DNA from: Paracoccaceae bacterium
GTDB lineage: Bacteria; Pseudomonadota; Alphaproteobacteria; Rhodobacterales; Rhodobacteraceae
DNA: 64,000 bases
Assembly: GCA_024636555.1 (NCBI GenBank)
Contig: JAGXGW010000040.1
Span: forward strand, 1 to 64,000
Direction of reading: 5' to 3'
In this document: piece after piece, positions 1-64,000 of the stretch
Numbering within the stretch: the stretch's first letter is position 1
Layout: every line of letters begins with the position of its first letter
Made by a program: the position numbers and the translations under genes
The notes under the pieces: model-generated
Told to the model about the DNA's origin: nothing
The model's input: the letters and a program-made list of their open reading frames with translations, nothing else
Database searches by the model: none

Positions 1-1710
1 ATCTCGCAGAAAGTCCTGAAATGCCGCATCGCGCGGTGACGGGTCCGCCAGATCGAGCCAGTTCATCCCGTCATCCTGGCAATAGCTGTTGTTGTTGCCG
101 CCCTGCGAGCGGCCGATCTCGTCACCCATCAGGATCATCGGTGTACCCTGCGAGAACAACAGCGTCGCCATGATCGCGCGGCGCATCTTGTCACGCAGGT
201 CCAGAATGGCGGGATCGTCGGTCTCGCCCTCGACACCGCAATTCCAGCTCAGGTTATGAGAGTGGCCGTCGCGGTTGCCTTCCTGATTTGCCTCATTGTG
301 TTTGTCGTTGTAGCTGACCGTGTCCATCAGCGTGAAACCGTCATGCGCGGTTACGAAGTTCACGCTGGCCCAAGGCCTGCGCCCGCGCCTGTCAAACTGC
401 TCGGCAGAGCCTGTCAGGCTGGCGGCAAAGGCAGGCAACATGGACTGGTCACCCTTCCAGAACGCGCGCACAGTGTCGCGATACTGGTCGTTCCATTCCG
501 CCCAGCCGGGCGGGAAGTTGCCAAGCTGGTAGCCGTTCTCGCCGGTGTCCCAAGGCTCCGCGATCAGCTTGACCTGCGACAGCACAGGGTCCTGCCGCAC
601 AGCATCCAGAAACGTGGCTGCAGGGTCAAAATTCTCCCTGTTGCGCCCGAGTGTCGAGGCGAGATCAAAACGGAAACCGTCAACATGGCAGGCCTCGACC
701 CAGTAGCGCAGGCTGTCCATGACCATCTGCAACACGCGCGGATGCGTCAGGTTCAGCGAGTTGCCACAGCCGGTTGTATCGAAGTAATAGCGCGGATCGT
801 CGGCCAGAATATAGTAGCTGGCGTTGTCGATCCCGCGAAAGGACATGGTCGGGCCAAGCTGGTTGCCCTCGGCGGTGTGGTTATAGACCACATCAAGGAT
901 CACCTCGATGCCTGCCTCGTGCAGGCGGCGCACCATCAGCTTGAACTCATGCAGGTTCGAACCGGAGGAGATATACCGCATCGCGGGGGCGAAAAAGCCG
1001 ATCGTGTTATAGCCCCAATAGTTGGTCAGCCCTTTCTCGATGAGGTAGCGATCATCAAAAAACGCCTGTGTCGGCAGGAGTTCGACGGCAGTCACCCCGA
1101 GCTTTACCAGATGGTCGATCACATCAGGGTCTGCCAGCCCGCCAAAGCTGCCGCGCAAATTGTCCGGCAATCCCGGATGCAGCGCGGTCATCCCTTTGAC
1201 ATGCGCCTCGTAGATGATGGTTTCGGCCCAAGGCGTATTTGGCCGAAGATCGGAACCCCATGTGACCGCAGGATCAACCACGATGCATTTCGGCATTACA
1301 TTGGCGCTGTCCCGCCGGTCAAAGGACATATCCGCGCGCGAATGGCCGATCTTGTAGCCGAAGACCGAGTCGTGCCAACGGATATTGCCGTGCAGCTCCA
1401 GCGCATAAGGATCAAGCAACAGCTTGTTGGGATTGAAGCGATGCCCGTTGGCCGGATCATATGGTCCGTGAACCCGGTAGGCGTAAAGCTGGCCGGGGCG
1501 CACTTGTGGCAGATAGCCATGCCAGATTTCGTCAGTATATTCCGGCAAGGGGATACGGGCGATTTCCCGTTTGCCACGCCGGTCGAACAGGCAAAGTTCC
1601 ACCTTTGTCGCATTGGCCGAGAAGATCGCAAAATTCGTCCCCGATCCGTCCCAGGTGGCCCCCAGAATCGTCGGTGTGCCTTCACTGACAATGTACTCCT
1701 GCGTGCTCAT
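1..1710 (-). CDS. glgX: Glycogen debranching enzyme GlgX (3' end outside window)
   Basis: Hydrolyses alpha-1,6 branches of glycogen-like glucan in the cytoplasm. This reading frame is absent from the ORF track because its stop lies beyond the window edge; I read 570 codons, against about 700 for the family. From the ATG at 1710 the protein opens with a CBM48-type N-terminal domain ([19 protein letters not shown]). The GH13 catalytic segments follow: [11 protein letters not shown] (nucleophile Asp), LIAEPWD (acid/base Glu) and TAHDGF (third Asp). The start overlaps the glgB stop as ATGA, so the two genes are translationally coupled. It is the last visible gene of the glgE-treS-glgB-glgX operon. 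Confidence 0.95.
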
Positions 1711-3896
1711 GCGGGTATCATCACGATCGTGGCCAAGGGTGGGAGCGTCAGCCGCAGGGAATGATCCCGGCCGTGCATGGGGGTTGCTTCGGCTTCGAGG
1801 GATGCAGGATTTCCGGCATCCGAGCCGCCATAACGGGCAGCATCGGTGTTCAGGGCCTCACGCCAACTGCCGGGCAGGGGCACGCCGATACGGTAGTCTT
1901 CATGCACGACAGGGGCGAGGTTGCAGATCACCACAACGGGCGGCGCGCCATCGTCGGATTTCCGCATGTAGACCAGAACGCTTTGCGCGGCATTGCTCGC
2001 GTCGATCCACTCGAACCCCGCAGGCTCGCAATCCAGCCGGTGCAGCGCGGAATGTTCGCGGTAAAGACGGTTGAGATCGCCGACAAGCGTCTGCACACCC
2101 TGATGCATGGAATCGTCAAGCAGGTGCCAGTCCAGCGACTGGTCGTGGTTCCATTCCTTTTCCTGCGCGAATTCACAGCCCATGAACAACAGTTTCTTGC
2201 CCGGATGGGTCCACATGAAACCGAAATAGGCGCGCAGGTTTGCGAACTTCTGCCAGCGATCCCCGGCCATCTGGCGGATCAGTGATCCCTTGCCATGCAC
2301 CACCTCGTCATGGCTGAGGGGGAGCACGAAATCCTCGGAAAAGGCATAGTCCAGCCCGAATGTCAGATCGTGCTGATGATGACGCCGATGGATGGGATCA
2401 CGCCGGAAATAGGTCAGCGTGTCATGCATCCAGCCCATGTTCCATTTGAACGCAAAGCCCAAGCCCCCGTCATCGACCGGACGGCTGACCTTTGGAAAGG
2501 CGGTGGATTCCTCGGCAATCGTGATCGCGCCGGGATAATCCGCCGACACGCGCTCGTTCACGTCCTGCAAAAAGGAGATCGCTTCGAGGTTCTGGTTGCC
2601 GCCATGGCGGTTCGGCACCCATTCGCCGGGCTGGCGCGAATAATCCAGATAGAGCATGGAGGCCACGGCATCGACACGCAGCGCATCGACATGGAAACGC
2701 TCCAACCAGTACAGCGCGCTGGCTTGCAAGAAGTTCGCAACCTCGCGGCGGCCGAAGTTGTAGATCAGTGTGTTCCAGTCCTGATGAAATCCCTGCCGCG
2801 GGTCTTCATGTTCGTAAAGCGCGGTGCCGTCAAAGCGGGCAAGGCCATGCGCGTCTGACGGGAAATGCGCAGGCACCCAATCCAGAATGACCCCGATTCC
2901 CGCCTGATGCAGGCGGTCCACCAGCCGCGCGAAGGCTTCGGGTGATCCGAAGCGGCTTGTCGGCGCAAAAAGTCCGATGGGCTGATAACCCCAAGAGCCG
3001 GTAAAGGGATGTTCCGTCACCGGCAAAAACTCGACATGCGTAAAGGCCATCTGCTCCAGATAGGGCAACAGAAGATCACCGATCGTGTCGTAATCAAGCA
3101 TGTCACCTTCGCCGCTGCGCCGCCACGATCCAAGATGCACCTCGTAGACGGAGATCGGGGCGTGCCGGTCCTGCAATGTCGCACGCGAGGACATCCACGG
3201 CTGATCGTTCCAGTCATGCTCAGGCAAGCCATGGATCACCGAGGCGGTCTCGGGTGTCTGCTCATGGGCAAAACCGACCGGATCGGCCTTGAGCGGCAAA
3301 CGCTCGCCGTAAGCGCTGACGATCTCGTATTTATAGATCTCGCCAGCGGCCAGCCCGGGAATGAACAGCTCCCACATGCCCGGCCCGTGACGTTTTCGCA
3401 TCGGGTGCCGTCGACCGTCCCACGCGTTGAAATGGCCCACGACACTGACGCGGCGCGCATTCGGTGCCCACAGAGCAAAGGCCACGCCGCTCACGCCCTC
3501 ATGCGTCACCGGATGCGCCCCGAGTTTGTCATAGAGCCGTCGGTGGCTGCCCTCGGCGAGCAAATGTTCGTCCATTTCTCCCAGCACGGGAGAGAAACGA
3601 TAGGGGTCTTCGATCTCCCACTTGTGATCGCCTGCCTGCATCTCCAGCCGGTAGGCGTCTTTCGGGGCCGGCCCGCAAAAGAAGCCTTCCCCGTGCAAAC
3701 GGGTCAGCGGCTTGCGGCTTCGTTTTGTGACAACCGACACTTCAGCGGCATTCGGCGCAAAAACGCGCAACTGGCCGTCATGGGGGCCAAGCACCGCGAA
3801 CGGGTCGTGATGATGGCCGCGCAGGATTGCCTCGATATCGGCGGCCTGAAGGCCTTCGGGCAACTGATCGGTAAAGAATCCTGTATTGCTCATCAC
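1707..3896 (-). CDS. glgB: 1,4-alpha-glucan branching enzyme GlgB
   Basis: Introduces alpha-1,6 branches into linear alpha-glucan. The 729-residue length is typical for a full GlgB with N-terminal beta domain, CBM48, GH13 barrel and C-terminal beta domain. Catalytic motifs are visible: [16 protein letters not shown] (nucleophile Asp), AEESTAFP (Glu) and [13 protein letters not shown] (Asp). The N-terminal [13 protein letters not shown] is a family signature. It overlaps treS upstream and glgX downstream by 4 nt each. In this operon it branches the glucan made by GlgE. Start at ATG 3896 or the adjacent ATG 3893. Confidence 0.97.
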
Positions 3897-6800
3897 GATT
3901 CACCTTCCAACAGGTCAAGAATCCCCCTCAGAGGTATCCCGATCCAAGCCGGGCGATTGCCAAGCTCGTAATCGGCCTCGTAAACGGCCTTTTGCAGCAG
4001 AAAGAGGTCCAGAAGCTGGCTGGAAACCTCTGCGTCATCCGGCAGGTTCGGCGCGCCCTTGGCGTGCTGCCAGTAATGCGTCTGGAAATCCTTCCTGACC
4101 GTGCTGCGCCATTCCTCAAGCCGGTCCAGCGCGCGCGTATTGATGACGCCCGGCGCGGTGTGATTCCGCGTCGCCAATGACAAGGCCGCATAATCGAAGG
4201 AGCGCAACATCCCGGCCACATCCCGCAGGGGCGATAATTTCGCGCGCCGCTCGTCAAGGCTGCGGGTCGGCTCGCCCTCGAAGTCGATGATCGCCACATC
4301 GTTCTGCGCCAGCAGAACCTGACCCAGATGATAGTCGCCATGAATGCGCGACAGATGTCCGGAGGGTGCAAGTTCACCCGCAGCCTGAAGGCGCGAGACA
4401 AGCGCGCCGCGCTTTTCCAGTACGGACCGTGCGAGGGATGCCGCCTCTTCCGGCAGTTCCGCCTTTTCCAGCCGGGTCATCAAAGCTTCCGCTTCAGCGG
4501 CGGCATCCTGCGCCCATTGCCGCAGATGGTCCTGCGTGAGCGGCTCTGTCGCGAACGCGGGGACGTCAGTTTCGGCGGCCAATGCATGGTGCAGTTCCGC
4601 CGTGCGCTGGCCCAGCAGCGCACCAATCGCAAGCGGGAAGCCGAATGCCTGCGGCTCCGTCGTCGCCTCGCCCGTTGACGTCCAGGTTTCATGTTCGTTC
4701 AGATCCAGTGCCAGAGCGTCGATGATACCGGACCATGCGTCGCCGCGATTGGGCACAAAGGCAAACGCGGCCGCCAGTATCGTTTGCCCCTCGCCCTGAT
4801 GCGAAAGATGGCCAAGATACTGTGGCGTATGCTCGAAACCAGCGACCTGCGTCAGAAATTGCGGTACCTCGACATCAGGCTGCTCGCCAGCCCGCAGACG
4901 GCGGTAAAGCTTGAGGATGACCTTGTCCGAGAATGCGATCGAAAGGTTGGACTGGTCCACGCCAAGCTGACGGGGCGCGCCGAGATCCTCGATCCCGCGC
5001 AGGGCAGCAGTGCCGCTAAAGACCAGATCGCCTTTTGTCGTGTCACTCCGCATCCCGTCCAGCAGAAGCTGTGGCAAGTGTTCGTCGAAGGCTCCGTCGA
5101 TCAGCGCGCCGACGCGCGCCGTATGCCGGATTTTGGCCATCGTCCACGACAGTTTCGGCGCGCCGGGCCGCAGGTTCTCGTCACCCCACTGCGCCGAGAT
5201 CGGCAGGAAGTATGATTGGCGATCACCCTCGCCCGGTGTGACCTCGACCGAAACCAGCGCATGCTGGCCGTTGCCAAGATCCCCCAGCGCGGCCAATGTC
5301 ACATGGTGGAGTTCCGCATCCTTGGCCGCGAACCATCGTTGGCGCGGCAGCCATTGCGGCAAGACTTCGTTCTTGAAATCCGTACCCTCGCGCCCCGCCA
5401 ACGCGGTATCCACGCGCCCGTCACGGCTTGTGAGTGTGATGAATTCCGGCAGGATGTCCGGCATCTGATCATGCCATGAAGGCATTTCCTCCTCCCCAGA
5501 CAGAATGAACCAGAAAAAGCCGTAGGCTGGCAACGTGAGCATGTACGGCAGATCGCCAACAGGCGGAAAAGCCGACCGGCCCGTCAGCTCGACAGGCACG
5601 AGCCCGCGATGCGAAGACAGGTCCAACTCGACGGCTTGCGCACTGTCCGAAAGGTTTGCAACGCACAGATAGGCCTGCCCCTCGTGGGCCCGCAGATAGG
5701 CAAGGATCTTGCGGTTGCGCGGATAAAGCAGTGTCATCTCCCCGCGCCCGAACGCAGGGTGCTGCTTTCGCACCGTGATCATGCGCCGCATCCAGTTGAG
5801 CAAGGACGACGGGTCTTCGGCCTGCGCCTCGACATTGATGACCTGATGGCCGTAAACGGCATCCGTGATCGTGGGCAGATAAAGTTGCTGCGGCTTGGCG
5901 CTGGAAAAACCGGCATTACGGTCACCCGTCCATTGCATCGGGGTGCGGACGCCGTCGCGGTCGCCGAGATAGTAATTGTCACCCATACCGATTTCATCAC
6001 CGTAATAGATGATCGGCGTGCCCGGCATCGACAGCAGCAGCGAGTTGAGCAACTGGATTTTGCGCCGGTCGTTCTGCATCAAGGGCGCAAGCCTGCGCCG
6101 GATGCCCAGATTGATCCGCGCCCGCGTATCGGCCGCATAGGTCTGCCACAGATAATCACGTTCTTCCGAGGTCACCATTTCCAGCGTCAGCTCGTCATGG
6201 TTCCTCAGAAATATGCCCCACTGGCAATTCTCCGGAATCTCCGGGGTCTGTCGGATAATGTCGGTGATCGGATGCCGGTCAGCCTGCGCCAGCGCCATGT
6301 ACATGCGCGGCATCAGCGGGAAATGGAAACCCATATGGCATTCGTCACCATCACCGAAATACGGTCGCGTATCTTCGGGCCACTGGTTCGCCTCGGCCAG
6401 CAGCATCCGGTCCGGAAAATGCTCGTCCAGATCGGCGCGGATCGCCTTGAGCACCTCATGCGTTTCGGGCAGGTTCTCGTTATTGGTCCCGTCCCGCTCG
6501 ATCAGATAGGGAATGGCGTCCAGACGCAGACCGTCCACGCCCATGCCCAGCCACATCCGCATGACCTTGAGCACTTCTTCCAGCACGCGCGGATTGTCAA
6601 AGTTCAGATCGGGCTGGTGCGAATAGAAACGGTGCCAATAGTAAGCTCCTGCGACAGGGTCCCATGCCCAGTTGGATTTCTCGGTATCCAGAAAGATGAT
6701 CCGCGTTTCCGGCCATTTGTCGTCATTATCAGACCAGACATACCAGTCCCGCGCCGCCGATCCGGGCTTGGCCTGGCGCGCTTTCTGGAACCACGGATGC

Positions 6801-7180
6801 TGGTCGGAGGTATGGTTGATCACCAGTTCGGTGATCACCCTGATACCGCGCTTGTGGGCCTCGGCCACGAAAGCCTTGAAGTCTTTCATCGAGCCATAGG
6901 ACGGATTGATCGAACGGTAATCGGCGATATCGTAGCCATCATCGCGCAGGGGCGACGGGTAGAAGGGCAGCAACCAGATCGCGTTGACGCCCAGTTCCTG
7001 CACGTAATCGAGCCGCTGCATCAATCCGGCGAAATCACCGATGCCATCGCCGTTCGAATCCATGAACGCTTTGATATGCAACTGGTAGATAATCGCATCC
7101 TTGTACCAGTCGGCCTGTTCACGGTTGATCCCACGCATGGCAAATTGGGCGTTGTCGCCCTTGAGGTTGGAAATATTCAT
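3893..7180 (-). CDS. treS: Trehalose synthase/maltokinase fusion (TreS-Mak)
   Basis: A bifunctional 1095-residue protein. Residues about 1-550 are a GH13 trehalose synthase that interconverts trehalose and maltose, with [19 protein letters not shown] and [10 protein letters not shown] around the catalytic Asp/Glu/Asp. After a linker (about 560-590) the rest is a maltokinase domain of the Pep2/Mak type, with the kinase-fold catalytic loop [12 protein letters not shown] and the metal-binding IIDFEGEP. The fusion converts trehalose to maltose and then to maltose-1-phosphate, the substrate of GlgE encoded just upstream. It overlaps glgE and glgB by 4 nt. The fusion itself is common in bacteria. 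Confidence 0.97.
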
Positions 7181-9288
7181 GGACGCTGCACTCCCGGTGC
7201 CAAGAGTTGCCAGATCGCATAAGGGCGGGTCTGGGGATCAAGCTCCAGCCATTGCACCTTGCCGTGCCAGGTGAACCGGTTTTCGTTGATCAGATCGCGC
7301 ACCTCGACCGAGGCATCATCGGGAAGGCCGAACTCCCATAGCGGCACCTCGAAGGTAAAATTTTGCGGATTACGCGGATCAAGGTTCACGTGGATCAGAA
7401 CGAAATCGTCGCCCGCCCGCTTTCCATAGGAGAGCACCTGAGCGTTATCCGCGTGGTAAAAGCGCAGGTCCGTGAATTGCTGCAACGCGGGATGGGCGCG
7501 CCGGAGCCGGTTCATCAGGCGGATGTCATCCTTGATATGTCCCGGCTGGTCCATATCCCAGACGCGCATCTGGTATTTCTCGGAATCAAGGTATTCCTCC
7601 TTGCCCGGAACCGGTGCGGCCTCGCAAATCTCGTAACCGTTATAAATGCCGTAGTTGCCGCCAAGCGTGGCTGCCAGCACGAGACGGGTGCGGAAACCCG
7701 GCCTGCCACTGGTTTGCAGAAACCGCGGATTGATATCCGGCGTGTTGACGAAGAAATTGGGCCGCATCACATGGCGGCTGTCCGTCGTGGTCAACTCCGT
7801 CAGATAGTCGGTGATTTCCTGCTTTTCGTTGCGCCACGTGAAATAGGAATAGGATTGCGAAAACCCGACCTTTGCCAGCCGCTTCATCACCTTGGGCCGC
7901 GTGAACGCCTCTGCCAGAAAGATCACGCCCGGATCGCGCTGGCGCACCTCGGCGATCATCCATTCCCAGAACGGGAACGGCTTGGTGTGAGGGTTATCCA
8001 CGCGGAAAATCCGCACACCGTGATCAATCCAGAACAGCACGATATCCCGCAGGGCATACCAGAGATCCGGCAGCGCATCGCGGTAGAAATGGACATTCAC
8101 GATGTCCTCGTATTTCTTCGGCGGGTTCTCGGCGAACTTGATGCTACCATCGGGGCGCCAGTCGAACCATTCGGGGTGCTGCGTGATCCACGGATGATCC
8201 GGCGCGCACTGGATTGCAAAGTCGAGGGCGATCTCCAAGCCCTGCTCACGGGCAGCCTCTACCAGACGGTGAAAATCCTCGAATGTGCCCAGTTCGGGAT
8301 GTATCGCATCATGCCCGCCCTCGTCCGATCCGATGGCATAGGGGCTGCCGGGGTCGTCCGGTCCGGCGGTCAGACTGTTGTTCTTTCCCTTGCGGTTGAC
8401 CCGGCCAATCGGATGGATCGGCGGAAAATACAGCACGTCGAACCCCAGTTCTTTTACATAAGGCAAGCGCGCGATCACATCATCGAATGTGCCATGCCGG
8501 TCAGGGTCCCCCGATTGCGAGCGCGGCATCAGCTCGTACCATGCACTGCAAGCGGCGGCTTTGCGGTCCACCTGAAGCGGCAAAACGGGCGAGACGGTCA
8601 GGTTCGTCTGCGGCGCAGCGCGCTGCATCAGGGTTGCCACCTCGCTGGAGGCAAGATGCGCCATCCATGCGGCTTGGTCAGCGGTTTTCGACAGGGCGCG
8701 CTCTTGCTTCAATATGGATCTGAATGCGGCCCTGTCCTCGCGCGTCGCGCGGGAATCCTTTCCGTTGGCCGCTTCGACGAGCCGCCGCCCCTCTTCCAGC
8801 TCCAGCGCGATATCCTGACCGGCAGCATGCTTGGCTGCAATCTCCTTGCGCCATGTCGCATAAAGATCGCGCCACGCGAGAAACGCGAATTCATGATCAC
8901 CCGGCTCTGTGAATTCCGCCGTCACCTGCCAGCGGTCGTTGCCCAGAAACGCCATCGGCTGTTCGGAAAAATCCTCTTGCCCGCGTTTGCGGTGAACGAA
9001 AGAAGCGGCAATGACGTCATGCCCGTCCGAAAAGATATCGGCCTCGAATATCTCCGGCTGGCCAGAAACAACCTTTGCGGCAAACCGCCCGCCGTCGATC
9101 TCGTGGGATATACCCTCGATCACCAGTCGCGCGGCTGCCATGGTCAACAACCGCTCTTGCGATTCAAGCGCCTCGCTCTGCGGCGTGCCGGCCTGATCTG
9201 ACGCCGATGACGCCCGCAATTTTGTTTTTGGACGGCTGGTCTTTTTCTGACCCGCCACCTGTTCCGCTTTCGCCTTGGCCACGTGCAC
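7177..9288 (-). CDS. glgE: Alpha-1,4-glucan:maltose-1-phosphate maltosyltransferase GlgE
   Basis: Transfers maltosyl units from maltose-1-phosphate to growing alpha-glucan (GH13_3). Visible are the N-terminal GlgE domain, the nucleophile region GVRIFRVDNPHTKPFPFW, the acid/base FLAEAFTRP and the third carboxylate FFVNTPDINP. The ORF track starts at TTG 9366, which I reject. GTG 9288 has GAAGAG six bases upstream and lies about 25 nt downstream of a GGAAC-N16-GGTT promoter-like element at 9314-9338; GTG 9282 is an alternative. The 5' 40 residues are lysine- and alanine-rich and look unstructured. It heads the glgE-treS-glgB-glgX string, 81 bp after pqqE. Confidence 0.95.
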   Translation of the reverse strand: MHVAKAKAEQVAGQKKTSRPKTKLRASSASDQAGTPQSEALESQERLLTMAAARLVIEGISHEIDGGRFAAKVVSGQPEIFEADIFSDGHDVIAASFVHRKRGQEDFSEQPMAFLGNDRWQVTAEFTEPGDHEFAFLAWRDLYATWRKEIAAKHAAGQDIALELEEGRRLVEAANGKDSRATREDRAAFRSILKQERALSKTADQAAWMAHLASSEVATLMQRAAPQTNLTVSPVLPLQVDRKAAACSAWYELMPRSQSGDPDRHGTFDDVIARLPYVKELGFDVLYFPPIHPIGRVNRKGKNNSLTAGPDDPGSPYAIGSDEGGHDAIHPELGTFEDFHRLVEAAREQGLEIALDFAIQCAPDHPWITQHPEWFDWRPDGSIKFAENPPKKYEDIVNVHFYRDALPDLWYALRDIVLFWIDHGVRIFRVDNPHTKPFPFWEWMIAEVRQRDPGVIFLAEAFTRPKVMKRLAKVGFSQSYSYFTWRNEKQEITDYLTELTTTDSRHVMRPNFFVNTPDINPRFLQTSGRPGFRTRLVLAATLGGNYGIYNGYEICEAAPVPGKEEYLDSEKYQMRVWDMDQPGHIKDDIRLMNRLRRAHPALQQFTDLRFYHADNAQVLSYGKRAGDDFVLIHVNLDPRNPQNFTFEVPLWEFGLPDDASVEVRDLINENRFTWHGKVQWLELDPQTRPYAIWQLLAPGVQRP

Positions 9289-9313
9289 CCCCGTCTCTTC
9301 TGTCACAAGTGCA

Positions 9314-9338
9314 AACCGGAAGACGGCGTTTTTGTTCC
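9314..9338 (-). promoter_or_regulatory. EcfG-like promoter element upstream of glgE
   Basis: On the minus strand GGAAC (-35) and GGTT (-10) are separated by 16 nt. The predicted start of transcription lies near 9307, just before GTG 9288. It matches the architecture of the alphaproteobacterial general stress (EcfG) promoter, GGAAC-N16/17-CGTT, with one -10 mismatch. It would give the alpha-glucan genes their own stress promoter besides read-through from pqq. Confidence 0.6.
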
Positions 9339-9369
9339 AATCTTTATGAAAAGACCGGAAGGGCAAGGA

Positions 9370-10461
9370 TCAGCGGCGGTAGGTGAACTCCGGCAGCGCT
9401 TCAGCCTCGGGTATCTCGGCCAGCAGCGCATCGACAGCGGGCCGTTGCGGCGAATAGCGGCACACCGGATCGGTCGCACTGGCATCGCCGGTCAGGGCCA
9501 TCGCCTGACAGCGGCAGCCACCGTGATCGATATCGCGCCGCGCGCAACTCCGGCACGGCTCCTGCATCCAGTCATGCCCCCGAAAAGCCTGAAACGCGGG
9601 GCCATGCTGCCAGATCTCGGCCAGAGGCGCCTCTGTGACGCGTTGGAACTCCAGATGCGGGATGGTTGCGGCGGCATGGCAGGGCAAGACGGTTCCATCG
9701 GGCGTCACGTTCAGCCCGGTAGAGCCCCACCCCCCCATGCAGGCTTTCGGGAAATCGGCATAATAATCCGGCGGTACGAAATCTATGGCCAGACGTCCGC
9801 GATAGGTTTGCACGGCTTGGGCGACGGTTCGCTTCGCCATTTCAACCTGCTCGCGCGTCGGCAAGAGCGCGGCCCTGTTGGTCAGCGCCCAGCCATAGAA
9901 TTGCACACAGGCAATCTCGATCCTGCGCGCGCCGAGTTCGACGGCAAAGGATATCGTCTCGGCCAGATCATCCAGATTCTGGCGGTGCATGACTGCGTTG
10001 AGCGTCAACGGCAGACCCCGCGCCGTGATCGACTTCGCAACCTCCAGCTTGCGGTCAAACCCGCTCTTGTAGCCGCCGATCCTGTCAGCGATCCCCGACC
10101 GCACGCCCTGCAAGGACAGTTGGACATGGTCCAGCCCTGCGGCTTCCAGCGCATCGAGCCGGGCCTCCGTCAGACCTATGCCGGACGTGATGAGGTTGAC
10201 ATAAAGCCCGGCCTGCCGCGCTGCTTCCACCAGTTCCGGCAGATCGCGGCGCGCAACAGGCTCGCCACCCGATAGATGTAATTGCAGCACGCCGAGATCA
10301 GCGGCCTCGGCAAACACCCGCGCCCAGGTCGCGGTGTCCAACTCACCCTCGCGCGCCACCATTTCCAGCGGGTTGGAACAATAGGGGCACGACAGCGGGC
10401 AGCGATGCGTCAGCTCCGCCAGAAGCGCGATCGGCGCAGGTGGGAGCGGCAGATCACGCAT
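9370..10461 (-). CDS. pqqE: PQQ biosynthesis radical SAM protein PqqE
   Basis: A radical SAM enzyme that forms the Glu-Tyr carbon-carbon crosslink in PqqA, with PqqD as chaperone. The [4Fe-4S]-SAM motif CPLSCPYC lies at about residues 20-27. The C-terminal SPASM region has the auxiliary-cluster cysteines (CHAA, CRSCARRDIDHGGCRCQ, CRYSPQRP). Its 363 residues are normal for the family. It overlaps the pqqD end by 8 nt. The stop is followed by an 81-bp gap to glgE. Confidence 0.97.
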   Translation of the reverse strand: MRDLPLPPAPIALLAELTHRCPLSCPYCSNPLEMVAREGELDTATWARVFAEAADLGVLQLHLSGGEPVARRDLPELVEAARQAGLYVNLITSGIGLTEARLDALEAAGLDHVQLSLQGVRSGIADRIGGYKSGFDRKLEVAKSITARGLPLTLNAVMHRQNLDDLAETISFAVELGARRIEIACVQFYGWALTNRAALLPTREQVEMAKRTVAQAVQTYRGRLAIDFVPPDYYADFPKACMGGWGSTGLNVTPDGTVLPCHAAATIPHLEFQRVTEAPLAEIWQHGPAFQAFRGHDWMQEPCRSCARRDIDHGGCRCQAMALTGDASATDPVCRYSPQRPAVDALLAEIPEAEALPEFTYRR

Positions 10462-10753
10462 CGGCGTAATCCACCAGTCGCTGCACCTGCAAATCCTCTA
10501 TAAACCCGATCACATCGCCTGAAATCTCGGCCCGTGGCGCATCGTAGCGTTCCGCCAGCCTTTCGATCAGAACCGACATCTTCAGCCCCTGCCCTATCTC
10601 GGTCAGGATTGCCAAGCCGATCTCGTCCAGCATCAGGGCACGTTCAGGCCCCAACAATACCGGCATGTCGCGCACGCGATCATGATGCAGCCGCACCCCG
10701 CGCGGCAGCCTTACAAAAGGGTCGGATTTCGCTGTGAGCAGGGTGTCCGTCAT
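10454..10753 (-). CDS. pqqD: PqqA peptide chaperone PqqD
   Basis: A small (99 aa) peptide chaperone that binds PqqA and presents it to PqqE. The ORF-track start (10819) runs into pqqC. The ATG at 10753 forms an ATGA overlap with the pqqC stop and yields MTDTLLTAKSDPFVRLPRGV, the usual N-terminus. The conserved PERALMLDEIGLAILTEI and the C-terminal helix pattern of the RRE-type winged-helix fold are present. Confidence 0.95.
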   Translation of the reverse strand: MTDTLLTAKSDPFVRLPRGVRLHHDRVRDMPVLLGPERALMLDEIGLAILTEIGQGLKMSVLIERLAERYDAPRAEISGDVIGFIEDLQVQRLVDYADA

Positions 10754-11493
10754 CCAAGTTGCCCCTCTCCCGGTTGCCATGCGCCGGGCGGGGCTTGTCC
10801 CGTGACATAGCCATGCCACAACGCATCGAGCTGCGCCCAGAGCACATCGGTCTTGAAGGTGAGTGCGGCAATCGCCGCTTCCTGATCGGCACGGGTCAAG
10901 GCGTGGTCCAGCACCCAGTGCAGGGTGAAGTTCACATCCTTCGGTGCCTCGTTCAGCCGTTGGCTGAAATAGGCCAACGTCTCTGTCGTGGCGAAATCGT
11001 AATGTTCGAGCAGCCCTTCGATCCGCCGCGTGTGGATCGCCGGCGCGAACATCTCGGTCAGCGAGGAGGCCATTGCCGCAATCAGCGGCGCATCGCGCAC
11101 GAAGCGCACATAAGCATCGACGGCAAACCGCGTGGCGGGCATCACCCCTTGCCCCGAGGCAACGTAGTCGGGATCAAGGCCCACGGCTTCGGCCAGCTTC
11201 AGCCAACGTCTTATGCCGCCACCCTCGGCCGTTCCGCCATCGTGGTCCTCAATCCGGCTGCGCCAGATCCGCCTGAGTTGCGGATCGGTGCAGCGCGACA
11301 TGAAGGCCGCATCTTTCATCGGGATCGACGCCTGATAATACCAGCGATTGATGACCCAAGCCTGCACCTGATCCATCGTGCATTCACCTGTATGGAGCCG
11401 GTGATGGAACGGATGCTTGTCGTGATAGCGCTCCTCCCCGATCTGGCGCAAACGCGCCTCGAGGGTGTCCCGCGAAAAGGATTGGTCCGTCAC
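10750..11493 (-). CDS. pqqC: Pyrroloquinoline-quinone synthase PqqC
   Basis: Catalyses the last step of PQQ synthesis: ring closure and eight-electron oxidation of AHQQ without a cofactor. At 247 residues it is full length. It carries the family motifs RYHDKHPFHHRLHTGE and NRWYYQASIPMKDAAFMSR near the N-terminus and HYDFATTETLAYFSQRL in the C-terminal half, which contribute active-site His/Tyr/Arg residues. It overlaps pqqB and pqqD by 4 nt. Confidence 0.97.
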   Translation of the reverse strand: MTDQSFSRDTLEARLRQIGEERYHDKHPFHHRLHTGECTMDQVQAWVINRWYYQASIPMKDAAFMSRCTDPQLRRIWRSRIEDHDGGTAEGGGIRRWLKLAEAVGLDPDYVASGQGVMPATRFAVDAYVRFVRDAPLIAAMASSLTEMFAPAIHTRRIEGLLEHYDFATTETLAYFSQRLNEAPKDVNFTLHWVLDHALTRADQEAAIAALTFKTDVLWAQLDALWHGYVTGQAPPGAWQPGEGQLG

Positions 11494-12386
11494 AATGCGA
11501 CCTCCATGCCGTCATGGGCAAGCTCCCATCCCGCTGCAATCACCTGCGCGCGCTCCGGCGCTTCCGGCAGCAGAACGGGATTTGTATTGTTGATGTGGAT
11601 ATAAATCCGGCGACTGCTCAGACCGGCCAGCAGCGCAAGGCTGCCTTGTGGGCCCGCCATGGCGACATGCCCCATACGCGCCCCGGTTTTTTGTCCGGTT
11701 TTCGATTGCAACATATCGTCATCCGCCCAGACTGTGCCGTCGAAAAGCACCAGATCGGCGTCGGAGAGCCGCTCACACAGCCAGTCGGGAATGTCGGCGC
11801 ATCCGGGCAGGTAATGAAACACGCCGCGCGCGCTCTCAATCCGCAGGGCGATTGTTTGCTCGCCAAGTTCTTTGGTTTGCGCCAGATCAAAAGCTGAACC
11901 CTCCAGATAAAGCGGCACCTTGCCCGGCACGGCATAAGCTGTGATTTCAAGATCCAGGACAGGCGAGAACGGCTTTTCCAGAGTGACGGTCTTTTTCTTC
12001 ACACAATCAGGGTCAAGCACCCCGAAGACGGGATTATCGCTCAACACCTTCAACGTTGCGGGAGTCGCAAAGAGATCGAACGCGGTCTTCTCGCGCAGGG
12101 TCAGCAGACCTGCGATGTGGTCTACATCGCCGTTGGTCACAACGACCGCACGCAAAGGCGAGGTTCGTACCCCGGTGGGATGCAATTCGCCTGTTGCCTC
12201 CATTTGCACGCGCAAATCAGGCGAGGCGTTCAGAAGTACCCACCCTGTGCCATCAGCCGACACGGCAACCGACGACTGGGTCATCGGACTGATAAGACCG
12301 GCGCGGGCCGCATGGCAGATGTTGCAACCACAGTTCCACTGTGGCAGCCCGCCGCCTGCGCCCGCGCCTAGTATACGAATGAACAT
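11490..12386 (-). CDS. pqqB: PQQ biosynthesis protein PqqB
   Basis: A metallo-beta-lactamase-fold oxygenase that hydroxylates tyrosine during PQQ maturation. The N-terminus MFIRILGAGAGGGLPQWNC and the NCGCNICHAAR cysteine cluster are diagnostic, and NGDVDHIAGLL is the metal-binding region. It is 298 residues long, normal for the family. Only 15 bp separate it from pqqA. Confidence 0.97.
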   Translation of the reverse strand: MFIRILGAGAGGGLPQWNCGCNICHAARAGLISPMTQSSVAVSADGTGWVLLNASPDLRVQMEATGELHPTGVRTSPLRAVVVTNGDVDHIAGLLTLREKTAFDLFATPATLKVLSDNPVFGVLDPDCVKKKTVTLEKPFSPVLDLEITAYAVPGKVPLYLEGSAFDLAQTKELGEQTIALRIESARGVFHYLPGCADIPDWLCERLSDADLVLFDGTVWADDDMLQSKTGQKTGARMGHVAMAGPQGSLALLAGLSSRRIYIHINNTNPVLLPEAPERAQVIAAGWELAHDGMEVAL

Positions 12387-12401
12387 TCGCCGTCGGGCGG
12401 T

Positions 12402-12503
12402 TCAGAACAGATCTTCTGGGTTCCGGTCATCCTCGGCGGGACCGTACATGTTGATTTCCATGCCGCAGGCAATCAGTTTCGCGATTGGTTTCTTCCAAGC
12501 CAT
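12402..12503 (-). CDS. pqqA: PQQ precursor peptide PqqA
   Basis: A 33-residue ribosomal precursor too short for the ORF track. It reads MAWKKPIAKLIACGMEINMY followed by GPAEDDRNPEDLF. The Glu and Tyr of the E-x3-Y core (EINMY) become the PQQ skeleton. AAAGGA lies seven bases before the ATG. It is the first gene of pqqABCDE on the minus strand. Full-length and intact core residues suggest a functional pathway, although no quinoprotein dehydrogenase gene is in the window. Confidence 0.95.
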   Translation of the reverse strand: MAWKKPIAKLIACGMEINMYGPAEDDRNPEDLF

Positions 12504-12690
12504 CTTTTAGTCCTTTCCATCGACATAAAGCGCCGGAGGTTTTCGTGACCCCGCGCCAGTCATTATGCTAATGCCATTTCAACGGGTTTTCAGCCCTGTT
12601 GAACGGACATTCCCGTTCACATCTCCGCCATCGGCCTGCTTCCGCTGTTTGAAGGTGAAGCGACCCGAGAGGGCGATCCTGCAAAACCGT
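12504..12690 (-). other. Putative pqq operon leader with two adjacent hairpins
   Basis: No gene is visible here. If transcription starts from the GGAAC element at 12691-12715, pqqA would have a leader of about 180 nt. Two inverted repeats lie next to each other and share two bases: CAACGGG...CCCTGTTG (12580-12601, one bulge) and TGAACGG...CCGTTCA (12600-12619, perfect 7-bp arms). They could be mutually exclusive RNA structures. I know of no described PQQ leader element, so a function is inference only. Confidence 0.35.
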
Positions 12691-12715
12691 AACACGCGAG
12701 ATGAAGGATCGTTCC
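12691..12715 (-). promoter_or_regulatory. EcfG-like promoter element upstream of pqqA
   Basis: On the minus strand GGAAC-N16-TGTT. It faces away from a second copy at 12793 on the plus strand, giving a back-to-back promoter pair. The next minus-strand gene is pqqA, about 190 bp downstream. Confidence 0.5.
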
Positions 12716-12792
12716 AATTCCACAAACACATCGCACGTTTCCAGCGATGACGCGCACCACGATCGGACCCGTTGGAAACCGTCGCCGGAACC

Positions 12793-12818
12793 GGAACATA
12801 TCGGGCGGCATTCGTGTT
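12793..12818 (+). promoter_or_regulatory. EcfG-like promoter element upstream of a 58-aa membrane protein
   Basis: GGAAC-N17-TGTT, ending 37 bp before the ATG at 12856. Another GGAAC overlaps just upstream (12787), but its spacing does not fit. Confidence 0.55.
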
Positions 12819-12855
12819 TGTCTCAACGTGCAACACACTACAGAAAGGGTCTGCC

Positions 12856-13032
12856 ATGTTTGGATCGACAATCCTCGCGATCATCATATTCGGCTGTCTT
12901 CTCGCAATCTCGATCTTCGGGCTGGTGAAATCAAACGCGTCCGCCTCGAAGCTGGAAGCCACGAGAAACCGCCGCCTCACCGAACCGAGCCATGAAGGCG
13001 CTTCCCGAGCGCACGGTGCTGCGCGCTCCTGA
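12856..13032 (+). CDS. Small single-pass membrane protein (58 aa), unknown function
   Basis: ATG at 12856 follows GAAAGGG by five bases. Residues about 4-25 (TILAIIIFGCLLAISIFGLV) form one transmembrane helix. The remaining 33 residues are basic and polar with a low-complexity end. I recognise no family. It is preceded by an EcfG-like promoter and is probably co-transcribed with the 50-aa gene at 13108. The ORF track only shows a longer version starting at 12772, which would include the promoter. Confidence 0.65.
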   Translation: MFGSTILAIIIFGCLLAISIFGLVKSNASASKLEATRNRRLTEPSHEGASRAHGAARS

Positions 13033-13107
13033 CCATGGGCGAGGCGTTTCGTCGGCAAAGCCTTAAGGCAGACGCCGAGTCGTGCGACCAGTTGAAGGAC
13101 AGTCCAG

Positions 13108-13260
13108 ATGCCCAACCAGCCGAAGAAAGCCAAAGAAAAGCGCAACGAGCCCGAGGAGCGGCACAACGCACAGGGCGATCACGAAGGCGCGGCTCACACA
13201 CCGGAAGAATTCGAGGAGATGATACCGCAAAAGCAAAAGCCTCCGAAAGACAAGCGGTAG
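13108..13260 (+). CDS. Small hydrophilic protein (50 aa), unknown function
   Basis: Too short for the ORF track. The ATG at 13108 has AAGGA eight bases upstream. The peptide is almost wholly charged (MPNQPKKAKEKRNEPEERHN, then EEFEEMIPQKQKPPKDKR). It lacks hydrophobic residues and is likely disordered, like many alphaproteobacterial stress-induced small proteins. No family is recognised. It lies 75 bp after the 58-aa membrane protein with no visible terminator between. Confidence 0.5.
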   Translation: MPNQPKKAKEKRNEPEERHNAQGDHEGAAHTPEEFEEMIPQKQKPPKDKR

Positions 13261-13390
13261 CTGGGCAAGCGACGACCCAAACACGGCAGGCCGCCTTGAT
13301 AAGATGCGGTGCAATGCGGATGCATAAAGGCAACACGGCGGCTGATTTGCGCGTTTCAGACTTTTATCTTGGCTATTTTCCCAACCCGAG

Positions 13391-13416
13391 GGAACGAAAC
13401 ACCGTTTCGTAATGTT
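13391..13416 (+). promoter_or_regulatory. EcfG-like promoter element upstream of the GDH-anchor-like gene
   Basis: GGAAC-N17-TGTT, ending 37 bp before ATG 13454. That distance is nearly identical to the one at 12793. Confidence 0.55.
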
Positions 13417-13453
13417 ATCGAGGCAAAGACACAAAAAGTTTACAGGGACAGCT

Positions 13454-13930
13454 ATGCATCACCTTGGACAGCATTTGCGTAGGCGTGCGCCGGAATATGT
13501 GGTGATCGCTCTGGCCGTCACCGTATTGGTTATCGGCATTCCCTTTTTCGTCGGGGGGGTCTGGCTCATGATCCTCACAGGCGCTTGGTTCTCCATGCTC
13601 GCAGGTGCTGGACTGTGCCTGACAGGCTATTTTTTGTTCCTGAAATCTGTGATCGCCATCTGGGTCTATCTGATGACCTTTGCGGGCACGGTCTACTGGA
13701 GCTTGTCGGAAGCCGGTGCGGACGGGTTCAAGCAAATGCCTTGGCTGATCGCACCGAGTATCATTCTGTTGCTGCTTCTGCTGACCCTCCCTGTGCTGAC
13801 CGGTGAAGGTCAACGAAAAGCCAGAGCCGCTCCGAAGTTTGTTCTGTTCATCTGCGGAACGCTCAGCCTATGGAGCATCATTTTTCAGGACGAGATCGGT
13901 CACGCCGCTGCAAGCTGGGCCTTTGCCTAA
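13454..13930 (+). CDS. Stand-alone membrane-anchor domain resembling the N-terminus of PQQ glucose dehydrogenase
   Basis: A 158-residue integral membrane protein. I prefer ATG 13454 (AGGGA six bases upstream) over the ORF-track TTG/ATG at 13412. About five hydrophobic helices are visible. GIPFFVGGVWLMILTGAWF and the IAIWVYLMTFAGTVYWSLSE segment follow the pattern of the E. coli Gcd membrane domain (GGGWLVAIGGSWYY..., ALWLYAALLLGTMIWGVWEVG). No beta-propeller dehydrogenase domain follows. Being next to pqqA it could recruit or electrically couple a quinoprotein to the quinone pool, but that is inference. Similarity was judged by eye only. Confidence 0.7.
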   Translation: MHHLGQHLRRRAPEYVVIALAVTVLVIGIPFFVGGVWLMILTGAWFSMLAGAGLCLTGYFLFLKSVIAIWVYLMTFAGTVYWSLSEAGADGFKQMPWLIAPSIILLLLLLTLPVLTGEGQRKARAAPKFVLFICGTLSLWSIIFQDEIGHAAASWAFA

Positions 13931-14453
13931 CCTGAATTCGGCCTGTTTCGGACTTGCCCGCATTTGTCCGTTCCCCAGTTACATCGCCAGGAGACATCCA
14001 AACGGAGCCGTATGGTATCCGTTATCATTTCATGTGCATGAAGCGCGGTTTCAGAAAATGCATTCTGGTGAGAACTACATATCTGAAACGCCTGCGTTTT
14101 TTCCTTATTTACAACACTATTTCCACTGAAGCTGAACATAGCTGAGCGCGAAACACTTTGCATATGTCGCACGCGCTCTATATAGCGATTTGTGTTAACC
14201 GGTTATAACGCATAGCGAAGCGTGTCTCTCTACCAGTCAAGTTTGTTCGGGAGACGCAGGCAAGACAACTGCGCGTTTTATGAAGCACCTATCGGACGGA
14301 ACGGCATAATGCAGGATCATCTCACAGCCCCCTCCGTCTCGACGACGCCCGCAGCCCACATAAACGGTGCCGCTGTGTTGCTTCATTGGGCCGGGTTCTC
14401 CCGCGCACACGCGCACGGACCAGACTTTCGGGCAGGTGAGGGAACGAGTTCGA
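13931..14453. other. Intergenic region, no convincing gene
   Basis: About 520 bp of lower GC than its surroundings. It holds the near-palindrome GTTAACCGGTTATAAC (around 14194-14209) and a GGAAC at 14298 without a correctly spaced NGTT. A short open frame from 14309 (52 aa, MQDHLTAPSV...) overlaps the next gene and lacks a good ribosome site, so I do not call it. Confidence 0.4.
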
Positions 14454-14618
14454 ATGCAAAACGATGACGATCGCGAAACTGACAGGCTGGACAAGCAAAT
14501 GAAGCAACTTCTCGTCAAGATAGAAGAAGAGCCGGTTTCGCCGGAACTTCGCGCTCTCGCGAGCGAGTTGCAAAAAGCACTGAACGCGCAGCGCGCTTCA
14601 CTGAAGAAAAACTGCTGA
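14454..14618 (+). CDS. NepR-like small protein (candidate anti-sigma factor)
   Basis: A 54-residue protein, too short for the ORF track in its likely form. ATG 14454 lies ten bases after AGGGA. The central stretch LDKQMKQLLVKIEEEPVSPE followed by LRALASELQKAL resembles the NepR signature, in which two helices flank an EPvP motif and contact the EcfG sigma factor. NepR sequesters EcfG until phosphorylated PhyR binds it. No phyR or ecfG is in the window. The surrounding GGAAC promoters fit a general stress island. Recognition is by eye on a very short protein, so a generic helical peptide remains possible. Confidence 0.45.
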   Translation: MQNDDDRETDRLDKQMKQLLVKIEEEPVSPELRALASELQKALNAQRASLKKNC

Positions 14619-14621
14619 GCC

Positions 14622-14972
14622 TTACCGGACCTTGAGCAGATTCCTGACGTTCAGAACGCCGGGTATCTCGTTGACCGACGCGGTCACCAGCGTTCGCTGG
14701 AACTCCAGACCGACAGAGCCTTCAACCGTCACGATCCCGTCTCGCACCGTCACCTTCATGATCGCGCTGTCCAGTCGGCCATCCTGCGCCAGACAGGCCC
14801 GCACATCGGTGGCCAGCGCATCATCCGGAACAGGTATGGGTGGAGGTTTGGCGGGACTCGCCGGAGAGATGGGCTGTTGCACGTCAGATGGCGCATCCGG
14901 CTTGTGATGGTTCACAAGATCCGATCTGACGCGCTGCATCGGCGGGCTTTCCTTGGGATCGTCATCAGACAT
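14622..14972 (-). CDS. BON-domain protein
   Basis: 116 residues. The N-terminal 50 residues are proline-rich and charged, without a signal peptide. The C-terminal 65 residues form one BON domain (DVRACLAQDGRLDSAIMKVTV, then VTVEGSVGLEFQRTLVTASV and PGVLNVRNLLKV). BON domains bind membranes or lipids and are frequent in osmotic and general stress regulons. The gene converges with the NepR-like gene, leaving 3 bp. A perfect GGAAC-N17-CGTT element lies about 80 bp upstream. Confidence 0.8.
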   Translation of the reverse strand: MSDDDPKESPPMQRVRSDLVNHHKPDAPSDVQQPISPASPAKPPPIPVPDDALATDVRACLAQDGRLDSAIMKVTVRDGIVTVEGSVGLEFQRTLVTASVNEIPGVLNVRNLLKVR

Positions 14973-15050
14973 CGGTTACTCCATCAACGTTCTTGACCCA
15001 GCGGGCCAAGTTGTGCGCCCGTTTCCGCAAGTGACAGGACACGATAACCA

Positions 15051-15076
15051 AACGCCTCCCAAGCTGCTTTTGTTCC
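15051..15076 (-). promoter_or_regulatory. EcfG consensus promoter upstream of the BON gene
   Basis: On the minus strand GGAAC-N17-CGTT, an exact match to the known EcfG consensus. It sits back to back with the plus-strand element at 15200 in the 305-bp divergent spacer 14973-15277, which holds no other visible feature. Confidence 0.7.
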
Positions 15077-15199
15077 GTGATGCGCCAGACCGCAACGCCA
15101 ACTCTGTCACACTGGCGCGCTGTGCGAACATCATAACGCCACCACGCAATCCCATCAGACATCTCCCGCCGATGGGTCGCGCCCGAAGGAATTCAGGAC

Positions 15200-15224
15200 G
15201 GAACAAACCCGGCCTGTTTTGGTT
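15200..15224 (+). promoter_or_regulatory. EcfG-like promoter element upstream of a 73-aa membrane protein
   Basis: GGAAC-N16-GGTT, ending 53 bp before ATG 15278. Confidence 0.55.
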
Positions 15225-15277
15225 CCCCTCTCACTGGGTCATGCCTCCTGGCTGAGTCAACGCATGGAGAATTACCG

Positions 15278-15499
15278 ATGAGACCACCGGAAAACAGACC
15301 ACCCGAATACGACGTGAACCGCTCCGGGAAACAGTCCAGAAGCGCTATGATCGGCTTTGTCGCTTTGGCCTTACTGGTCATCATCGTTCTGGTCTGGTGG
15401 GTAGACGGGGGCAATCAGGGCGTTCAGACTCTGGACGGCGCACAGCCAACCGCGCCGGAACAGCAGTCTCCTGGAGAGAGAGCCGTGCCACTTGAGTGA
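15278..15499 (+). CDS. Small single-pass membrane protein (73 aa), unknown function
   Basis: ATG 15278 follows GGAG by about eight bases. There is a polar N-terminus of 22 residues, one transmembrane helix (AMIGFVALALLVIIVLVWWV) and a 30-residue tail rich in Gln, Pro and Glu. The layout equals that of the 57-aa protein at 20765, suggesting a family of small anchored peptides in this island. No known domain is recognised. Confidence 0.7.
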   Translation: MRPPENRPPEYDVNRSGKQSRSAMIGFVALALLVIIVLVWWVDGGNQGVQTLDGAQPTAPEQQSPGERAVPLE

Positions 15500-15667
15500 T
15501 GGCGCGCGGATACGGCCTATCGTGTTTCCATTCCGCCATTGCGCACACTTGCGCAGCCTGATTGAACCTCGCTTCCAGCCGCACCAGCGACCGTCCTGAT
15601 TTCCATTTTCATGTCATGCAGGTCCTGCCTTTGAAGACCTGCGAAACCCGCTTGCCCCAGAGGCCGC

Positions 15668-16285
15668 ATGATCTCGTTTCTGTCCGAATACGCCCACATC
15701 CTCAACGTGATGCTCAACGCGGCAATGGTGCTGATCTGGGTGGCCTATCTGCATTTCTTCACGGTGAACCATATAAGACAGTCACGCAACGTCGTGCATA
15801 TCGACCTCGGGGCTGCCGAAGGTGCACATTCGCGGTGTCTGGTAACCAACCTTAGCGCGAAAGCCATCTATGTTCAGGCAATTGTCGCAGAGCTTTCCAG
15901 TGATGACCGGAGCTCGATGACACAGATCACGGACAAGGACGAGATCCGCCCCGAAGACGTGGAAAATCCCCTTTCGCGCACCAATCGCGGAACCCTGCAG
16001 CCCGGTCAGACAATGGATATCGGGTCGGTGGAAAATCTTGTCAGCCGCGCACGGATTCACCTGTCCGAAGACTGGCACAGCGACGAGGTCGACGAAGTCA
16101 CGCTTACCGTCGTGGGAATATCCGGTCAGGCCGAGAGGATCTTTGCCGCAAGCAAAACATTCGAGGCCAAAAAAAGCGCGGATGGCCGCGTCTTTGTCGC
16201 GCAAAGGGTTCTGACGAAGCAGCTTCGCAAACGCGAAACCCGGGAGGCATTCAATAAAATGCTAAACGATAACACCGAAAAATAA
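15668..16285 (+). CDS. Hypothetical membrane-anchored protein (205 aa)
   Basis: Begins at ATG 15668. An N-terminal transmembrane helix (about residues 8-30, ILNVMLNAAMVLIWVAYLHF) is followed by a soluble domain of about 170 residues with a beta-rich pattern. The domain seems cytosolic or periplasmic with no catalytic motif that I can name. Its C-terminus is strongly basic (RVLTKQLRKRETREAFNKML). No EcfG-like element was found in the 168 bp upstream. Function unknown. Confidence 0.65.
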   Translation: MISFLSEYAHILNVMLNAAMVLIWVAYLHFFTVNHIRQSRNVVHIDLGAAEGAHSRCLVTNLSAKAIYVQAIVAELSSDDRSSMTQITDKDEIRPEDVENPLSRTNRGTLQPGQTMDIGSVENLVSRARIHLSEDWHSDEVDEVTLTVVGISGQAERIFAASKTFEAKKSADGRVFVAQRVLTKQLRKRETREAFNKMLNDNTEK

Positions 16286-16348
16286 TCGGCTTTGAGGGAA
16301 GAAACTGCTCCTGGAACGTCGTGGCGAGAAGGGTTCAGCCAGTTGAGC

Positions 16349-16374
16349 GGAACCCGGCCTGCGGTACCGATGTT
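16349..16374 (+). promoter_or_regulatory. EcfG-like promoter element upstream of a secreted acidic protein
   Basis: GGAAC-N17-TGTT, ending 76 bp before ATG 16451. Confidence 0.55.
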
Positions 16375-16450
16375 CAGGAACTTTCGCAACATCATGATGT
16401 TTGTGCGAAAGAGGGTCACAAGGCCCTCGGAAACATCTGAGGATATGAAC

Positions 16451-16954
16451 ATGACGAAGACAAATGGACTCGTACTCGCAGCCTTTCTGATGGCGTCCAC
16501 GTCTCCCATGGCTTTTGGCCAGACGACACCCCCGACATCGGGCGCCGATACCTCGGCAGGAACCGACACGACAACTGCCACAGACCTGCCCGTCGGTGCC
16601 ACAACAACCGATGTCGACATGGAACGCACCTTGCTGATCACCAGCCTGACCATGGACGCCGGTGACAAGGACTGGGAAGAGGAATTCTCCAACCTGTCTG
16701 ACGATGCCGAAGTCAAAATCGTCCAGCTTTCCGAGCTGAAAGACTCCGACCACGTCAGCGCGGACGGTCTGGATCAGGCGATCAGCGACATGGAAGAAGG
16801 CCGCAGCGACCTGCGCGCCGCCATTGAAGATCGCGACAGGCTGATGTCGGCGCTCGAGGATGAAGATTATGCCGCTGACGATGTCGTCGCGGCCGTAATT
16901 CAGCCGGGTGATGCTAAAGAGGTCACACTGATCGTCGATACGGAAAACGACTGA
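16451..16954 (+). CDS. Secreted acidic protein (167 aa), unknown function
   Basis: ATG 16451 has GAGG eight bases upstream; ATG 16445 is possible. A Sec signal peptide is clear (TKTNGLVLAAFLMASTSPMA followed by FGQ). A Thr-rich linker (about residues 27-60) leads to an Asp/Glu-rich helical domain (DLRAAIEDRDRLMSALEDED). The last 15 residues are hydrophobic-polar alternating. It is probably a periplasmic or exported stress protein; no family is recognised. An intrinsic terminator follows 42 bp after the stop. Confidence 0.7.
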   Translation: MTKTNGLVLAAFLMASTSPMAFGQTTPPTSGADTSAGTDTTTATDLPVGATTTDVDMERTLLITSLTMDAGDKDWEEEFSNLSDDAEVKIVQLSELKDSDHVSADGLDQAISDMEEGRSDLRAAIEDRDRLMSALEDEDYAADDVVAAVIQPGDAKEVTLIVDTEND

Positions 16955-16995
16955 TACAAAGCTCCGGCTTGGATCACCGCAACCGCAGAAAAACT

Positions 16996-17032
16996 GGGCA
17001 CTCCCGTCAAGGCGGGGGTGCCCTTTTCTTTT
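16996..17032 (+). terminator. Intrinsic terminator
   Basis: GGGCAC...GTGCCC stem with a short GC-rich inner region, followed by TTTTCTTTT. It ends the transcript of the acidic secreted protein. The rest of the spacer to 17358 (about 330 bp) holds only a 36-codon frame at 17072 (MDGTEASRTG...), which I do not call, and the promoter element at 17293. Confidence 0.75.
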
Positions 17033-17292
17033 GCCGACAGAATGCTTCGTATTGAAGGGAGAGCGGCAGACATGGATGGGACAGAAGCGTCCCGAACGGG
17101 ATCAGGGGACAGACACCGCGTCCGGGTCAGGCGTGAAACCGGAAAAACCGACCCTGTGCTCCATACCATCGCGTCCGGTTGACACATGCCTACCGCTCGT
17201 GAACCAAACGCCGGCATCCCCGGGTCGTTCCCGAATTTTTCTACGCGGCTTTATTTTTCAGCTGATCGAAAAAGTGCGCCCCGAAGCACTTG

Positions 17293-17317
17293 GGAACATC
17301 CAGTTTCGGCGCTGGTT
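17293..17317 (+). promoter_or_regulatory. EcfG-like promoter element upstream of an 83-aa membrane protein
   Basis: GGAAC-N16-GGTT, ending 41 bp before ATG 17359. Confidence 0.55.
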
Positions 17318-17358
17318 GATCATGACAAGGCACCCAACCAACGAAAGGAGCCTGTGCG

Positions 17359-17610
17359 ATGTTTGCACAAAAATGGCAGGCGATGCCGCGACTCATACGC
17401 TTCATGATCGAACACTTCGCCGACGGCGCGGTCATGGGATGCCTGTTTGGTCTCCTGGTGATCCGGCTGGATACCGCGGGGCTTGGCACGTTGCTGGAAG
17501 CAACACAGACAGCCGGACCCACGGCGCTGTTTCTGGCTCAGGCTGCGCTGTCTTTCGGCACTCTTTCGATTGCCGTAGGCGTTGTGTCGCTGAGCGAGGA
17601 AAGCGACTGA
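17359..17610 (+). CDS. Small two-helix membrane protein (83 aa), unknown function
   Basis: ATG 17359 has AAGGAG eight to ten bases upstream. Two hydrophobic helices are visible: GAVMGCLFGLLVIRL around residues 23-40 and ALFLAQAALSFGTLSIAVGV around 55-75, with short polar ends. It ends with SLSEESD. It looks like a small inner-membrane protein. No family is recognised. Confidence 0.7.
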   Translation: MFAQKWQAMPRLIRFMIEHFADGAVMGCLFGLLVIRLDTAGLGTLLEATQTAGPTALFLAQAALSFGTLSIAVGVVSLSEESD

Positions 17611-17666
17611 TCGCGACGGTTTCAATGCGTCTGGAACCTGGATGAGACTTGAAAGCGAGTGACCGC

Positions 17667-17891
17667 TCAATAGGTTCCCGGCGGATCACTGGCAGGAAAA
17701 GATTCGTCGCTCCGCTCATCCACCATATCCCAAGAGGCAGGCTTATCGTCTCTCATCTCCCCCAAGCGGTCAGGGTGGTCATCCGGCCGGTCTACGCGGC
17801 GGACGGGTACGATCTTCGGTGCCATCGAGGTGATCAACGCATAGAGGCCAATCCCTGCGCCTGCTGCCATCACAAGATTTCTGATTAACAT
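17667..17891 (-). CDS. Small membrane protein with ESFPASDPP tail (74 aa)
   Basis: I choose ATG 17891 (GGAG six bases upstream) over ATG 17903. One N-terminal helix (LVMAAGAGIGLYALITSMA) precedes a charged linker. The C-terminus is DERSDESFPASDPPGTY. A tail of the form D(E)xSxESFPASDPP recurs in many small proteobacterial proteins of unknown function, often stress-linked. No EcfG-like element was found directly upstream. Confidence 0.65.
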   Translation of the reverse strand: MLIRNLVMAAGAGIGLYALITSMAPKIVPVRRVDRPDDHPDRLGEMRDDKPASWDMVDERSDESFPASDPPGTY

Positions 17892-18001
17892 AACATTCTC
17901 CATTGTCGTGTTTGCAGGACAGTCGGTCTTGAGAGAACCGGATCGGCCTGCGCGGGTGGGGTGCGACCGTCCAGAGCAAAACAGCCGCGTTCATCTTCGG
18001 A

Positions 18002-18937
18002 TCAAATCATCGGCTGGCCGCCTGTCACCGCAATCGTGGCACCGGAAACATAGCTCGACATCGGCTCTGCCAACATCACATAGGCCGAAGCCAGTTCGAC
18101 CGGTTGTGCCGGACGCTTCATCGGATAGTTGGCCCCGAACTCGGAGACCGTTTCACCTGAAAAGCTTCCCGGGATCAGGGGTGTCCAGACAGGCCCCGGA
18201 GCGACGCAGTTCACCCTGATGGATTTATCCGCGAGAAACTGTGCAAGACCTGCGGTGAAATTCTGGATCGCGCCCTTGGTCGTGGCATAGGCCAACAGAG
18301 ACGGGTTCGGGTGATCAGAATTGATTGATGCCGTGTTGATGATACAGCCACCTCCGTCCAGATGCGGCAGAGCGGCTTTGCTCAGGTAGAACATCGCATG
18401 GATGTTGACAGCGAATGTCCGCTCCCACTCCGCATCCGTGATCTCGTCAACCGCATCGAAGCTTTGCTGATGGGCCGCGTTGTTGACCAGAATATCCAGA
18501 TGACCCAGTTCCTCGACGACGCGCGCCACGATGGTTCGACAATGTTCGGCGTCCGACACGTCTCCGGGCAGCAGCAGGCACCGGCGGCCTGTCTCCATGA
18601 TGACCCGTGCTGTATCCTTCGCATCCTCGTTTTCGTTCAGATAGCTGATCGCGACATCGGCGCCCTCGCGCGCATAGGCAATCGCCACCGCGCGGCCTAT
18701 TCCACTATCACCACCCGTGATCAGGGCCACCTGCCCTTCCAGTCGGGCCGTACCCTGCCACGATGTTTCACCGTGATCGGGTTGCGGTTCCATCTCGGCG
18801 AAACTTCCGGGGAGTTCCTGTGTCTGCTCGGGGAATGGCGGATGCGGATAGGAAGGCACGCGACGGCGTTTGGCGGCGCGTGCCTTGGCAGAGGTGGCTG
18901 TTGAACCGGTGGCGGCTTGATCGGAATGCGATGTCAT
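18002..18937 (-). CDS. SDR oxidoreductase, stress-type glucose/ribitol dehydrogenase-like
   Basis: Classical short-chain dehydrogenase. From ATG 18937 it is 311 residues. A 60-residue polar N-terminal extension (SYPHPPFPEQTQELPGSFAE) is typical of the YghA/GsiB-like subgroup found in stress regulons. NAD(P) binding is shown by GGDSGIGRAVA, and catalytic YATTK and the NNAA motif are present. The substrate cannot be read from sequence. I reject the ORF-track start at 19072 because a GGAAC-N16-TGTT element lies at 18974-18998. It ends with TGGQPMI. Confidence 0.88.
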   Translation of the reverse strand: MTSHSDQAATGSTATSAKARAAKRRRVPSYPHPPFPEQTQELPGSFAEMEPQPDHGETSWQGTARLEGQVALITGGDSGIGRAVAIAYAREGADVAISYLNENEDAKDTARVIMETGRRCLLLPGDVSDAEHCRTIVARVVEELGHLDILVNNAAHQQSFDAVDEITDAEWERTFAVNIHAMFYLSKAALPHLDGGGCIINTASINSDHPNPSLLAYATTKGAIQNFTAGLAQFLADKSIRVNCVAPGPVWTPLIPGSFSGETVSEFGANYPMKRPAQPVELASAYVMLAEPMSSYVSGATIAVTGGQPMI

Positions 18938-18973
18938 CAGTCCTGCTTCCATTTTTGTTGCGCATGCGTTCAC

Positions 18974-18998
18974 AACAAAGGGTCCGCCAGGATGTTCC
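18974..18998 (-). promoter_or_regulatory. EcfG-like promoter element upstream of the SDR gene
   Basis: On the minus strand GGAAC-N16-TGTT, 36 bp before ATG 18937. It lies between the SDR and otsA genes, so the SDR can be expressed independently. Confidence 0.55.
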
Positions 18999-19031
18999 AG
19001 ATCGCTGATGCAATGCGGGCAGTGCCGAGAC

Positions 19032-20546
19032 CTAAGTTGCCTCTGCCGGTTCCCGCGCATCTGCTGGTACACGGGTATTATTATCCGAGACCGGCGCTTT
19101 CAGGGCTGACAGAAATGTCTCTGCCCAGTTTTTTGCATCAAAGCGTGTGATATGCGCCAGCAACGCCCCGTGGCGCGCGCGGCGCTCTTTCAAAGGCATT
19201 GAGAGCGCGCGATGCAATTGTTGCGCCATATCTTCGGGATCATACGGGTTGACGATAAGAGCCTCTCGCATTTCCTCCGCAGCCCCTGCGAATTGCGACA
19301 GGATCAGCACACCCGGATTTTCGGGATCCTGCGCCGCAACATATTCCTTCGCAACGAGGTTCATCCCGTCCCGCAACGGCGTCACGAATCCGACATCGCT
19401 CTGGCGCATCAACGGGGCAAGCGTATCGCGCGGCAGCGCCCGGCAGATAAACTGCACGGGAGTCCAGTCAAGATCCCCGAACCGACCGTTGATAGAGCCT
19501 GTGAGTTGCTCCAGTTCGACACGAATGTCTGCATAGGCATCCACCTCACTCCGCGAGGGCGGAGCGACCTGCACAAAGCCGACCTTCTTCGTGAATTGCG
19601 GATAGCGCTGCAAGAACGCGTCAAACGCTCTGAAGCGCTCCGGCAGCCCTTTGGAATAATCCAGCCGGTCAACGCCGATGATCCGCTTGCGCCGGTTGTA
19701 CACCCGCGAATTCTGCAAACATGCCGCGTCGGTCCCGGGCTCCCGGGCCAGCGCGTTGAAGTCCTCCACGTCGATCCCGATGGGAAACCGGTTGACGCGG
19801 ATGGTCTTGTCACTTGTGAGGATATGATCTTTTGTCACCTTCACATCAGGTCTCTGCGCGGCAAGATAAGACTTCAGATTGCCCGCATCGGTATGGGTCT
19901 GGAAGCCCAGCAAATCGTAGTCCAGCAGCGCATCGACAAGCTCACGGTGATGCGGGGCGGCGGCAAGAAGCTCAGGTGCCGGAAAAGGGATGTGCAGGAA
20001 ATGTCCGATCTTTTGCCGACAGCCCAGCTTTCGCAGCATGGAGGCAAGCGGGATCAAATGATAATCATGGATCCAGATCAGATCATCGCGGCGTAAGAGC
20101 GGCATCAACTGGCGGGCAAAAATCTCGTTCACGCGCATATAACCGTCAAACGCTTTTGCCGTGATGTTCACAAGATCCAGCCGGTAATGGAACAGCGGCC
20201 ACAGAACGCTGTTTGAGAAGCCCAGATAATAATCTGCAAAATCATCCGGCGAGATGGGCACCCCGACACTGGTCACCGCGCCGTGCTGGCTGATCTTGAG
20301 TGGCCCCCCGGTTTTGCCCTCGCGGTTGCCATCCCATCCGAACCAAAGCCCTCCCTCGTCGTTGATCGCATCCGCCAGCCCGACAGCCAGCCCCCCCGTC
20401 TGGGTCGAGGAACTGAGATCCGCAACGCGATTGGACACGACAACCAGACGCTTTGCCCCTCCTCTCGGTAACGCAGGCGTACTTCTTCCATACGACCGTT
20501 CTGTTGCAAGAATGTGGCTACCAGGGGGAGAGGATTGTACTGTCAT
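19032..20546 (-). CDS. otsA: Trehalose-6-phosphate synthase OtsA
   Basis: GT20 glycosyltransferase joining UDP-glucose and glucose-6-phosphate to trehalose-6-phosphate. Visible are VVVSNRVA near residue 30, WIHDYHLIPLA, the donor-site RLDYSKGLPERF and the C-terminal FVTPLRDGMNLVAKEYVAAQ. From ATG 20546 (AGGTG seven bases upstream) it is 504 residues; the family is usually 460-480, and the excess is an N-terminal extension. No otsB is in the window. The trehalose could feed the treS-glgE route encoded 10 kb away. Confidence 0.95.
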   Translation of the reverse strand: MTVQSSPPGSHILATERSYGRSTPALPRGGAKRLVVVSNRVADLSSSTQTGGLAVGLADAINDEGGLWFGWDGNREGKTGGPLKISQHGAVTSVGVPISPDDFADYYLGFSNSVLWPLFHYRLDLVNITAKAFDGYMRVNEIFARQLMPLLRRDDLIWIHDYHLIPLASMLRKLGCRQKIGHFLHIPFPAPELLAAAPHHRELVDALLDYDLLGFQTHTDAGNLKSYLAAQRPDVKVTKDHILTSDKTIRVNRFPIGIDVEDFNALAREPGTDAACLQNSRVYNRRKRIIGVDRLDYSKGLPERFRAFDAFLQRYPQFTKKVGFVQVAPPSRSEVDAYADIRVELEQLTGSINGRFGDLDWTPVQFICRALPRDTLAPLMRQSDVGFVTPLRDGMNLVAKEYVAAQDPENPGVLILSQFAGAAEEMREALIVNPYDPEDMAQQLHRALSMPLKERRARHGALLAHITRFDAKNWAETFLSALKAPVSDNNTRVPADAREPAEAT

Positions 20547-20580
20547 GGGACACACCTGAGGTTCGTTCATCAATTTGGTG

Positions 20581-20605
20581 AACAAGCCAAAGCCGCAAAT
20601 GTTCC
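20581..20605 (-). promoter_or_regulatory. EcfG-like promoter element upstream of otsA
   Basis: On the minus strand GGAAC-N16-TGTT, 34 bp before ATG 20546. It is back to back with the consensus element at 20710. Confidence 0.6.
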
Positions 20606-20709
20606 CGCCGATCATCCTCCTGCTCCGCAATTCCCGTCACACAAGCGGTCAGCACATCGGGATCAGTTCTGGTTTCACCTCAAAGGCATTTGTCCGGTGC
20701 AACCCATGC

Positions 20710-20735
20710 GGAACAACACAGACCGGTGATGCGTT
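20710..20735 (+). promoter_or_regulatory. EcfG consensus promoter upstream of a 57-aa membrane protein
   Basis: GGAAC-N17-CGTT, an exact consensus match, ending 29 bp before the start at 20765. Confidence 0.7.
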
Positions 20736-20764
20736 GTTTGTCAGAAGCAATGAAGGAGACGAGC

Positions 20765-20938
20765 GTGAGCCAAGACCCAAAACCAAGCCGCGGCATGCCC
20801 CGAAGCCTGATTTACGCAATGATTCCGATCGGCTTCGTTCTGCTGGTTCTTATCCTCGTTCTGTCCGGATTCTGGACACAGGAGACTGTCGACGAACCGA
20901 ATACCGTGGTCGAGGAACCGTTGCATCCGATCGATTGA
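20765..20938 (+). CDS. Small single-pass membrane protein (57 aa), unknown function
   Basis: I prefer GTG 20765 with AGGAG six bases upstream; ATG 20750 in the same frame is an alternative and would be near the transcription start. A polar N-terminus of 15 residues leads into one helix (LIYAMIPIGFVLLVLILVLS) and an acidic tail. It has the same layout as the 73-aa protein at 15278. Confidence 0.7.
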   Translation: MSQDPKPSRGMPRSLIYAMIPIGFVLLVLILVLSGFWTQETVDEPNTVVEEPLHPID

Positions 20939-21026
20939 CGGCATCGAAATCGGCAGCCCTGCGGGTGAAATCACCGGGCAGGTCAAGACGGACGGTCGTC
21001 GTGCAGCCAATGCTTTCCAAAGTTCA

Positions 21027-21051
21027 GGAACATATCAGGCGACCGTCTGTT
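21027..21051 (+). promoter_or_regulatory. EcfG-like promoter element upstream of the PpiC/SurA-like gene
   Basis: GGAAC-N16-TGTT, ending 30 bp before ATG 21082. Confidence 0.6.
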
Positions 21052-21081
21052 GACGTTCGTACCGCAAAGGAGAACACGACA

Positions 21082-21795
21082 ATGATATATCAAACAGCTA
21101 CCAGTAAGCTGGCCCTCATCAGCGCTCTGATCGTTCCGTTGCTCGCAGCTCCCGCCTATGCGCAGGATGAACAGCCGGCGCAGGAGACCGAAGCCAGTCA
21201 GGACCAAAACGCGCAAGGTGCAGGTGGGGAAGAAAATGCCATCGTGGCACGTGTCGGTTCGGTCGATATCCGGTCGAGCGATGTCATGACCCATGTCGGG
21301 ATGCTGCCAGAGGGGGTCCGCGCGCAACCGCCAGAACTGCTGATCCCGATGGCTGTCGAACAGCTTGTGCTACGGCAGCTCATTCTTCAGCAGGACGCAA
21401 CCCAAGAGCTTGCCGAAGACCCTGCGGTCCAGATTCTTGCCGACGAAGCCGCCCAGTCCGCGCGGGAGAATGTGCTTGTCCAGTTCTGGCTGGAGCGCGA
21501 GCTTGAGAGCAGAGTGACACAGGAAGATATCCAATCTGCATATGATACGCTTCAATCAGCGTCCGAAACCGAGCTTCCCCCTCTCGATCAAGTTCGTGGG
21601 CAGGTGGAACAGCGTCTGCGCCAGCAGGAGATCGAAACCCTGACGGATGAACTTCTCGAAAGTGATCTTGTCACTTATTACGGACCAGACGGCGAACCGG
21701 TCGACGGTGCTCAGACGAACGGTGCAGGAGCCGGCGCTGATGACGCCGAAGAAGGTGATGACACCGAGACGGAAACCGGCACGAGCTCTGACTGA
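21082..21795 (+). CDS. Periplasmic SurA/PpiC-like protein lacking the parvulin domain
   Basis: 237 residues with a Sec signal peptide (LALISALIVPLLAAPAYAQD). After a Gln/Glu-rich linker, NAIVARVGSVDIRSSDV matches the SurA-type N-terminal chaperone domain, with helices LLIPMAVEQLVLRQLILQQD and following. VTQEDIQSAYDTLQS, which normally precedes the parvulin domain, is followed almost directly by the C-terminal helix (QVRGQVEQRLRQQEIETLTDE). The PPIase domain is thus absent. The tail is Asp/Glu/Gly-rich. It probably acts as a holdase chaperone. AGGAG precedes ATG 21082. Confidence 0.75.
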   Translation: MIYQTATSKLALISALIVPLLAAPAYAQDEQPAQETEASQDQNAQGAGGEENAIVARVGSVDIRSSDVMTHVGMLPEGVRAQPPELLIPMAVEQLVLRQLILQQDATQELAEDPAVQILADEAAQSARENVLVQFWLERELESRVTQEDIQSAYDTLQSASETELPPLDQVRGQVEQRLRQQEIETLTDELLESDLVTYYGPDGEPVDGAQTNGAGAGADDAEEGDDTETETGTSSD

Positions 21796-21872
21796 CCCGC
21801 AGTCACGCGCTCTGCAACAGGTCGGCACTGGCAGAAAGTCCAGAGCCGACCCCGTCCAGACCGAGGACTGCC

Positions 21873-22679
21873 ATGCAGCACTTGCAGCTAAAGAATACCC
21901 GCGCGCTCGTGACCGGCGCGAGTTCCGGCATCGGCGAGGCCATCGCGCGGGTCTTCGCCGCGCAAGGCTCTTCGGTCATCGTCAACTATCTGTCGGATCA
22001 GGAAGCGGCTGAGCGCCTCATCCGTGAGATCCGCGACAACGGCGGGCGGGGCGAGGCTGTGCAGGCCGATATCTCGACGGCTGAGGGCTGCGCCTCCTTG
22101 TTCGCTGCCGCCGAACACCATTTCGGCGGCGTCGACATTCTGGTCGCGAATGCCGGGATCCAGCGCGACGCCGCCTTTACCGAACTGAGCCTGGAAGACT
22201 GGAACAAGGTCATCGGGGTCAATCTGACCGGCCATTTTTTATGTGCACAGGAAGCTGTACGTCGGTTTCGTCGCCAAGGTCTGGATCCGGCCAAATCTCC
22301 GGCACTGGGAAAGATTATCTTCACAAGCTCGGTCCACCAAGCCATTCCCTGGGCTGGTCGCGCGAATTATGCGACGGCCAAGGGCGGCATCAAGATGTTG
22401 ATGGAGTCGATGGCGCAGGAGCTTTCATCCGAGAAAATCCGTGTCAATGCCATTGCCCCTGGGGCAATAAAGACAGCCATCAACCGCGATGACTGGGAGG
22501 ACAGGGAGGCCAAAAACGAACTTCTTGCACTGATCCCGTATGGCCGCGTTGGCGAGCCGTCGGACATCGCCAAGGCTGCCGTCTGGCTTGCTTCGGACGA
22601 GTCCGATTATGTCGTCGGCACAACATTGTTCGTGGATGGCGGCATGACGCTTTATCCATCCTTCCGCGAGGGCGGATGA
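21873..22679 (+). CDS. SDR oxidoreductase, glucose 1-dehydrogenase-like
   Basis: 268-residue classical SDR. The cofactor motif is TGASSGIGEAIA, the catalytic Ser region is IIFTSSVHQAIPW, YATAKGG is the Tyr-x3-Lys motif, and VDGGMTLYP lies at the C-terminus. It resembles bacterial glucose 1-dehydrogenases, but the substrate is unproven. It starts 78 bp after the SurA-like gene with no promoter element between, so it is likely co-transcribed with it. Confidence 0.88.
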   Translation: MQHLQLKNTRALVTGASSGIGEAIARVFAAQGSSVIVNYLSDQEAAERLIREIRDNGGRGEAVQADISTAEGCASLFAAAEHHFGGVDILVANAGIQRDAAFTELSLEDWNKVIGVNLTGHFLCAQEAVRRFRRQGLDPAKSPALGKIIFTSSVHQAIPWAGRANYATAKGGIKMLMESMAQELSSEKIRVNAIAPGAIKTAINRDDWEDREAKNELLALIPYGRVGEPSDIAKAAVWLASDESDYVVGTTLFVDGGMTLYPSFREGG

Positions 22680-22689
22680 TGATTTTACG

Positions 22690-22714
22690 GGAACAATCCG
22701 CACGCCCTTCTGTT
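22690..22714 (+). promoter_or_regulatory. EcfG-like promoter element upstream of dodecin
   Basis: GGAAC-N16-TGTT, ending 32 bp before ATG 22747. Confidence 0.6.
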
Positions 22715-22746
22715 CTTGACTCGAACCCAATTGAAAGGAGAACGTT

Positions 22747-22950
22747 ATGTCTGTAGCGCGTGTCACCGAAATTTCCTCGACATCGACTGAAAGCTTCGAC
22801 GACGCCACCCGGCAAGGTATCAAGCGGGCGTCGAAGACTCTGCGTGGTATCACCAGCGCTTGGGTGAAAGATCAGAACGTGATGATCGACAACGGCCGAA
22901 TTACCGCTTTCAAGGTAAATCTGGCTGTGACTTTTGTGCTGGACGACTGA
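22747..22950 (+). CDS. Dodecin (flavin-storage protein)
   Basis: 67 residues forming the dodecin fold: one beta strand (VARVTEISSTS), a helix (SFDDATRQGIKRASKTL) and two strands (TSAWVKDQNVMIDNG, then FKVNLAVTFVLD). The Trp and Gln in AWVKDQ stack on and bind flavin in characterised dodecins. It stores or buffers riboflavin or FMN as a dodecamer. AAAGGAG precedes the ATG. Confidence 0.93.
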   Translation: MSVARVTEISSTSTESFDDATRQGIKRASKTLRGITSAWVKDQNVMIDNGRITAFKVNLAVTFVLDD

Positions 22951-22968
22951 GCCCCGGTTAAATCTTGC

Positions 22969-23004
22969 AACTGCGCTGCCTGTCTTCGGGCGGCGCAGTT
23001 TCAC
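22969..23004 (+). terminator. Intrinsic terminator after dodecin
   Basis: A 12-bp stem AACTGCGCTGCC...GGCGGCGCAGTT with one mismatch, followed by TTTC. Only a weak U tract. The remaining spacer to 23126 contains an open minus-strand frame after the TPP enzyme stop (ALIKADDAGTFRVATEQPL) that may be a coding remnant; I cannot assign it. Confidence 0.6.
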
Positions 23005-23126
23005 GTATCGTGAAAGCGCCCTGCCCTTTCAGCACGCTTGACAGCGGATCCGACAGTGGCTGCTCGGTGGCGACGCGGAATGTCCCGGCATCGTCCGCCT
23101 TGATCAGGGCGGCGACCGCCACGGGA

Positions 23127-24896
23127 TCAGGCCCAAGACCGCTTGATGGACTGCTTCACGATCTCGTAGCCGTCCGGATCGCCTTTCAACACGGATCTGG
23201 CAAAGCTCTTTGCCTGAGAATAGGTGACGTGTGGCGGCAGCGAAGCCACGTTAGGATCGACGATTGCATCTATCACCACCGGCCGGTCGGCCTGTAGCGC
23301 CGCGTCCCATGCGGGGCCAACCTGTTCCGGTCGTTCAACCCGTATGCCTTTTAACCCCAGAAGCTCGGCATAGGCGGCGTAGTCGAGTTGCGGGATATTC
23401 TGTGTTTGCTCTACCTTGGGAAATCCACCCATGGCGCGCAGTTCCCAAGTCACCTGATTCAGATCACCATTGTTCAGCACGCAGATGATCATTCGCGGGT
23501 CTGTCCAATCCTTCCAGTACTTGGCCACGGTGATAAGGCTGCTCATACCCAACATTTGCATTGCACCATCGCCGACGAAGCCGATGGCGACCCGGGCGGG
23601 GTGGCAGAACTTGGCCGCCGTGGTGTATGGCACGCCGGGGCACATCGTTGCCAGAGTCCCTGACAGTGAGGCCATATGCCCACGCCGGAACTTCATGCCC
23701 CGCGCGAACCAGTTGGCTGACGAGCCTGAATCGGCAGAAACGATGGCATTGTCCGGCAATCGTTCGGAACATGACCAAAACAGCAGTTCCGGGTTTACCG
23801 GATCGGCAGACAGGTGGGCCCGCGCGTGTTCGCCTTCCCACCAATTCGTTATCTTGCTCTCGAGACTCTCGCGCCAGCTGCGATCTGTTTTTTGCTTGAG
23901 ATGGGGCAACAGTGCCCGCAGCGTCAATGCAGTGTCACCGACAAGATTGACCTCCATGGGATAGCGGATGGAAAGCATCTTGGGATCGATGTCGATCTGC
24001 ACGCCTCGGGCCTGACCTTCCTTCGGCAGGAACTCGGAATAGGGGAAACTCGAGCCGACCATGAGAAGGGTGTCGCACCCCATCATCATGTCCCATGAAG
24101 GCCGCGTGCCCAACAGTCCGATCTGCCCGGTGACAAATGGCAGGTCATCAGGAACCGCCGCGCGCCCAAGCAGCGCCTTGGCGACGCCCGCGCCCAAAGT
24201 TTCAGCTGTTTCGATCACCTCATCGGTCGCGTTCAGCGCGCCGGCACCGACCAGCATCGCAACCTTGCTGCCGGAGTTCAGCACTTCCGCCGCCTCGCGC
24301 AGCTTGTCCTCTCCCGGAACGATGCGCGGTTGCGCATAGCCCATGCCCGAATGGACCGTGCCATGTTCGCGCGCAGGTTCCTTGTGTGGTGCTTCTTGGA
24401 CGTCATTGGGAATGATGATGCAGGTGACGGTGCGTTCTGCCTTGGCAATCCGCAATGCCCGGTCGAGCAGGTGGCGCATCTGCTCGGGGGTCATGCATGT
24501 ATGGACATAGTCCCCTGCGACATCCTTGAACAACGAGGCGATGTCGATTTCCTGCTGATAATGCCCGCCAAGAGCGGCACGGGCCTGCTGTCCGACAATC
24601 GCCACGACCGGTTGATGATCCAGTTTGGCGTCATAAAGACCGTTCAGCAGGTGGATCGCGCCCGGCCCTGAAGTCGCGAGGCACACGCCGACTTCGCCGG
24701 TCCATTTGGCATGCGCACAGGCCATGAACGCCGCTTCCTCCTCGTGCCGAACCTGAATGAATTCCAGATCATCACCGAGTGCCGTGTTCATGGCGCCGAC
24801 GATACCGTTGATGCCGTCGCCGGGGTACCCGTAGATCCGTCGGACACCCCATTCCTTCAGGCGTTTCAGCATATAATCGGCAACGGTATCAGCCAT
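23127..24896 (-). CDS. Thiamine-pyrophosphate enzyme, pyruvate oxidase (PoxB)-like
   Basis: 589 residues with the three-domain TPP architecture. VRHEEEAAFMA holds the catalytic Glu in the N-terminal domain, a central FAD/NAD-like domain follows, and GFVGDGAMQ...ICVLNN is the C-terminal TPP-Mg motif. Closest by pattern to the quinone pyruvate oxidase/acetolactate group. Full FAD binding and the PoxB C-terminal membrane helix cannot be confirmed; the C-terminus (YEIVKQSIKRSWA) is short. It lies 84 bp downstream of the degP-like gene in the same direction and may share its promoter. GAGGAG precedes ATG 24896. Confidence 0.82.
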   Translation of the reverse strand: MADTVADYMLKRLKEWGVRRIYGYPGDGINGIVGAMNTALGDDLEFIQVRHEEEAAFMACAHAKWTGEVGVCLATSGPGAIHLLNGLYDAKLDHQPVVAIVGQQARAALGGHYQQEIDIASLFKDVAGDYVHTCMTPEQMRHLLDRALRIAKAERTVTCIIIPNDVQEAPHKEPAREHGTVHSGMGYAQPRIVPGEDKLREAAEVLNSGSKVAMLVGAGALNATDEVIETAETLGAGVAKALLGRAAVPDDLPFVTGQIGLLGTRPSWDMMMGCDTLLMVGSSFPYSEFLPKEGQARGVQIDIDPKMLSIRYPMEVNLVGDTALTLRALLPHLKQKTDRSWRESLESKITNWWEGEHARAHLSADPVNPELLFWSCSERLPDNAIVSADSGSSANWFARGMKFRRGHMASLSGTLATMCPGVPYTTAAKFCHPARVAIGFVGDGAMQMLGMSSLITVAKYWKDWTDPRMIICVLNNGDLNQVTWELRAMGGFPKVEQTQNIPQLDYAAYAELLGLKGIRVERPEQVGPAWDAALQADRPVVIDAIVDPNVASLPPHVTYSQAKSFARSVLKGDPDGYEIVKQSIKRSWA

Positions 24897-24980
24897 GAGG
24901 TTTCTCCTCGTTCTGTTGGGATGGCGTCCGACTTGCGCCGAGGGCTCTGCGAAATCGCCAGATCCAAGGCAGCAAGCCGT

Positions 24981-26393
24981 TTATCGCTCGACCGCCACAA
25001 AACGCGTGTTGCCGTTCCGGTTCACCTGTAGCAGCAACGGTCGTTCTGTTTGACCAGCGGCGTTCCAGGCATCCGACAGTGACTCGGCGGAATCAACAGC
25101 CTCGTCTCCTGCACGCAGGATCACGTCACCCTGCATGAGACCCGCCTCAGAGGCCGGGCTGTCAGGTTCGACACGCTGTACCATGATCCCTACGCCTTGG
25201 CTCAATCCAAGGTTGCGGCGGACGAGTTCCGGCAGCGGGGAGACGGCCAGACCCATTTGACCGCTTTCCATCCTCTCGGTATCGGCGGCCGAAGCGGTGC
25301 GTACCGTGTCGCGTTCGGCCGGTGTCAGCATGATCTCGATGCGTCCGCCGTCGCGGAACACGGTAACGGGCAGTTCTGTACCCGGTTCTGTCCCGGCAAC
25401 GGCGAGCGAGATTCCGCGGGGACTTTCTGCGGCCTCCCCGTCGATGGACAGGATCACATCGCCCTCCTCTATGCCGGCGTTATCCGCGGGCATTCCCGGC
25501 TCGACCGAGGTGACGATGACCCCCTCGGGGCCGTCAAGCCCCAGCGCGCGCGCCAGAGTTTCATCGACAGCTTGCAGGCTCACCCCGATGAACCCGCGTG
25601 CGACGACGCCGGTCTCGATCAACTGCTGCACGACATCTTCGGCAATACTTGACGGGACAGCAAAGCCGATCCCGATATTGCCGCCTCCGGGCGAGAAGAT
25701 CGCGGTGTTCACGCCGATGACCTCGCCTGAAGTATTGAAGAGCGGCCCGCCGGAATTTCCTGAATTGATCGAGGCATCTGTCTGGAGAAAGGCGTCATAG
25801 GGCCCGGCACCGATGACACGCGATGTGGCCGAAAGCACGCCGACGGTGACTGTACCGCCAAGGCCGAAGGGGCTGCCGATGGCGATCGTCCACGCCCCTG
25901 GCTGCATCTCGTCGCTGTCGCCCCAAGGTGCGATACCGATGCCCTCTGTATTGGAAACCTGCAAGACCGCGATATCGGTGGCGGGGTCCGTGCCAACAAG
26001 TTCGCCGCCGCGTGTGGTTCCGTCCGCCAGCAATATCTGGATGTCTGACGCGCCTTCCACGACATGGTTGTTCGTCACGATATGACCGTCCTCACTGATC
26101 ATGAAGCCTGACCCACCAGCGGCAATCTCGCGTTGCGGGGCCTCTCTGCCCGGCATTCCGCCGAAGGGGCTGGGCCTGTTGAACCGATCTCCTTCGGGCA
26201 TGCCCGGCTGCATGTCAGCGGGGCGGCGGGCAAGGATGCCGATCACGGACGAGCTGAGCTCGGCGACAATAGGCGTGAAATCTGCCGGCGGCGTGAAGTC
26301 TGTCTGTTGCGCAAACGATGGCACAGTTCCAAGGCACAGTATCGCAGCTGAAGCTACAGCGCGGACCGTGCGGTGCGTTCTTCCGTCTTTCAT
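24981..26393 (-). CDS. DegP/DegQ-type periplasmic serine protease with two PDZ domains
   Basis: 470 residues. The signal peptide (AVASAAILCLGTVPSFAQQ) targets the periplasm. The trypsin-like domain shows the triad: His in IVTNNHVVEG, Asp in DPATDIAVLQ and Ser in GNSGGPLFN. PDZ1 (RGFIGVSLQAVDE...) and PDZ2 (VGIMVQRVEPDSPASEAGL) follow. It degrades or refolds damaged envelope proteins. Upstream lies a GGAAC-N16-AGTT element within a perfect inverted repeat. Confidence 0.95.
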   Translation of the reverse strand: MKDGRTHRTVRAVASAAILCLGTVPSFAQQTDFTPPADFTPIVAELSSSVIGILARRPADMQPGMPEGDRFNRPSPFGGMPGREAPQREIAAGGSGFMISEDGHIVTNNHVVEGASDIQILLADGTTRGGELVGTDPATDIAVLQVSNTEGIGIAPWGDSDEMQPGAWTIAIGSPFGLGGTVTVGVLSATSRVIGAGPYDAFLQTDASINSGNSGGPLFNTSGEVIGVNTAIFSPGGGNIGIGFAVPSSIAEDVVQQLIETGVVARGFIGVSLQAVDETLARALGLDGPEGVIVTSVEPGMPADNAGIEEGDVILSIDGEAAESPRGISLAVAGTEPGTELPVTVFRDGGRIEIMLTPAERDTVRTASAADTERMESGQMGLAVSPLPELVRRNLGLSQGVGIMVQRVEPDSPASEAGLMQGDVILRAGDEAVDSAESLSDAWNAAGQTERPLLLQVNRNGNTRFVAVER

Positions 26394-26455
26394 GGATGTC
26401 TCCTCTGGTCTGCCTTGGAGGCCGGAATGACAACCGGCCAGTTCATGACCCCGAC

Positions 26456-26489
26456 AACTGAAGCGCTGTCATATTGTTCCGACAGCGCT
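26456..26489 (-). promoter_or_regulatory. EcfG-like promoter overlapped by an inverted repeat, upstream of degP-like gene
   Basis: On the minus strand GGAAC-N16-AGTT (26480-26456), about 60 bp before ATG 26393. A perfect 9-bp inverted repeat, AGCGCTGTC...GACAGCGCT (26462-26470 and 26481-26489), has the -35 element in its 10-bp loop. It may be an operator for a second regulator acting on the promoter. Confidence 0.5.
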
Positions 26490-26554
26490 CGTTTTCGGTC
26501 CGGAGATGGGCTTACAAGGTGTCCGTATACGAATTTCAGGCTTTGTACGGGTGA

Positions 26555-26821
26555 TGCGGCGACGGTGGCGCTACAAGGCTTGGGGGACGTCGCGGCGCAT
26601 CAATACAACATGATGATCGTTCAGCGCCGCACCTGACAAAAACGCCACATCTTCAAGAGTTTCGGCCCCTTCGGAGTGACCCGGACGGTGATCCGGGATA
26701 TTATAATTATTGGTCATTTGAGAACGAATGGTTTGCCGAGGCAAAGGAACGCGGCGGCGCTTCTGGTCTGTATTACGCGCTAAATCCGCCCTACCCTGGT
26801 GCTGGAAGGTATGTCCAATAA
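26555..26821 (+). pseudogene. Possible coding remnant without start codon
   Basis: An 88-codon open frame with no ATG, GTG or TTG start, ending at TAA 26819. The last 50 residues look protein-like (DGDPGYYNYWSFENEWFAEA followed by ALNPPYPGAGRYVQ). I cannot name the family. It may be the 3' end of a gene destroyed during assembly of the replicon. It sits in the 644-bp spacer between the degP-like gene and parB, which also holds a res-like site and a parS site. Confidence 0.3.
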
Positions 26822-26840
26822 GTTTGCATTATCGGACATA
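26810..26840. other. Candidate serine-resolvase crossover site (res site I-like)
   Basis: TATGTCCAATAA...TTATCGGACATA is an inverted repeat with one mismatch and a short centre. TGTCCRATAA half sites 27-28 bp across resemble gamma-delta/Tn3 resolvase subsites (TGTCYGATAAT). Further inverted GTCTCG...CGAGAC sequences lie about 60-80 bp downstream (26899-26921), where sites II/III would be expected. No resolvase gene is in the window. Confidence 0.35.
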
Positions 26841-26964
26841 TTTTTTTGCAAATTAAAGAAACGAGACAGCCTTATCAGCAACGGCTCTATCTTCTTCGTC
26901 TCGGACACCCACACGAGACAAAGGCTTGAAAATTATGCGGATCACGATGGCAGTTTGTAATGGA

Positions 26965-26994
26965 CAAGAAAGTTTCGCGCGCGAAACCTTCTTG
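26965..26994. promoter_or_regulatory. Candidate parS centromere downstream of parB
   Basis: GTTTCGCGCGCGAAAC (26972-26987) is a perfect 16-bp palindrome fitting GTT-N4-GC-N4-AAC, the form known for repABC-type parS sites. Flanking CAAGAA/TTCTTG extends the symmetry to 30 bp with one mismatch. It lies 44 bp past the parB stop. The identical 16-mer recurs inside parB. Confidence 0.7.
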
Positions 26995-27037
26995 CCGAAA
27001 TCGGCTGTCGAGAAACAGTCAATTCACTGCCAGACAG

Positions 27038-28159
27038 CTACTTCACACTGAGAAATCGCTCAATTTCCTGCATTAGGGCCTCGACCAATTCAGCGTTGAC
27101 GCTCTCACCCTCAAACCGGATCGAATGCCCCCTCTGATCGGTGGCGTGCATCATCGAAATGCCGCTCGCGAGCCTCACGACAGCCCCGCCACTTTCCGCA
27201 GATGGCATCGGCTTGTTCCGGGGTCGACCGGGTGCTTTCGACGGCTTCTCCAGCGCCTCGACACCAAGGACGACCGGCTCCAGCAACGCCCACTCCCCTC
27301 CAGCGTCGCTGGCGTCACCGGATATCTGGCCTGCTTCAAGGGCCCGCCGCAACTCGGTGGTGAGACCGGCACGGATCGCTGCAACGATCCGCAATCCCTG
27401 CCGTTCCGACAGCTCATGTGCATGGGACAGTAAATCGCCCAACTCTTCATGCAGCTCCGCAAAGGCCCGAATCTTTGAGCGCTTTGCCTTGCTCCCTGCG
27501 TGGAACAGTGCGCTCACAGCTTCTTCAACAGAGCCGAACGCCCCCTGCCCCGCAGCCATCACCGCAATGCGACCACGCTCGTACTGGCTCAGATCGCTGC
27601 GGATCTCGTTTTCTTCCACCATCGCGACATAGGCCTCCGCCGACGCACTCTGCACGCGAACGATCGCCTTGATCCTTGTGTACGCCTCCCCCCGCGCCTC
27701 GACCATCAAAGCGCGCACCGCCATCAACCGGCGCCAGCCCGAGATCAGACCATAACGAGGGCTATCCGGATCTCCCTGCGGATTGGGATAGACCTCGATC
27801 GGCAGGCGCAATCCATGGGCGCGAATCGACGCCTTCAATTCCTCCATCTCTTCGGCATCCACATTGACGCGGTCGCGTGCGAGGGCTTCGGAGTGGATAT
27901 CGGCGATCCTGATCTCCTCGACGATCAGCCCCTCCGCCAAGGCTTTGCGGTAGCGTTCCGCATCGGTTGAATCGCGCGCGGCCTTCAACCGCTCCTCCGG
28001 ACCAAATGCGGAAGACCCCGCCGCGGCCTCGCCTGCTATCTGGGCAATCGGAGGCATCGGCCCCAACCCGCCATTGCCGGAGGTTTCGCGCGCGAAACCA
28101 TCCTCGATGTCTTTGAGCGCATCCGCGCTCGGTGCCTCCAGACGTTTGCGCTTAGCCAT
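27038..28159 (-). CDS. parB: Plasmid partition protein ParB
   Basis: 373 residues. The ParB N-terminal nuclease-like domain has DIHSEALARDRVNVDAEEME and the box YGLISGWRRLMAVRAL. The region after YVAMVEENEIRSDLSQYERG contains the HTH that binds parS. It overlaps parA by 8 nt (ATG 28159) and is translationally coupled to it. It binds parS and stimulates ParA ATPase for segregation. The 16-bp parS candidate lies within its own 5' region and again just past its 3' end. Confidence 0.93.
   Translation of the reverse strand: MAKRKRLEAPSADALKDIEDGFARETSGNGGLGPMPPIAQIAGEAAAGSSAFGPEERLKAARDSTDAERYRKALAEGLIVEEIRIADIHSEALARDRVNVDAEEMEELKASIRAHGLRLPIEVYPNPQGDPDSPRYGLISGWRRLMAVRALMVEARGEAYTRIKAIVRVQSASAEAYVAMVEENEIRSDLSQYERGRIAVMAAGQGAFGSVEEAVSALFHAGSKAKRSKIRAFAELHEELGDLLSHAHELSERQGLRIVAAIRAGLTTELRRALEAGQISGDASDAGGEWALLEPVVLGVEALEKPSKAPGRPRNKPMPSAESGGAVVRLASGISMMHATDQRGHSIRFEGESVNAELVEALMQEIERFLSVK
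28082..28099. promoter_or_regulatory. Candidate parS centromere inside parB
   Basis: GGTTTCGCGCGCGAAACC, a perfect 18-bp palindrome containing the same 16-mer as 26972-26987. In parB it encodes part of DGFARETS near residue 20. A related 17-bp form, GGTTTCGCAGCGAAACC, lies inside parA at 29255-29271 and may be a weaker site. Confidence 0.65.
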
Positions 28160-29591
28160 CTGCCTGTTCCTCCTGCTCTGTGGCCTGTGGTGCTAAACCT
28201 GCCTGTTCAGCAGCCTCTGCCTCCGCCATTGCCTGATCGCGCCACCACGCACCTATCAAAATCTCCTTGAACTCCGCATATGTCCTGTCGAACGCATCCC
28301 GGCCCCGTGCATAGGTGTCGCGATTGAAATCGCGGTAATCGGCCTCGTAGATACCATTCACCTGTTCGCCGGCCTGACCTACCAGAGCGGTAAACTCCTG
28401 ACGGTAGGCATTCATGAAATCCCCGAAGTAGGCCTGAATGACATTGGCAAGATCGGTTTGCTGATTGGCATCGAAACGCGTGATCAGCGCGCGTACCACA
28501 TCCCATTCGAATTTCATCTCCGGCAAACCGGCGCGCCGGCGGGCGGAATTTTCACCCTCTTCGATGCTGGCAAACGTGGAGTAGAGCATATCGAAGAACC
28601 GCCCCGTACTGTCGAACTCAAGAAACGACGCGCCCAAAGGCACGAGCAGGATATCGGCAGCTGCCAGAGCATTGATGGTCAGGTACCCAAGTGCGGGAGG
28701 GGTATCGAGCAGCACGATATCATATTGCTCAAGGATACCCTCATTCTCCAGAAAGTGTGTCAGCGCATCCCACAGCGGCCAGTTTCGCAACGCCATGCGC
28801 CAGACAGGCACCTGGAACTCCGCCCAGTACAGGTTCAGCTGTGCGCCGATCAGGTCGATATTGGGCCAATGCGTATTCTGGATCACATCAGCCGCCGTAA
28901 CCGTGAGAGCCTCGGTCAGGGTTTCATCGAGGGGCAGGGGGGCTTCGCCGCGCGCCTCGCGCAGACGGTTTTCCTCCTGAACAGCCAGAGCGTAATCCTT
29001 GGCCAGCAACGGGAACACCGTGGTCCATTCGTCCGCAACCTTCCCGCCCATGATCGACGTCATGGAGCCCTGACTGTCGAGATCGATCACAAGAACCTTG
29101 TAACCATCCAGCGCCGCCGACATCGCAAGATGCGCGGCTGTGGAGGTTTTACCGACACCGCCTTTGAAATTTGCCACGGCAGCGACCTTGGCAGGCAACC
29201 CCTTGGGCCGGTAGGGCAGGTACTTCTTGGAGGCCATGCCTTCCGCAGCAAAATGGTTTCGCAGCGAAACCACTTCTTCCAGCGTGAACCATTTGGAGCC
29301 GCTGGCACCTTCCCCCTGCGGCAGCTCTGGATTATTTTTGAGCACGCGGCGGAAATGGGCAGGCGCGATCGGCAGCAAGTAGCGGCAGATTTCCCAAGTA
29401 GAGAACTTCCGCAGGCGTTTGGTCCCGTCAGGCGAGTAGCCGCGTTTTGCCAGATCACTCCGCCCACGCTCGCAAAAAGCGGCCGCCTTGGCGAATCGCG
29501 CAGTATCGACGGGATCACCCAGTTTCGCAGCGGAACGTTGCGGATCAAGATTCTGATAGGGTGGGATATAAGAGTCGGGCTTTTTCGTCAT
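28152..29591 (-). CDS. parA: Plasmid partition ATPase ParA
   Basis: 479 residues from ATG 29591 (MTKKPDSYIPPYQNLD); the ORF track extends it 55 residues upstream into AT-rich sequence. The N-terminal 135 residues include a winged-helix-like DNA-binding region (FSTWEICRYLLPIAPAHFRR), as in type Ia ParA, which often represses its own operon. The deviant Walker A FKGGVGKTST is at about 141-151, and Walker B VLLDTPPALGYLT follows. It moves the ParB-parS complex along the nucleoid. It is divergent from the rep gene, with the origin between. Confidence 0.93.
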   Translation of the reverse strand: MTKKPDSYIPPYQNLDPQRSAAKLGDPVDTARFAKAAAFCERGRSDLAKRGYSPDGTKRLRKFSTWEICRYLLPIAPAHFRRVLKNNPELPQGEGASGSKWFTLEEVVSLRNHFAAEGMASKKYLPYRPKGLPAKVAAVANFKGGVGKTSTAAHLAMSAALDGYKVLVIDLDSQGSMTSIMGGKVADEWTTVFPLLAKDYALAVQEENRLREARGEAPLPLDETLTEALTVTAADVIQNTHWPNIDLIGAQLNLYWAEFQVPVWRMALRNWPLWDALTHFLENEGILEQYDIVLLDTPPALGYLTINALAAADILLVPLGASFLEFDSTGRFFDMLYSTFASIEEGENSARRRAGLPEMKFEWDVVRALITRFDANQQTDLANVIQAYFGDFMNAYRQEFTALVGQAGEQVNGIYEADYRDFNRDTYARGRDAFDRTYAEFKEILIGAWWRDQAMAEAEAAEQAGLAPQATEQEEQADG

Positions 29592-29832
29592 TGTCGCTGT
29601 CTGCCTCGATGTCACATGATTTCTGTGCTGTGAGGCGAACAATCGCACATTCGCTAAAGAAAGTGAATCATCTCGTGCCAAGGGAATGACAAAGCCGCGC
29701 AAATCGACATCTTTGCAGCGAAACCATGAAAGGAAATTAACATACAGACCGATCAAGTTGTAGAATCTTTAGAGAACTATAGAATCTTTAGCCAGAAATA
29801 AACATTTAAAATCAAGTAACTACATGAGTTCA
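29592..29832. other. AT-rich segment of the origin with a direct repeat
   Basis: Between parA and the iterons the sequence becomes clearly AT-rich. TAGAATCTTTAG occurs twice (29761-29772 and 29780-29791). AT-rich direct repeats beside iterons are typical of a DNA unwinding element. The parA promoter should also lie here. Confidence 0.5.
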
Positions 29833-29937
29833 GGCACCTGCTTACGGGATGAAGGGAACCCGGTCGCAGGACGAAAGGTACCCGTTGTCGGGAGGGCAGG
29901 AACCCGGATGCGGGTTTTTGGGTGCCGATTCGCAGGA
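29833..29937 (+). repeat. Five origin iterons at 22-bp spacing
   Basis: Degenerate 17-bp units, consensus GGNACCCGNNTNCGGGA, begin at 29833, 29855, 29877, 29899 and 29921, exactly two helical turns apart. Examples are GGCACCTGCTTACGGGA and GGTACCCGTTGTCGGGA. They are the likely binding sites of the initiator encoded downstream and define the replication origin. Confidence 0.85.
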
Positions 29938-30052
29938 GAGTCTAATTCCGCCCAAATCGTCTCTATATCTCGATTAATGCGGTCGCGAAAAAGCTCATGT
30001 AAGTCCGCGGAATGGAGCTTTGGTGGTCACTCATGGTCTGCGGGGTCCTTTG

Positions 30053-30106
30053 GGCACCCGTTTACGGGACTGCAGTCTGCCTGGCACCATCCCGTATACG
30101 GGCACC
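30053..30106. repeat. Direct and inverted iteron pair at the rep promoter
   Basis: GGCACCCGTTTACGGGA at 30053-30069 lies exactly 132 bp (6 x 22) after the last iteron of the array. Its inverted partner occupies 30090-30106 (minus strand GGTGCCCGTATACGGGA). Inverted iterons before a rep gene usually mediate autorepression by initiator dimers. Confidence 0.75.
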
Positions 30107-30186
30107 CATAGCAGGCTTGAGCGCGGGTGCTTTTTCTGCAACAATCGGACACGCACCGAAAGAGTGTAAACAAGAGCGGGCAAACA

Positions 30187-31467
30187 ATGGCGTTAGCGGG
30201 CAAGATACAGAGCGCGAAGATTCCCCTAAGCGGGGCGTTGAAGCGGGAATCGGTCAAAAAGAACGTGGCTGCGATTCACGTCTCGGGCAAGCTGTCGCTC
30301 TTGCAGCGCAAGCTGTCGAACGTTCTGCTCCTCAATGCCTATGACACGCTGGTTACCCAACCCAAGCATCGCATCGATGCACGTACGCTGTGTCTGATGA
30401 TCGGGTACAATTCCAATGACATGGATACCCTGAAACAGGCTCTAAGAAGCCTTGCAGAGACTGTTGCTGAATGGGATATGCTGGATGACAAGGGCAGACA
30501 GGAATGGGGTGTTTCAGCGCTCTTGTCCTATGCCAAGCTGAAAGGCGGCGTGTGTGAATATGCCTATTCGCCTGCGCTGGCTGAAAAGCTGCATGACCCA
30601 AAGGTCTTCGCTCTGATCAACCTGAATATCCAGCGGCGCTTCACCAGCGGACATGCACTGGCCTTGTACGAAAACTGTTATCGCTTCGTCCGGACAGGCA
30701 GCACAGGCTGGTGGCGGCTGGATCTGTTCCGTCGTCTGATGGGAGTTGATGACAGTGTCTATTACGAGACCTTCAAGCATCTGAACGCCAAGATCATCAA
30801 GCCGGCAGTCGCCGAGGTGAACAAGACCTCGAATATCATCCTGACACCGCAATTGCGTAAAGAAGGCCGCGCGGTGACCGAGATCAGGTTTCTCATCAAG
30901 GAGAACCCGCAACTTGCGATGTTCGAGATCGACGATAGCGAGGGTGTGCGGACCAGCGCGGTTTACTCTGCGGTGACAGGGCAGGGGGTATCTGACCGTC
31001 TGGCCCGGCAATGGATCGCGGAGCATGGCGAGGATTATGTTCGCGAGAAGCTGCGGCTGGTGACGGAATCAGAAGGTGTCGAGAATCCGGCGCGTTATCT
31101 CAGCGCCGCGATCAGAGACGATTACCGCGCAAAGCCGGTCATTCCTCCCTCCGCAGAGGTGGTACAGGCCTTCGCGCAGCGTCAGGATGCTGCGGCAAAG
31201 GCGGCACAAGAGGCCGCAGTCCGCGAGACAGAGATCACGCAAGCGCGGCAGGAACGGGCGCGTAAACTGGCCCGCGTGAGAGAGATCGCAGAGGCGCGCA
31301 ATCCAACGCAACGCGACAGTGACAAGCGGCTGTTCCTGTCGCACCTTGAGGACGAGACCGGGCGAGAAGCCTTTGTACGGCTGGGCTGGGCCTCGGCCAT
31401 CAATGCACAGGAGATCTTCGCGTTCTGGGAAGACATGGTGCCCGGTATTTTCGATCAGGCAGAATGA
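30187..31467 (+). CDS. Plasmid replication initiator, Rep_3/RepB type
   Basis: 426 residues from ATG 30187 (MALAGKIQSAKIPLSGAL); the ORF-track start at 30127 would include leader sequence. The pattern of two winged-helix domains of iteron-binding initiators is visible. LSLLQRKLSNVLLLNAYDTL opens the first, DARTLCLMIGYNSNDMDTLKQAL is its recognition region, and YENCYRFVRTGSTGWWRLDLFRRLMG starts the second. The C-terminal 120 residues are Ala/Arg-rich and helical. It should bind the upstream iterons. The match to a named roseobacter replicon class needs comparison with reference initiators. Confidence 0.88.
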   Translation: MALAGKIQSAKIPLSGALKRESVKKNVAAIHVSGKLSLLQRKLSNVLLLNAYDTLVTQPKHRIDARTLCLMIGYNSNDMDTLKQALRSLAETVAEWDMLDDKGRQEWGVSALLSYAKLKGGVCEYAYSPALAEKLHDPKVFALINLNIQRRFTSGHALALYENCYRFVRTGSTGWWRLDLFRRLMGVDDSVYYETFKHLNAKIIKPAVAEVNKTSNIILTPQLRKEGRAVTEIRFLIKENPQLAMFEIDDSEGVRTSAVYSAVTGQGVSDRLARQWIAEHGEDYVREKLRLVTESEGVENPARYLSAAIRDDYRAKPVIPPSAEVVQAFAQRQDAAAKAAQEAAVRETEITQARQERARKLARVREIAEARNPTQRDSDKRLFLSHLEDETGREAFVRLGWASAINAQEIFAFWEDMVPGIFDQAE

Positions 31468-31479
31468 GATCCGGTCTTC

Positions 31480-32280
31480 CTACCGGCCCTTCCAGACAGG
31501 ATCGCGTTTCTCGGAAAAGGCGCGCGCACCTTCCAACTGATCCTCGCTGGAATAGAGCCTGTCCACGCTGGCGAACTGACGCTTTGTGATACGGTTGAGC
31601 GCGTCCTGAAACCGCATTGCCTCGGCCTCGCGCACAACTTCCTTGATGGCGGCATAGACAAGTGGCGGGCCGCTTTCCAACAGTCTCGCAAGATCCCATG
31701 CCTTGGGTAGCAGATCCTCAGCGCTCGTAATCTCTTTCACCAAGCCCCAATGCAGAGCTTCCTGCGCATCAAACCAGCGGCCTGTCAGCAGCAGATCCAT
31801 CGCGACATGATAGGGGATGCGCTTGGGAAGTTTGATCGAGGCGGCATCTGCCACGGTACCGGAGCGGATTTCCGGCAATGCGAAGGAGGCATTCTCCGAG
31901 GCCAGGATCAGATCGCAACCCAGCGCCAGTTCCAGCCCGCCGCCACAACAAATGCCATTGACCGCCGCGATCACCGGTTTGTTCAGATGTGGAAGCTCCT
32001 GTAGACCGCCAAAGCCGCCCACACCGTAATCGCCATCGACGGCATCACCATCAGCAGCGGCTTTCAGATCCCAGCCGGGGCAAAAGAACTTCTCGCCCTG
32101 CGCGCGCAGTATTGCCACACGCAGGCTGTCATCATCACGGAAATCGCGAAACACCTCGCCCATGATGCGGCTGGTCGCCAGATCGATCGCATTAGCTTTG
32201 GGCCGGTCCAACGTCACCTCAAGAACTGCGTTCTCGCGCCGTGTCAGGATCGGGCCTTCGGTTCGCATTTGCATCATCAT
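31480..32280 (-). CDS. Enoyl-CoA hydratase, carnitinyl-CoA dehydratase (CaiD)-like
   Basis: 266 residues from ATG 32280, which overlaps the ligase stop as ATGA; the ORF-track version starting at 32463 is rejected. Crotonase-fold motifs are present: the oxyanion hole regions AQGEKFFCPGWDLKAAADGD and AAVNGICCGGGLELALGCDL, and LASENASFALPEIRSG. By context it would hydrate crotonobetainyl-CoA to carnitinyl-CoA. The C-terminus (FSEKRDPVWKGR) is the usual crotonase end. Confidence 0.85.
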   Translation of the reverse strand: MMMQMRTEGPILTRRENAVLEVTLDRPKANAIDLATSRIMGEVFRDFRDDDSLRVAILRAQGEKFFCPGWDLKAAADGDAVDGDYGVGGFGGLQELPHLNKPVIAAVNGICCGGGLELALGCDLILASENASFALPEIRSGTVADAASIKLPKRIPYHVAMDLLLTGRWFDAQEALHWGLVKEITSAEDLLPKAWDLARLLESGPPLVYAAIKEVVREAEAMRFQDALNRITKRQFASVDRLYSSEDQLEGARAFSEKRDPVWKGR

Positions 32281-34268
32281 GTTTCCTTCCAGATCACTGC
32301 ATCCACCGCAACGGCGCCCTGTTCGCGCACCATAAGCGGGTTGATTTCGATTTCTTCCAAGTCGGCGCCTGTTTCCAGCATGCTCTGCACCGCGAGCACC
32401 ACATCGACCACCGCCCGCACATCCGCTTTGGGCCGACCGCGAAACCTGTCCAGCAAAGGCCAAAGGCGCAGGCCTTGCAGCGCTTGCACCACTTCCACGG
32501 CTGTGACGGGGAGCACCAGCGTGACGGTATCGGCCAGCAGTTCGGTTGTAACACCTCCGAAGCCCAGCGTCAGCGTGGCACCATAGACGGGGTCGCGACG
32601 TGCGCCAACCAGAAGTTCGGCGAGGGCGCCTGTCACCATTTCCTCGGCAAGGTAGGCCGTTGCACCGTGTATGTCCGGTTGGTCTATCAGAGTAGTTAGG
32701 TTCAGCCGCACGGCACCGGCTTCGGTCTTGTGGGCGAAACCCAGACCTTTAAGCGCCAAGGGCGGGGTCAGCGGTTCGGCCAATCGGCAAAGTTCTGGCA
32801 GGGCAGGGGCGCTAAACCCGCGCGGCACGGTAATCCCAGCCTGAGCGAGCAATGCCTTGGCCTCGTCCTCCGGCACCAGATGCAAGGCTCTCTGTTGCGG
32901 AGGGGGCCACGGATGCCACCCATCATTGGCAGGGCTGGTCTGGGCGGCCTTCAGGGCGGCAAGCGCGGTTTCGAGGCCCATCAGCGGTGCGATGCCCTGA
33001 TCCATCAGCGCGATGGCGCGGCTTTCGTCAAAATTTTCCGGCAGCGTGGCGACGGGGAAGGCAGGTTTGCCTGTCGCTTTGCCCGCCGCGATGATCGCCT
33101 CCAGCGCAGGCTCGAAACTCGCGGGGTCGCAGCGGTCCGGGCGTGGCGGGTCGATGATGAAGACGCCTGCGTCATAGCCCGCGAGCATGGTGGTAAAGAC
33201 ATCGGTTGTCCGTGGACCGTCTCCCCAGATGAAGGTGTGATAATCCAAAGGGTTCGCGATGGTGACAAGCGGGCCGAGGATTTCTGCCAACCGCGCGGAT
33301 TGCGCTGCGGACGGGGGCGGGAAGTCCAGGCCGAATGGTGCGGCCATATCTGCCACAAGCCCGGCCTCGCCGCCGGAACAGGAAAGTGAACAGAGCCGCT
33401 TGCCAAGGCCAGAGCCATGCAGATGCAGGATCTTCAACGTCTCGATCAGTTCGGCAGGTGTGTTGACCTCGGCCACACCCGCTTGGCGCAGATAGGCGGA
33501 GGAGGCCGCACCACCACCTGCCAGAGATGCGGTATGTGACGTGGCGGCTGTACGGGCGGCCTCCGTCTTGCCGGATTTTATGGCAACGATTCCCTTACCC
33601 GCAGTGCGCGCCGCTTGCGCCAGCGTCGCAAAGGCCGCAGCATCGCCCAGCCCTTCGATATAGAGACCCAGCGCGGTGACCCGTTCATCCGCCAGCAGAG
33701 CCTCGGCCAAAGCGGTCAGCCCGACCTGTGCCGCATTGCCCAGACAGGCGACATAAGCGATGGGCAGGCCGCGGGCCTGCATGGTCAGATTGATGACGAT
33801 GTTGGAGGACTGGCTGAGCAGCGCCACACCGCGGTCCACCCGCCGCCCGCCATGCTGGTCCGGCCAGAGCAGCGCGCCGTCGAGATAGTTGATCAGACCG
33901 TAGCAGTTCGGCCCCAGGATTGGCATGGCACCGGCATTGGCGACGAGTTGATCCTGAAGGCCGCTCTCCCCCGCCTCGCGCCAGCCGGAAGCAAAACAGA
34001 TCGCGCCGCCCGCACCCATCGCGGACAGTTCCTGCACGACATCCAGGCTGGCGTGACGGTTCACGCCGATGAAAGTGGCATCCGGCGGAGAGGGAAGGTC
34101 AGCCAGACTGGGAAAGCAGGGTAGGCCGCCGATCTGGTCCCGCGTGGGATGGACCGGCCAGACCGATCCGTCAAAACCCATGCGCTGGCACTGCCCAATG
34201 ACATTGCCGGCCCATCCGGACCCCAGAACCGCGATGGAGCGCGGGCGCATCAGCCGCGACAGATCCAT
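32277..34268 (-). CDS. Acyl-CoA synthetase, NDP-forming type (acetate-CoA ligase family)
   Basis: 663 residues from ATG 34268 (MDLSRLMRPRSIAVLGSG). An N-terminal CoA-binding domain is followed by succinyl-CoA ligase-like domains containing SHTASLAGG, where the His is the transient phosphorylation site. The C-terminal ATP-grasp domain opens with the EDEAKALLAQAGITVPRGF region. In this operon it probably activates the quaternary-amine acid (carnitine, crotonobetaine or gamma-butyrobetaine) to its CoA thioester, in place of AMP-forming CaiC. That substrate assignment is inference. Confidence 0.82.
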   Translation of the reverse strand: MDLSRLMRPRSIAVLGSGWAGNVIGQCQRMGFDGSVWPVHPTRDQIGGLPCFPSLADLPSPPDATFIGVNRHASLDVVQELSAMGAGGAICFASGWREAGESGLQDQLVANAGAMPILGPNCYGLINYLDGALLWPDQHGGRRVDRGVALLSQSSNIVINLTMQARGLPIAYVACLGNAAQVGLTALAEALLADERVTALGLYIEGLGDAAAFATLAQAARTAGKGIVAIKSGKTEAARTAATSHTASLAGGGAASSAYLRQAGVAEVNTPAELIETLKILHLHGSGLGKRLCSLSCSGGEAGLVADMAAPFGLDFPPPSAAQSARLAEILGPLVTIANPLDYHTFIWGDGPRTTDVFTTMLAGYDAGVFIIDPPRPDRCDPASFEPALEAIIAAGKATGKPAFPVATLPENFDESRAIALMDQGIAPLMGLETALAALKAAQTSPANDGWHPWPPPQQRALHLVPEDEAKALLAQAGITVPRGFSAPALPELCRLAEPLTPPLALKGLGFAHKTEAGAVRLNLTTLIDQPDIHGATAYLAEEMVTGALAELLVGARRDPVYGATLTLGFGGVTTELLADTVTLVLPVTAVEVVQALQGLRLWPLLDRFRGRPKADVRAVVDVVLAVQSMLETGADLEEIEINPLMVREQGAVAVDAVIWKET

Positions 34269-34300
34269 CACGCAGTCCCTGGCGGAAGCGGCGCAAAGGC

Positions 34301-34345
34301 GGGGGCCTTGCCCCCGGACCCCCAGGATATTTGCGAACAGGTGAG
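34301..34345 (-). repeat. REP-like palindromic element, copy A
   Basis: Read on the minus strand: CACCTGTTCGCAAATATCCT, then GGGGGTCC and a GGGGGC...GCCCCC hairpin. It follows the start-side end of the ligase gene. It is the inverse of copy B 120 bp away and related to copy C at 55104. Confidence 0.6.
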
Positions 34346-34461
34346 AAGCGCGTGTCGCCCTGCCCCGAACCAACGAGGCAGGGAAACTTCACCTGTTGCG
34401 GTCATCGGGGTCCCCCCCTGTACCGCTCTTTCATCATGCAGGCGCAAGATTAATATCCGGT

Positions 34462-34522
34462 TTCATCTGTTTAAAAATATCCTCGGGGGTGAGGCCGCAG
34501 GCCGAGGGGGCGGAAGGCCCCC
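34462..34522 (+). repeat. REP-like palindromic element, copy B
   Basis: CATCTGTTTAAAAATATCCTCGGGGG followed by GGCCGCAGGCC and the GGGGGC-GGAA-GGCCCCC hairpin, ending right at the acyl-CoA dehydrogenase stop. On the minus strand the hairpin may act as a terminator or stabilise the upstream transcript. It is inverted relative to copy A; the 116 bp between them hold no gene. Confidence 0.65.
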
Positions 34523-35683
34523 TTATTCATGCGGGCGCAGCAATTCGCGGCTGATGATATGGCGCTGGATTTCGGAGGTGCCTTCCCAGATGCGTTCGAC
34601 CCGGGCGTCGCGCCAGATGCGCTCCAAAGGCAGTTCGTCCATCAGCCCCATGCCGCCATGGATCTGGATCGCCTCGTCCGCGACCATCGCCAGCACTTCG
34701 GAGGCTTTGAGTTTCGCCATGGCCATGTCGGCATCGGTCACGCTGCCCTGATCCAGTTTCCAGCCTGCTTCCCACGTCAGGAGCCCGGCGGCTTTCAACT
34801 CCATTGCCATATCGGCCAGTTTGAAGCTGACACCCTGAAACTTGCCGATCTGCTGGCCGAACTGGCGGCGCTCCGCGGCGTAGCGGACGGCGTGATCCAG
34901 CGCGCGTTCGGCGCGGCCAAGACAGGTGGCGGCGACTTGCAGGCGCGTGGCACCCAGCCATTGATTGGCGACCTCGAAGCCTTTGTGGACCTCACCCAGA
35001 ATATTCTCGGACGGAATGCGACAATCGTCGAAATCCAGCACCGCGTTGGAATAGCCACGGTGGCTGACATTGCGGTAGCCGTCGCGCACGGTGAAGCCTT
35101 TGGTGCCCTTGTCGACGAAGAAGGCGGTGATTTTCTTCTTCCTGCCGCGCGGTGTGTCCTCTTCGCCGGTCGCCATGAAAACGATGGTGAAGCCCGCAAT
35201 ATCGGCATGGCTGATGAAATGCTTGGTGCCGTTGAGCACCCAGTCGTCACCGTCCGGTCGCGCCGTGGCCTGCATCCCGCGCAAGTCGGAGCCTGCGCCC
35301 GGTTCGGTCATGGCGAGGCAATCCCAGGTCTCGCCCTTCAGGCAGGGGGTCAGGTATTTCTCGCGCTGCGCGGCGGTGCCTGCCAACAGGATATTCGAGG
35401 GGCGCGCCACGCAGGTCCAGTGCAGCGCGTAATTCGCGCGGCCAAGTTCGCGTTCGTACAGCAGCCAACTGAGCGTATCGAGACCTGCGCCCCCTACCTC
35501 TTCGGGCATATTGGCGGCATAGAGACCTGCCGCCATCGCCTTCGACTGGATCTCTCGGATAAGTTCCATGGGCAGATGGCCGGTGCGTTCCACAAGGGCT
35601 TCATGGGGATAAAGCTCGGTTTCGACGAAGGCGCGGGTGGTGTCCACGATCATGCGCTGTTCATCGGTCAGGGCGAAATGCAT
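34523..35683 (-). CDS. Acyl-CoA dehydrogenase, gamma-butyrobetainyl/crotonobetainyl-CoA type
   Basis: 386 residues, a typical flavin ACAD. The FAD region LAMTEPGAGSDLRGMQ, GFVINGTK-like WVLNGTKHFISHA, RRQFGQQIGKFQG and the C-terminal RIWEGTSEIQRHI are present, the Glu of the last being the expected catalytic base. By context it would interconvert gamma-butyrobetainyl-CoA and crotonobetainyl-CoA. It overlaps the carnitine dehydrogenase gene by one base. Confidence 0.88.
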   Translation of the reverse strand: MHFALTDEQRMIVDTTRAFVETELYPHEALVERTGHLPMELIREIQSKAMAAGLYAANMPEEVGGAGLDTLSWLLYERELGRANYALHWTCVARPSNILLAGTAAQREKYLTPCLKGETWDCLAMTEPGAGSDLRGMQATARPDGDDWVLNGTKHFISHADIAGFTIVFMATGEEDTPRGRKKKITAFFVDKGTKGFTVRDGYRNVSHRGYSNAVLDFDDCRIPSENILGEVHKGFEVANQWLGATRLQVAATCLGRAERALDHAVRYAAERRQFGQQIGKFQGVSFKLADMAMELKAAGLLTWEAGWKLDQGSVTDADMAMAKLKASEVLAMVADEAIQIHGGMGLMDELPLERIWRDARVERIWEGTSEIQRHIISRELLRPHE

Positions 35684-37134
35684 CAGCTTTTCCTTTGTCC
35701 GACATGACGACCTGTCGTTTCGGGCCGGGGCAGGGCGGCATGGGCGTCGCGGATCGGCATGAGGCGGGCCAGCACGTCAGGCGATGCCGGGCAGGCACGG
35801 CCTGCTTTCATATCCACATGCAGCAGCATCTGCTCGATTGTTGCCACCGGCGCGCCGTCTCTCTCGATCCTGATGAACAGGTGCAGGCGTTTCTCATCGG
35901 CGGATAGCACCTGAATCGAACCTGTCAGACGGTCGCCCAGCTTGGCCTCGCCCAGATGCATGATATGGCTTTCGGCGCTATAATAGCTGTGCCCGCCTTC
36001 GACATAATCCAGTCCGGCACCGATGTGGCGCAAGAAGGCGTCGGTGGTCTCGGAGGAGGCAAAGAGGTAGCGGCTTTCGGTCATGTGGCCGTTGTAGTCG
36101 ATCCAGCCGGGCAGCACCTGCATATGCGCCATGACCATCGGGGCGCCTGCTGCGTCGGGTTGTACAAGCGTTTCGCGGCGGCGCGCATCATGCGCGTTCA
36201 GCACACGCCCCGCGCCCCAGTCGCGTTCTTTCAGCGTGCGCAGGAAGCCCACGAGGTTGCCGTCGCGGATGCGTTCCAGCTCGCGGATCGTATGATGACC
36301 GGATTGTGCATCGGATTGTCCCGCGATCAGATCGACAAGCTCGTCATTGAATTCCGGCACATCCATCAGCTTGGTCCATGGCCATGTCAGGCAGGGGCCG
36401 AACTGCGCCAGAAAGTGCTTCATGCCGGCCTCGCCGCCCGCGATACGATAGGTCTCGAACAGGCCCATCTGGCCCCAGCGCAGGCCAAAGCCCATGCGGA
36501 TCGCCTCGTCGATCTCCTCGGTGGTGGCGATGCCGTCCTTGACGAGCCAGAGCGCCTCGCGCCAGACGGCCTCAAGGAAACGGTCGGCGATATGGGCGTC
36601 GATCTCCTTGCGGACATGTAGGGGATACATGCCGATCCCGCGCAACGTTTCCTTGACGGATTCGATCAGTGCCGCATCGCTGGCGGGGCTGGGAACAACC
36701 TCGACAAGTGGCAGCAGATAGACGGGGTTGAACGGATGCGCGACAAAGATCGTGGCCGGATTGGTAGCGCCTTCCTGCAATTGCGAGGGTTTGTAGCCGG
36801 ATGTTGACGAGCCGATCGGCGTATCCGGCGCTGTCCGCTGTATTTCGGCGTAAACGCGGTGTTTCAGGTCAAGTTGCTCCGAGACGGATTCCTGAATGAA
36901 ATCGGCGTCCCGCACGGCATCGGCCAGACTGGTGGCATAGCTGAGCATGCCCATCTCCGGCATGGGCGTATCCGACAGGGCGGGCAGGGAGGCTTGGGCG
37001 TTGGAAAGGACAGCATCAACCTTGCGCGGGGCATCTGGATCGGGGTCAAAGACCGCGACGTCCCAGCCGTTGAGCAGAAAGCGCGCGGCCCAACCGCCGC
37101 CGATGACGCCGCCGCCGATGATTGCTGCCTTCAT
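35683..37134 (-). CDS. L-carnitine dehydrogenase fused to a thioesterase domain
   Basis: 483 residues. Residues 1-320 are a 3-hydroxyacyl-CoA dehydrogenase-like NAD enzyme: Rossmann IGGGVIGGGWAARFLLNG, SSTSGYKPSQL and HPFNPVYLLPLVEVV. Residues about 330-470 are a hot-dog thioesterase (VLPGWIDYNGHMTESRY, then HSYYSAESHIMHLGEAKLGD). This fusion is known for bacterial carnitine degradation, where the first domain makes 3-dehydrocarnitine and the second probably hydrolyses betainyl-CoA. It overlaps the BKACE gene by 4 nt. Confidence 0.9.
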   Translation of the reverse strand: MKAAIIGGGVIGGGWAARFLLNGWDVAVFDPDPDAPRKVDAVLSNAQASLPALSDTPMPEMGMLSYATSLADAVRDADFIQESVSEQLDLKHRVYAEIQRTAPDTPIGSSTSGYKPSQLQEGATNPATIFVAHPFNPVYLLPLVEVVPSPASDAALIESVKETLRGIGMYPLHVRKEIDAHIADRFLEAVWREALWLVKDGIATTEEIDEAIRMGFGLRWGQMGLFETYRIAGGEAGMKHFLAQFGPCLTWPWTKLMDVPEFNDELVDLIAGQSDAQSGHHTIRELERIRDGNLVGFLRTLKERDWGAGRVLNAHDARRRETLVQPDAAGAPMVMAHMQVLPGWIDYNGHMTESRYLFASSETTDAFLRHIGAGLDYVEGGHSYYSAESHIMHLGEAKLGDRLTGSIQVLSADEKRLHLFIRIERDGAPVATIEQMLLHVDMKAGRACPASPDVLARLMPIRDAHAALPRPETTGRHVGQRKS

Positions 37135-38039
37135 AGCGGTGCCCTCTTGTCCAGTTGCAGACGCTTGCGCACAGCTTCGGGGCCGATCACCTTTGCGCCC
37201 ATGCTCTCGATGATGGTCACGGCGCGCTCGACCAGTTGCGCGTTCGTGGCAAGCACGCCTTTCTCGAGGTAAAGGTTATCCTCCAGCCCCACGCGGACAT
37301 TGCCACCCGCCAGAACAGAGGCCGCGACATAGGGCATCTCGTGCCGCCCCAGTGCGAATGCGGACCAGTGCCAGTCAGCAGGCACATTGTTGACCATCGC
37401 CATCAGCGTGTCGAGATCATCCGGCGCGCCCCATGGCACGCCCATGCATAGTTGCACGAGAACCGGCGCGGGGATGATGCCCTCCTCGACCAGCTTTTTG
37501 GCAAACCACAGATGACCGGTATCTAAGGCCTCGATCTCGATCCGCACGCCTGCATCGGTCATGCGCTGTGCCATGTCGCGCAGCATGCCGGGGGTGTTGA
37601 CCATGACATAATCGGCCTCGGCGAAATTCATCGTGCCGCAATCCAGCGTGCAGATTTCCGGACGGCAATCGACAACATGCTGCACACGTTCCGCAGCCCC
37701 CGCCATGTCGGAGCGTTGCGACATCCGGTTCATCGCTTCGGTGCCGTCGAACATCATGTCGCCGCCCATGCCAGCGGTCAGGTTCAGCACCACATCGATA
37801 TCGGCATCGCGAATGCGTTCCGTCACCTCGCGGTAGAGCGCCGGATCGCGGGAGGGCGCGCCGGTTTCGGGATCGCGGACATGGCAATGCACCACGGCCG
37901 CTCCGGCCTTTGCCGCGTCGATGGCGGATTCGGCGATGGCTTGCGGCGAGCGTGGCACATGGGGCGAGGCGTCCTGCGTCCCGCCGGAGCCGGTGACGGC
38001 ACAGGTGATGAAAACCTCGCGGTTCATGGTGAGTGGCAT
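37131..38039 (-). CDS. BKACE-family beta-keto acid cleavage enzyme (3-dehydrocarnitine cleavage)
   Basis: 302 residues of the DUF849/BKACE family, Zn-dependent enzymes that condense a beta-keto acid with acetyl-CoA and split it into acetoacetate and a new acyl-CoA. The metal-binding HCHVRDP lies at about residue 50 and the substrate-binding TLDCGTMNF and VQLCMGVPWGAP regions follow. With carnitine dehydrogenase next to it, the product expected is betainyl-CoA. It is the promoter-proximal gene of the catabolic operon. Confidence 0.88.
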   Translation of the reverse strand: MPLTMNREVFITCAVTGSGGTQDASPHVPRSPQAIAESAIDAAKAGAAVVHCHVRDPETGAPSRDPALYREVTERIRDADIDVVLNLTAGMGGDMMFDGTEAMNRMSQRSDMAGAAERVQHVVDCRPEICTLDCGTMNFAEADYVMVNTPGMLRDMAQRMTDAGVRIEIEALDTGHLWFAKKLVEEGIIPAPVLVQLCMGVPWGAPDDLDTLMAMVNNVPADWHWSAFALGRHEMPYVAASVLAGGNVRVGLEDNLYLEKGVLATNAQLVERAVTIIESMGAKVIGPEAVRKRLQLDKRAPL

Positions 38040-38103
38040 GATTGTCTCCCTTGGTTGGCTGCAGGCTAACAGGCTTGCACCGCCAGCATTGGCGATTTAC
38101 GAA
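38040..38103. promoter_or_regulatory. Divergent promoter region between catabolic operon and regulator
   Basis: Only 64 bp separate the BKACE start from the regulator start. It contains CGCCAGCATTGGCG (38081-38094), a 5-bp inverted repeat that may be part of an operator. Confidence 0.4.
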
Positions 38104-39096
38104 ATGAAGATGGCAAAATACGAAACCGTCTTTGCGCAATCCGATGCGCCGCTGGAGATCGCGGTGCTTGTGCTGCCGCGCGCCTCGATCCTCGAGGTGG
38201 CCTCGGTACTTGACCCGCTACGCAACGCCAACCGGCATCTGGGACGGGAGGGGTTTCGCTGGCGGATCGTCTCACCTGACGGCGCGGCGGTGCCGCTTAC
38301 CTGCGGGATCGAACTTTCCGCATGCGGGGCGTTGGCGGCGGCGGAGGGGGCCGATGTGCTGATCGTGATCGCGGGCTACAACCAGTCCGAGATTGCGACG
38401 CGGCCCCTGATTGCAGGCATCCGGCGCTGTGCCGGACGGTTTCGTATGGTTGGGGCTGTGGATGCGGGGCCTTGGGTGTTGGCCCGCGCCGGTCTGCTGG
38501 ACGGGCACCGCGCCACAGTGCATTGGGAAGACCTTGAGGATTTCGCACAGGCCCATCCGGCTGTTGACGTTGTGCCGGACCGTTTCGTCATCTCGCGCAA
38601 CCGTTTCACCGCCGGAGGGGCCTCTCCCGCGGCGGATCTGATGCTGCATCTGATCGGCGCGCGCTGTGGCGCGGCGGTGGCGGGGCAGGTGGCGGCCTCG
38701 TTCCAATACGAAGCGCAGGTTGATGGCGCGCGCCCGCAACGGCCCGGTATTTTGCCGCCTGCCAACGATCCGCGTCTGGCCGCTGCCTTGCAGATCATGG
38801 GCGCGCATCTGGAAGACCCTTTGCCGCTGGAGTCGATTGCCCGCGCGCAAGGGCTTGGCTTGCGCCGGATGGAGCAGTTGTTTCAGGGCGAGTTGGGGCA
38901 GGGGCCTGCGGCGGCTTATCTGGAATTGCGGCTGCAAGCGGCGCGGCGGATGATGGTGGATACGCGCCATACCGTGCAGGAGGTTGCCTTGCGCTGTGGT
39001 TTCATCGACCCGACCAGTTTTTCACGCGCGTTCCGGCGGCGTTTCGGCGCGCCACCCGGCCGGATCAGGGGCGGCTTGGCACAGTCCAAGGTCTGA
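38104..39096 (+). CDS. GlxA-family AraC-type regulator (CdhR-like)
   Basis: 330 residues from ATG 38104 (MKMAKYETVFAQSD); the ORF-track start at 37921 lies inside the BKACE gene. The N-terminal 180 residues are a DJ-1/PfpI-like (GATase1-like) domain, IAVLVLPRASILEVASVLDP. The C-terminal HTH_18 domain reads ESIARAQGLGLRRMEQLF and EVALRCGFIDPTSFSRAFRR. Regulators of this type (CdhR, GbdR) activate carnitine and betaine catabolic genes. Divergent orientation supports control of the adjacent operon. Confidence 0.9.
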   Translation: MKMAKYETVFAQSDAPLEIAVLVLPRASILEVASVLDPLRNANRHLGREGFRWRIVSPDGAAVPLTCGIELSACGALAAAEGADVLIVIAGYNQSEIATRPLIAGIRRCAGRFRMVGAVDAGPWVLARAGLLDGHRATVHWEDLEDFAQAHPAVDVVPDRFVISRNRFTAGGASPAADLMLHLIGARCGAAVAGQVAASFQYEAQVDGARPQRPGILPPANDPRLAAALQIMGAHLEDPLPLESIARAQGLGLRRMEQLFQGELGQGPAAAYLELRLQAARRMMVDTRHTVQEVALRCGFIDPTSFSRAFRRRFGAPPGRIRGGLAQSKV

Positions 39097-39099
39097 GAG

Positions 39100-40641
39100 T
39101 TACCGGACGCGGGGCAGATCCACCTCGATTAGTCTGGGGCCGGGGCCTGTGGGGTCCACCGTGTCATGCGTGGCACGGGTATAAGGCAGGCCGCAGGCGC
39201 GGGCGAAAGCCTCGAAATCCGGCGGGCGCGGGGTGCAGCCCAGCACCTCGGAGCCAGCGGCGCGCATCGCCTCGGCAATCTCGCCAAAGCCGTGGTTGTT
39301 GAAGACGATAAAGGTAATATCGAGATTTTCCTCGGCAGCGGTGAGCAGTTCGCCCGGCGCGAACATCAGCCCGCCATCCCCGATCAGGCACAAGATCCGC
39401 GCCCGTGGTGCAGCAAGTGCAGCCCCGACGGCGGCACCTGTCGCATATCCCAGCGCGCCGTATCCGGTGGCAGCGTTGAACCATCCGCCCGCGCGGTCAT
39501 GATCGTAATAGAGGTTGCCCGCATAGACGATCTGCGTGGAATCGCCCACCATGATGGCATCGGGGCAGGCATCCCGCAGACGCTCCAGCAGCGCGACTTC
39601 GGCCGCGTATCCCGCTGGCAGGGCGGCGCGCGCGGCGTGCCGTGTCGCATGGGCGCGGTCTGGGCCATCGGTGGCAGGGCCGTCGCGGGACAGCAACGGC
39701 ATAATCGTCGCGACATCGCCTTGCAGGGTCAGCGCGGCGGGGTGCCGGTTGAGTTGTGCCCCGTCGATATCCACGCGGATCATACCGCGCGTCGGAGGAA
39801 AGTCACCGTCTGCGTACATGTCGCAATCGGTTGGCCCCAGTTCGGAGCCGAGCACGATCAGCGGGTCGGCGCTGCGGATGAGATCGCGCACAGGCGCAAG
39901 GCTGGGGGAGGCGGGGACGACCATCGGATGGTCATGCATCAGCCCCCGCGCATTTGTGGTCAGGATCACGGGCGCGCCAAGGCGTTCCGCAAGGGCTTGC
40001 AAGGCCGGGCCGGAACGACGGCATCCACCTCCCGCAAGAATGACGGGGGCGGTTGCCGTGTTCAGCAGGTAGTTGGCTTGTTCTATTCCGGCTGGTCCCG
40101 CATCCTTTCCTTCGGACAAGGCCACGAAAGGTGGGGCCTCTGCTGCCATCAGGTCAAGCGGGATCTGGATGTGCACGGGTGTGCCGCGTCCTGTGGTCAA
40201 TGCGCGCTCTGCCTGTTGGATTAGCGTGGGCAGTTCTTCTGGCTGATCCAGATGGAAGGCCGGACCCAGCGCGGCGGTCAGGCTCAGCTGGTCGGGCAAT
40301 TCGTGCAGGTAGCCAAGCCCCTTGCCCAGAGTGTCGCGCCGGTTGACGCCGGAGATGACGAGCATCGGCACGGAATCGGCACGAGCTTGCGCCATCGGGG
40401 TCAGGATATTGGTCAGCCCCGGTCCGGTGATCACAAGCGCCACACCGAAGCGGCCCGAGACACGCGCATAACCATCGGCCATGAATCCTGCTCCTGTCTC
40501 GTTCCGGGGGGTGATATGGCGGATGCCGGACTCTGGCAGTGCGCGGTAAAGCTGGATTGTATGCACGCCGGGGATGCCGAAGATGACATCCACGCCCATA
40601 GATTTCAGCCAGCCGACAAGTTGTTGCGCGACAGTGGTCAT
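39100..40641 (-). CDS. TPP-dependent 2-keto acid decarboxylase, AruI-like
   Basis: 513 residues from ATG 40641 (ATGA overlap with the aminotransferase stop). TPP-enzyme architecture: catalytic Glu in PRNETGAGFMADGYAR and the IGDGGLMFA...VFNNHGFG TPP-Mg motif. No clear FAD-type insertion like PoxB. Its partner aminotransferase and guanidino-hydrolase neighbours suggest 5-guanidino-2-oxopentanoate decarboxylase (AruI), which makes 4-guanidinobutanal in arginine transamination. An acetolactate synthase-like activity cannot be ruled out. Confidence 0.75.
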   Translation of the reverse strand: MTTVAQQLVGWLKSMGVDVIFGIPGVHTIQLYRALPESGIRHITPRNETGAGFMADGYARVSGRFGVALVITGPGLTNILTPMAQARADSVPMLVISGVNRRDTLGKGLGYLHELPDQLSLTAALGPAFHLDQPEELPTLIQQAERALTTGRGTPVHIQIPLDLMAAEAPPFVALSEGKDAGPAGIEQANYLLNTATAPVILAGGGCRRSGPALQALAERLGAPVILTTNARGLMHDHPMVVPASPSLAPVRDLIRSADPLIVLGSELGPTDCDMYADGDFPPTRGMIRVDIDGAQLNRHPAALTLQGDVATIMPLLSRDGPATDGPDRAHATRHAARAALPAGYAAEVALLERLRDACPDAIMVGDSTQIVYAGNLYYDHDRAGGWFNAATGYGALGYATGAAVGAALAAPRARILCLIGDGGLMFAPGELLTAAEENLDITFIVFNNHGFGEIAEAMRAAGSEVLGCTPRPPDFEAFARACGLPYTRATHDTVDPTGPGPRLIEVDLPRVR

Positions 40642-41816
40642 CCCTGCCACGCTTTCGCGAAATCCGTGATCCGGTCACAGGCTTTGACGGTATCTGCATC
40701 GCTGGCATTAAGCGCGAGGCGCAACCAGCCTTCCAGCCCTGCGCCGAAAGAGGCACCGGGCATCACGGCAACGCCGGTCGCCTCCAGCAGCGCGAGGGCG
40801 AAACGCTGGGAGTCGGTGCAAAGCGCGCGGATATCGAGCAAGGCGAACATCCCCGCCTCGGGGCGATGGACATGCAGACCCGCCACGCCATCAAGCGCAT
40901 CATGGATAAGGGCAGCGCGCTGCGTCATGCGTGCAGCCATCGCATGCGCCACGTCCGGCGGGCTGGAGAGGGCTGCGGCAGTCATATCGGCAATAAAGGG
41001 TTGCGAGCCGAACAACATGGTTTCCGACAAAGGCAGAGCATGGGTACAGAATGCGGCTGACGCGCAGAGCCAGCCGGAACGGAAGCCGGGGGCGGCGTGG
41101 GATTTGGAGATCGAGGCGGCGGTGATCACCCGCGCCTCATGGGCCGGGTTTGCCAGGGCCGAGGTGAAAACGGCGCTGCCATGCGTCAGATCGCCATAAA
41201 CCTCGTCCGAGATGACCCACAGATCATGCGCCTCGGCCACAGCGCAGATCGCATCCAGATCGGCGGGGCGCAGGATCGCTCCGGTTGGGTTATGCGGTGT
41301 ATTGAGCAGGATGGCGCGGGTTGCAGGAGTGATCTTTGCCTCGATATCGGCGGCTTGCAGGCGGAATCCATGCTGGGGCAGCAAGGTGACGGGAACAGGT
41401 GCGGCCCCCGAGGCGCGGATCAGCCCCTCATAGGTGGCATACATCGGGTCGCCCACGATCACCTCGAAGCCCGGTTCGCACAGCGCCATGAAGGTCAGAT
41501 AAAGCGAGGTTTGTGTGCCCGGCAGGCAAAGAAAACGGTCGGTTCCGATCGTCCGCCCGGTCAGGGTGCTGTATTTGGCGGCCAGTGCCTGCAACAATTG
41601 TGGCTCGCCGCGTCCATTGGAATAGCCTGTTCGTCCTGCGGCCATGGCCTGCGTCGCGGTCCGGATCAGGCTGTCGGAGGTGGCGACATCCGGCTCCCCG
41701 ATGGTGAGATTGATCACCTCTTGCCCCGTCTGTCTGCGGCGGTTGGCAGCGGCGCTGAGTATCCATTTGTCCGAACCCAGCCCTGCAAGGCGACTAGTGA
41801 CAGGGGCGTATTGCAT
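40638..41816 (-). CDS. Class I/II aminotransferase, AruH-like
   Basis: 392 residues, PLP fold type I. INLTIGEPDVAT and LNTPHNPTGA are present, and the PLP lysine is in ASISKSHAAPGFRSGW with the distal Arg in the C-terminal WLRLALNA region. Together with the AruI-like enzyme it fits the arginine:pyruvate transaminase route. It is 4 bp after the TetR gene and overlaps aruI. Confidence 0.78.
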   Translation of the reverse strand: MQYAPVTSRLAGLGSDKWILSAAANRRRQTGQEVINLTIGEPDVATSDSLIRTATQAMAAGRTGYSNGRGEPQLLQALAAKYSTLTGRTIGTDRFLCLPGTQTSLYLTFMALCEPGFEVIVGDPMYATYEGLIRASGAAPVPVTLLPQHGFRLQAADIEAKITPATRAILLNTPHNPTGAILRPADLDAICAVAEAHDLWVISDEVYGDLTHGSAVFTSALANPAHEARVITAASISKSHAAPGFRSGWLCASAAFCTHALPLSETMLFGSQPFIADMTAAALSSPPDVAHAMAARMTQRAALIHDALDGVAGLHVHRPEAGMFALLDIRALCTDSQRFALALLEATGVAVMPGASFGAGLEGWLRLALNASDADTVKACDRITDFAKAWQG

Positions 41817-41819
41817 GGC

Positions 41820-42449
41820 TTACTCCGGAAATTTGAGATCGAGCAGGCTTTCAAAAGCCTTCGTCGCGATGGATGTCATATCGTCTTTGGCAAAGTGGTC
41901 GGGCAGCAACGAGGCCTCGATCCATAACCCGTCCAGCAAGGCATTGCCCGCAATGGCAAGGCGGCGCGTTGTGGCGGGGTCGGCAGGTTTTCCCGCAGCT
42001 TGCAGGGCTGCCGCGATCATCTGTTCGAGCCGGTCGCGGAATGCAAGGTATGTCGTCTCGTGCACCGCGCGCATCGCACTGTCACGCGGCACCAGTTGCA
42101 TGGACGCGGCCCAAAGGGACATTGCGCGCGGATCGACGACGGGCGGGGTGACGGCATTGGCCACGAAACCGGCAAGGCGCGCCAAGGCATCGGCTGGCAA
42201 TTCGTCCAGCCGGGCGGCGCTCGCCGCAGTCAGGCTGGACATCAGGGTTTCATGCGCTGCGGCGATCAGGTCTTCTTTGGTGGCAAAATAATGCCGGATC
42301 AGGCCTTGCGTCACGCCCGCCCTGAGCGCGATGGCACGCACGGTCGCAGCTTGTGGCCCGCCTTCGGCGATGCAGTCCAGCGTTGCCGCGATCAGCGCGG
42401 CGCGGCGGGCCTCCTCCCCCTCGCGTTTATAGGCGCGCCGGGACGTCAT
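41820..42449 (-). CDS. TetR-family regulator (BetI-like pattern)
   Basis: 209 residues from ATG 42449, which forms an ATGA overlap with the DDAH-like gene; the ORF-track start at 42503 lies within that gene. The N-terminal HTH is TVRAIALRAGVTQGLIRHYFATKEDL. The C-terminal ligand-binding domain resembles the BetI group. It probably controls this locus; the palindrome at 43337-43352 in the divergent promoter region is a candidate operator. Confidence 0.88.
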   Translation of the reverse strand: MTSRRAYKREGEEARRAALIAATLDCIAEGGPQAATVRAIALRAGVTQGLIRHYFATKEDLIAAAHETLMSSLTAASAARLDELPADALARLAGFVANAVTPPVVDPRAMSLWAASMQLVPRDSAMRAVHETTYLAFRDRLEQMIAAALQAAGKPADPATTRRLAIAGNALLDGLWIEASLLPDHFAKDDMTSIATKAFESLLDLKFPE

Positions 42450-43324
42450 GCGCGCAGCACGGGCCGGGTGAGGCAGGTCGGCCCGCCTTCGCAAGCGATG
42501 CACAACGCGTCACCTTCAAAGACCTGCACGGTGCAACCGGCCTTCTCCATCAATGCGCGGGTTTGCGGGAAACCGTCCACCATCACCACATCGCGGGGGC
42601 CGAGCGCGAGCACGTTGAGGCTGAGGCCACCGGAGGCCAGAAATTCGTCTTCTGGCGCGTGCAGCAAGGTCCAGCCGCGCGCTGTCATCTCGGCCCAAAG
42701 CGCATAGGGCAGCAGGGGCGCATGGATCAGCGCGATATCGGGGCCAAGCGGCGAGACGAGCGACATCAGATGCAGGCAGGCCTCCGGGCCGGTCCACCAC
42801 GGCAGGTCATAGGCCTGCACGGTAATGCCATGCGGACGCAGAATTTCTGTCAGTTGGACAATGCCTGCCTGATTGGTGCGCGCGCCCCGACCCACGGCCA
42901 GAACCTGCGGGTCCATCCAGAAGCAATCGCCGGATTCGACAGTGGCCTCTCCTGTCAGCTGGTCGATCACCGGCACATCCAGCGCTTTGTAGAAAGCGGC
43001 ATGCAGATCAGGCTCTGGCCGACGCAGCTTTTTGCCCATCCTCAGGATGACCGCGCCATGGCGGGTCACGAAAGACGGGTCTTGCACGAACATCGCATCC
43101 GACAAGCCGTCATCACTGGAGGGCAACCAGTGGATTTCCGCGCCGCTGTCCTGAACGATCTTCGCCAGTGCGGCATGTTGTGTCTCGGCGCGGGCGGGAT
43201 CAAAGCCCGCTCCGTAATGCCAGTCTTTCGGGTCGGCCTGCGCCATGGCGGCACCGGGGGCGCGCATGATGACGTGGGCAAGGGGTTTAGAGCGGTCTTC
43301 GGCACCAAAGCGCATGATGTTCAC
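42446..43324 (-). CDS. Dimethylarginine dimethylaminohydrolase/arginine deiminase-like enzyme
   Basis: 292 residues of the guanidine-modifying superfamily. Visible are DAMFVQDPSFVTRHGAVILR (substrate Asp/guanidine-binding), GDCFWMDPQVLAVGRGARTN, the catalytic His region EACLHLMSLVSPLG and the C-terminal catalytic Cys in GGPTCLTRPVL. DDAH would hydrolyse mono- or dimethylarginine to citrulline and methylamines. Citrulline-forming activity on arginine is an alternative. The start may be GTG 43324 or ATG 43315; a TATAAT-like box lies just upstream of the former. Confidence 0.82.
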   Translation of the reverse strand: MNIMRFGAEDRSKPLAHVIMRAPGAAMAQADPKDWHYGAGFDPARAETQHAALAKIVQDSGAEIHWLPSSDDGLSDAMFVQDPSFVTRHGAVILRMGKKLRRPEPDLHAAFYKALDVPVIDQLTGEATVESGDCFWMDPQVLAVGRGARTNQAGIVQLTEILRPHGITVQAYDLPWWTGPEACLHLMSLVSPLGPDIALIHAPLLPYALWAEMTARGWTLLHAPEDEFLASGGLSLNVLALGPRDVVMVDGFPQTRALMEKAGCTVQVFEGDALCIACEGGPTCLTRPVLRA

Positions 43325-43334
43325 GATCTGCTTA

Positions 43335-43354
43335 AATTATACACTTGCATAATT
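43335..43354. promoter_or_regulatory. Palindromic operator candidate in the divergent promoter region
   Basis: TTATACACTTGCATAA (43337-43352) has the symmetry TTATNCA-N2-TGNATAA. It is flanked by AA/TT to AATTAT...ATAATT. It overlaps the TATAAT-like -10 of the DDAH-side promoter and suits a TetR dimer. Confidence 0.5.
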
Positions 43355-43464
43355 GCGAGGTTTTTGGCCAGATACAACTCCTAATATGTCGCAGCGCCAA
43401 TCGGGTGCCGCGCAACGATCAAGAGGTGCCGCCAGCGCCCGGATGCTCAACAGAGGAGAAGATC

Positions 43465-44238
43465 ATGACAATGAAGACACTGGCCCTTGCGGCAACAACA
43501 GCCCTCATCGCAGCGGGGGGTATGGCGCAGGCCGATACGGTGCGCATCGGGATCGCCGCCGAACCCTATCCGCCTTTCACCTCGCCCGATGCCGCAGGCA
43601 ACTGGGTTGGCTGGGAGGTCGAGATCATCGAGGCTGTCTGCGTGGCAGCTGAGCTTGATTGCGAACTGACTCCGACCGCGTGGGACGGGATTATCCCCGC
43701 GCTCTTGTCGGGCCGCATTGACGCGATTATGACGTCGATGTCGATCACGGCGGACCGGATGGAGACGATCGACTTTTCCGATCCCTATTACAACACGCCG
43801 ACAGTGATCGTCGGGCAGCGCGACATTGAAATGGATGCCAGCCCGGAGAGCCTGGCCGGTAAGGTTCTGGGTGTGCAGGTCTCGACTATCCACCAGACCT
43901 ATGCCCAGACCTATTTCGAGGCCGAAACCGAGTTGCGGACCTATCAGACACAGGATGAAGCCAATCAGGATCTCGCCGCAGGCCGGATTGACGCGACACA
44001 GGCCGACAGCCTTGCGATGGATGATTTCCTTGCATCCGAGGCCGGTCAGTGCTGCGAGGTCAAGGGCGCGGTAGCCCATGACGAGGCCATCCTTGGATCG
44101 GGTGTCGGGGCCGGTGTCCGCAAGGGCGAGGATGATCTGCGCGAGGCGCTCAATCGCGGTATCGCCACGATCCTTGAGGATGGCACCTATGAAGAGATCA
44201 CGGAGCGTTATTTTGCCACCTCGATCTACGGCAACTGA
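43465..44238 (+). CDS. Polar amino-acid ABC transporter substrate-binding protein
   Basis: 257 residues from ATG 43465 (AGAGGAG six bases upstream). Signal peptide LALAATTALIAAGGMAQA. The mature domain has the lysine/arginine/ornithine-binding pattern: VRIGIAAEPYPPFTSPD, WDGIIPALLSGRIDAIMTSM, SITADRMETIDFSDPYY and GVGAGVRKGEDDL. By context it imports arginine or methylarginine. It diverges from the DDAH/aru genes. Confidence 0.92.
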   Translation: MTMKTLALAATTALIAAGGMAQADTVRIGIAAEPYPPFTSPDAAGNWVGWEVEIIEAVCVAAELDCELTPTAWDGIIPALLSGRIDAIMTSMSITADRMETIDFSDPYYNTPTVIVGQRDIEMDASPESLAGKVLGVQVSTIHQTYAQTYFEAETELRTYQTQDEANQDLAAGRIDATQADSLAMDDFLASEAGQCCEVKGAVAHDEAILGSGVGAGVRKGEDDLREALNRGIATILEDGTYEEITERYFATSIYGN

Positions 44239-44254
44239 GCCCGGTCTTTAACGG

Positions 44255-44998
44255 GTGCTCGACTGGCTTTTCGCCATGTGGCCGGGGTTGGAAACCTCGG
44301 TCAAACTTCTGTCCCTCCAGCCGCCGGGCTGGGGGGGCAATCTGTTGCGCGGGGCTTTGGCCAGTCTGCAGATCGCGGGCGGTGCCTTTGCGCTGGGGTT
44401 GCTGATTGGGACATTCGGGGCCATCGGCAAGCTCAACGGCGGGCCGGTGACGCGTGATCTGCTGGCGGTCTACACTGTTGTGGTGCGGGCGGTGCCGGAG
44501 TTGATCCTGATCCTGATCCTGTATTACGCGGGCACCGATCTGCTGAACCAGTTGCTAAGGGCGATGGGGCAGCGCCCTGTCGAGATTTCCGGCGTGATTG
44601 CGGGGATTGCGGTGCTTGGGGTGGTGCAGGGTGCCTATGCGACGGAAGTATTGCGCGGCGCAATCCAGTCGGTTCCGCGCGGCCAGCTAGAGGCGGCGCG
44701 CGCCTACGGAATGGGGCCTGTCACGACCTTTCGCCGCGTGACCTTTCCGGCGATGCTGCCGCTGGCGCTGCCGGGGTTGTCGAACCTGTAGCTCATCGCA
44801 ACCAAGGATACGGCCTTGCTGGCGATTGTGGGCTTTGCCGAGCTGACGCTTGAGACGCGGCAGGCAGCAGGCTCGACACGGGCCTATTTCACCTTCTTTC
44901 TGGCGGCTGGCGCGCTTTATTTGATAATGACTTTGGCCTCGGGGCGGATATTCGGCTGGATCGAGGCGCGCTACCGGCGCGGGGAAGCGGCGCGATGA
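44255..44998 (+). pseudogene. ABC transporter permease (HisQ-type) interrupted by an in-frame amber codon
   Basis: The reading frame starts at GTG 44255 and encodes a full polar amino-acid permease. The EAA loop region is GQLEAARAYGMGPVTTFRRV. At 44789-44791 a TAG replaces the Trp codon expected in GLSNLWLIATKDTALLAIVG; the frame then continues unbroken to TGA 44998. A single G-to-A change accounts for it, so this is a recent nonsense mutation, a sequencing error, or a tolerated stop. The fragment before the stop is 178 residues. ATG of the next permease overlaps the TGA. Confidence 0.8.
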
Positions 44999-45792
44999 AC
45001 CGCTGGCTATCCCGTGCCGCGCAAGAGGTTTTCGTGCCGCATCGCCTGATCATGATCGCCGTGGCGGTCGCCATCATCGTCTGGGCGGCCATGTCGATGC
45101 GCTGGCATTGGATTCCGCGCTACGCGGATCTCGCGGCGCAGGGGCTTTGGCGCACCTTGTGGCTTCTGGCGCTGAGTTGCCTGATCGGGTTTGCGCTGGC
45201 TGTGCCGCTGGGATTGGCGCAGGCAGCGGGGCCGCGGAGTCTGGCGGCGCCTGCGCGGGCGTTTTGTACTGTGATCCGTGGCACGCCGCTGCTGTTGCAA
45301 CTCTGGCTGATCTATTTCGGGTTGGGCAGCCTGTTTCCGCAATTTCCCCTGATCCGCGAAAGCGAGTTGTGGCCCTATCTGCGGCAGGCTTGGCCCTATG
45401 CCCTGCTGACACTGAGCCTGAGTTTTGCAGGCTACGAGGGCGAGGTGATGCGCGGCGCGTTCAAATCCGTGCCTTCCGGACAGCTGGAAGCCGCGCGCGC
45501 TATGGGGATGAGTCGCTTCGCCATTTTCCGGCGCATCTGGTTTCCGCAGGCCTTGCAGCGTGCGATCCCGACCTTGGGGGGAGAGACGGTGTTGCAGATG
45601 AAGGCCACGCCTCTGGTCGCAACAATCACGGTCATTGATATTTACGCCGTTGCCAGCAGGGTGCGGCAGGACACGTTCATCATCTACGAGCCGCTTTTGC
45701 TGCTGGCGCTGATCTATATGATGATCGCGGGGCTGATCGCGCTGGCGTTCAAGCTGCTGGAAAACCGCTATAACCGCGGCATGGTGGTCTGA
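44995..45792 (+). CDS. Polar amino-acid ABC transporter permease (HisM-type)
   Basis: 265 residues with five to six transmembrane helices and the BPD_transp_1 EAA motif (GQLEAARAMGMSRFAIFRRI). Overlaps the interrupted permease by 4 nt. It would form the heterodimeric channel with the preceding gene product. No ATPase subunit gene follows; the next gene is an antitoxin 145 bp away. Confidence 0.92.
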   Translation: MNRWLSRAAQEVFVPHRLIMIAVAVAIIVWAAMSMRWHWIPRYADLAAQGLWRTLWLLALSCLIGFALAVPLGLAQAAGPRSLAAPARAFCTVIRGTPLLLQLWLIYFGLGSLFPQFPLIRESELWPYLRQAWPYALLTLSLSFAGYEGEVMRGAFKSVPSGQLEAARAMGMSRFAIFRRIWFPQALQRAIPTLGGETVLQMKATPLVATITVIDIYAVASRVRQDTFIIYEPLLLLALIYMMIAGLIALAFKLLENRYNRGMVV

Positions 45793-45889
45793 GCTTTTTA
45801 CGCTGAGCAGGGGCCGAGTCTGCGGGCTTAGCGGGCGAAAATTTATTCAGGCGCCCTTCCGTAGCATGGCGGCGTAGACATGCGACCGT

Positions 45890-45937
45890 TCGCGCTATAT
45901 AGTAGCGAAAGGTATTACCTACCACGTGGAGTATCAA
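45890..45937 (+). promoter_or_regulatory. Toxin-antitoxin operator/promoter
   Basis: CGCTATATAGTAGCG (45893-45907, 5-bp arms) and GGTATTACC (45911-45919) lie just before the antitoxin start, as expected for autoregulatory operators. Confidence 0.5.
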
Positions 45938-46216
45938 ATGGCCTCTCCGACATCCATCAAGCTTGATGACGACATGAAAGAACGCGTCCAGCAACTTGCG
46001 GACTCTCGCAAGCGCACGTCTCACTGGATCATGCGGGAAGCTATCGCACAATATGTCGAGCGCGAAGAAAAGCGCGAGACATTGCGCCGAGATACGCTCG
46101 AGGCGTGGGAAGAGTTCCAGGTAGAAGGAATGCACGCGACCGCGAAAGAGGTCGATCTGTGGCTGACAAGCTGGGGAACTGAAGACGAAGGTCCTGCCCC
46201 TGAATGCCACAAGTGA
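45938..46216 (+). CDS. Ribbon-helix-helix antitoxin (CopG/ParD-like)
   Basis: 92 residues from ATG 45938 (GGAG seven bases upstream); GTG 45926 is the ORF-track start. The N-terminal RHH motif is SIKLDDDMKERVQQLADSR followed by RTSHWIMREAI. The C-terminal acidic segment should wrap the toxin. It overlaps the toxin gene by 13 nt. Confidence 0.9.
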   Translation: MASPTSIKLDDDMKERVQQLADSRKRTSHWIMREAIAQYVEREEKRETLRRDTLEAWEEFQVEGMHATAKEVDLWLTSWGTEDEGPAPECHK

Positions 46217-46497
46217 TATTCGCCGCTCGGGCGGTCCGGGACCTGCAAAGGTTGAGGGATTTCCTGCGGCCCAAAAGTGACGACGCTGCGCGCCGGGCAG
46301 GTGAAGCTATCCGGCTGGGCGTGAGAACACTCGGCGCGCACCCCCGTCTCGGCCGAATGGTCGATGATCTTCCTGAGGAATTCCGGGAATGGCTCATCGA
46401 TTTCGGCGACAGCGGTTACGTCGTTCGTTATCGCATAGACCAGTCTGCGGTGACGATCCTCGCCATCCGCCATCAGAAAGAAGCGGGATATTCCTGA
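46204..46497 (+). CDS. ParE/RelE-superfamily toxin
   Basis: 97 residues. The ParE-like pattern is visible: VIFAARAVRDLQRLRDFLRP near the N-terminus, GAHPRLGRMVDDLPEEFREW and the C-terminal YVVRYRIDQSAVTILAIRHQKE. ParE toxins poison gyrase, while RelE cuts mRNA; sequence alone favours ParE. With the upstream antitoxin it forms a post-segregational killing module. Confidence 0.88.
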   Translation: MPQVIFAARAVRDLQRLRDFLRPKSDDAARRAGEAIRLGVRTLGAHPRLGRMVDDLPEEFREWLIDFGDSGYVVRYRIDQSAVTILAIRHQKEAGYS

Positions 46498-46528
46498 TCG
46501 TGGTCTCCAAGAAAGTTGCCGCGCCACC

Positions 46529-46562
46529 AAAAAATGCCCTCGCAGAAATCCGCAAGGGCTTT
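46529..46562 (-). terminator. Intrinsic terminator downstream of hemA
   Basis: On the minus strand GCCCTTGC...GCGAGGGC (one G-U pair, 8-nt loop), then ATTTTTTGG. It lies about 95 bp past the hemA stop and probably ends the bchF-to-hemA superoperon. Confidence 0.7.
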
Positions 46563-46652
46563 GCTCACTCCCGCTGCACCGTTGAGCTCTTGGCGGAGCA
46601 CATCCGGTAAGGAGCTTACGTCCGCGACTGCCTTTTGTGGTGTGCGCGAGAC

Positions 46653-47867
46653 TCAGGCGACCGCGTGGGCGATAGCGCAGCGTTTCCACAGGGTGCTGAG
46701 GGCGGCGACCAGATGGTCGATATCGGCATCCGTGTGATAGGGCGATGGCGTGAAGCGCAGCCGCTCGGTGCCCTTGGGTACAGTCGGATAGTTGATCGGC
46801 TGCACATAGATCCCGAAATCCTGCATCAGGATGTCCGCAAGCTGGCGGCATTTGACCGGATCTTTGATCATCACCGGGATGATATGGCTGTCATTCTCCA
46901 GATGTGGAATACCGGCGCGGTCGAGCATCGCGCGCAGGCGGGCCACCTGACGCTGCTGCGCCTCGCGCTCGCTGACAGAGATTTTCAGATGCGCGATGCT
47001 GGCCTGCGCGGCCGCTGCGACAGCCGGGGGCAAAGCCGTGGTGAAGATGAAGCCGCTGGCGAACGAGCGGATGAAATCGCACAGGGCGACAGAGCCGGTG
47101 ATATAGCCGCCGACGACGCCGAAGGCTTTGCCAAGCGTGCCCTCGATCAGTGTGATCCGGTCCATCAGGCCCTCACGCTCGGCCACGCCGCCACCGCGCG
47201 GGCCATACATGCCGACGGCATGGACCTCGTCCAGATAGGTCATCGCGCCGTGCTTTTCGGCCACTTCGATGATCTCGCGGATCGGAGCAATATCGCCATC
47301 CATGGAATAGACGGATTCAAACGCCACGATCTTGGGTGCATTTGCGGGCAAAGCGGAGAGTTTGCGATCCAGATCGGCGGGATCGTTATGCCGCCAGATT
47401 ACTTTTTTGGCGCGGCTGTGGCGGATGCCCTCGATCATGCTGGCATGGTTCAACTCGTCCGACAGGATGATGCAATCGGGCAGACGCGATCCCAGCGTGC
47501 TCAAAGCGGCCCAGTTCGAGACATAGCCGGAGGTGAACAGCAGCGCCGATTCCTTGCCGTGCAGGTCGGCCAGTTCACGTTCCAGCAGCAGATGCGCGTG
47601 ATTGGTGCCCGAGATGTTGCGCGTGCCACCGGCACCGGCGCCGAAACTGTCCACCGCTGATTTCATCGCGTCGATCACCACAGGGTGCTGGCCCATGCCG
47701 AGATAATCGTTGGAACACCAGACAGTGACCTGTTCGGGTGTATTCTCGCTGTGGCTGATGGCGCGGGGGAACTGCCCACGTTTACGCTCAAGCTCGGCAA
47801 AGATGCGATAATTGCCTTCGGCTTTCAATGCGTCAAGCTGGCTCTGGAACAGTGTGTCAAAGTCCAT
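46653..47867 (-). CDS. hemA: 5-aminolevulinate synthase
   Basis: Condenses glycine and succinyl-CoA to ALA (Shemin pathway), the alphaproteobacterial route to tetrapyrroles. 404 residues. [23 protein letters not shown], the [12 protein letters not shown] region and the PLP lysine in [14 protein letters not shown] are intact. It is the last gene of the puh end of the photosynthesis block, overlapping puhE by 11 nt, so ALA supply is tied to bacteriochlorophyll synthesis. A second hemA may exist elsewhere. Confidence 0.97.
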
Positions 47868-48693
47868 GGGCGTCCTCGTTTCTTGTGGTTTTTCGTAACG
47901 GTACGGGTTTCAGATGGGCAGTTTTGGCCGCCGGCAGCATCCAGCGCCAGAGCTTTTCGTCGGGAAGGGGCAAAACCATCAGCCAATGCTCCAGCAGGGC
48001 AAGACTGGTGATGGCGGTCAGCAGGGCGAAACCGGCAACTTCGCCGGGCGTATTCATGGCCCAAAGCCGCTCCATCCAGCAGGCGGTCGCGAAGGTCAGG
48101 GCGGTGACGGAAAAGGGAAACACCCAGTTCAGCCGCGACAGGCGGAAATGGCTGGGCAGATGCGCCAGCGGGGTGGGCAGGAATTCGACATTGATCTTCG
48201 GCACACCGAAAAAGAGGTTCAGCTTGGCCGAGACGCGGGCGAAGAACAGCACCACGAAGGTCCACAGGCCAAAGGTATTCTCGGCACCCCAACCGGAGAT
48301 CAGGATCAGGGTCATCACCGCGACCAGCAGCATCTCGTGATAGGCGATCGTGCCCCATGCGCGGATGAAACGCTCCCATTCCGGCAGTTTGTCAGGGCAA
48401 TGGTGCAGGTTCGGGCCGGTGATGATGCCGGTGAGAAATGCCAGTTCAATCCAGCCCCAGACCGCAATGGCCGACAGGAAGGCCAGATAGGCACCGGATA
48501 CGGATGTGTCGGAGAATGTTGCGTAAAGGCCCCAAAGGCCCAGGCCGAAGACGGGCAGTGCCACCCACGTCGCCATGTTGCAGGCGCGTGCGCCGTGCCT
48601 GTCGGCATAGCGCACGGCCATCAGGATCACCCCGGTGGAAAACCACCAGACAAAAAGGGCCAAGATGCCTGCGATCCAGGGGTTATCGAGCAT
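47857..48693 (-). CDS. puhE: Photosynthetic complex assembly protein PuhE
   Basis: 278-residue integral membrane protein with seven or so helices, family DUF3623. Signature [35 protein letters not shown] and [16 protein letters not shown]. In Rhodobacter PuhE modulates bacteriochlorophyll levels and reaction-centre assembly. It overlaps acsF by one base and hemA by 11. Confidence 0.95.
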
Positions 48694-49811
48694 CAGTAGG
48701 CAGGCTCCATCCGGGTGACTTCAGGCACCGTATGCTTCTTGGACGGGATCGTGAACAGCGCCACGAAGGCCGCAGCGGCACGCGCTTGCGAGGTCAGACG
48801 GTTGATCGCGGCGCCCAGTCCGGTCTGCGTTTTGGCCTGTGCCAGATCGGCATTTGCCTTTTGCAGCCGCACCAGGCCGCGTTGCCAGCGGGGGTGCTCG
48901 ATATCCAGCGTGATCGGAAAGATCTGCTGCGACAGCACGGAGGTCTTGGTAAACACCTCATGGGCATACCAGTCGGGATCGACACCAAGCGCCTTGTGGA
49001 AGGCGGGGCGCTGGTGGTCGCGGACATACATCGTCGAATAGACCGCCGTGAGGAAGAACTTGATCCACAGCACGTTCATGCCGCTGGTCAGTTTCGGATC
49101 GGTCTTCATCAGCAGGGCAAAGGCCTCGCCGTGGCTGAACTCGTCGTTGCACCATTCCTCGAACCATTTGAAGATCGGGTGGAACCGGAATTCGGGGTGC
49201 GCCTCCAGATGGCGGAAGATCGTGATGTAACGGGCATAGCCGATCTTTTCCGAGAGGTAGGTGGCGTAATAGATGAACTTTGGCCGGAAATAGGTGTATT
49301 TTTTCTTCTGCGTCAGAAAGCCGAGGTTCACCGCAACACCCGCTTCGCGCAAAGCGTCGTTGATGAAACCCGCATGCCGCGCCTCGTCCCGCGCCATCAG
49401 CTGGAACAGTTCCGTGATGTCGGCATTGCTGCCGCGCCGCTTCATTTCCTTGTAGAGCACGCACCCCGAAAACTCGGCGGTGCAGGAGCTGATCAGGAAA
49501 TCGAGAAATTCCTTTTTCAGCTGTGGCTCCATCCCGTCCCAATCGACATGGTCCCAGTTCTCGTTCTTCTTGAAATGGCCGCGGTTGGGATCGCTTTTCA
49601 TCTGGTCGATCAGCTTGTCCCATTCCTTGCGGACGGGGGTCACGTCGATCGCATCCATCTCGTCGAAATCTGTGGTGTAGAAACGCGGTGTCAGCAGCGT
49701 GTCCTGCATCGCGACCTGCGTGGCGGATTCGCTGTCGAACTTTTCCTGAGCGGCCTCTTGCGTGGCCAGAGCCTCTTCGGCGGTCAGGGCATCTGCGGAA
49801 TGGACATTCAT
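48693..49811 (-). CDS. acsF: Mg-protoporphyrin IX monomethyl ester oxidative cyclase, aerobic
   Basis: 372 residues from ATG 49811 (MNVHSADALTAEE). Diiron enzyme that forms ring E using O2. Iron-ligand motifs are CTAEFSGCVLYKEMKRR, MARDEARHAGF and WCNDEFSHGEAF. Presence of the oxygen-dependent cyclase agrees with an aerobic phototroph. The short gene upstream (49808) overlaps it by 4 nt. Confidence 0.96.
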   Translation of the reverse strand: MNVHSADALTAEEALATQEAAQEKFDSESATQVAMQDTLLTPRFYTTDFDEMDAIDVTPVRKEWDKLIDQMKSDPNRGHFKKNENWDHVDWDGMEPQLKKEFLDFLISSCTAEFSGCVLYKEMKRRGSNADITELFQLMARDEARHAGFINDALREAGVAVNLGFLTQKKKYTYFRPKFIYYATYLSEKIGYARYITIFRHLEAHPEFRFHPIFKWFEEWCNDEFSHGEAFALLMKTDPKLTSGMNVLWIKFFLTAVYSTMYVRDHQRPAFHKALGVDPDWYAHEVFTKTSVLSQQIFPITLDIEHPRWQRGLVRLQKANADLAQAKTQTGLGAAINRLTSQARAAAAFVALFTIPSKKHTVPEVTRMEPAY

Positions 49812-50104
49812 AGCTTGGCCTCCTCGGAAAATGAGAATTCGCACAATTCCATGAATTCGAAATCGCCCGTCAGACGTGTCCAGAGACGTTCTAGTTTGCT
49901 GGCGCGGATGATCGTGGCTTCGCGATCCTCGATCACAACCTCGCCGTAGGGGGCCATGATCTGCGGCCCGTGCACCTTGACCTCATCCCCCGGATGGATC
50001 ACGGCGCCGTTGTTGAATTTGACGTGGGCATGCAGGCTTTCGAACCTGTGGCTCACTTCGACTGTGCAGGGGGCGTGTTCAACCTCTTTTGTCAGTAGTC
50101 CCAT
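49808..50104 (-). CDS. Conserved small protein of the puh-acsF operon (98 aa)
   Basis: From ATG 50104 (AGGGA six bases upstream) the protein reads MGLLTKEVEHAPCTVEVSHR... and has a compact hydrophilic, beta-rich pattern (HPGDEVKVHGPQIMAPYGEV, then EDREATIIRASKLERLW). The ORF-track start at 50362 would run through puhC and is rejected. A small gene sits at this place in many roseobacter photosynthesis clusters; its function is not established to my knowledge. Coupling to acsF suggests a role in cyclase function. Confidence 0.85.
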   Translation of the reverse strand: MGLLTKEVEHAPCTVEVSHRFESLHAHVKFNNGAVIHPGDEVKVHGPQIMAPYGEVVIEDREATIIRASKLERLWTRLTGDFEFMELCEFSFSEEAKL

Positions 50105-50123
50105 ATCGGTTCCCTTTGCGATA

Positions 50124-50585
50124 TCAATCCAGCAGCCTGGCGAAGGCTCTGGTGTTTGTGAGACCGAACCCCATGAGGTCCGCTCTCCATCCGGTCGTGT
50201 CGTCATAGATTGCAATGCGGTTATTTTCCGTGCGGACAAGCCGCAAGGGGCCGTCAACGGGCACACCGTGCTTGGTGCGTTCGCGCACCAGTACCCGGTA
50301 GACGCCCGAGATAAAGCCGCCCTGTTCGGGCGACAGTTGCGCGATGACCTGCCCATCGGCATCCATCACGTTGGCAGCACCGCTCATGTCCCCTGACAGC
50401 GTGATGATGCGCTCTGCGACAACCGCCTCCACCGGGGGTGTGGCCTCCAGCGGGCGGTCCGTCAGGCTGGCCATCGTCACGAGCGCCAGTGTGATCAGAA
50501 CAACCGCTGTCAGACTGCGCCCCAGAAAGCGCGGGATCAGATCGACCTCTGGCCTTGTTTTGTAGGCGTGAACTGGCATCGTCAT
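50124..50585 (-). CDS. puhC: Photosynthetic complex assembly protein PuhC
   Basis: 153 residues from ATG 50585. One transmembrane helix (GRSLTAVVLITLALVTMASL) follows a 30-residue cytoplasmic N-terminus. The periplasmic domain contains GGFISGVYRVLVRERTKHGV and GFGLTNTRAFARLLD, typical for PuhC. It organises the reaction-centre-LH1 core. Confidence 0.93.
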   Translation of the reverse strand: MTMPVHAYKTRPEVDLIPRFLGRSLTAVVLITLALVTMASLTDRPLEATPPVEAVVAERIITLSGDMSGAANVMDADGQVIAQLSPEQGGFISGVYRVLVRERTKHGVPVDGPLRLVRTENNRIAIYDDTTGWRADLMGFGLTNTRAFARLLD

Positions 50586-50595
50586 GGCCGTCTCC

Positions 50596-51243
50596 TCATT
50601 CTGCCGCGACAGCCGTGCCCGCATGGGGCGTCTGTGTCAGGTTGCGGGCGATGACCGGGCTGGACACGCGCTTTTCGGCCGCGTCGCTCAGCATGTCGGC
50701 GATATGCGCGGCATCGGGGATGCAGCGTAGTGCAGGTTGGGTCTGGCGCATGACCCAAGGGCGGACGTGAGGCCAGCATACCAGATAGGATAGCTTGTTA
50801 TCTCCGATCAAATCCAGTGCGATCGTGCCGGTGCCGCCTTTACGCAAATCGAGAGTGGCGTTGGCGATCTGCGTATAGGGCAGGTTGAGCGTCACCGTCA
50901 GCGCGGCCCCGATCCGCATTGCCACGCGGCGATTGGTGATCGTGTAGACCGTCGCGCGGGCCTGCACATAGGCGGTGATGATCAGCAAGGCGCAGGTGAT
51001 GCCGCCGAGGATCACGAATGGAAACGATCCGCTGAGGGCCTGCGCCAGCGTGTACTGATCGCTCATCACGGTGAAGCGCCATGCGAAGAGGAACACGAAA
51101 TAGCCGATCACCCAGTACAGGTTGAGCGATTCCTTGGTCAGGGCCCACCAGTCGGGACGACCCTGCCACAGGATCACTTCACCTTCGGGCGGAAGTTCCG
51201 GCAGACCGTTGATCGGTTCTTGGTCAAAATCGTCGTGGGACAT
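50596..51243 (-). CDS. puhB: Photosynthetic complex assembly protein PuhB
   Basis: 215 residues with bacterial PH-like domain and three helices. LPPEGEVILWQGRPDWWALTK is the family signature and YTITNRRVAMRIGAAL the PH strand. It acts in reaction-centre assembly. It is 10 bp upstream of puhC and 21 bp after puhA. Confidence 0.95.
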   Translation of the reverse strand: MSHDDFDQEPINGLPELPPEGEVILWQGRPDWWALTKESLNLYWVIGYFVFLFAWRFTVMSDQYTLAQALSGSFPFVILGGITCALLIITAYVQARATVYTITNRRVAMRIGAALTVTLNLPYTQIANATLDLRKGGTGTIALDLIGDNKLSYLVCWPHVRPWVMRQTQPALRCIPDAAHIADMLSDAAEKRVSSPVIARNLTQTPHAGTAVAAE

Positions 51244-51264
51244 GGTGAAGACCTTTCCTAACTA

Positions 51265-52035
51265 TCAGATTTGCGGCTCAAGCCGGTCCTGGCTGGCATA
51301 GAGTTTGCCGCCTGCGTAGTAGCCCGAGATCTTGTCTTCCTCGAGCAGGGTGACCTGCCGGGGGGATGCGGTTGTCGGCACGTTCTTGAAATGCTTGCCG
51401 AAGATCGAGTGGATCTTGACGCGGTCGGATTTGATCTTGACCAGGGTCATCGGCACCAGACGGGTGCCTTCGCCCCAAGCCGGGTCCAGCTTGATCTCGA
51501 GATAGCGCACAAGCTGCTCTGGCTCGTCGATCCACATGTCCACGATCGTTCCGACAATCTCCAGATCACCACCCTGCACCGGCAGACCGCGCGGATCGCG
51601 TCCGGCTGAAACGTGGAATTGGTTTGTCGCGGCCATCGGAATGATCTTGGGGTGCCCCTTGCCATCCAGTTCCGGCACATCGCGGCGCGGTGCCCACGAG
51701 GCAGGGCCGACGCCGTCGATCATCGGATCTCCCGTCGGCTCGAAGGGAAAGCCGTTTCCGGCGGCGGTCTTGCGCAGGGCAAGGTCTTTACGTTCAGGCG
51801 TCTGGCCGCTTGGCACGGTCACATCGCCACGGCCATGTGGCAATTTGAAGGTCTTGTCATCGGGCACCGGGAACAGACCCTGATTGACCGAGACATTGCC
51901 GTCGTCATCCTCAAGCGGATAGCCTTCGCGCATGTTCTCGCGCTGAATGTAAAAGATCAGCAGGGCGAAAAAGCCCCAGAATAGCCAGAGGGTCAGGCTG
52001 GCAAGGTCGAATTCGCCGAAGAATGTTGCTGTCAT
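51265..52035 (-). CDS. puhA: Photosynthetic reaction centre H subunit
   Basis: 256 residues. One N-terminal transmembrane helix (LASLTLWLFWGFFALLIFYI) and a cytoplasmic PRC-barrel domain (KIIPMAATNQFHVSAGRDPRG). The Glu in DMWIDEPEQLVRYLE corresponds to the proton-transfer carboxylate near the QB site. The L and M subunits (puf) are outside this window. Confidence 0.97.
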   Translation of the reverse strand: MTATFFGEFDLASLTLWLFWGFFALLIFYIQRENMREGYPLEDDDGNVSVNQGLFPVPDDKTFKLPHGRGDVTVPSGQTPERKDLALRKTAAGNGFPFEPTGDPMIDGVGPASWAPRRDVPELDGKGHPKIIPMAATNQFHVSAGRDPRGLPVQGGDLEIVGTIVDMWIDEPEQLVRYLEIKLDPAWGEGTRLVPMTLVKIKSDRVKIHSIFGKHFKNVPTTASPRQVTLLEEDKISGYYAGGKLYASQDRLEPQI

Positions 52036-52063
52036 GGTCTTGTCCTCCTAGGGGAGCCTTGGA

Positions 52064-53509
52064 TCAGGTTGGAAAATCGGCCAGACCAATAGGTTTCGGC
52101 CCATGGTCGGGTTGGTTGGAACTGGCCGAGACGGTCCGCACCAGCGGACCCAGAGCAACCAGGGTAACGAAGAGAATTGCGATTTCAGTATGATAGACAA
52201 CGGAGTAGCCGGTGGCGGGGCTGTTTAGCGCCTCGCCCAGCTTGCCGCTCAGAGCGAGGTGATTGACCCAGTCGCGCAGCGCGCCGCCAAAAGCGATCGA
52301 AGATCCTGCCGCCGTGGCCTGTGCCGCGCCCCAGGCGCCAAGCGCCAGTCCGCGCCCTGCCAGCCCCTGCGCGGGCATCGCCATGGCGGCCATCAGCGTC
52401 GAGACGGCGAACAGCCCTGCACCGAAGCCGATCATCAGCGCGCCGGCGAAAAAGATCGTGGGCGAGTTCATCGGAGCGGCGAAGATCACGATGGAAAAGG
52501 CCATAATGCCGGTAAGGATACCGCCACCCGCCATCCGGTAGGGATTGGCCTTGCGGCCGAGCATCCGCGCGGCGACGCCAAAGCCCGCAAGCGCACCGGC
52601 GGCCCACATGGCTGTCAGCGTTGTGGTGGCCGCGACCGACAGGCCGAGGATCTCACCGCCATAGGGCTCCAGCAGAACGTCCTGCATGTTGAAAGCAATC
52701 GTGCCCAGAAACACCACCGCCAGCAAGCGGCCTGCCGTGCCACCTTTCATCAGGTCGGCCCACGCGTCGGCAAATTTGGGGCGCGGGGCCTCGCGCTCTT
52801 CCTTGCTCATCGGGCGGACATGTTCCTGCTTCCACAAGGCGAGGATGTTCAGCGCCAGACCCACGACAGCGGCACCCTGCACTACACGGATCAGCGTCAG
52901 ACTGGTGAAATCACGCAACAGGAACCCGATGATCAGCGCAGAGGCACCCATGCCCAGCAGGAACATCACATAAAGCAGCGCCACCACGCGAGCACGCGTC
53001 TCGTCCGTGGCGCGGTCACTGGCCAAAGCGAGACCGGCAGTCTGGGTCATATGCAGGCCCAAACCTGTCATCAGGAAGGCCAAAGCGGCCAGCACCTCGC
53101 CAGCGAAGGGCACCTGATGCACAACGTCGCCGCCCAGCACCAGCAGAGCAAACGGCATCACCGCTAGCCCGCCGAACTGCCACAGCGAGCCGAACCAGAG
53201 GTAAGGGATACGCTTCCAGCCAATCGCGCTGCGATAGGTATCCGAGCGGAACCCCAGCAGCGCTCGGAACGGCGCGATCAGGACAGGCAATGCGATCATG
53301 AAGGCCACGATCATCGCGGCAAGGTTCAACTCCACGATCATCACACGGTTCAGCGTGCCCAAAAGCATGACCGAGGCCATCCCGACCGAGACCTGAAACA
53401 GCGACAGCCGCAACAGTTGCGACATCGGCAGCCCCTCGCTCGCCGCATCCGCAAAGGGCAGCATATTGGCTGTCATCCGGGTCAGGAAACGGGGGGCATT
53501 GCGTGTCAC
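52064..53509 (-). CDS. lhaA: LH1 assembly factor LhaA (PucC family)
   Basis: 481-residue MFS-related membrane protein with about 12 helices. PucC-family motifs: LLRLSLFQVSVGMASVMLLGTLNRVMIVEL near the N-terminus, GFRSDTYRSAIGWKRIPYLW after helix 3 and MTGLGLHMTQTAGLALASD. It inserts bacteriochlorophyll into LH1. Overlaps bchM by 4 nt. Confidence 0.94.
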   Translation of the reverse strand: MTRNAPRFLTRMTANMLPFADAASEGLPMSQLLRLSLFQVSVGMASVMLLGTLNRVMIVELNLAAMIVAFMIALPVLIAPFRALLGFRSDTYRSAIGWKRIPYLWFGSLWQFGGLAVMPFALLVLGGDVVHQVPFAGEVLAALAFLMTGLGLHMTQTAGLALASDRATDETRARVVALLYVMFLLGMGASALIIGFLLRDFTSLTLIRVVQGAAVVGLALNILALWKQEHVRPMSKEEREAPRPKFADAWADLMKGGTAGRLLAVVFLGTIAFNMQDVLLEPYGGEILGLSVAATTTLTAMWAAGALAGFGVAARMLGRKANPYRMAGGGILTGIMAFSIVIFAAPMNSPTIFFAGALMIGFGAGLFAVSTLMAAMAMPAQGLAGRGLALGAWGAAQATAAGSSIAFGGALRDWVNHLALSGKLGEALNSPATGYSVVYHTEIAILFVTLVALGPLVRTVSASSNQPDHGPKPIGLADFPT

Positions 53510-54176
53510 TTGGAGAACTCCAACGCTTGGGAGATGTAGAAACCCGAGGTGATCCGTCCCAGATCGCGGATACGACCAGCACCGCGCAATCCGTGTGCCA
53601 ACGCGGCGGGGGAATGCGGGATCATCACGGGAGAGCGGTCAGACCGGGGGAAAAGCTTGCCCGCGTACCACATGCCCATCAGCAGGGTTGTGCGGGGGGC
53701 CACGGTGAACACAACCGAACCGGCCGTGCGACCCGCGAGTGTTTCCAGCGCGTCGCGGATATCGGCATCGCCGTAATAGATCAGGCTGTCCATCGCCATC
53801 ACATGATCGAACCGCCCCAGCTTTGCCGCCAGCATGTCGCCGGAGGCAAAGGTGACGCGACCCGTCAGATCAATCGGCAACCGCTTGCGCGCGATCTCGA
53901 CCAGCGAGGGCGAGATATCCACGGCCAGCACGTCGGCACCGCGTGCGGCCAGTTCCGTCGTCATCTGGCCCGCGCCACAACCGGCGTCCAGAACCCGCGC
54001 GCCGCGCAGATCCTCCGGCAGTTGCGCCAGCATCCGCGCGCGCATCGCATCGCGCCCGCGCCGGACGGTTTCGCGGATGCGCGACACCGGCGCATCCGAG
54101 GTCAGCCGCTCCCAAGTGCGGGTCGCCGTCTTGTCGAAATAGGTCTCGACCCGACTTAAGGTGCGGTCATAGCTCA

Positions 54177-54177
<1 letters not shown>
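53506..54177 (-). CDS. bchM: Mg-protoporphyrin IX methyltransferase
   Basis: 223 residues from ATG 54177, overlapping the bchL stop by one base (TGATG); the ORF-track TTG 54180 is unlikely. SAM motif I is VLDAGCGAGQMTTEL. The family N-terminus SYDRTLSRVETYFDKTATRTW is present. It methylates Mg-protoporphyrin IX before AcsF acts. Confidence 0.96.
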
Positions 54178-55085
<908 letters not shown>

Positions 55086-55103
55086 TCAAACTGGGCGCGA
55101 AGC

Positions 55104-55153
55104 CCTGTTTCTTCTTGCCGGAAATATTCCGGGGGTGTGGGGGCTGGCCCCCA
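55104..55153 (+). repeat. REP-like palindromic element, copy C, between bchL and bchH
   Basis: CCTGTTTCTTCTTGCCGGAA, then ATATTCCGGGGGTGT and the GGGGGC-TG-GCCCCC hairpin. Related in order and sequence to copies A and B at 34.3-34.5 kb. On the bchH transcript it could form an intercistronic stem affecting message stability between bchH and bchL. Confidence 0.55.
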
Positions 55154-55185
55154 CGGCGATGTCGTCAGATGGGTCAGGTGCCGTG

Positions 55186-58100
55186 TCATTCCGCAGCAAT
55201 CCCTTCCATCCGGTCTTCCAAATGATCCGCAGCGGCCTGAAGCGCTGCCAATGTTGCGGCATCGGGTGTCCAATAGGCGCGGTCGCTGGCTTCCAGCAGG
55301 CGGTTGGCCATGCGGCTGGACGAGGCGGGGTTCAGATCGGCGAGCCGCTTGCGCATCACCTCGTCCAGAACGAAAGTCTCGCTCAGACGCTGGTAGACCC
55401 AAGGCTCCACCTGTCCGGTGGTGGCCGACCAGCCCATTGTATTGGTCACATGCGCCTCGATCTGGCGCACACCTTCGGCACCATGCGTCAGCAGTGGCTC
55501 GAAAAAGCGGGGGTTCAGCGCGCGGGAGCGTGTTTCGAGCGCGACCTGTTCCTGCAGCGTGCGGACCTTGCCCGCCCCCCGTGTCTGGTCGCCGATATAG
55601 ACAGCTGCTTCCGTACCGCCACGGGCGCGTTTTACCGCACGTGCGATCCCGCCGAGCGTGTCGAAATAATGGTCCACCGTGGTGACACCCAATTCGACGG
55701 ATTCGAGGTTCTGATAGGCCAGATCCACGTCCTTGAGCGCCTTTTGCAGCAGCGCCGCGTTCTGCGTGGCCTTGCCGTTGACACCGTAGGCAAAGCTTTT
55801 GCGCGCCTCGTAGGCATCGGCCAGCTCGTCCTCGTCGCCAAAGGCGGAGCTGTCGACCAACTGGTTGACGTTGGAGCCGTATGCTCCTTCCGCGTTGGAA
55901 AAGACGCGCAGGGCGGCGCTTTCGATGTCGGTTCCCATGTCTGCGGCATAGGTCAGTGCATGGGCGCGGATGAAGTTCATCTCCAGCGGCTCGTCGGCTT
56001 GGGCGGCGCGCAGGGCGGCCTCGGCCAGCATCTTGGTCTGCAAGGGCAGCAGGTCGCGGAAAATGCCGGACAGCGTCATGACCACATCAATGCGCGGGCG
56101 GCCCAGTTCGGCGAGCGGGATCAGATCGGCGCCTGCCAGACGGCCAAAGCTGTCAAAGCGCGGCTTGGCACCCATGAGGGCCAGTGCCTGTGCAATCGGT
56201 CCGCCGTCGGATTTGATATTGTCGCTGCCCCAGAGTACCATCGCCACGGTCCGCGGCAGGGATTTATGCGTATCCAGCAACAATTGTGCCTGTTTCGTGC
56301 CTTCGCGGCAGGCAAATTCTGTAGGCATGCGGAACGGATCGAAGGCGTGGATATTGCGCCCCGTGGGCAGCACTTCGGGCGAGCGGATCAGATCGCCGCC
56401 AGCAACGGGAGAGGTGTAGCGCCCCTCAAGTGCACGCAGCAGGGCAGGGATTTCGTGATCCTGCTTCAGCAAGGCCTCGACCTTCGCGCGGGTCGCATCA
56501 TCGCAATCGGCCATGACGCGGACGTATTCGGCGCGCGCCAGATCACTGAGCGGACGGCCCAGCACATGCAAGCCGTCAGGGATAAGGGCGTTTTCGGTTT
56601 CCAGCAGCTTGAGCCACAGAGCGGCGGGGGCAACCTCGCTCATATCCACGGCGCGGGCTTGTTCGCCGATCAGCAACTCCAACTCGTCGCGCGCATCGGC
56701 ATCGGGGGCCATGGCGCGCCAGCGCGTCAGGCTGTCCTTGAGTTCGGCCAGACCCTTGTAAAGACCGGAGGCGGCCAGCGGCGGCGTCAGATGCGTGATC
56801 GTCACGGCACCTGTGCGGCGCTTGGCGAGTGTGGCTTCGGATGGGTTGTTGGACGCGTAGAGATAGACATTCGGCATGTCGCCGATCAGACGGTCCGGCC
56901 AGCAAGCGCCGCTGACGCCCGCCTGTTTGCCGGGCATGAATTCAAGCGCGCCATGCATGCCGAAATGCAGCAGCACATCAGCCTTGAAGGTGTTTTGCAG
57001 CCACAGATAGAAGGTGGTGAAAGCGTGAGTCGGGGCAAAGCCACGCTCGAACAGCAGGCGCATCGGGTCGCCCTCATAGCCGAAGGTGGGTTGCAGGCCG
57101 ACGAAGACATTGCCGAATTGCGCGCCCAGCACGAACACGCCGCGCCCGTCGCTTTGCACACGGCCGGGGGCAGGCCCCCATGCGGCCTCGATCTCGGACA
57201 GCCACGGGGTTTGCGCGACGATCTGGTCGGCACTGATATGGGCGGCGACATTCGCCTCCTGTCCGTATTGGCGGGCGGAGCCTTGCAGCACGACCTCGCG
57301 CAGCTCTTCCACGGTGGCGGGCGGTGTCAGGTCATAGCCCTGCGCCGCCAGCGCATGCAGCGTGTTGTGCAGCGACTCGAACACGCTGAGATAAGCGGCG
57401 GTGCCAGCGGCCCCTGCATTGGGCGGAAAGCCGAACAGAACGATGGCCAGCTTGCGCTCGGCTGCCTTGCTGCGCCGGAGCAGGGCCTGTTTGGTGACCC
57501 GCAGCGCCAGTTTTTCGATCCGTTCGATGCAGGGCGACATCTGCTTGGCGGTCGCGGTGTTGCGGCACATATGGGCGCAACCGTCGCAACCGTCCTGCCC
57601 GTGCCGGCCCGCGAAAACAGAGGGATTTGTCGCGCCGTCCAGTTCCGGCAGAGCGATCAGCATGGTTGTCTCGATCGGTCCCAGACCGCTCGTTGAACCG
57701 GCCCACTGGCCCAATGTCTGGAATTCCAGCGGATGCGCCGCAATGTAAGGAACATCCAGCGCCTTGAGCACCTTCACCGCATTGTCGTTGTCGTTATAGG
57801 CGGGGCCACCGACCAGCGAGAAACCGGTGAGGGAAACCAGCGCGTCAATCTGTGCGACACCGTCTTTGGTGAAATAGGCATCAATCGCGGGGCGGCCGTC
57901 CAAACCACCGGCAAAGGCAGGGATCACGCGCAGGCCACGCGCCTCGAAGGCACGGATGACGGCATCGTAATGGGCTGTATCGGAGGACAGCACATAGCTG
58001 CGCATCATCAGCAGACCGACTGTGGCCACAGGCGCTTTGGGCGCAGGCAGATCGGCGGCGTTGGTCGTGATCCGGGCGGCGAGGTCGGGGTGGTACAGCC

Positions 58101-58747
58101 CGCAATCGGGATATTCCAGCGGGGCAGGCGCCTCGGACCCGCGCCACTGATCGACACGGCCGTAGCGCGAGATCAGAAAGCGCACCATGCCTTCGATATT
58201 GTCGTCGGAACTGCCCAGCCAGTATTGCATGATCAGGAACCATGCGCGCAGATCCTGCGCCTTGCCGGGAATGAACCGCAGAATACGGGGCAGGCGGCGC
58301 AGCATCTTCATCTTGCTCTCGCCGCTCTCGGCGGAAGGCTTGGATGTGCCGCGCAGTTTCTTGATCAGTTGCATCGCGCCGGAGGCGGGCTTGGACATGT
58401 CCAGCGTGCCCATGCGGGTCAGCTTGACGATCTGCGCATCGGCAATCACACCGATCATCGCATCGCAATGGTCGCGGCGGGCTTCGAGTGTGGGCAGGAT
58501 CGCGTTGATATGCTCCTCGAGGAACAGCAGGTTCGAGATGACGATATCGCCGGTTTCAATCGCCTGTTTCGCGGCCAGCAGCGCATCGGGGCTTTCGCCC
58601 CATTCTGCTGCGGCATGGACGCTCAGCGAAAGGCCGGGAAAATCGCGGGAAAGACGTTCGGAGGCGCGGGCGCAGGGGCCAGCCGCATGGCTGTCCAGCG
58701 TCAGGATCACGACCCTGTAGCCCGGCAGCGGGCCTTTTATCACTCGG

Positions 58748-58758
<11 letters not shown>
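55186..58758 (-). CDS. bchH: Magnesium chelatase subunit H
   Basis: 1190 residues from ATG 58758 ([19 protein letters not shown]), 11 nt inside the bchB end; the ORF-track start at 58821 is rejected. CobN/BchH-type, with the conserved [20 protein letters not shown] and [17 protein letters not shown]. It binds protoporphyrin and inserts Mg with BchI and BchD, which are not in this window. Confidence 0.97.
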
Positions 58759-62060
<3,302 letters not shown>

Positions 62061-62090
62061 TTCCGACTCCCGTTCGGTTGCGTAAACCCA

Positions 62091-62172
62091 AAGTAACGGT
62101 GTCAGAACAAAAGTGTCAACTAAAACTTACACAACACGCATAGGAGTGAGGCAGTGTAAGCCAGGCTTGACT
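62091..62172 (-). promoter_or_regulatory. bchF promoter with two PpsR/CrtJ boxes
   Basis: TGT-N12-ACA occurs at 62114-62131 (TGTCAACTAAAACTTACA) and a near match, TGT-N12-ACT, at 62155-62172. On the minus strand the first box contains TTGACA (62119-62114), a -35-like hexamer for bchF, so repressor binding would block it. The -10 is weak. Positions agree with PpsR repression of bch genes in other Rhodobacterales. Confidence 0.7.
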
Positions 62173-62259
62173 TTTGGAAAATTATACTTTCTTTTCAATG
62201 GTGTAAGAAATTCATGTTTAATTTGGGCCTCCTTTGTGCGCTGTTACTGTCTAATATCT

Positions 62260-62288
62260 TTGACATTAGGCCCTTAAAACTCGACAAT
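62260..62288 (+). promoter_or_regulatory. Candidate sigma70 promoter for ppaA-ppsR
   Basis: TTGACA-N17-GACAAT, 72 bp before ATG 62360. The -35 is perfect, the -10 matches four of six. A TAGGCCC/GGGCCTA pair (62267, 62321) surrounds the start region. Confidence 0.45.
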
Positions 62289-62359
62289 GCGGTTACAAAG
62301 AGTCCAGATGAGCGGCCATAGGGCCTAGACATGGACTTGGTGCCGCTCGCGGAGGGCAG

Positions 62360-63166
62360 ATGTCCAGACGTCCCGATCATAGGCTTGCCAAAGCCGCACA
62401 AGGCCCTGCGCCCAAAGGGATCTTTGAGGTCGGCGCATTGGCGAGCAAAGTCATCTCGGTGCTGCACGAACGCAGCATAGCCGAGAATGCCTTGCTGTGT
62501 GATGCGATCATTGACCGGTTGCTGGCGGCCATAATCGACCCCAAAGGATTCGATGCGGAGGCCGTATTGGCCATGCTGCATTCTTCCCGGCTGTCCTATG
62601 AGGACATCGTGAGCTGCTACATCCCCGAGGCGGCACGCCATCTGGGCTGTCGCTGGAACCAGAGCGATATGAGCTTCGCGCAGGTCAGCACCGCCAGCGT
62701 GCGCTTGCAGGATCTCGTTCGGCTGATCTCGTCGGGCTGGTCCATCGAGGCAGGACGGCGGCCGACCGCGCAGCAGTTGGGTATCTTGCTGGTGATTTGC
62801 GAGGATGATCTGCACACGCTGGGATGCGCGACAATTGCCGCGCGTCTGCGCTATGCGGGCCATTCGGTCAGGCTGATCTTCGGCGCAACACAGCTGGATG
62901 TGCGTAAAGCCATGCGGCAGGACTGGTATGACCTCGTCATGTTTTCATGCGCGAGGCTACAAGCTCTTGATACCGTTGGCCAATTCGTTAAACACATTCA
63001 GGCAACGATGCGCGATGTGCCGCCGCTGGTCCTTGGCGGACTGATTTTGCCACAGGTTCCGGACGCGCAGACATTAACGGGTGTGGATTTGGCAACCAAT
63101 GATCTGCAACTTGCTCTCAAGCTTTGCGACGCGCGCGCGGTCGAAAAGAAACTTGTGGCCGAGTAG
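62360..63166 (+). CDS. ppaA: PpaA/AerR-type cobalamin-binding antirepressor of PpsR
   Basis: 268 residues. The N-terminal half is a helical B12-binding-like cap (LASKVISVLHERSIAENALL). The C-terminal half is a SCHIC/B12-binding-like domain. The His in ICEDDLHTLGCATIAARLRY is the likely cobalamin ligand. Homologues control PpsR/CrtJ in response to light and oxygen. Its stop is directly followed by ppsR (0-bp gap). Confidence 0.92.
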   Translation: MSRRPDHRLAKAAQGPAPKGIFEVGALASKVISVLHERSIAENALLCDAIIDRLLAAIIDPKGFDAEAVLAMLHSSRLSYEDIVSCYIPEAARHLGCRWNQSDMSFAQVSTASVRLQDLVRLISSGWSIEAGRRPTAQQLGILLVICEDDLHTLGCATIAARLRYAGHSVRLIFGATQLDVRKAMRQDWYDLVMFSCARLQALDTVGQFVKHIQATMRDVPPLVLGGLILPQVPDAQTLTGVDLATNDLQLALKLCDARAVEKKLVAE

Positions 63167-64000
63167 ATGACAAAAGGTGGATCCCATTTTTGGTCCAGCG
63201 GATCGGTTCCGCTGATAGAGCCTGAATTCCTGCGCAGCATCGTGGCCGCAGCGTCCGATATCGCGCTGGTCATCTCGCGAGATTGTCTGGTGCAATCGGT
63301 TCTGATCAACTCCAACGACACATCCTATGGCAATCTCGACCACTGGGAAGGGCGGCGTATCCAGCAGTTTCTGACCCCTGAGAGCGTGCCCAAGTTCGAG
63401 AATGCGGTTTCGCGGTTCGTCGAGGGCGAAGAGAACATGCGCCCGGTCGAGTTGAACCATTCCGACAATGCGGTCTGGGAATTTCCGATCCGCTATACGT
63501 TCCACATGATCGGCACAGACGGGCAAATCCTGATGCTGGGGCGTGATCTGCGCCTGATCGCAGAGACACAACAGCATCTTGTGCAGGCGCAAATGGCGCT
63601 GGAGCGTGGCTATGAGGCACGGCGTGAATTTGATTCGCGCTACCGCCTGTTGCTCGCGACGACGCGTGATGCGATTGTTTTCGTCTCGGTCGGGACGGGC
63701 AGGATCAAGGATATCAACGATCCCGCAGCCAGCCTTCTGGGCGCGTCGCGTGACGATCTCACCGGTGCGACATTCGCGCAGGAATTCAAGGACAAGCGCA
63801 GCGGCGAGTTCGTTGAATCGCTCGTGAATCTGGCGATTTCGGAATCCGTCTCCGACCTCGAAGTGCAGACCCGGCGCAGCCGGAAACGGGTGACCCTCAC
63901 GCCAACCGTGTTTCGTGCGGGCGGCGAGCGGGTTCTGATCTGTCGTCTTGATCCGGACGAGGATGCCCGCGTGGTCGATGATCAACTGATCCAGAACCTC
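63167..64000 (+). CDS. ppsR: Transcriptional repressor PpsR (3' end outside window)
   Basis: The first 278 codons of a protein normally about 470 long; not in the ORF track because it runs off the edge. ATG 63167 follows the ppaA stop immediately. N-terminal SHFWSSGSVPLIEPEFLRSI, the first PAS (ALVISRDCLVQSVL...GRRIQQFLTPES), the Q-linker helix (QQHLVQAQMALERGYEARRE) and part of PAS1 (TTRDAIVFVSVGTGRIKDIN) are visible. The second PAS and the HTH lie beyond the window. Represses bch and puh operons aerobically. Confidence 0.92.
   Translation, partial: MTKGGSHFWSSGSVPLIEPEFLRSIVAAASDIALVISRDCLVQSVLINSNDTSYGNLDHWEGRRIQQFLTPESVPKFENAVSRFVEGEENMRPVELNHSDNAVWEFPIRYTFHMIGTDGQILMLGRDLRLIAETQQHLVQAQMALERGYEARREFDSRYRLLLATTRDAIVFVSVGTGRIKDINDPAASLLGASRDDLTGATFAQEFKDKRSGEFVESLVNLAISESVSDLEVQTRRSRKRVTLTPTVFRAGGERVLICRLDPDEDARVVDDQLIQNL

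Follow-up and report, generated by a model that had tools for sequence, protein, structure and literature searches.

Genomic context of the locus

The open reading frame (ORF) at 14454-14618 on the plus strand encodes a protein of 54 residues, MQNDDDRETDRLDKQMKQLLVKIEEEPVSPELRALASELQKALNAQRASLKKNC*, in which the motif EPVS is located between two helical stretches, as the preliminary description of this DNA had stated. The ORF lies in the window, i.e. the whole analysed stretch of 64 kb that forms the first part of the 72.7-kb contig C68, from an assembly of 80 contigs which is 80% complete. The frame extends upstream to a GTG at 14367, which would give a product of 83 aa; homologues start near the ATG at 14454 and not near this GTG. 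On sequence grounds, the ORF is real. An overlapping ORF at 14310-14467 was set aside, its GC content at codon position 2 (0.60) being unlike that of the neighbouring genes.

The 54-codon gene is embedded in a region with a high density of GGAAC promoter-like sites (Table 1). The relaxed pattern was found 15 times between 12 and 24 kb, compared with 0.68 expected occurrences and a maximum of 4 in 200 shuffles, and so the GGAAC island that had been postulated is real. The remaining 52 kb of the window contain three sites of the GGAAC-N16/17-[CT][GA]TT type. Since the strict -10 motif CGTT yields just 3 sites in the island versus 0.48 expected, the claim of enrichment rests on the relaxed count. 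Directly upstream of the 54-codon gene, the pattern search detected no EcfG-type promoter site.

Several neighbouring genes recur near relatives of the 54-aa protein in other genomes. A homologue of the convergently oriented BON-domain gene (54% identity) adjoins the relative from the same genus (locus L123), homologues of the SDR-family oxidoreductase (68-84% identity) are found near relatives in L002, L005 and L123, and a homologue of the OtsA-like protein adjoins the second NepR-like copy of the same-genus genome G489 (L124). Genes resembling GlgB, TreS-maltokinase, GlgE and OtsA (1707-9366 and 19032-20630; the Pfam scan covered 3893-7180) form a trehalose/glycogen set flanking the island. 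The region 9370-12386 resembles a PQQ biosynthesis block (PqqB, C, D and E by sequence), and a PqqB homologue (73% identity) is located beside the G489 island in L124.

The location on an accessory replicon, also claimed previously, is confirmed by a Rep3-type initiator and a ParA-like ATPase within the window. Its last part (50000-64000) carries what we take to be bacteriochlorophyll and photosynthesis-type genes. This cluster shares the contig with the plasmid initiator region (28152-31467) and thus belongs to the accessory replicon.

Table 1. Features in and around the GGAAC island of the window
Feature	Position	Strand	Basis or remark
EcfG-type regulon island	12000..24000		15 GGAAC-N16/17-[CT][GA]TT sites
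EcfG-like promoter site GGAACGAAACACCGTTTCGTAATGTT	13391..13416	+	start of ORF 13412-13930; pattern match only
Candidate NepR-like anti-sigma gene	14454..14618	+	54 aa; translation, relatives, hhalign to canonical NepR, two-helix model
BON-domain protein, convergent neighbour of the 54-aa gene	14622..14972	-	PF04972, 5.4e-12
EcfG-like promoter site GGAACAAAAGCAGCTTGGGAGGCGTT	15051..15076	-	upstream of the BON gene; pattern match only
SDR-family oxidoreductase	18002..19072	-	family taken from annotation of homologues
Trehalose-6-phosphate synthase-like (presumably OtsA)	19032..20630	-	homologue with 67.5% identity in L124
ParA-like partition ATPase	28152..29756	-	PF13614
Rep3-type replication initiator	30127..31467	+	PF01051, PF21205

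A probable distant relative of NepR

The NepR-like core of the protein is LDKQMKQLLVKIEEEPVSPELRALASELQKAL. AlphaFold2, run on the single sequence, predicts helices at residues 4-25 and 30-53 with a mean pLDDT of 84.6, and the break between them coincides with the EPVS/P stretch. Size and predicted shape thus agree with those of NepR proteins (about 50-70 aa, two helices, an EPVP-like turn). A Foldseek search with this model was uninformative, returning only generic helical hairpins and no match below E 1, and the predicted two-helix fold alone proves nothing about NepR identity.

Scans of the protein against Pfam, NCBIfam and PHROG gave no match. With respect to the curated NepR profile (PF18557, cut-off 25.7 bits), even the top member of the NepR-like class reaches just 20.5 bits, compared with 41-58 bits for the canonical NepRs encoded in this taxonomic family. 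Searching the PDB with the 54-aa sequence retrieved chance matches only (e.g. vinculin), and the class profile found no NepR there but a spurious match to p47 at E 0.009; the canonical NepR profile retrieves four NepR structures (3t0y_B, 2lfw_B, 4qic_B and 5uxx_B).

For profile comparison, relatives of the protein were gathered blind to gene context by single-protein tblastn against plasmids and by a genome search, and canonical NepRs were gathered separately via Pfam NepR across the taxonomic class. The related-locus search among genome contigs gave no relative. The relatives occur on plasmids and in genomes of Rhodobacterales and rhizobia, show 30-45% identity to the 54-aa protein in other replicons and 53% over 38 aa in the same genus, and have the core LDxxLxxLLxxIExEPVPPRLRELAxxLQxAL in common. 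In a leave-one-out HMM of these relatives, the 54-aa protein scores 59.3 bits, while none of 2000 shuffles exceeds 10.6 bits. Profile-profile comparison of the NepR-like family with the canonical NepRs gave a probability of 93.9 and E = 1.6e-7 in the EPVP register, with a score of 39.6 versus a maximum of 17.2 among 100 column shuffles. Without the two NepRs found through the NepR-like family alignment, the score was 34.2 (shuffles, at most 20.0), and the 54-aa protein alone reached 29.0 against the canonical NepRs (shuffles, at most 15.3). A bridging protein on a Ketogulonicigenium plasmid (L114), whose gene adjoins an EcfG gene, is matched by the canonical profile at 3.8e-7 and by the NepR-like profile at 1.8e-8.

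Distant kinship of the 54-aa protein with NepR, which holds back the general stress response, is therefore very probable, in a divergent sister class which the curated models miss. The absence of a NepR profile match, named beforehand among the grounds for rejecting such kinship, is indeed what Pfam returned, and it is overruled by the profile-profile comparison together with the gene neighbourhood. The proposed NepR-like identity accordingly stands for a divergent class and falls for membership in Pfam NepR.

Relatives are mostly located beside EcfG-type sigma factor genes

Among the eight plasmid loci obtained context-blind by single-sequence tblastn, six have an EcfG-type (ECF15) sigma factor gene within 250 bp of the relative, namely those of Paracoccus alcaliphilus, P. 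aminovorans, Paracoccus sp. MA, Ciceribacter, Mesorhizobium and Sinorhizobium americanum. A rough binomial estimate, which assumes independent placement, puts the chance of this adjacency at ~1e-14. Two of the six neighbouring sigma factors were scanned, and both match Sigma70_r2, Sigma70_r4_2 and PhyR_sigma2 above cut-off. Several of the relatives are unannotated.

A family-wide search took one genome per genus from the same taxonomic family, 298 in total. In 15 of these genomes, the NepR-like profile matched at 17 places, with an EcfG-type sigma factor gene within 1.5 kb at 10 of the 17. Over all searches, several matches are without a nearby sigma gene (L002, L004, L010, L033 and L037). Two of the sigma-linked loci, L042 and L045, encode canonical NepRs with PhyR next door; true NepR is thus within reach of the profile, in a context that leaves no doubt about it. 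The sigma genes in L006, L112 and L118 are also flanked by trehalose or glycogen genes. In L034 (1690-2073, genome G136), the sigma gene next to an intact NepR-like gene is present as two small ORFs that abut each other (66 and 60 aa) and is possibly broken.

An unrelated small helical hairpin or an unexpressed ORF with a chance EPVS turn would likewise be short, lack a Pfam match and show a generic two-helix fold. This explanation is very improbable, as the 54-aa protein outscores all 2000 shuffles on both profiles, the profile-profile score is about twice that of the best shuffle, adjacency to EcfG-type genes is repeated, and the gene is kept beside the BON gene in a genome of the same genus.

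The EcfG-type sigma factor of the genome

In a tree of 39 EcfG-type sigma factors, those encoded beside canonical NepR are split from those beside the NepR-like class with support of 99/98 on both sides, and the neighbour label is less scattered over the tree than in every shuffle. The genome of the window encodes a sigma factor of the non-canonical clade: the EcfG on contig C33 (188 aa) is placed inside it (99/98), with an inner node (99/97) uniting it with 12 entries flanked by NepR-like genes. It is the only EcfG-type match above cut-off in this 80%-complete assembly, and it has no NepR-like gene beside it. The inventory of the genome thus comprises one non-canonical EcfG and one NepR-like protein, on different contigs, and the gene in the window, with the EcfG on C33 and PhyR not found, adjoins neither sigma factor nor phyR gene, whereas most of its relatives do. 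The C33 EcfG start is preceded, at a distance of 63 bp, by an EcfG-type site, which suggests that this sigma factor is autoregulated. On the same contig (L023, 13158-14361), superoxide dismutase-like and ferritin-like genes with more GGAAC-type sites form a second stress island.

Pfam NepR detected no canonical NepR in the whole 80%-complete assembly, nor was PhyR found there. These results bear on the earlier proposal of an additional NepR that tunes the standard chromosomal PhyR-NepR-EcfG switch. Such a role would be in accordance with the distant NepR homology and with PhyR-strength matches in three genomes of the same genus (G487, G488 and G489), and the canonical set could be missing from an assembly of ~80% completeness. 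However, its canonical partners were not found, the sole EcfG detected belongs to the non-canonical clade, and the 54-aa protein falls outside Pfam NepR, in which the canonical NepRs of the family score high. We therefore regard the proposal as quite improbable and consider it more likely that the protein is the unlinked partner of a non-canonical EcfG.

Unlinking of sigma factor and NepR-like gene within an island is plausible, because the homologous island of G489 has two NepR-like copies, separated by 13-30 kb from the EcfG-type sigma factor of that genome. The first copy, like the window gene, has a BON gene next to it, with the sigma gene 13 kb away, and the second adjoins OtsA. This second copy (L124, 6742-6936) is located about 17 kb from the first, and the two have diverged.

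A putative anti-sigma factor, possibly acting in trans

We propose, with a probability of about 0.65, that the observed ORF, homology, neighbourhood pattern, sigma clade and promoter-site enrichment reflect a divergent NepR-like two-helix anti-sigma factor, for which we infer binding, partner, mechanism and release as follows. By analogy with NepR, the soluble protein would use the amphipathic helices around its EPVS turn to clamp an EcfG-type (ECF15) sigma factor at its regions 2 and 4 and so keep it away from RNA polymerase. Its likely target is the C33 EcfG, the only one detected in the genome; most members of the non-canonical clade of this sigma factor have a NepR-like gene next door. Release would occur via a PhyR-like protein or by another route, and the GGAAC promoters in the stress island surrounding the 54-aa gene would be among those controlled. 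Counting against this explanation, the gene is unlinked to EcfG here, has no curated match and carries no EcfG-type site directly upstream. Further points against it are the loci without a nearby sigma gene, the uninformative structure search and the binding behaviour of the Methylobacterium NepR paralogues described below.

The main rival is a PhyR-binding decoy (an anti-anti-anti-sigma factor), which would retain the PhyR surface of NepR, not its EcfG surface, and thereby free canonical NepR to hold EcfG. There is a precedent in Methylobacterium extorquens, where the two NepR paralogues MexAM1_META1p1275 and META2p0735 bind PhyR, with no EcfG binding detected for either (PMC4814048). We judge a decoy unlikely here, as the 80%-complete assembly yielded neither PhyR nor canonical NepR, and the relatives adjoin EcfG genes, not PhyR. 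In addition, the near-complete same-genus genomes G485 and G490 contain no PhyR-strength match and one EcfG-strength match each.

The anti-sigma reading can be extended, tentatively and with more doubt than confidence, to a second, separately evolving NepR-like class which would serve as the dedicated brake of plasmid-riding sigma factors of the EcfG2/RpoE5 type in Rhodobacterales and rhizobia and could work without PhyR. In the present case, a photosynthesis plasmid would then restrain a host stress sigma factor in trans.

Comparison with known systems

Extra EcfG copies with unexplained control are present in about half of the completed alphaproteobacterial genomes (PMC3892343). Many of the EcfG copies examined here adjoin a tiny NepR-like gene which is missed by standard annotation, often without any gene call. 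The class profile provides a way to find partners of extra EcfGs, and the question of their control becomes directly testable. For this organism, our results suggest that a stress sigma factor and its brake are encoded on different contigs, possibly on different replicons.

A paper describing the NepR-like class as such was not found in the open-access literature, subscription papers being outside the scope of the search. Judged by sequence comparison, one member is already in print. The class itself accompanies another type of stress sigma factor and not the standard PhyR-NepR-EcfG switch. Lang et al. 2018 (PMC6180224) reported an unannotated RsiA1/RsiA2-like ORF beside rpoE5 (SMb21484, encoding an ECF15 sigma factor) on pSymB of Sinorhizobium meliloti and presented it as a single case of unknown significance without describing a recurring class. 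On pSymB of S. meliloti AK21, the ORF adjoining the rpoE5-like sigma gene (L108, 2561-2737) fits this description and is matched by the class profile at E 9.3e-15.

On the sigma side, the non-canonical, plasmid-borne EcfG2 of Rhizobium etli, whose control by NepR has been called "currently unclear" (PMC3892343), represents the same pattern of plasmid-borne EcfG-like factors; an ORF of the class was not found beside EcfG2 in R. etli CIAT 652 or R. leguminosarum (L109, L110). Related variations include a weak NepR (25% identical) beside PhyR in R. sphaeroides (PMC5830050) and a locus in Rubellimicrobium where PhyR and EcfG are reported to occur without NepR (PMC12148442). The M. extorquens paralogues resemble the window gene as NepR paralogues located away from the phyR locus; they differ in that PhyR binding and no EcfG binding was found for them, whereas an EcfG gene lies next to most relatives of the window protein.

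With NepR (PF18557), the window protein shares its size, the two helices around an EP[VIL][PS] turn, profile-profile homology and the link of its family to EcfG-type sigma factors. It differs in the hhalign register by Leu in place of the Tyr of helix 1 and by LA in place of LL in helix 2, followed by a longer LQxAL tail, and its class, below Pfam detection, goes with EcfGs of the non-canonical clade, in most cases with no PhyR nearby. A close parallel is the S. meliloti rpoE5 ORF, which is plasmid-borne, unannotated and located on the opposite strand next to a non-canonical ECF15 sigma gene; it adjoins its sigma factor, whereas the putative EcfG partner of the window protein is encoded on another contig.
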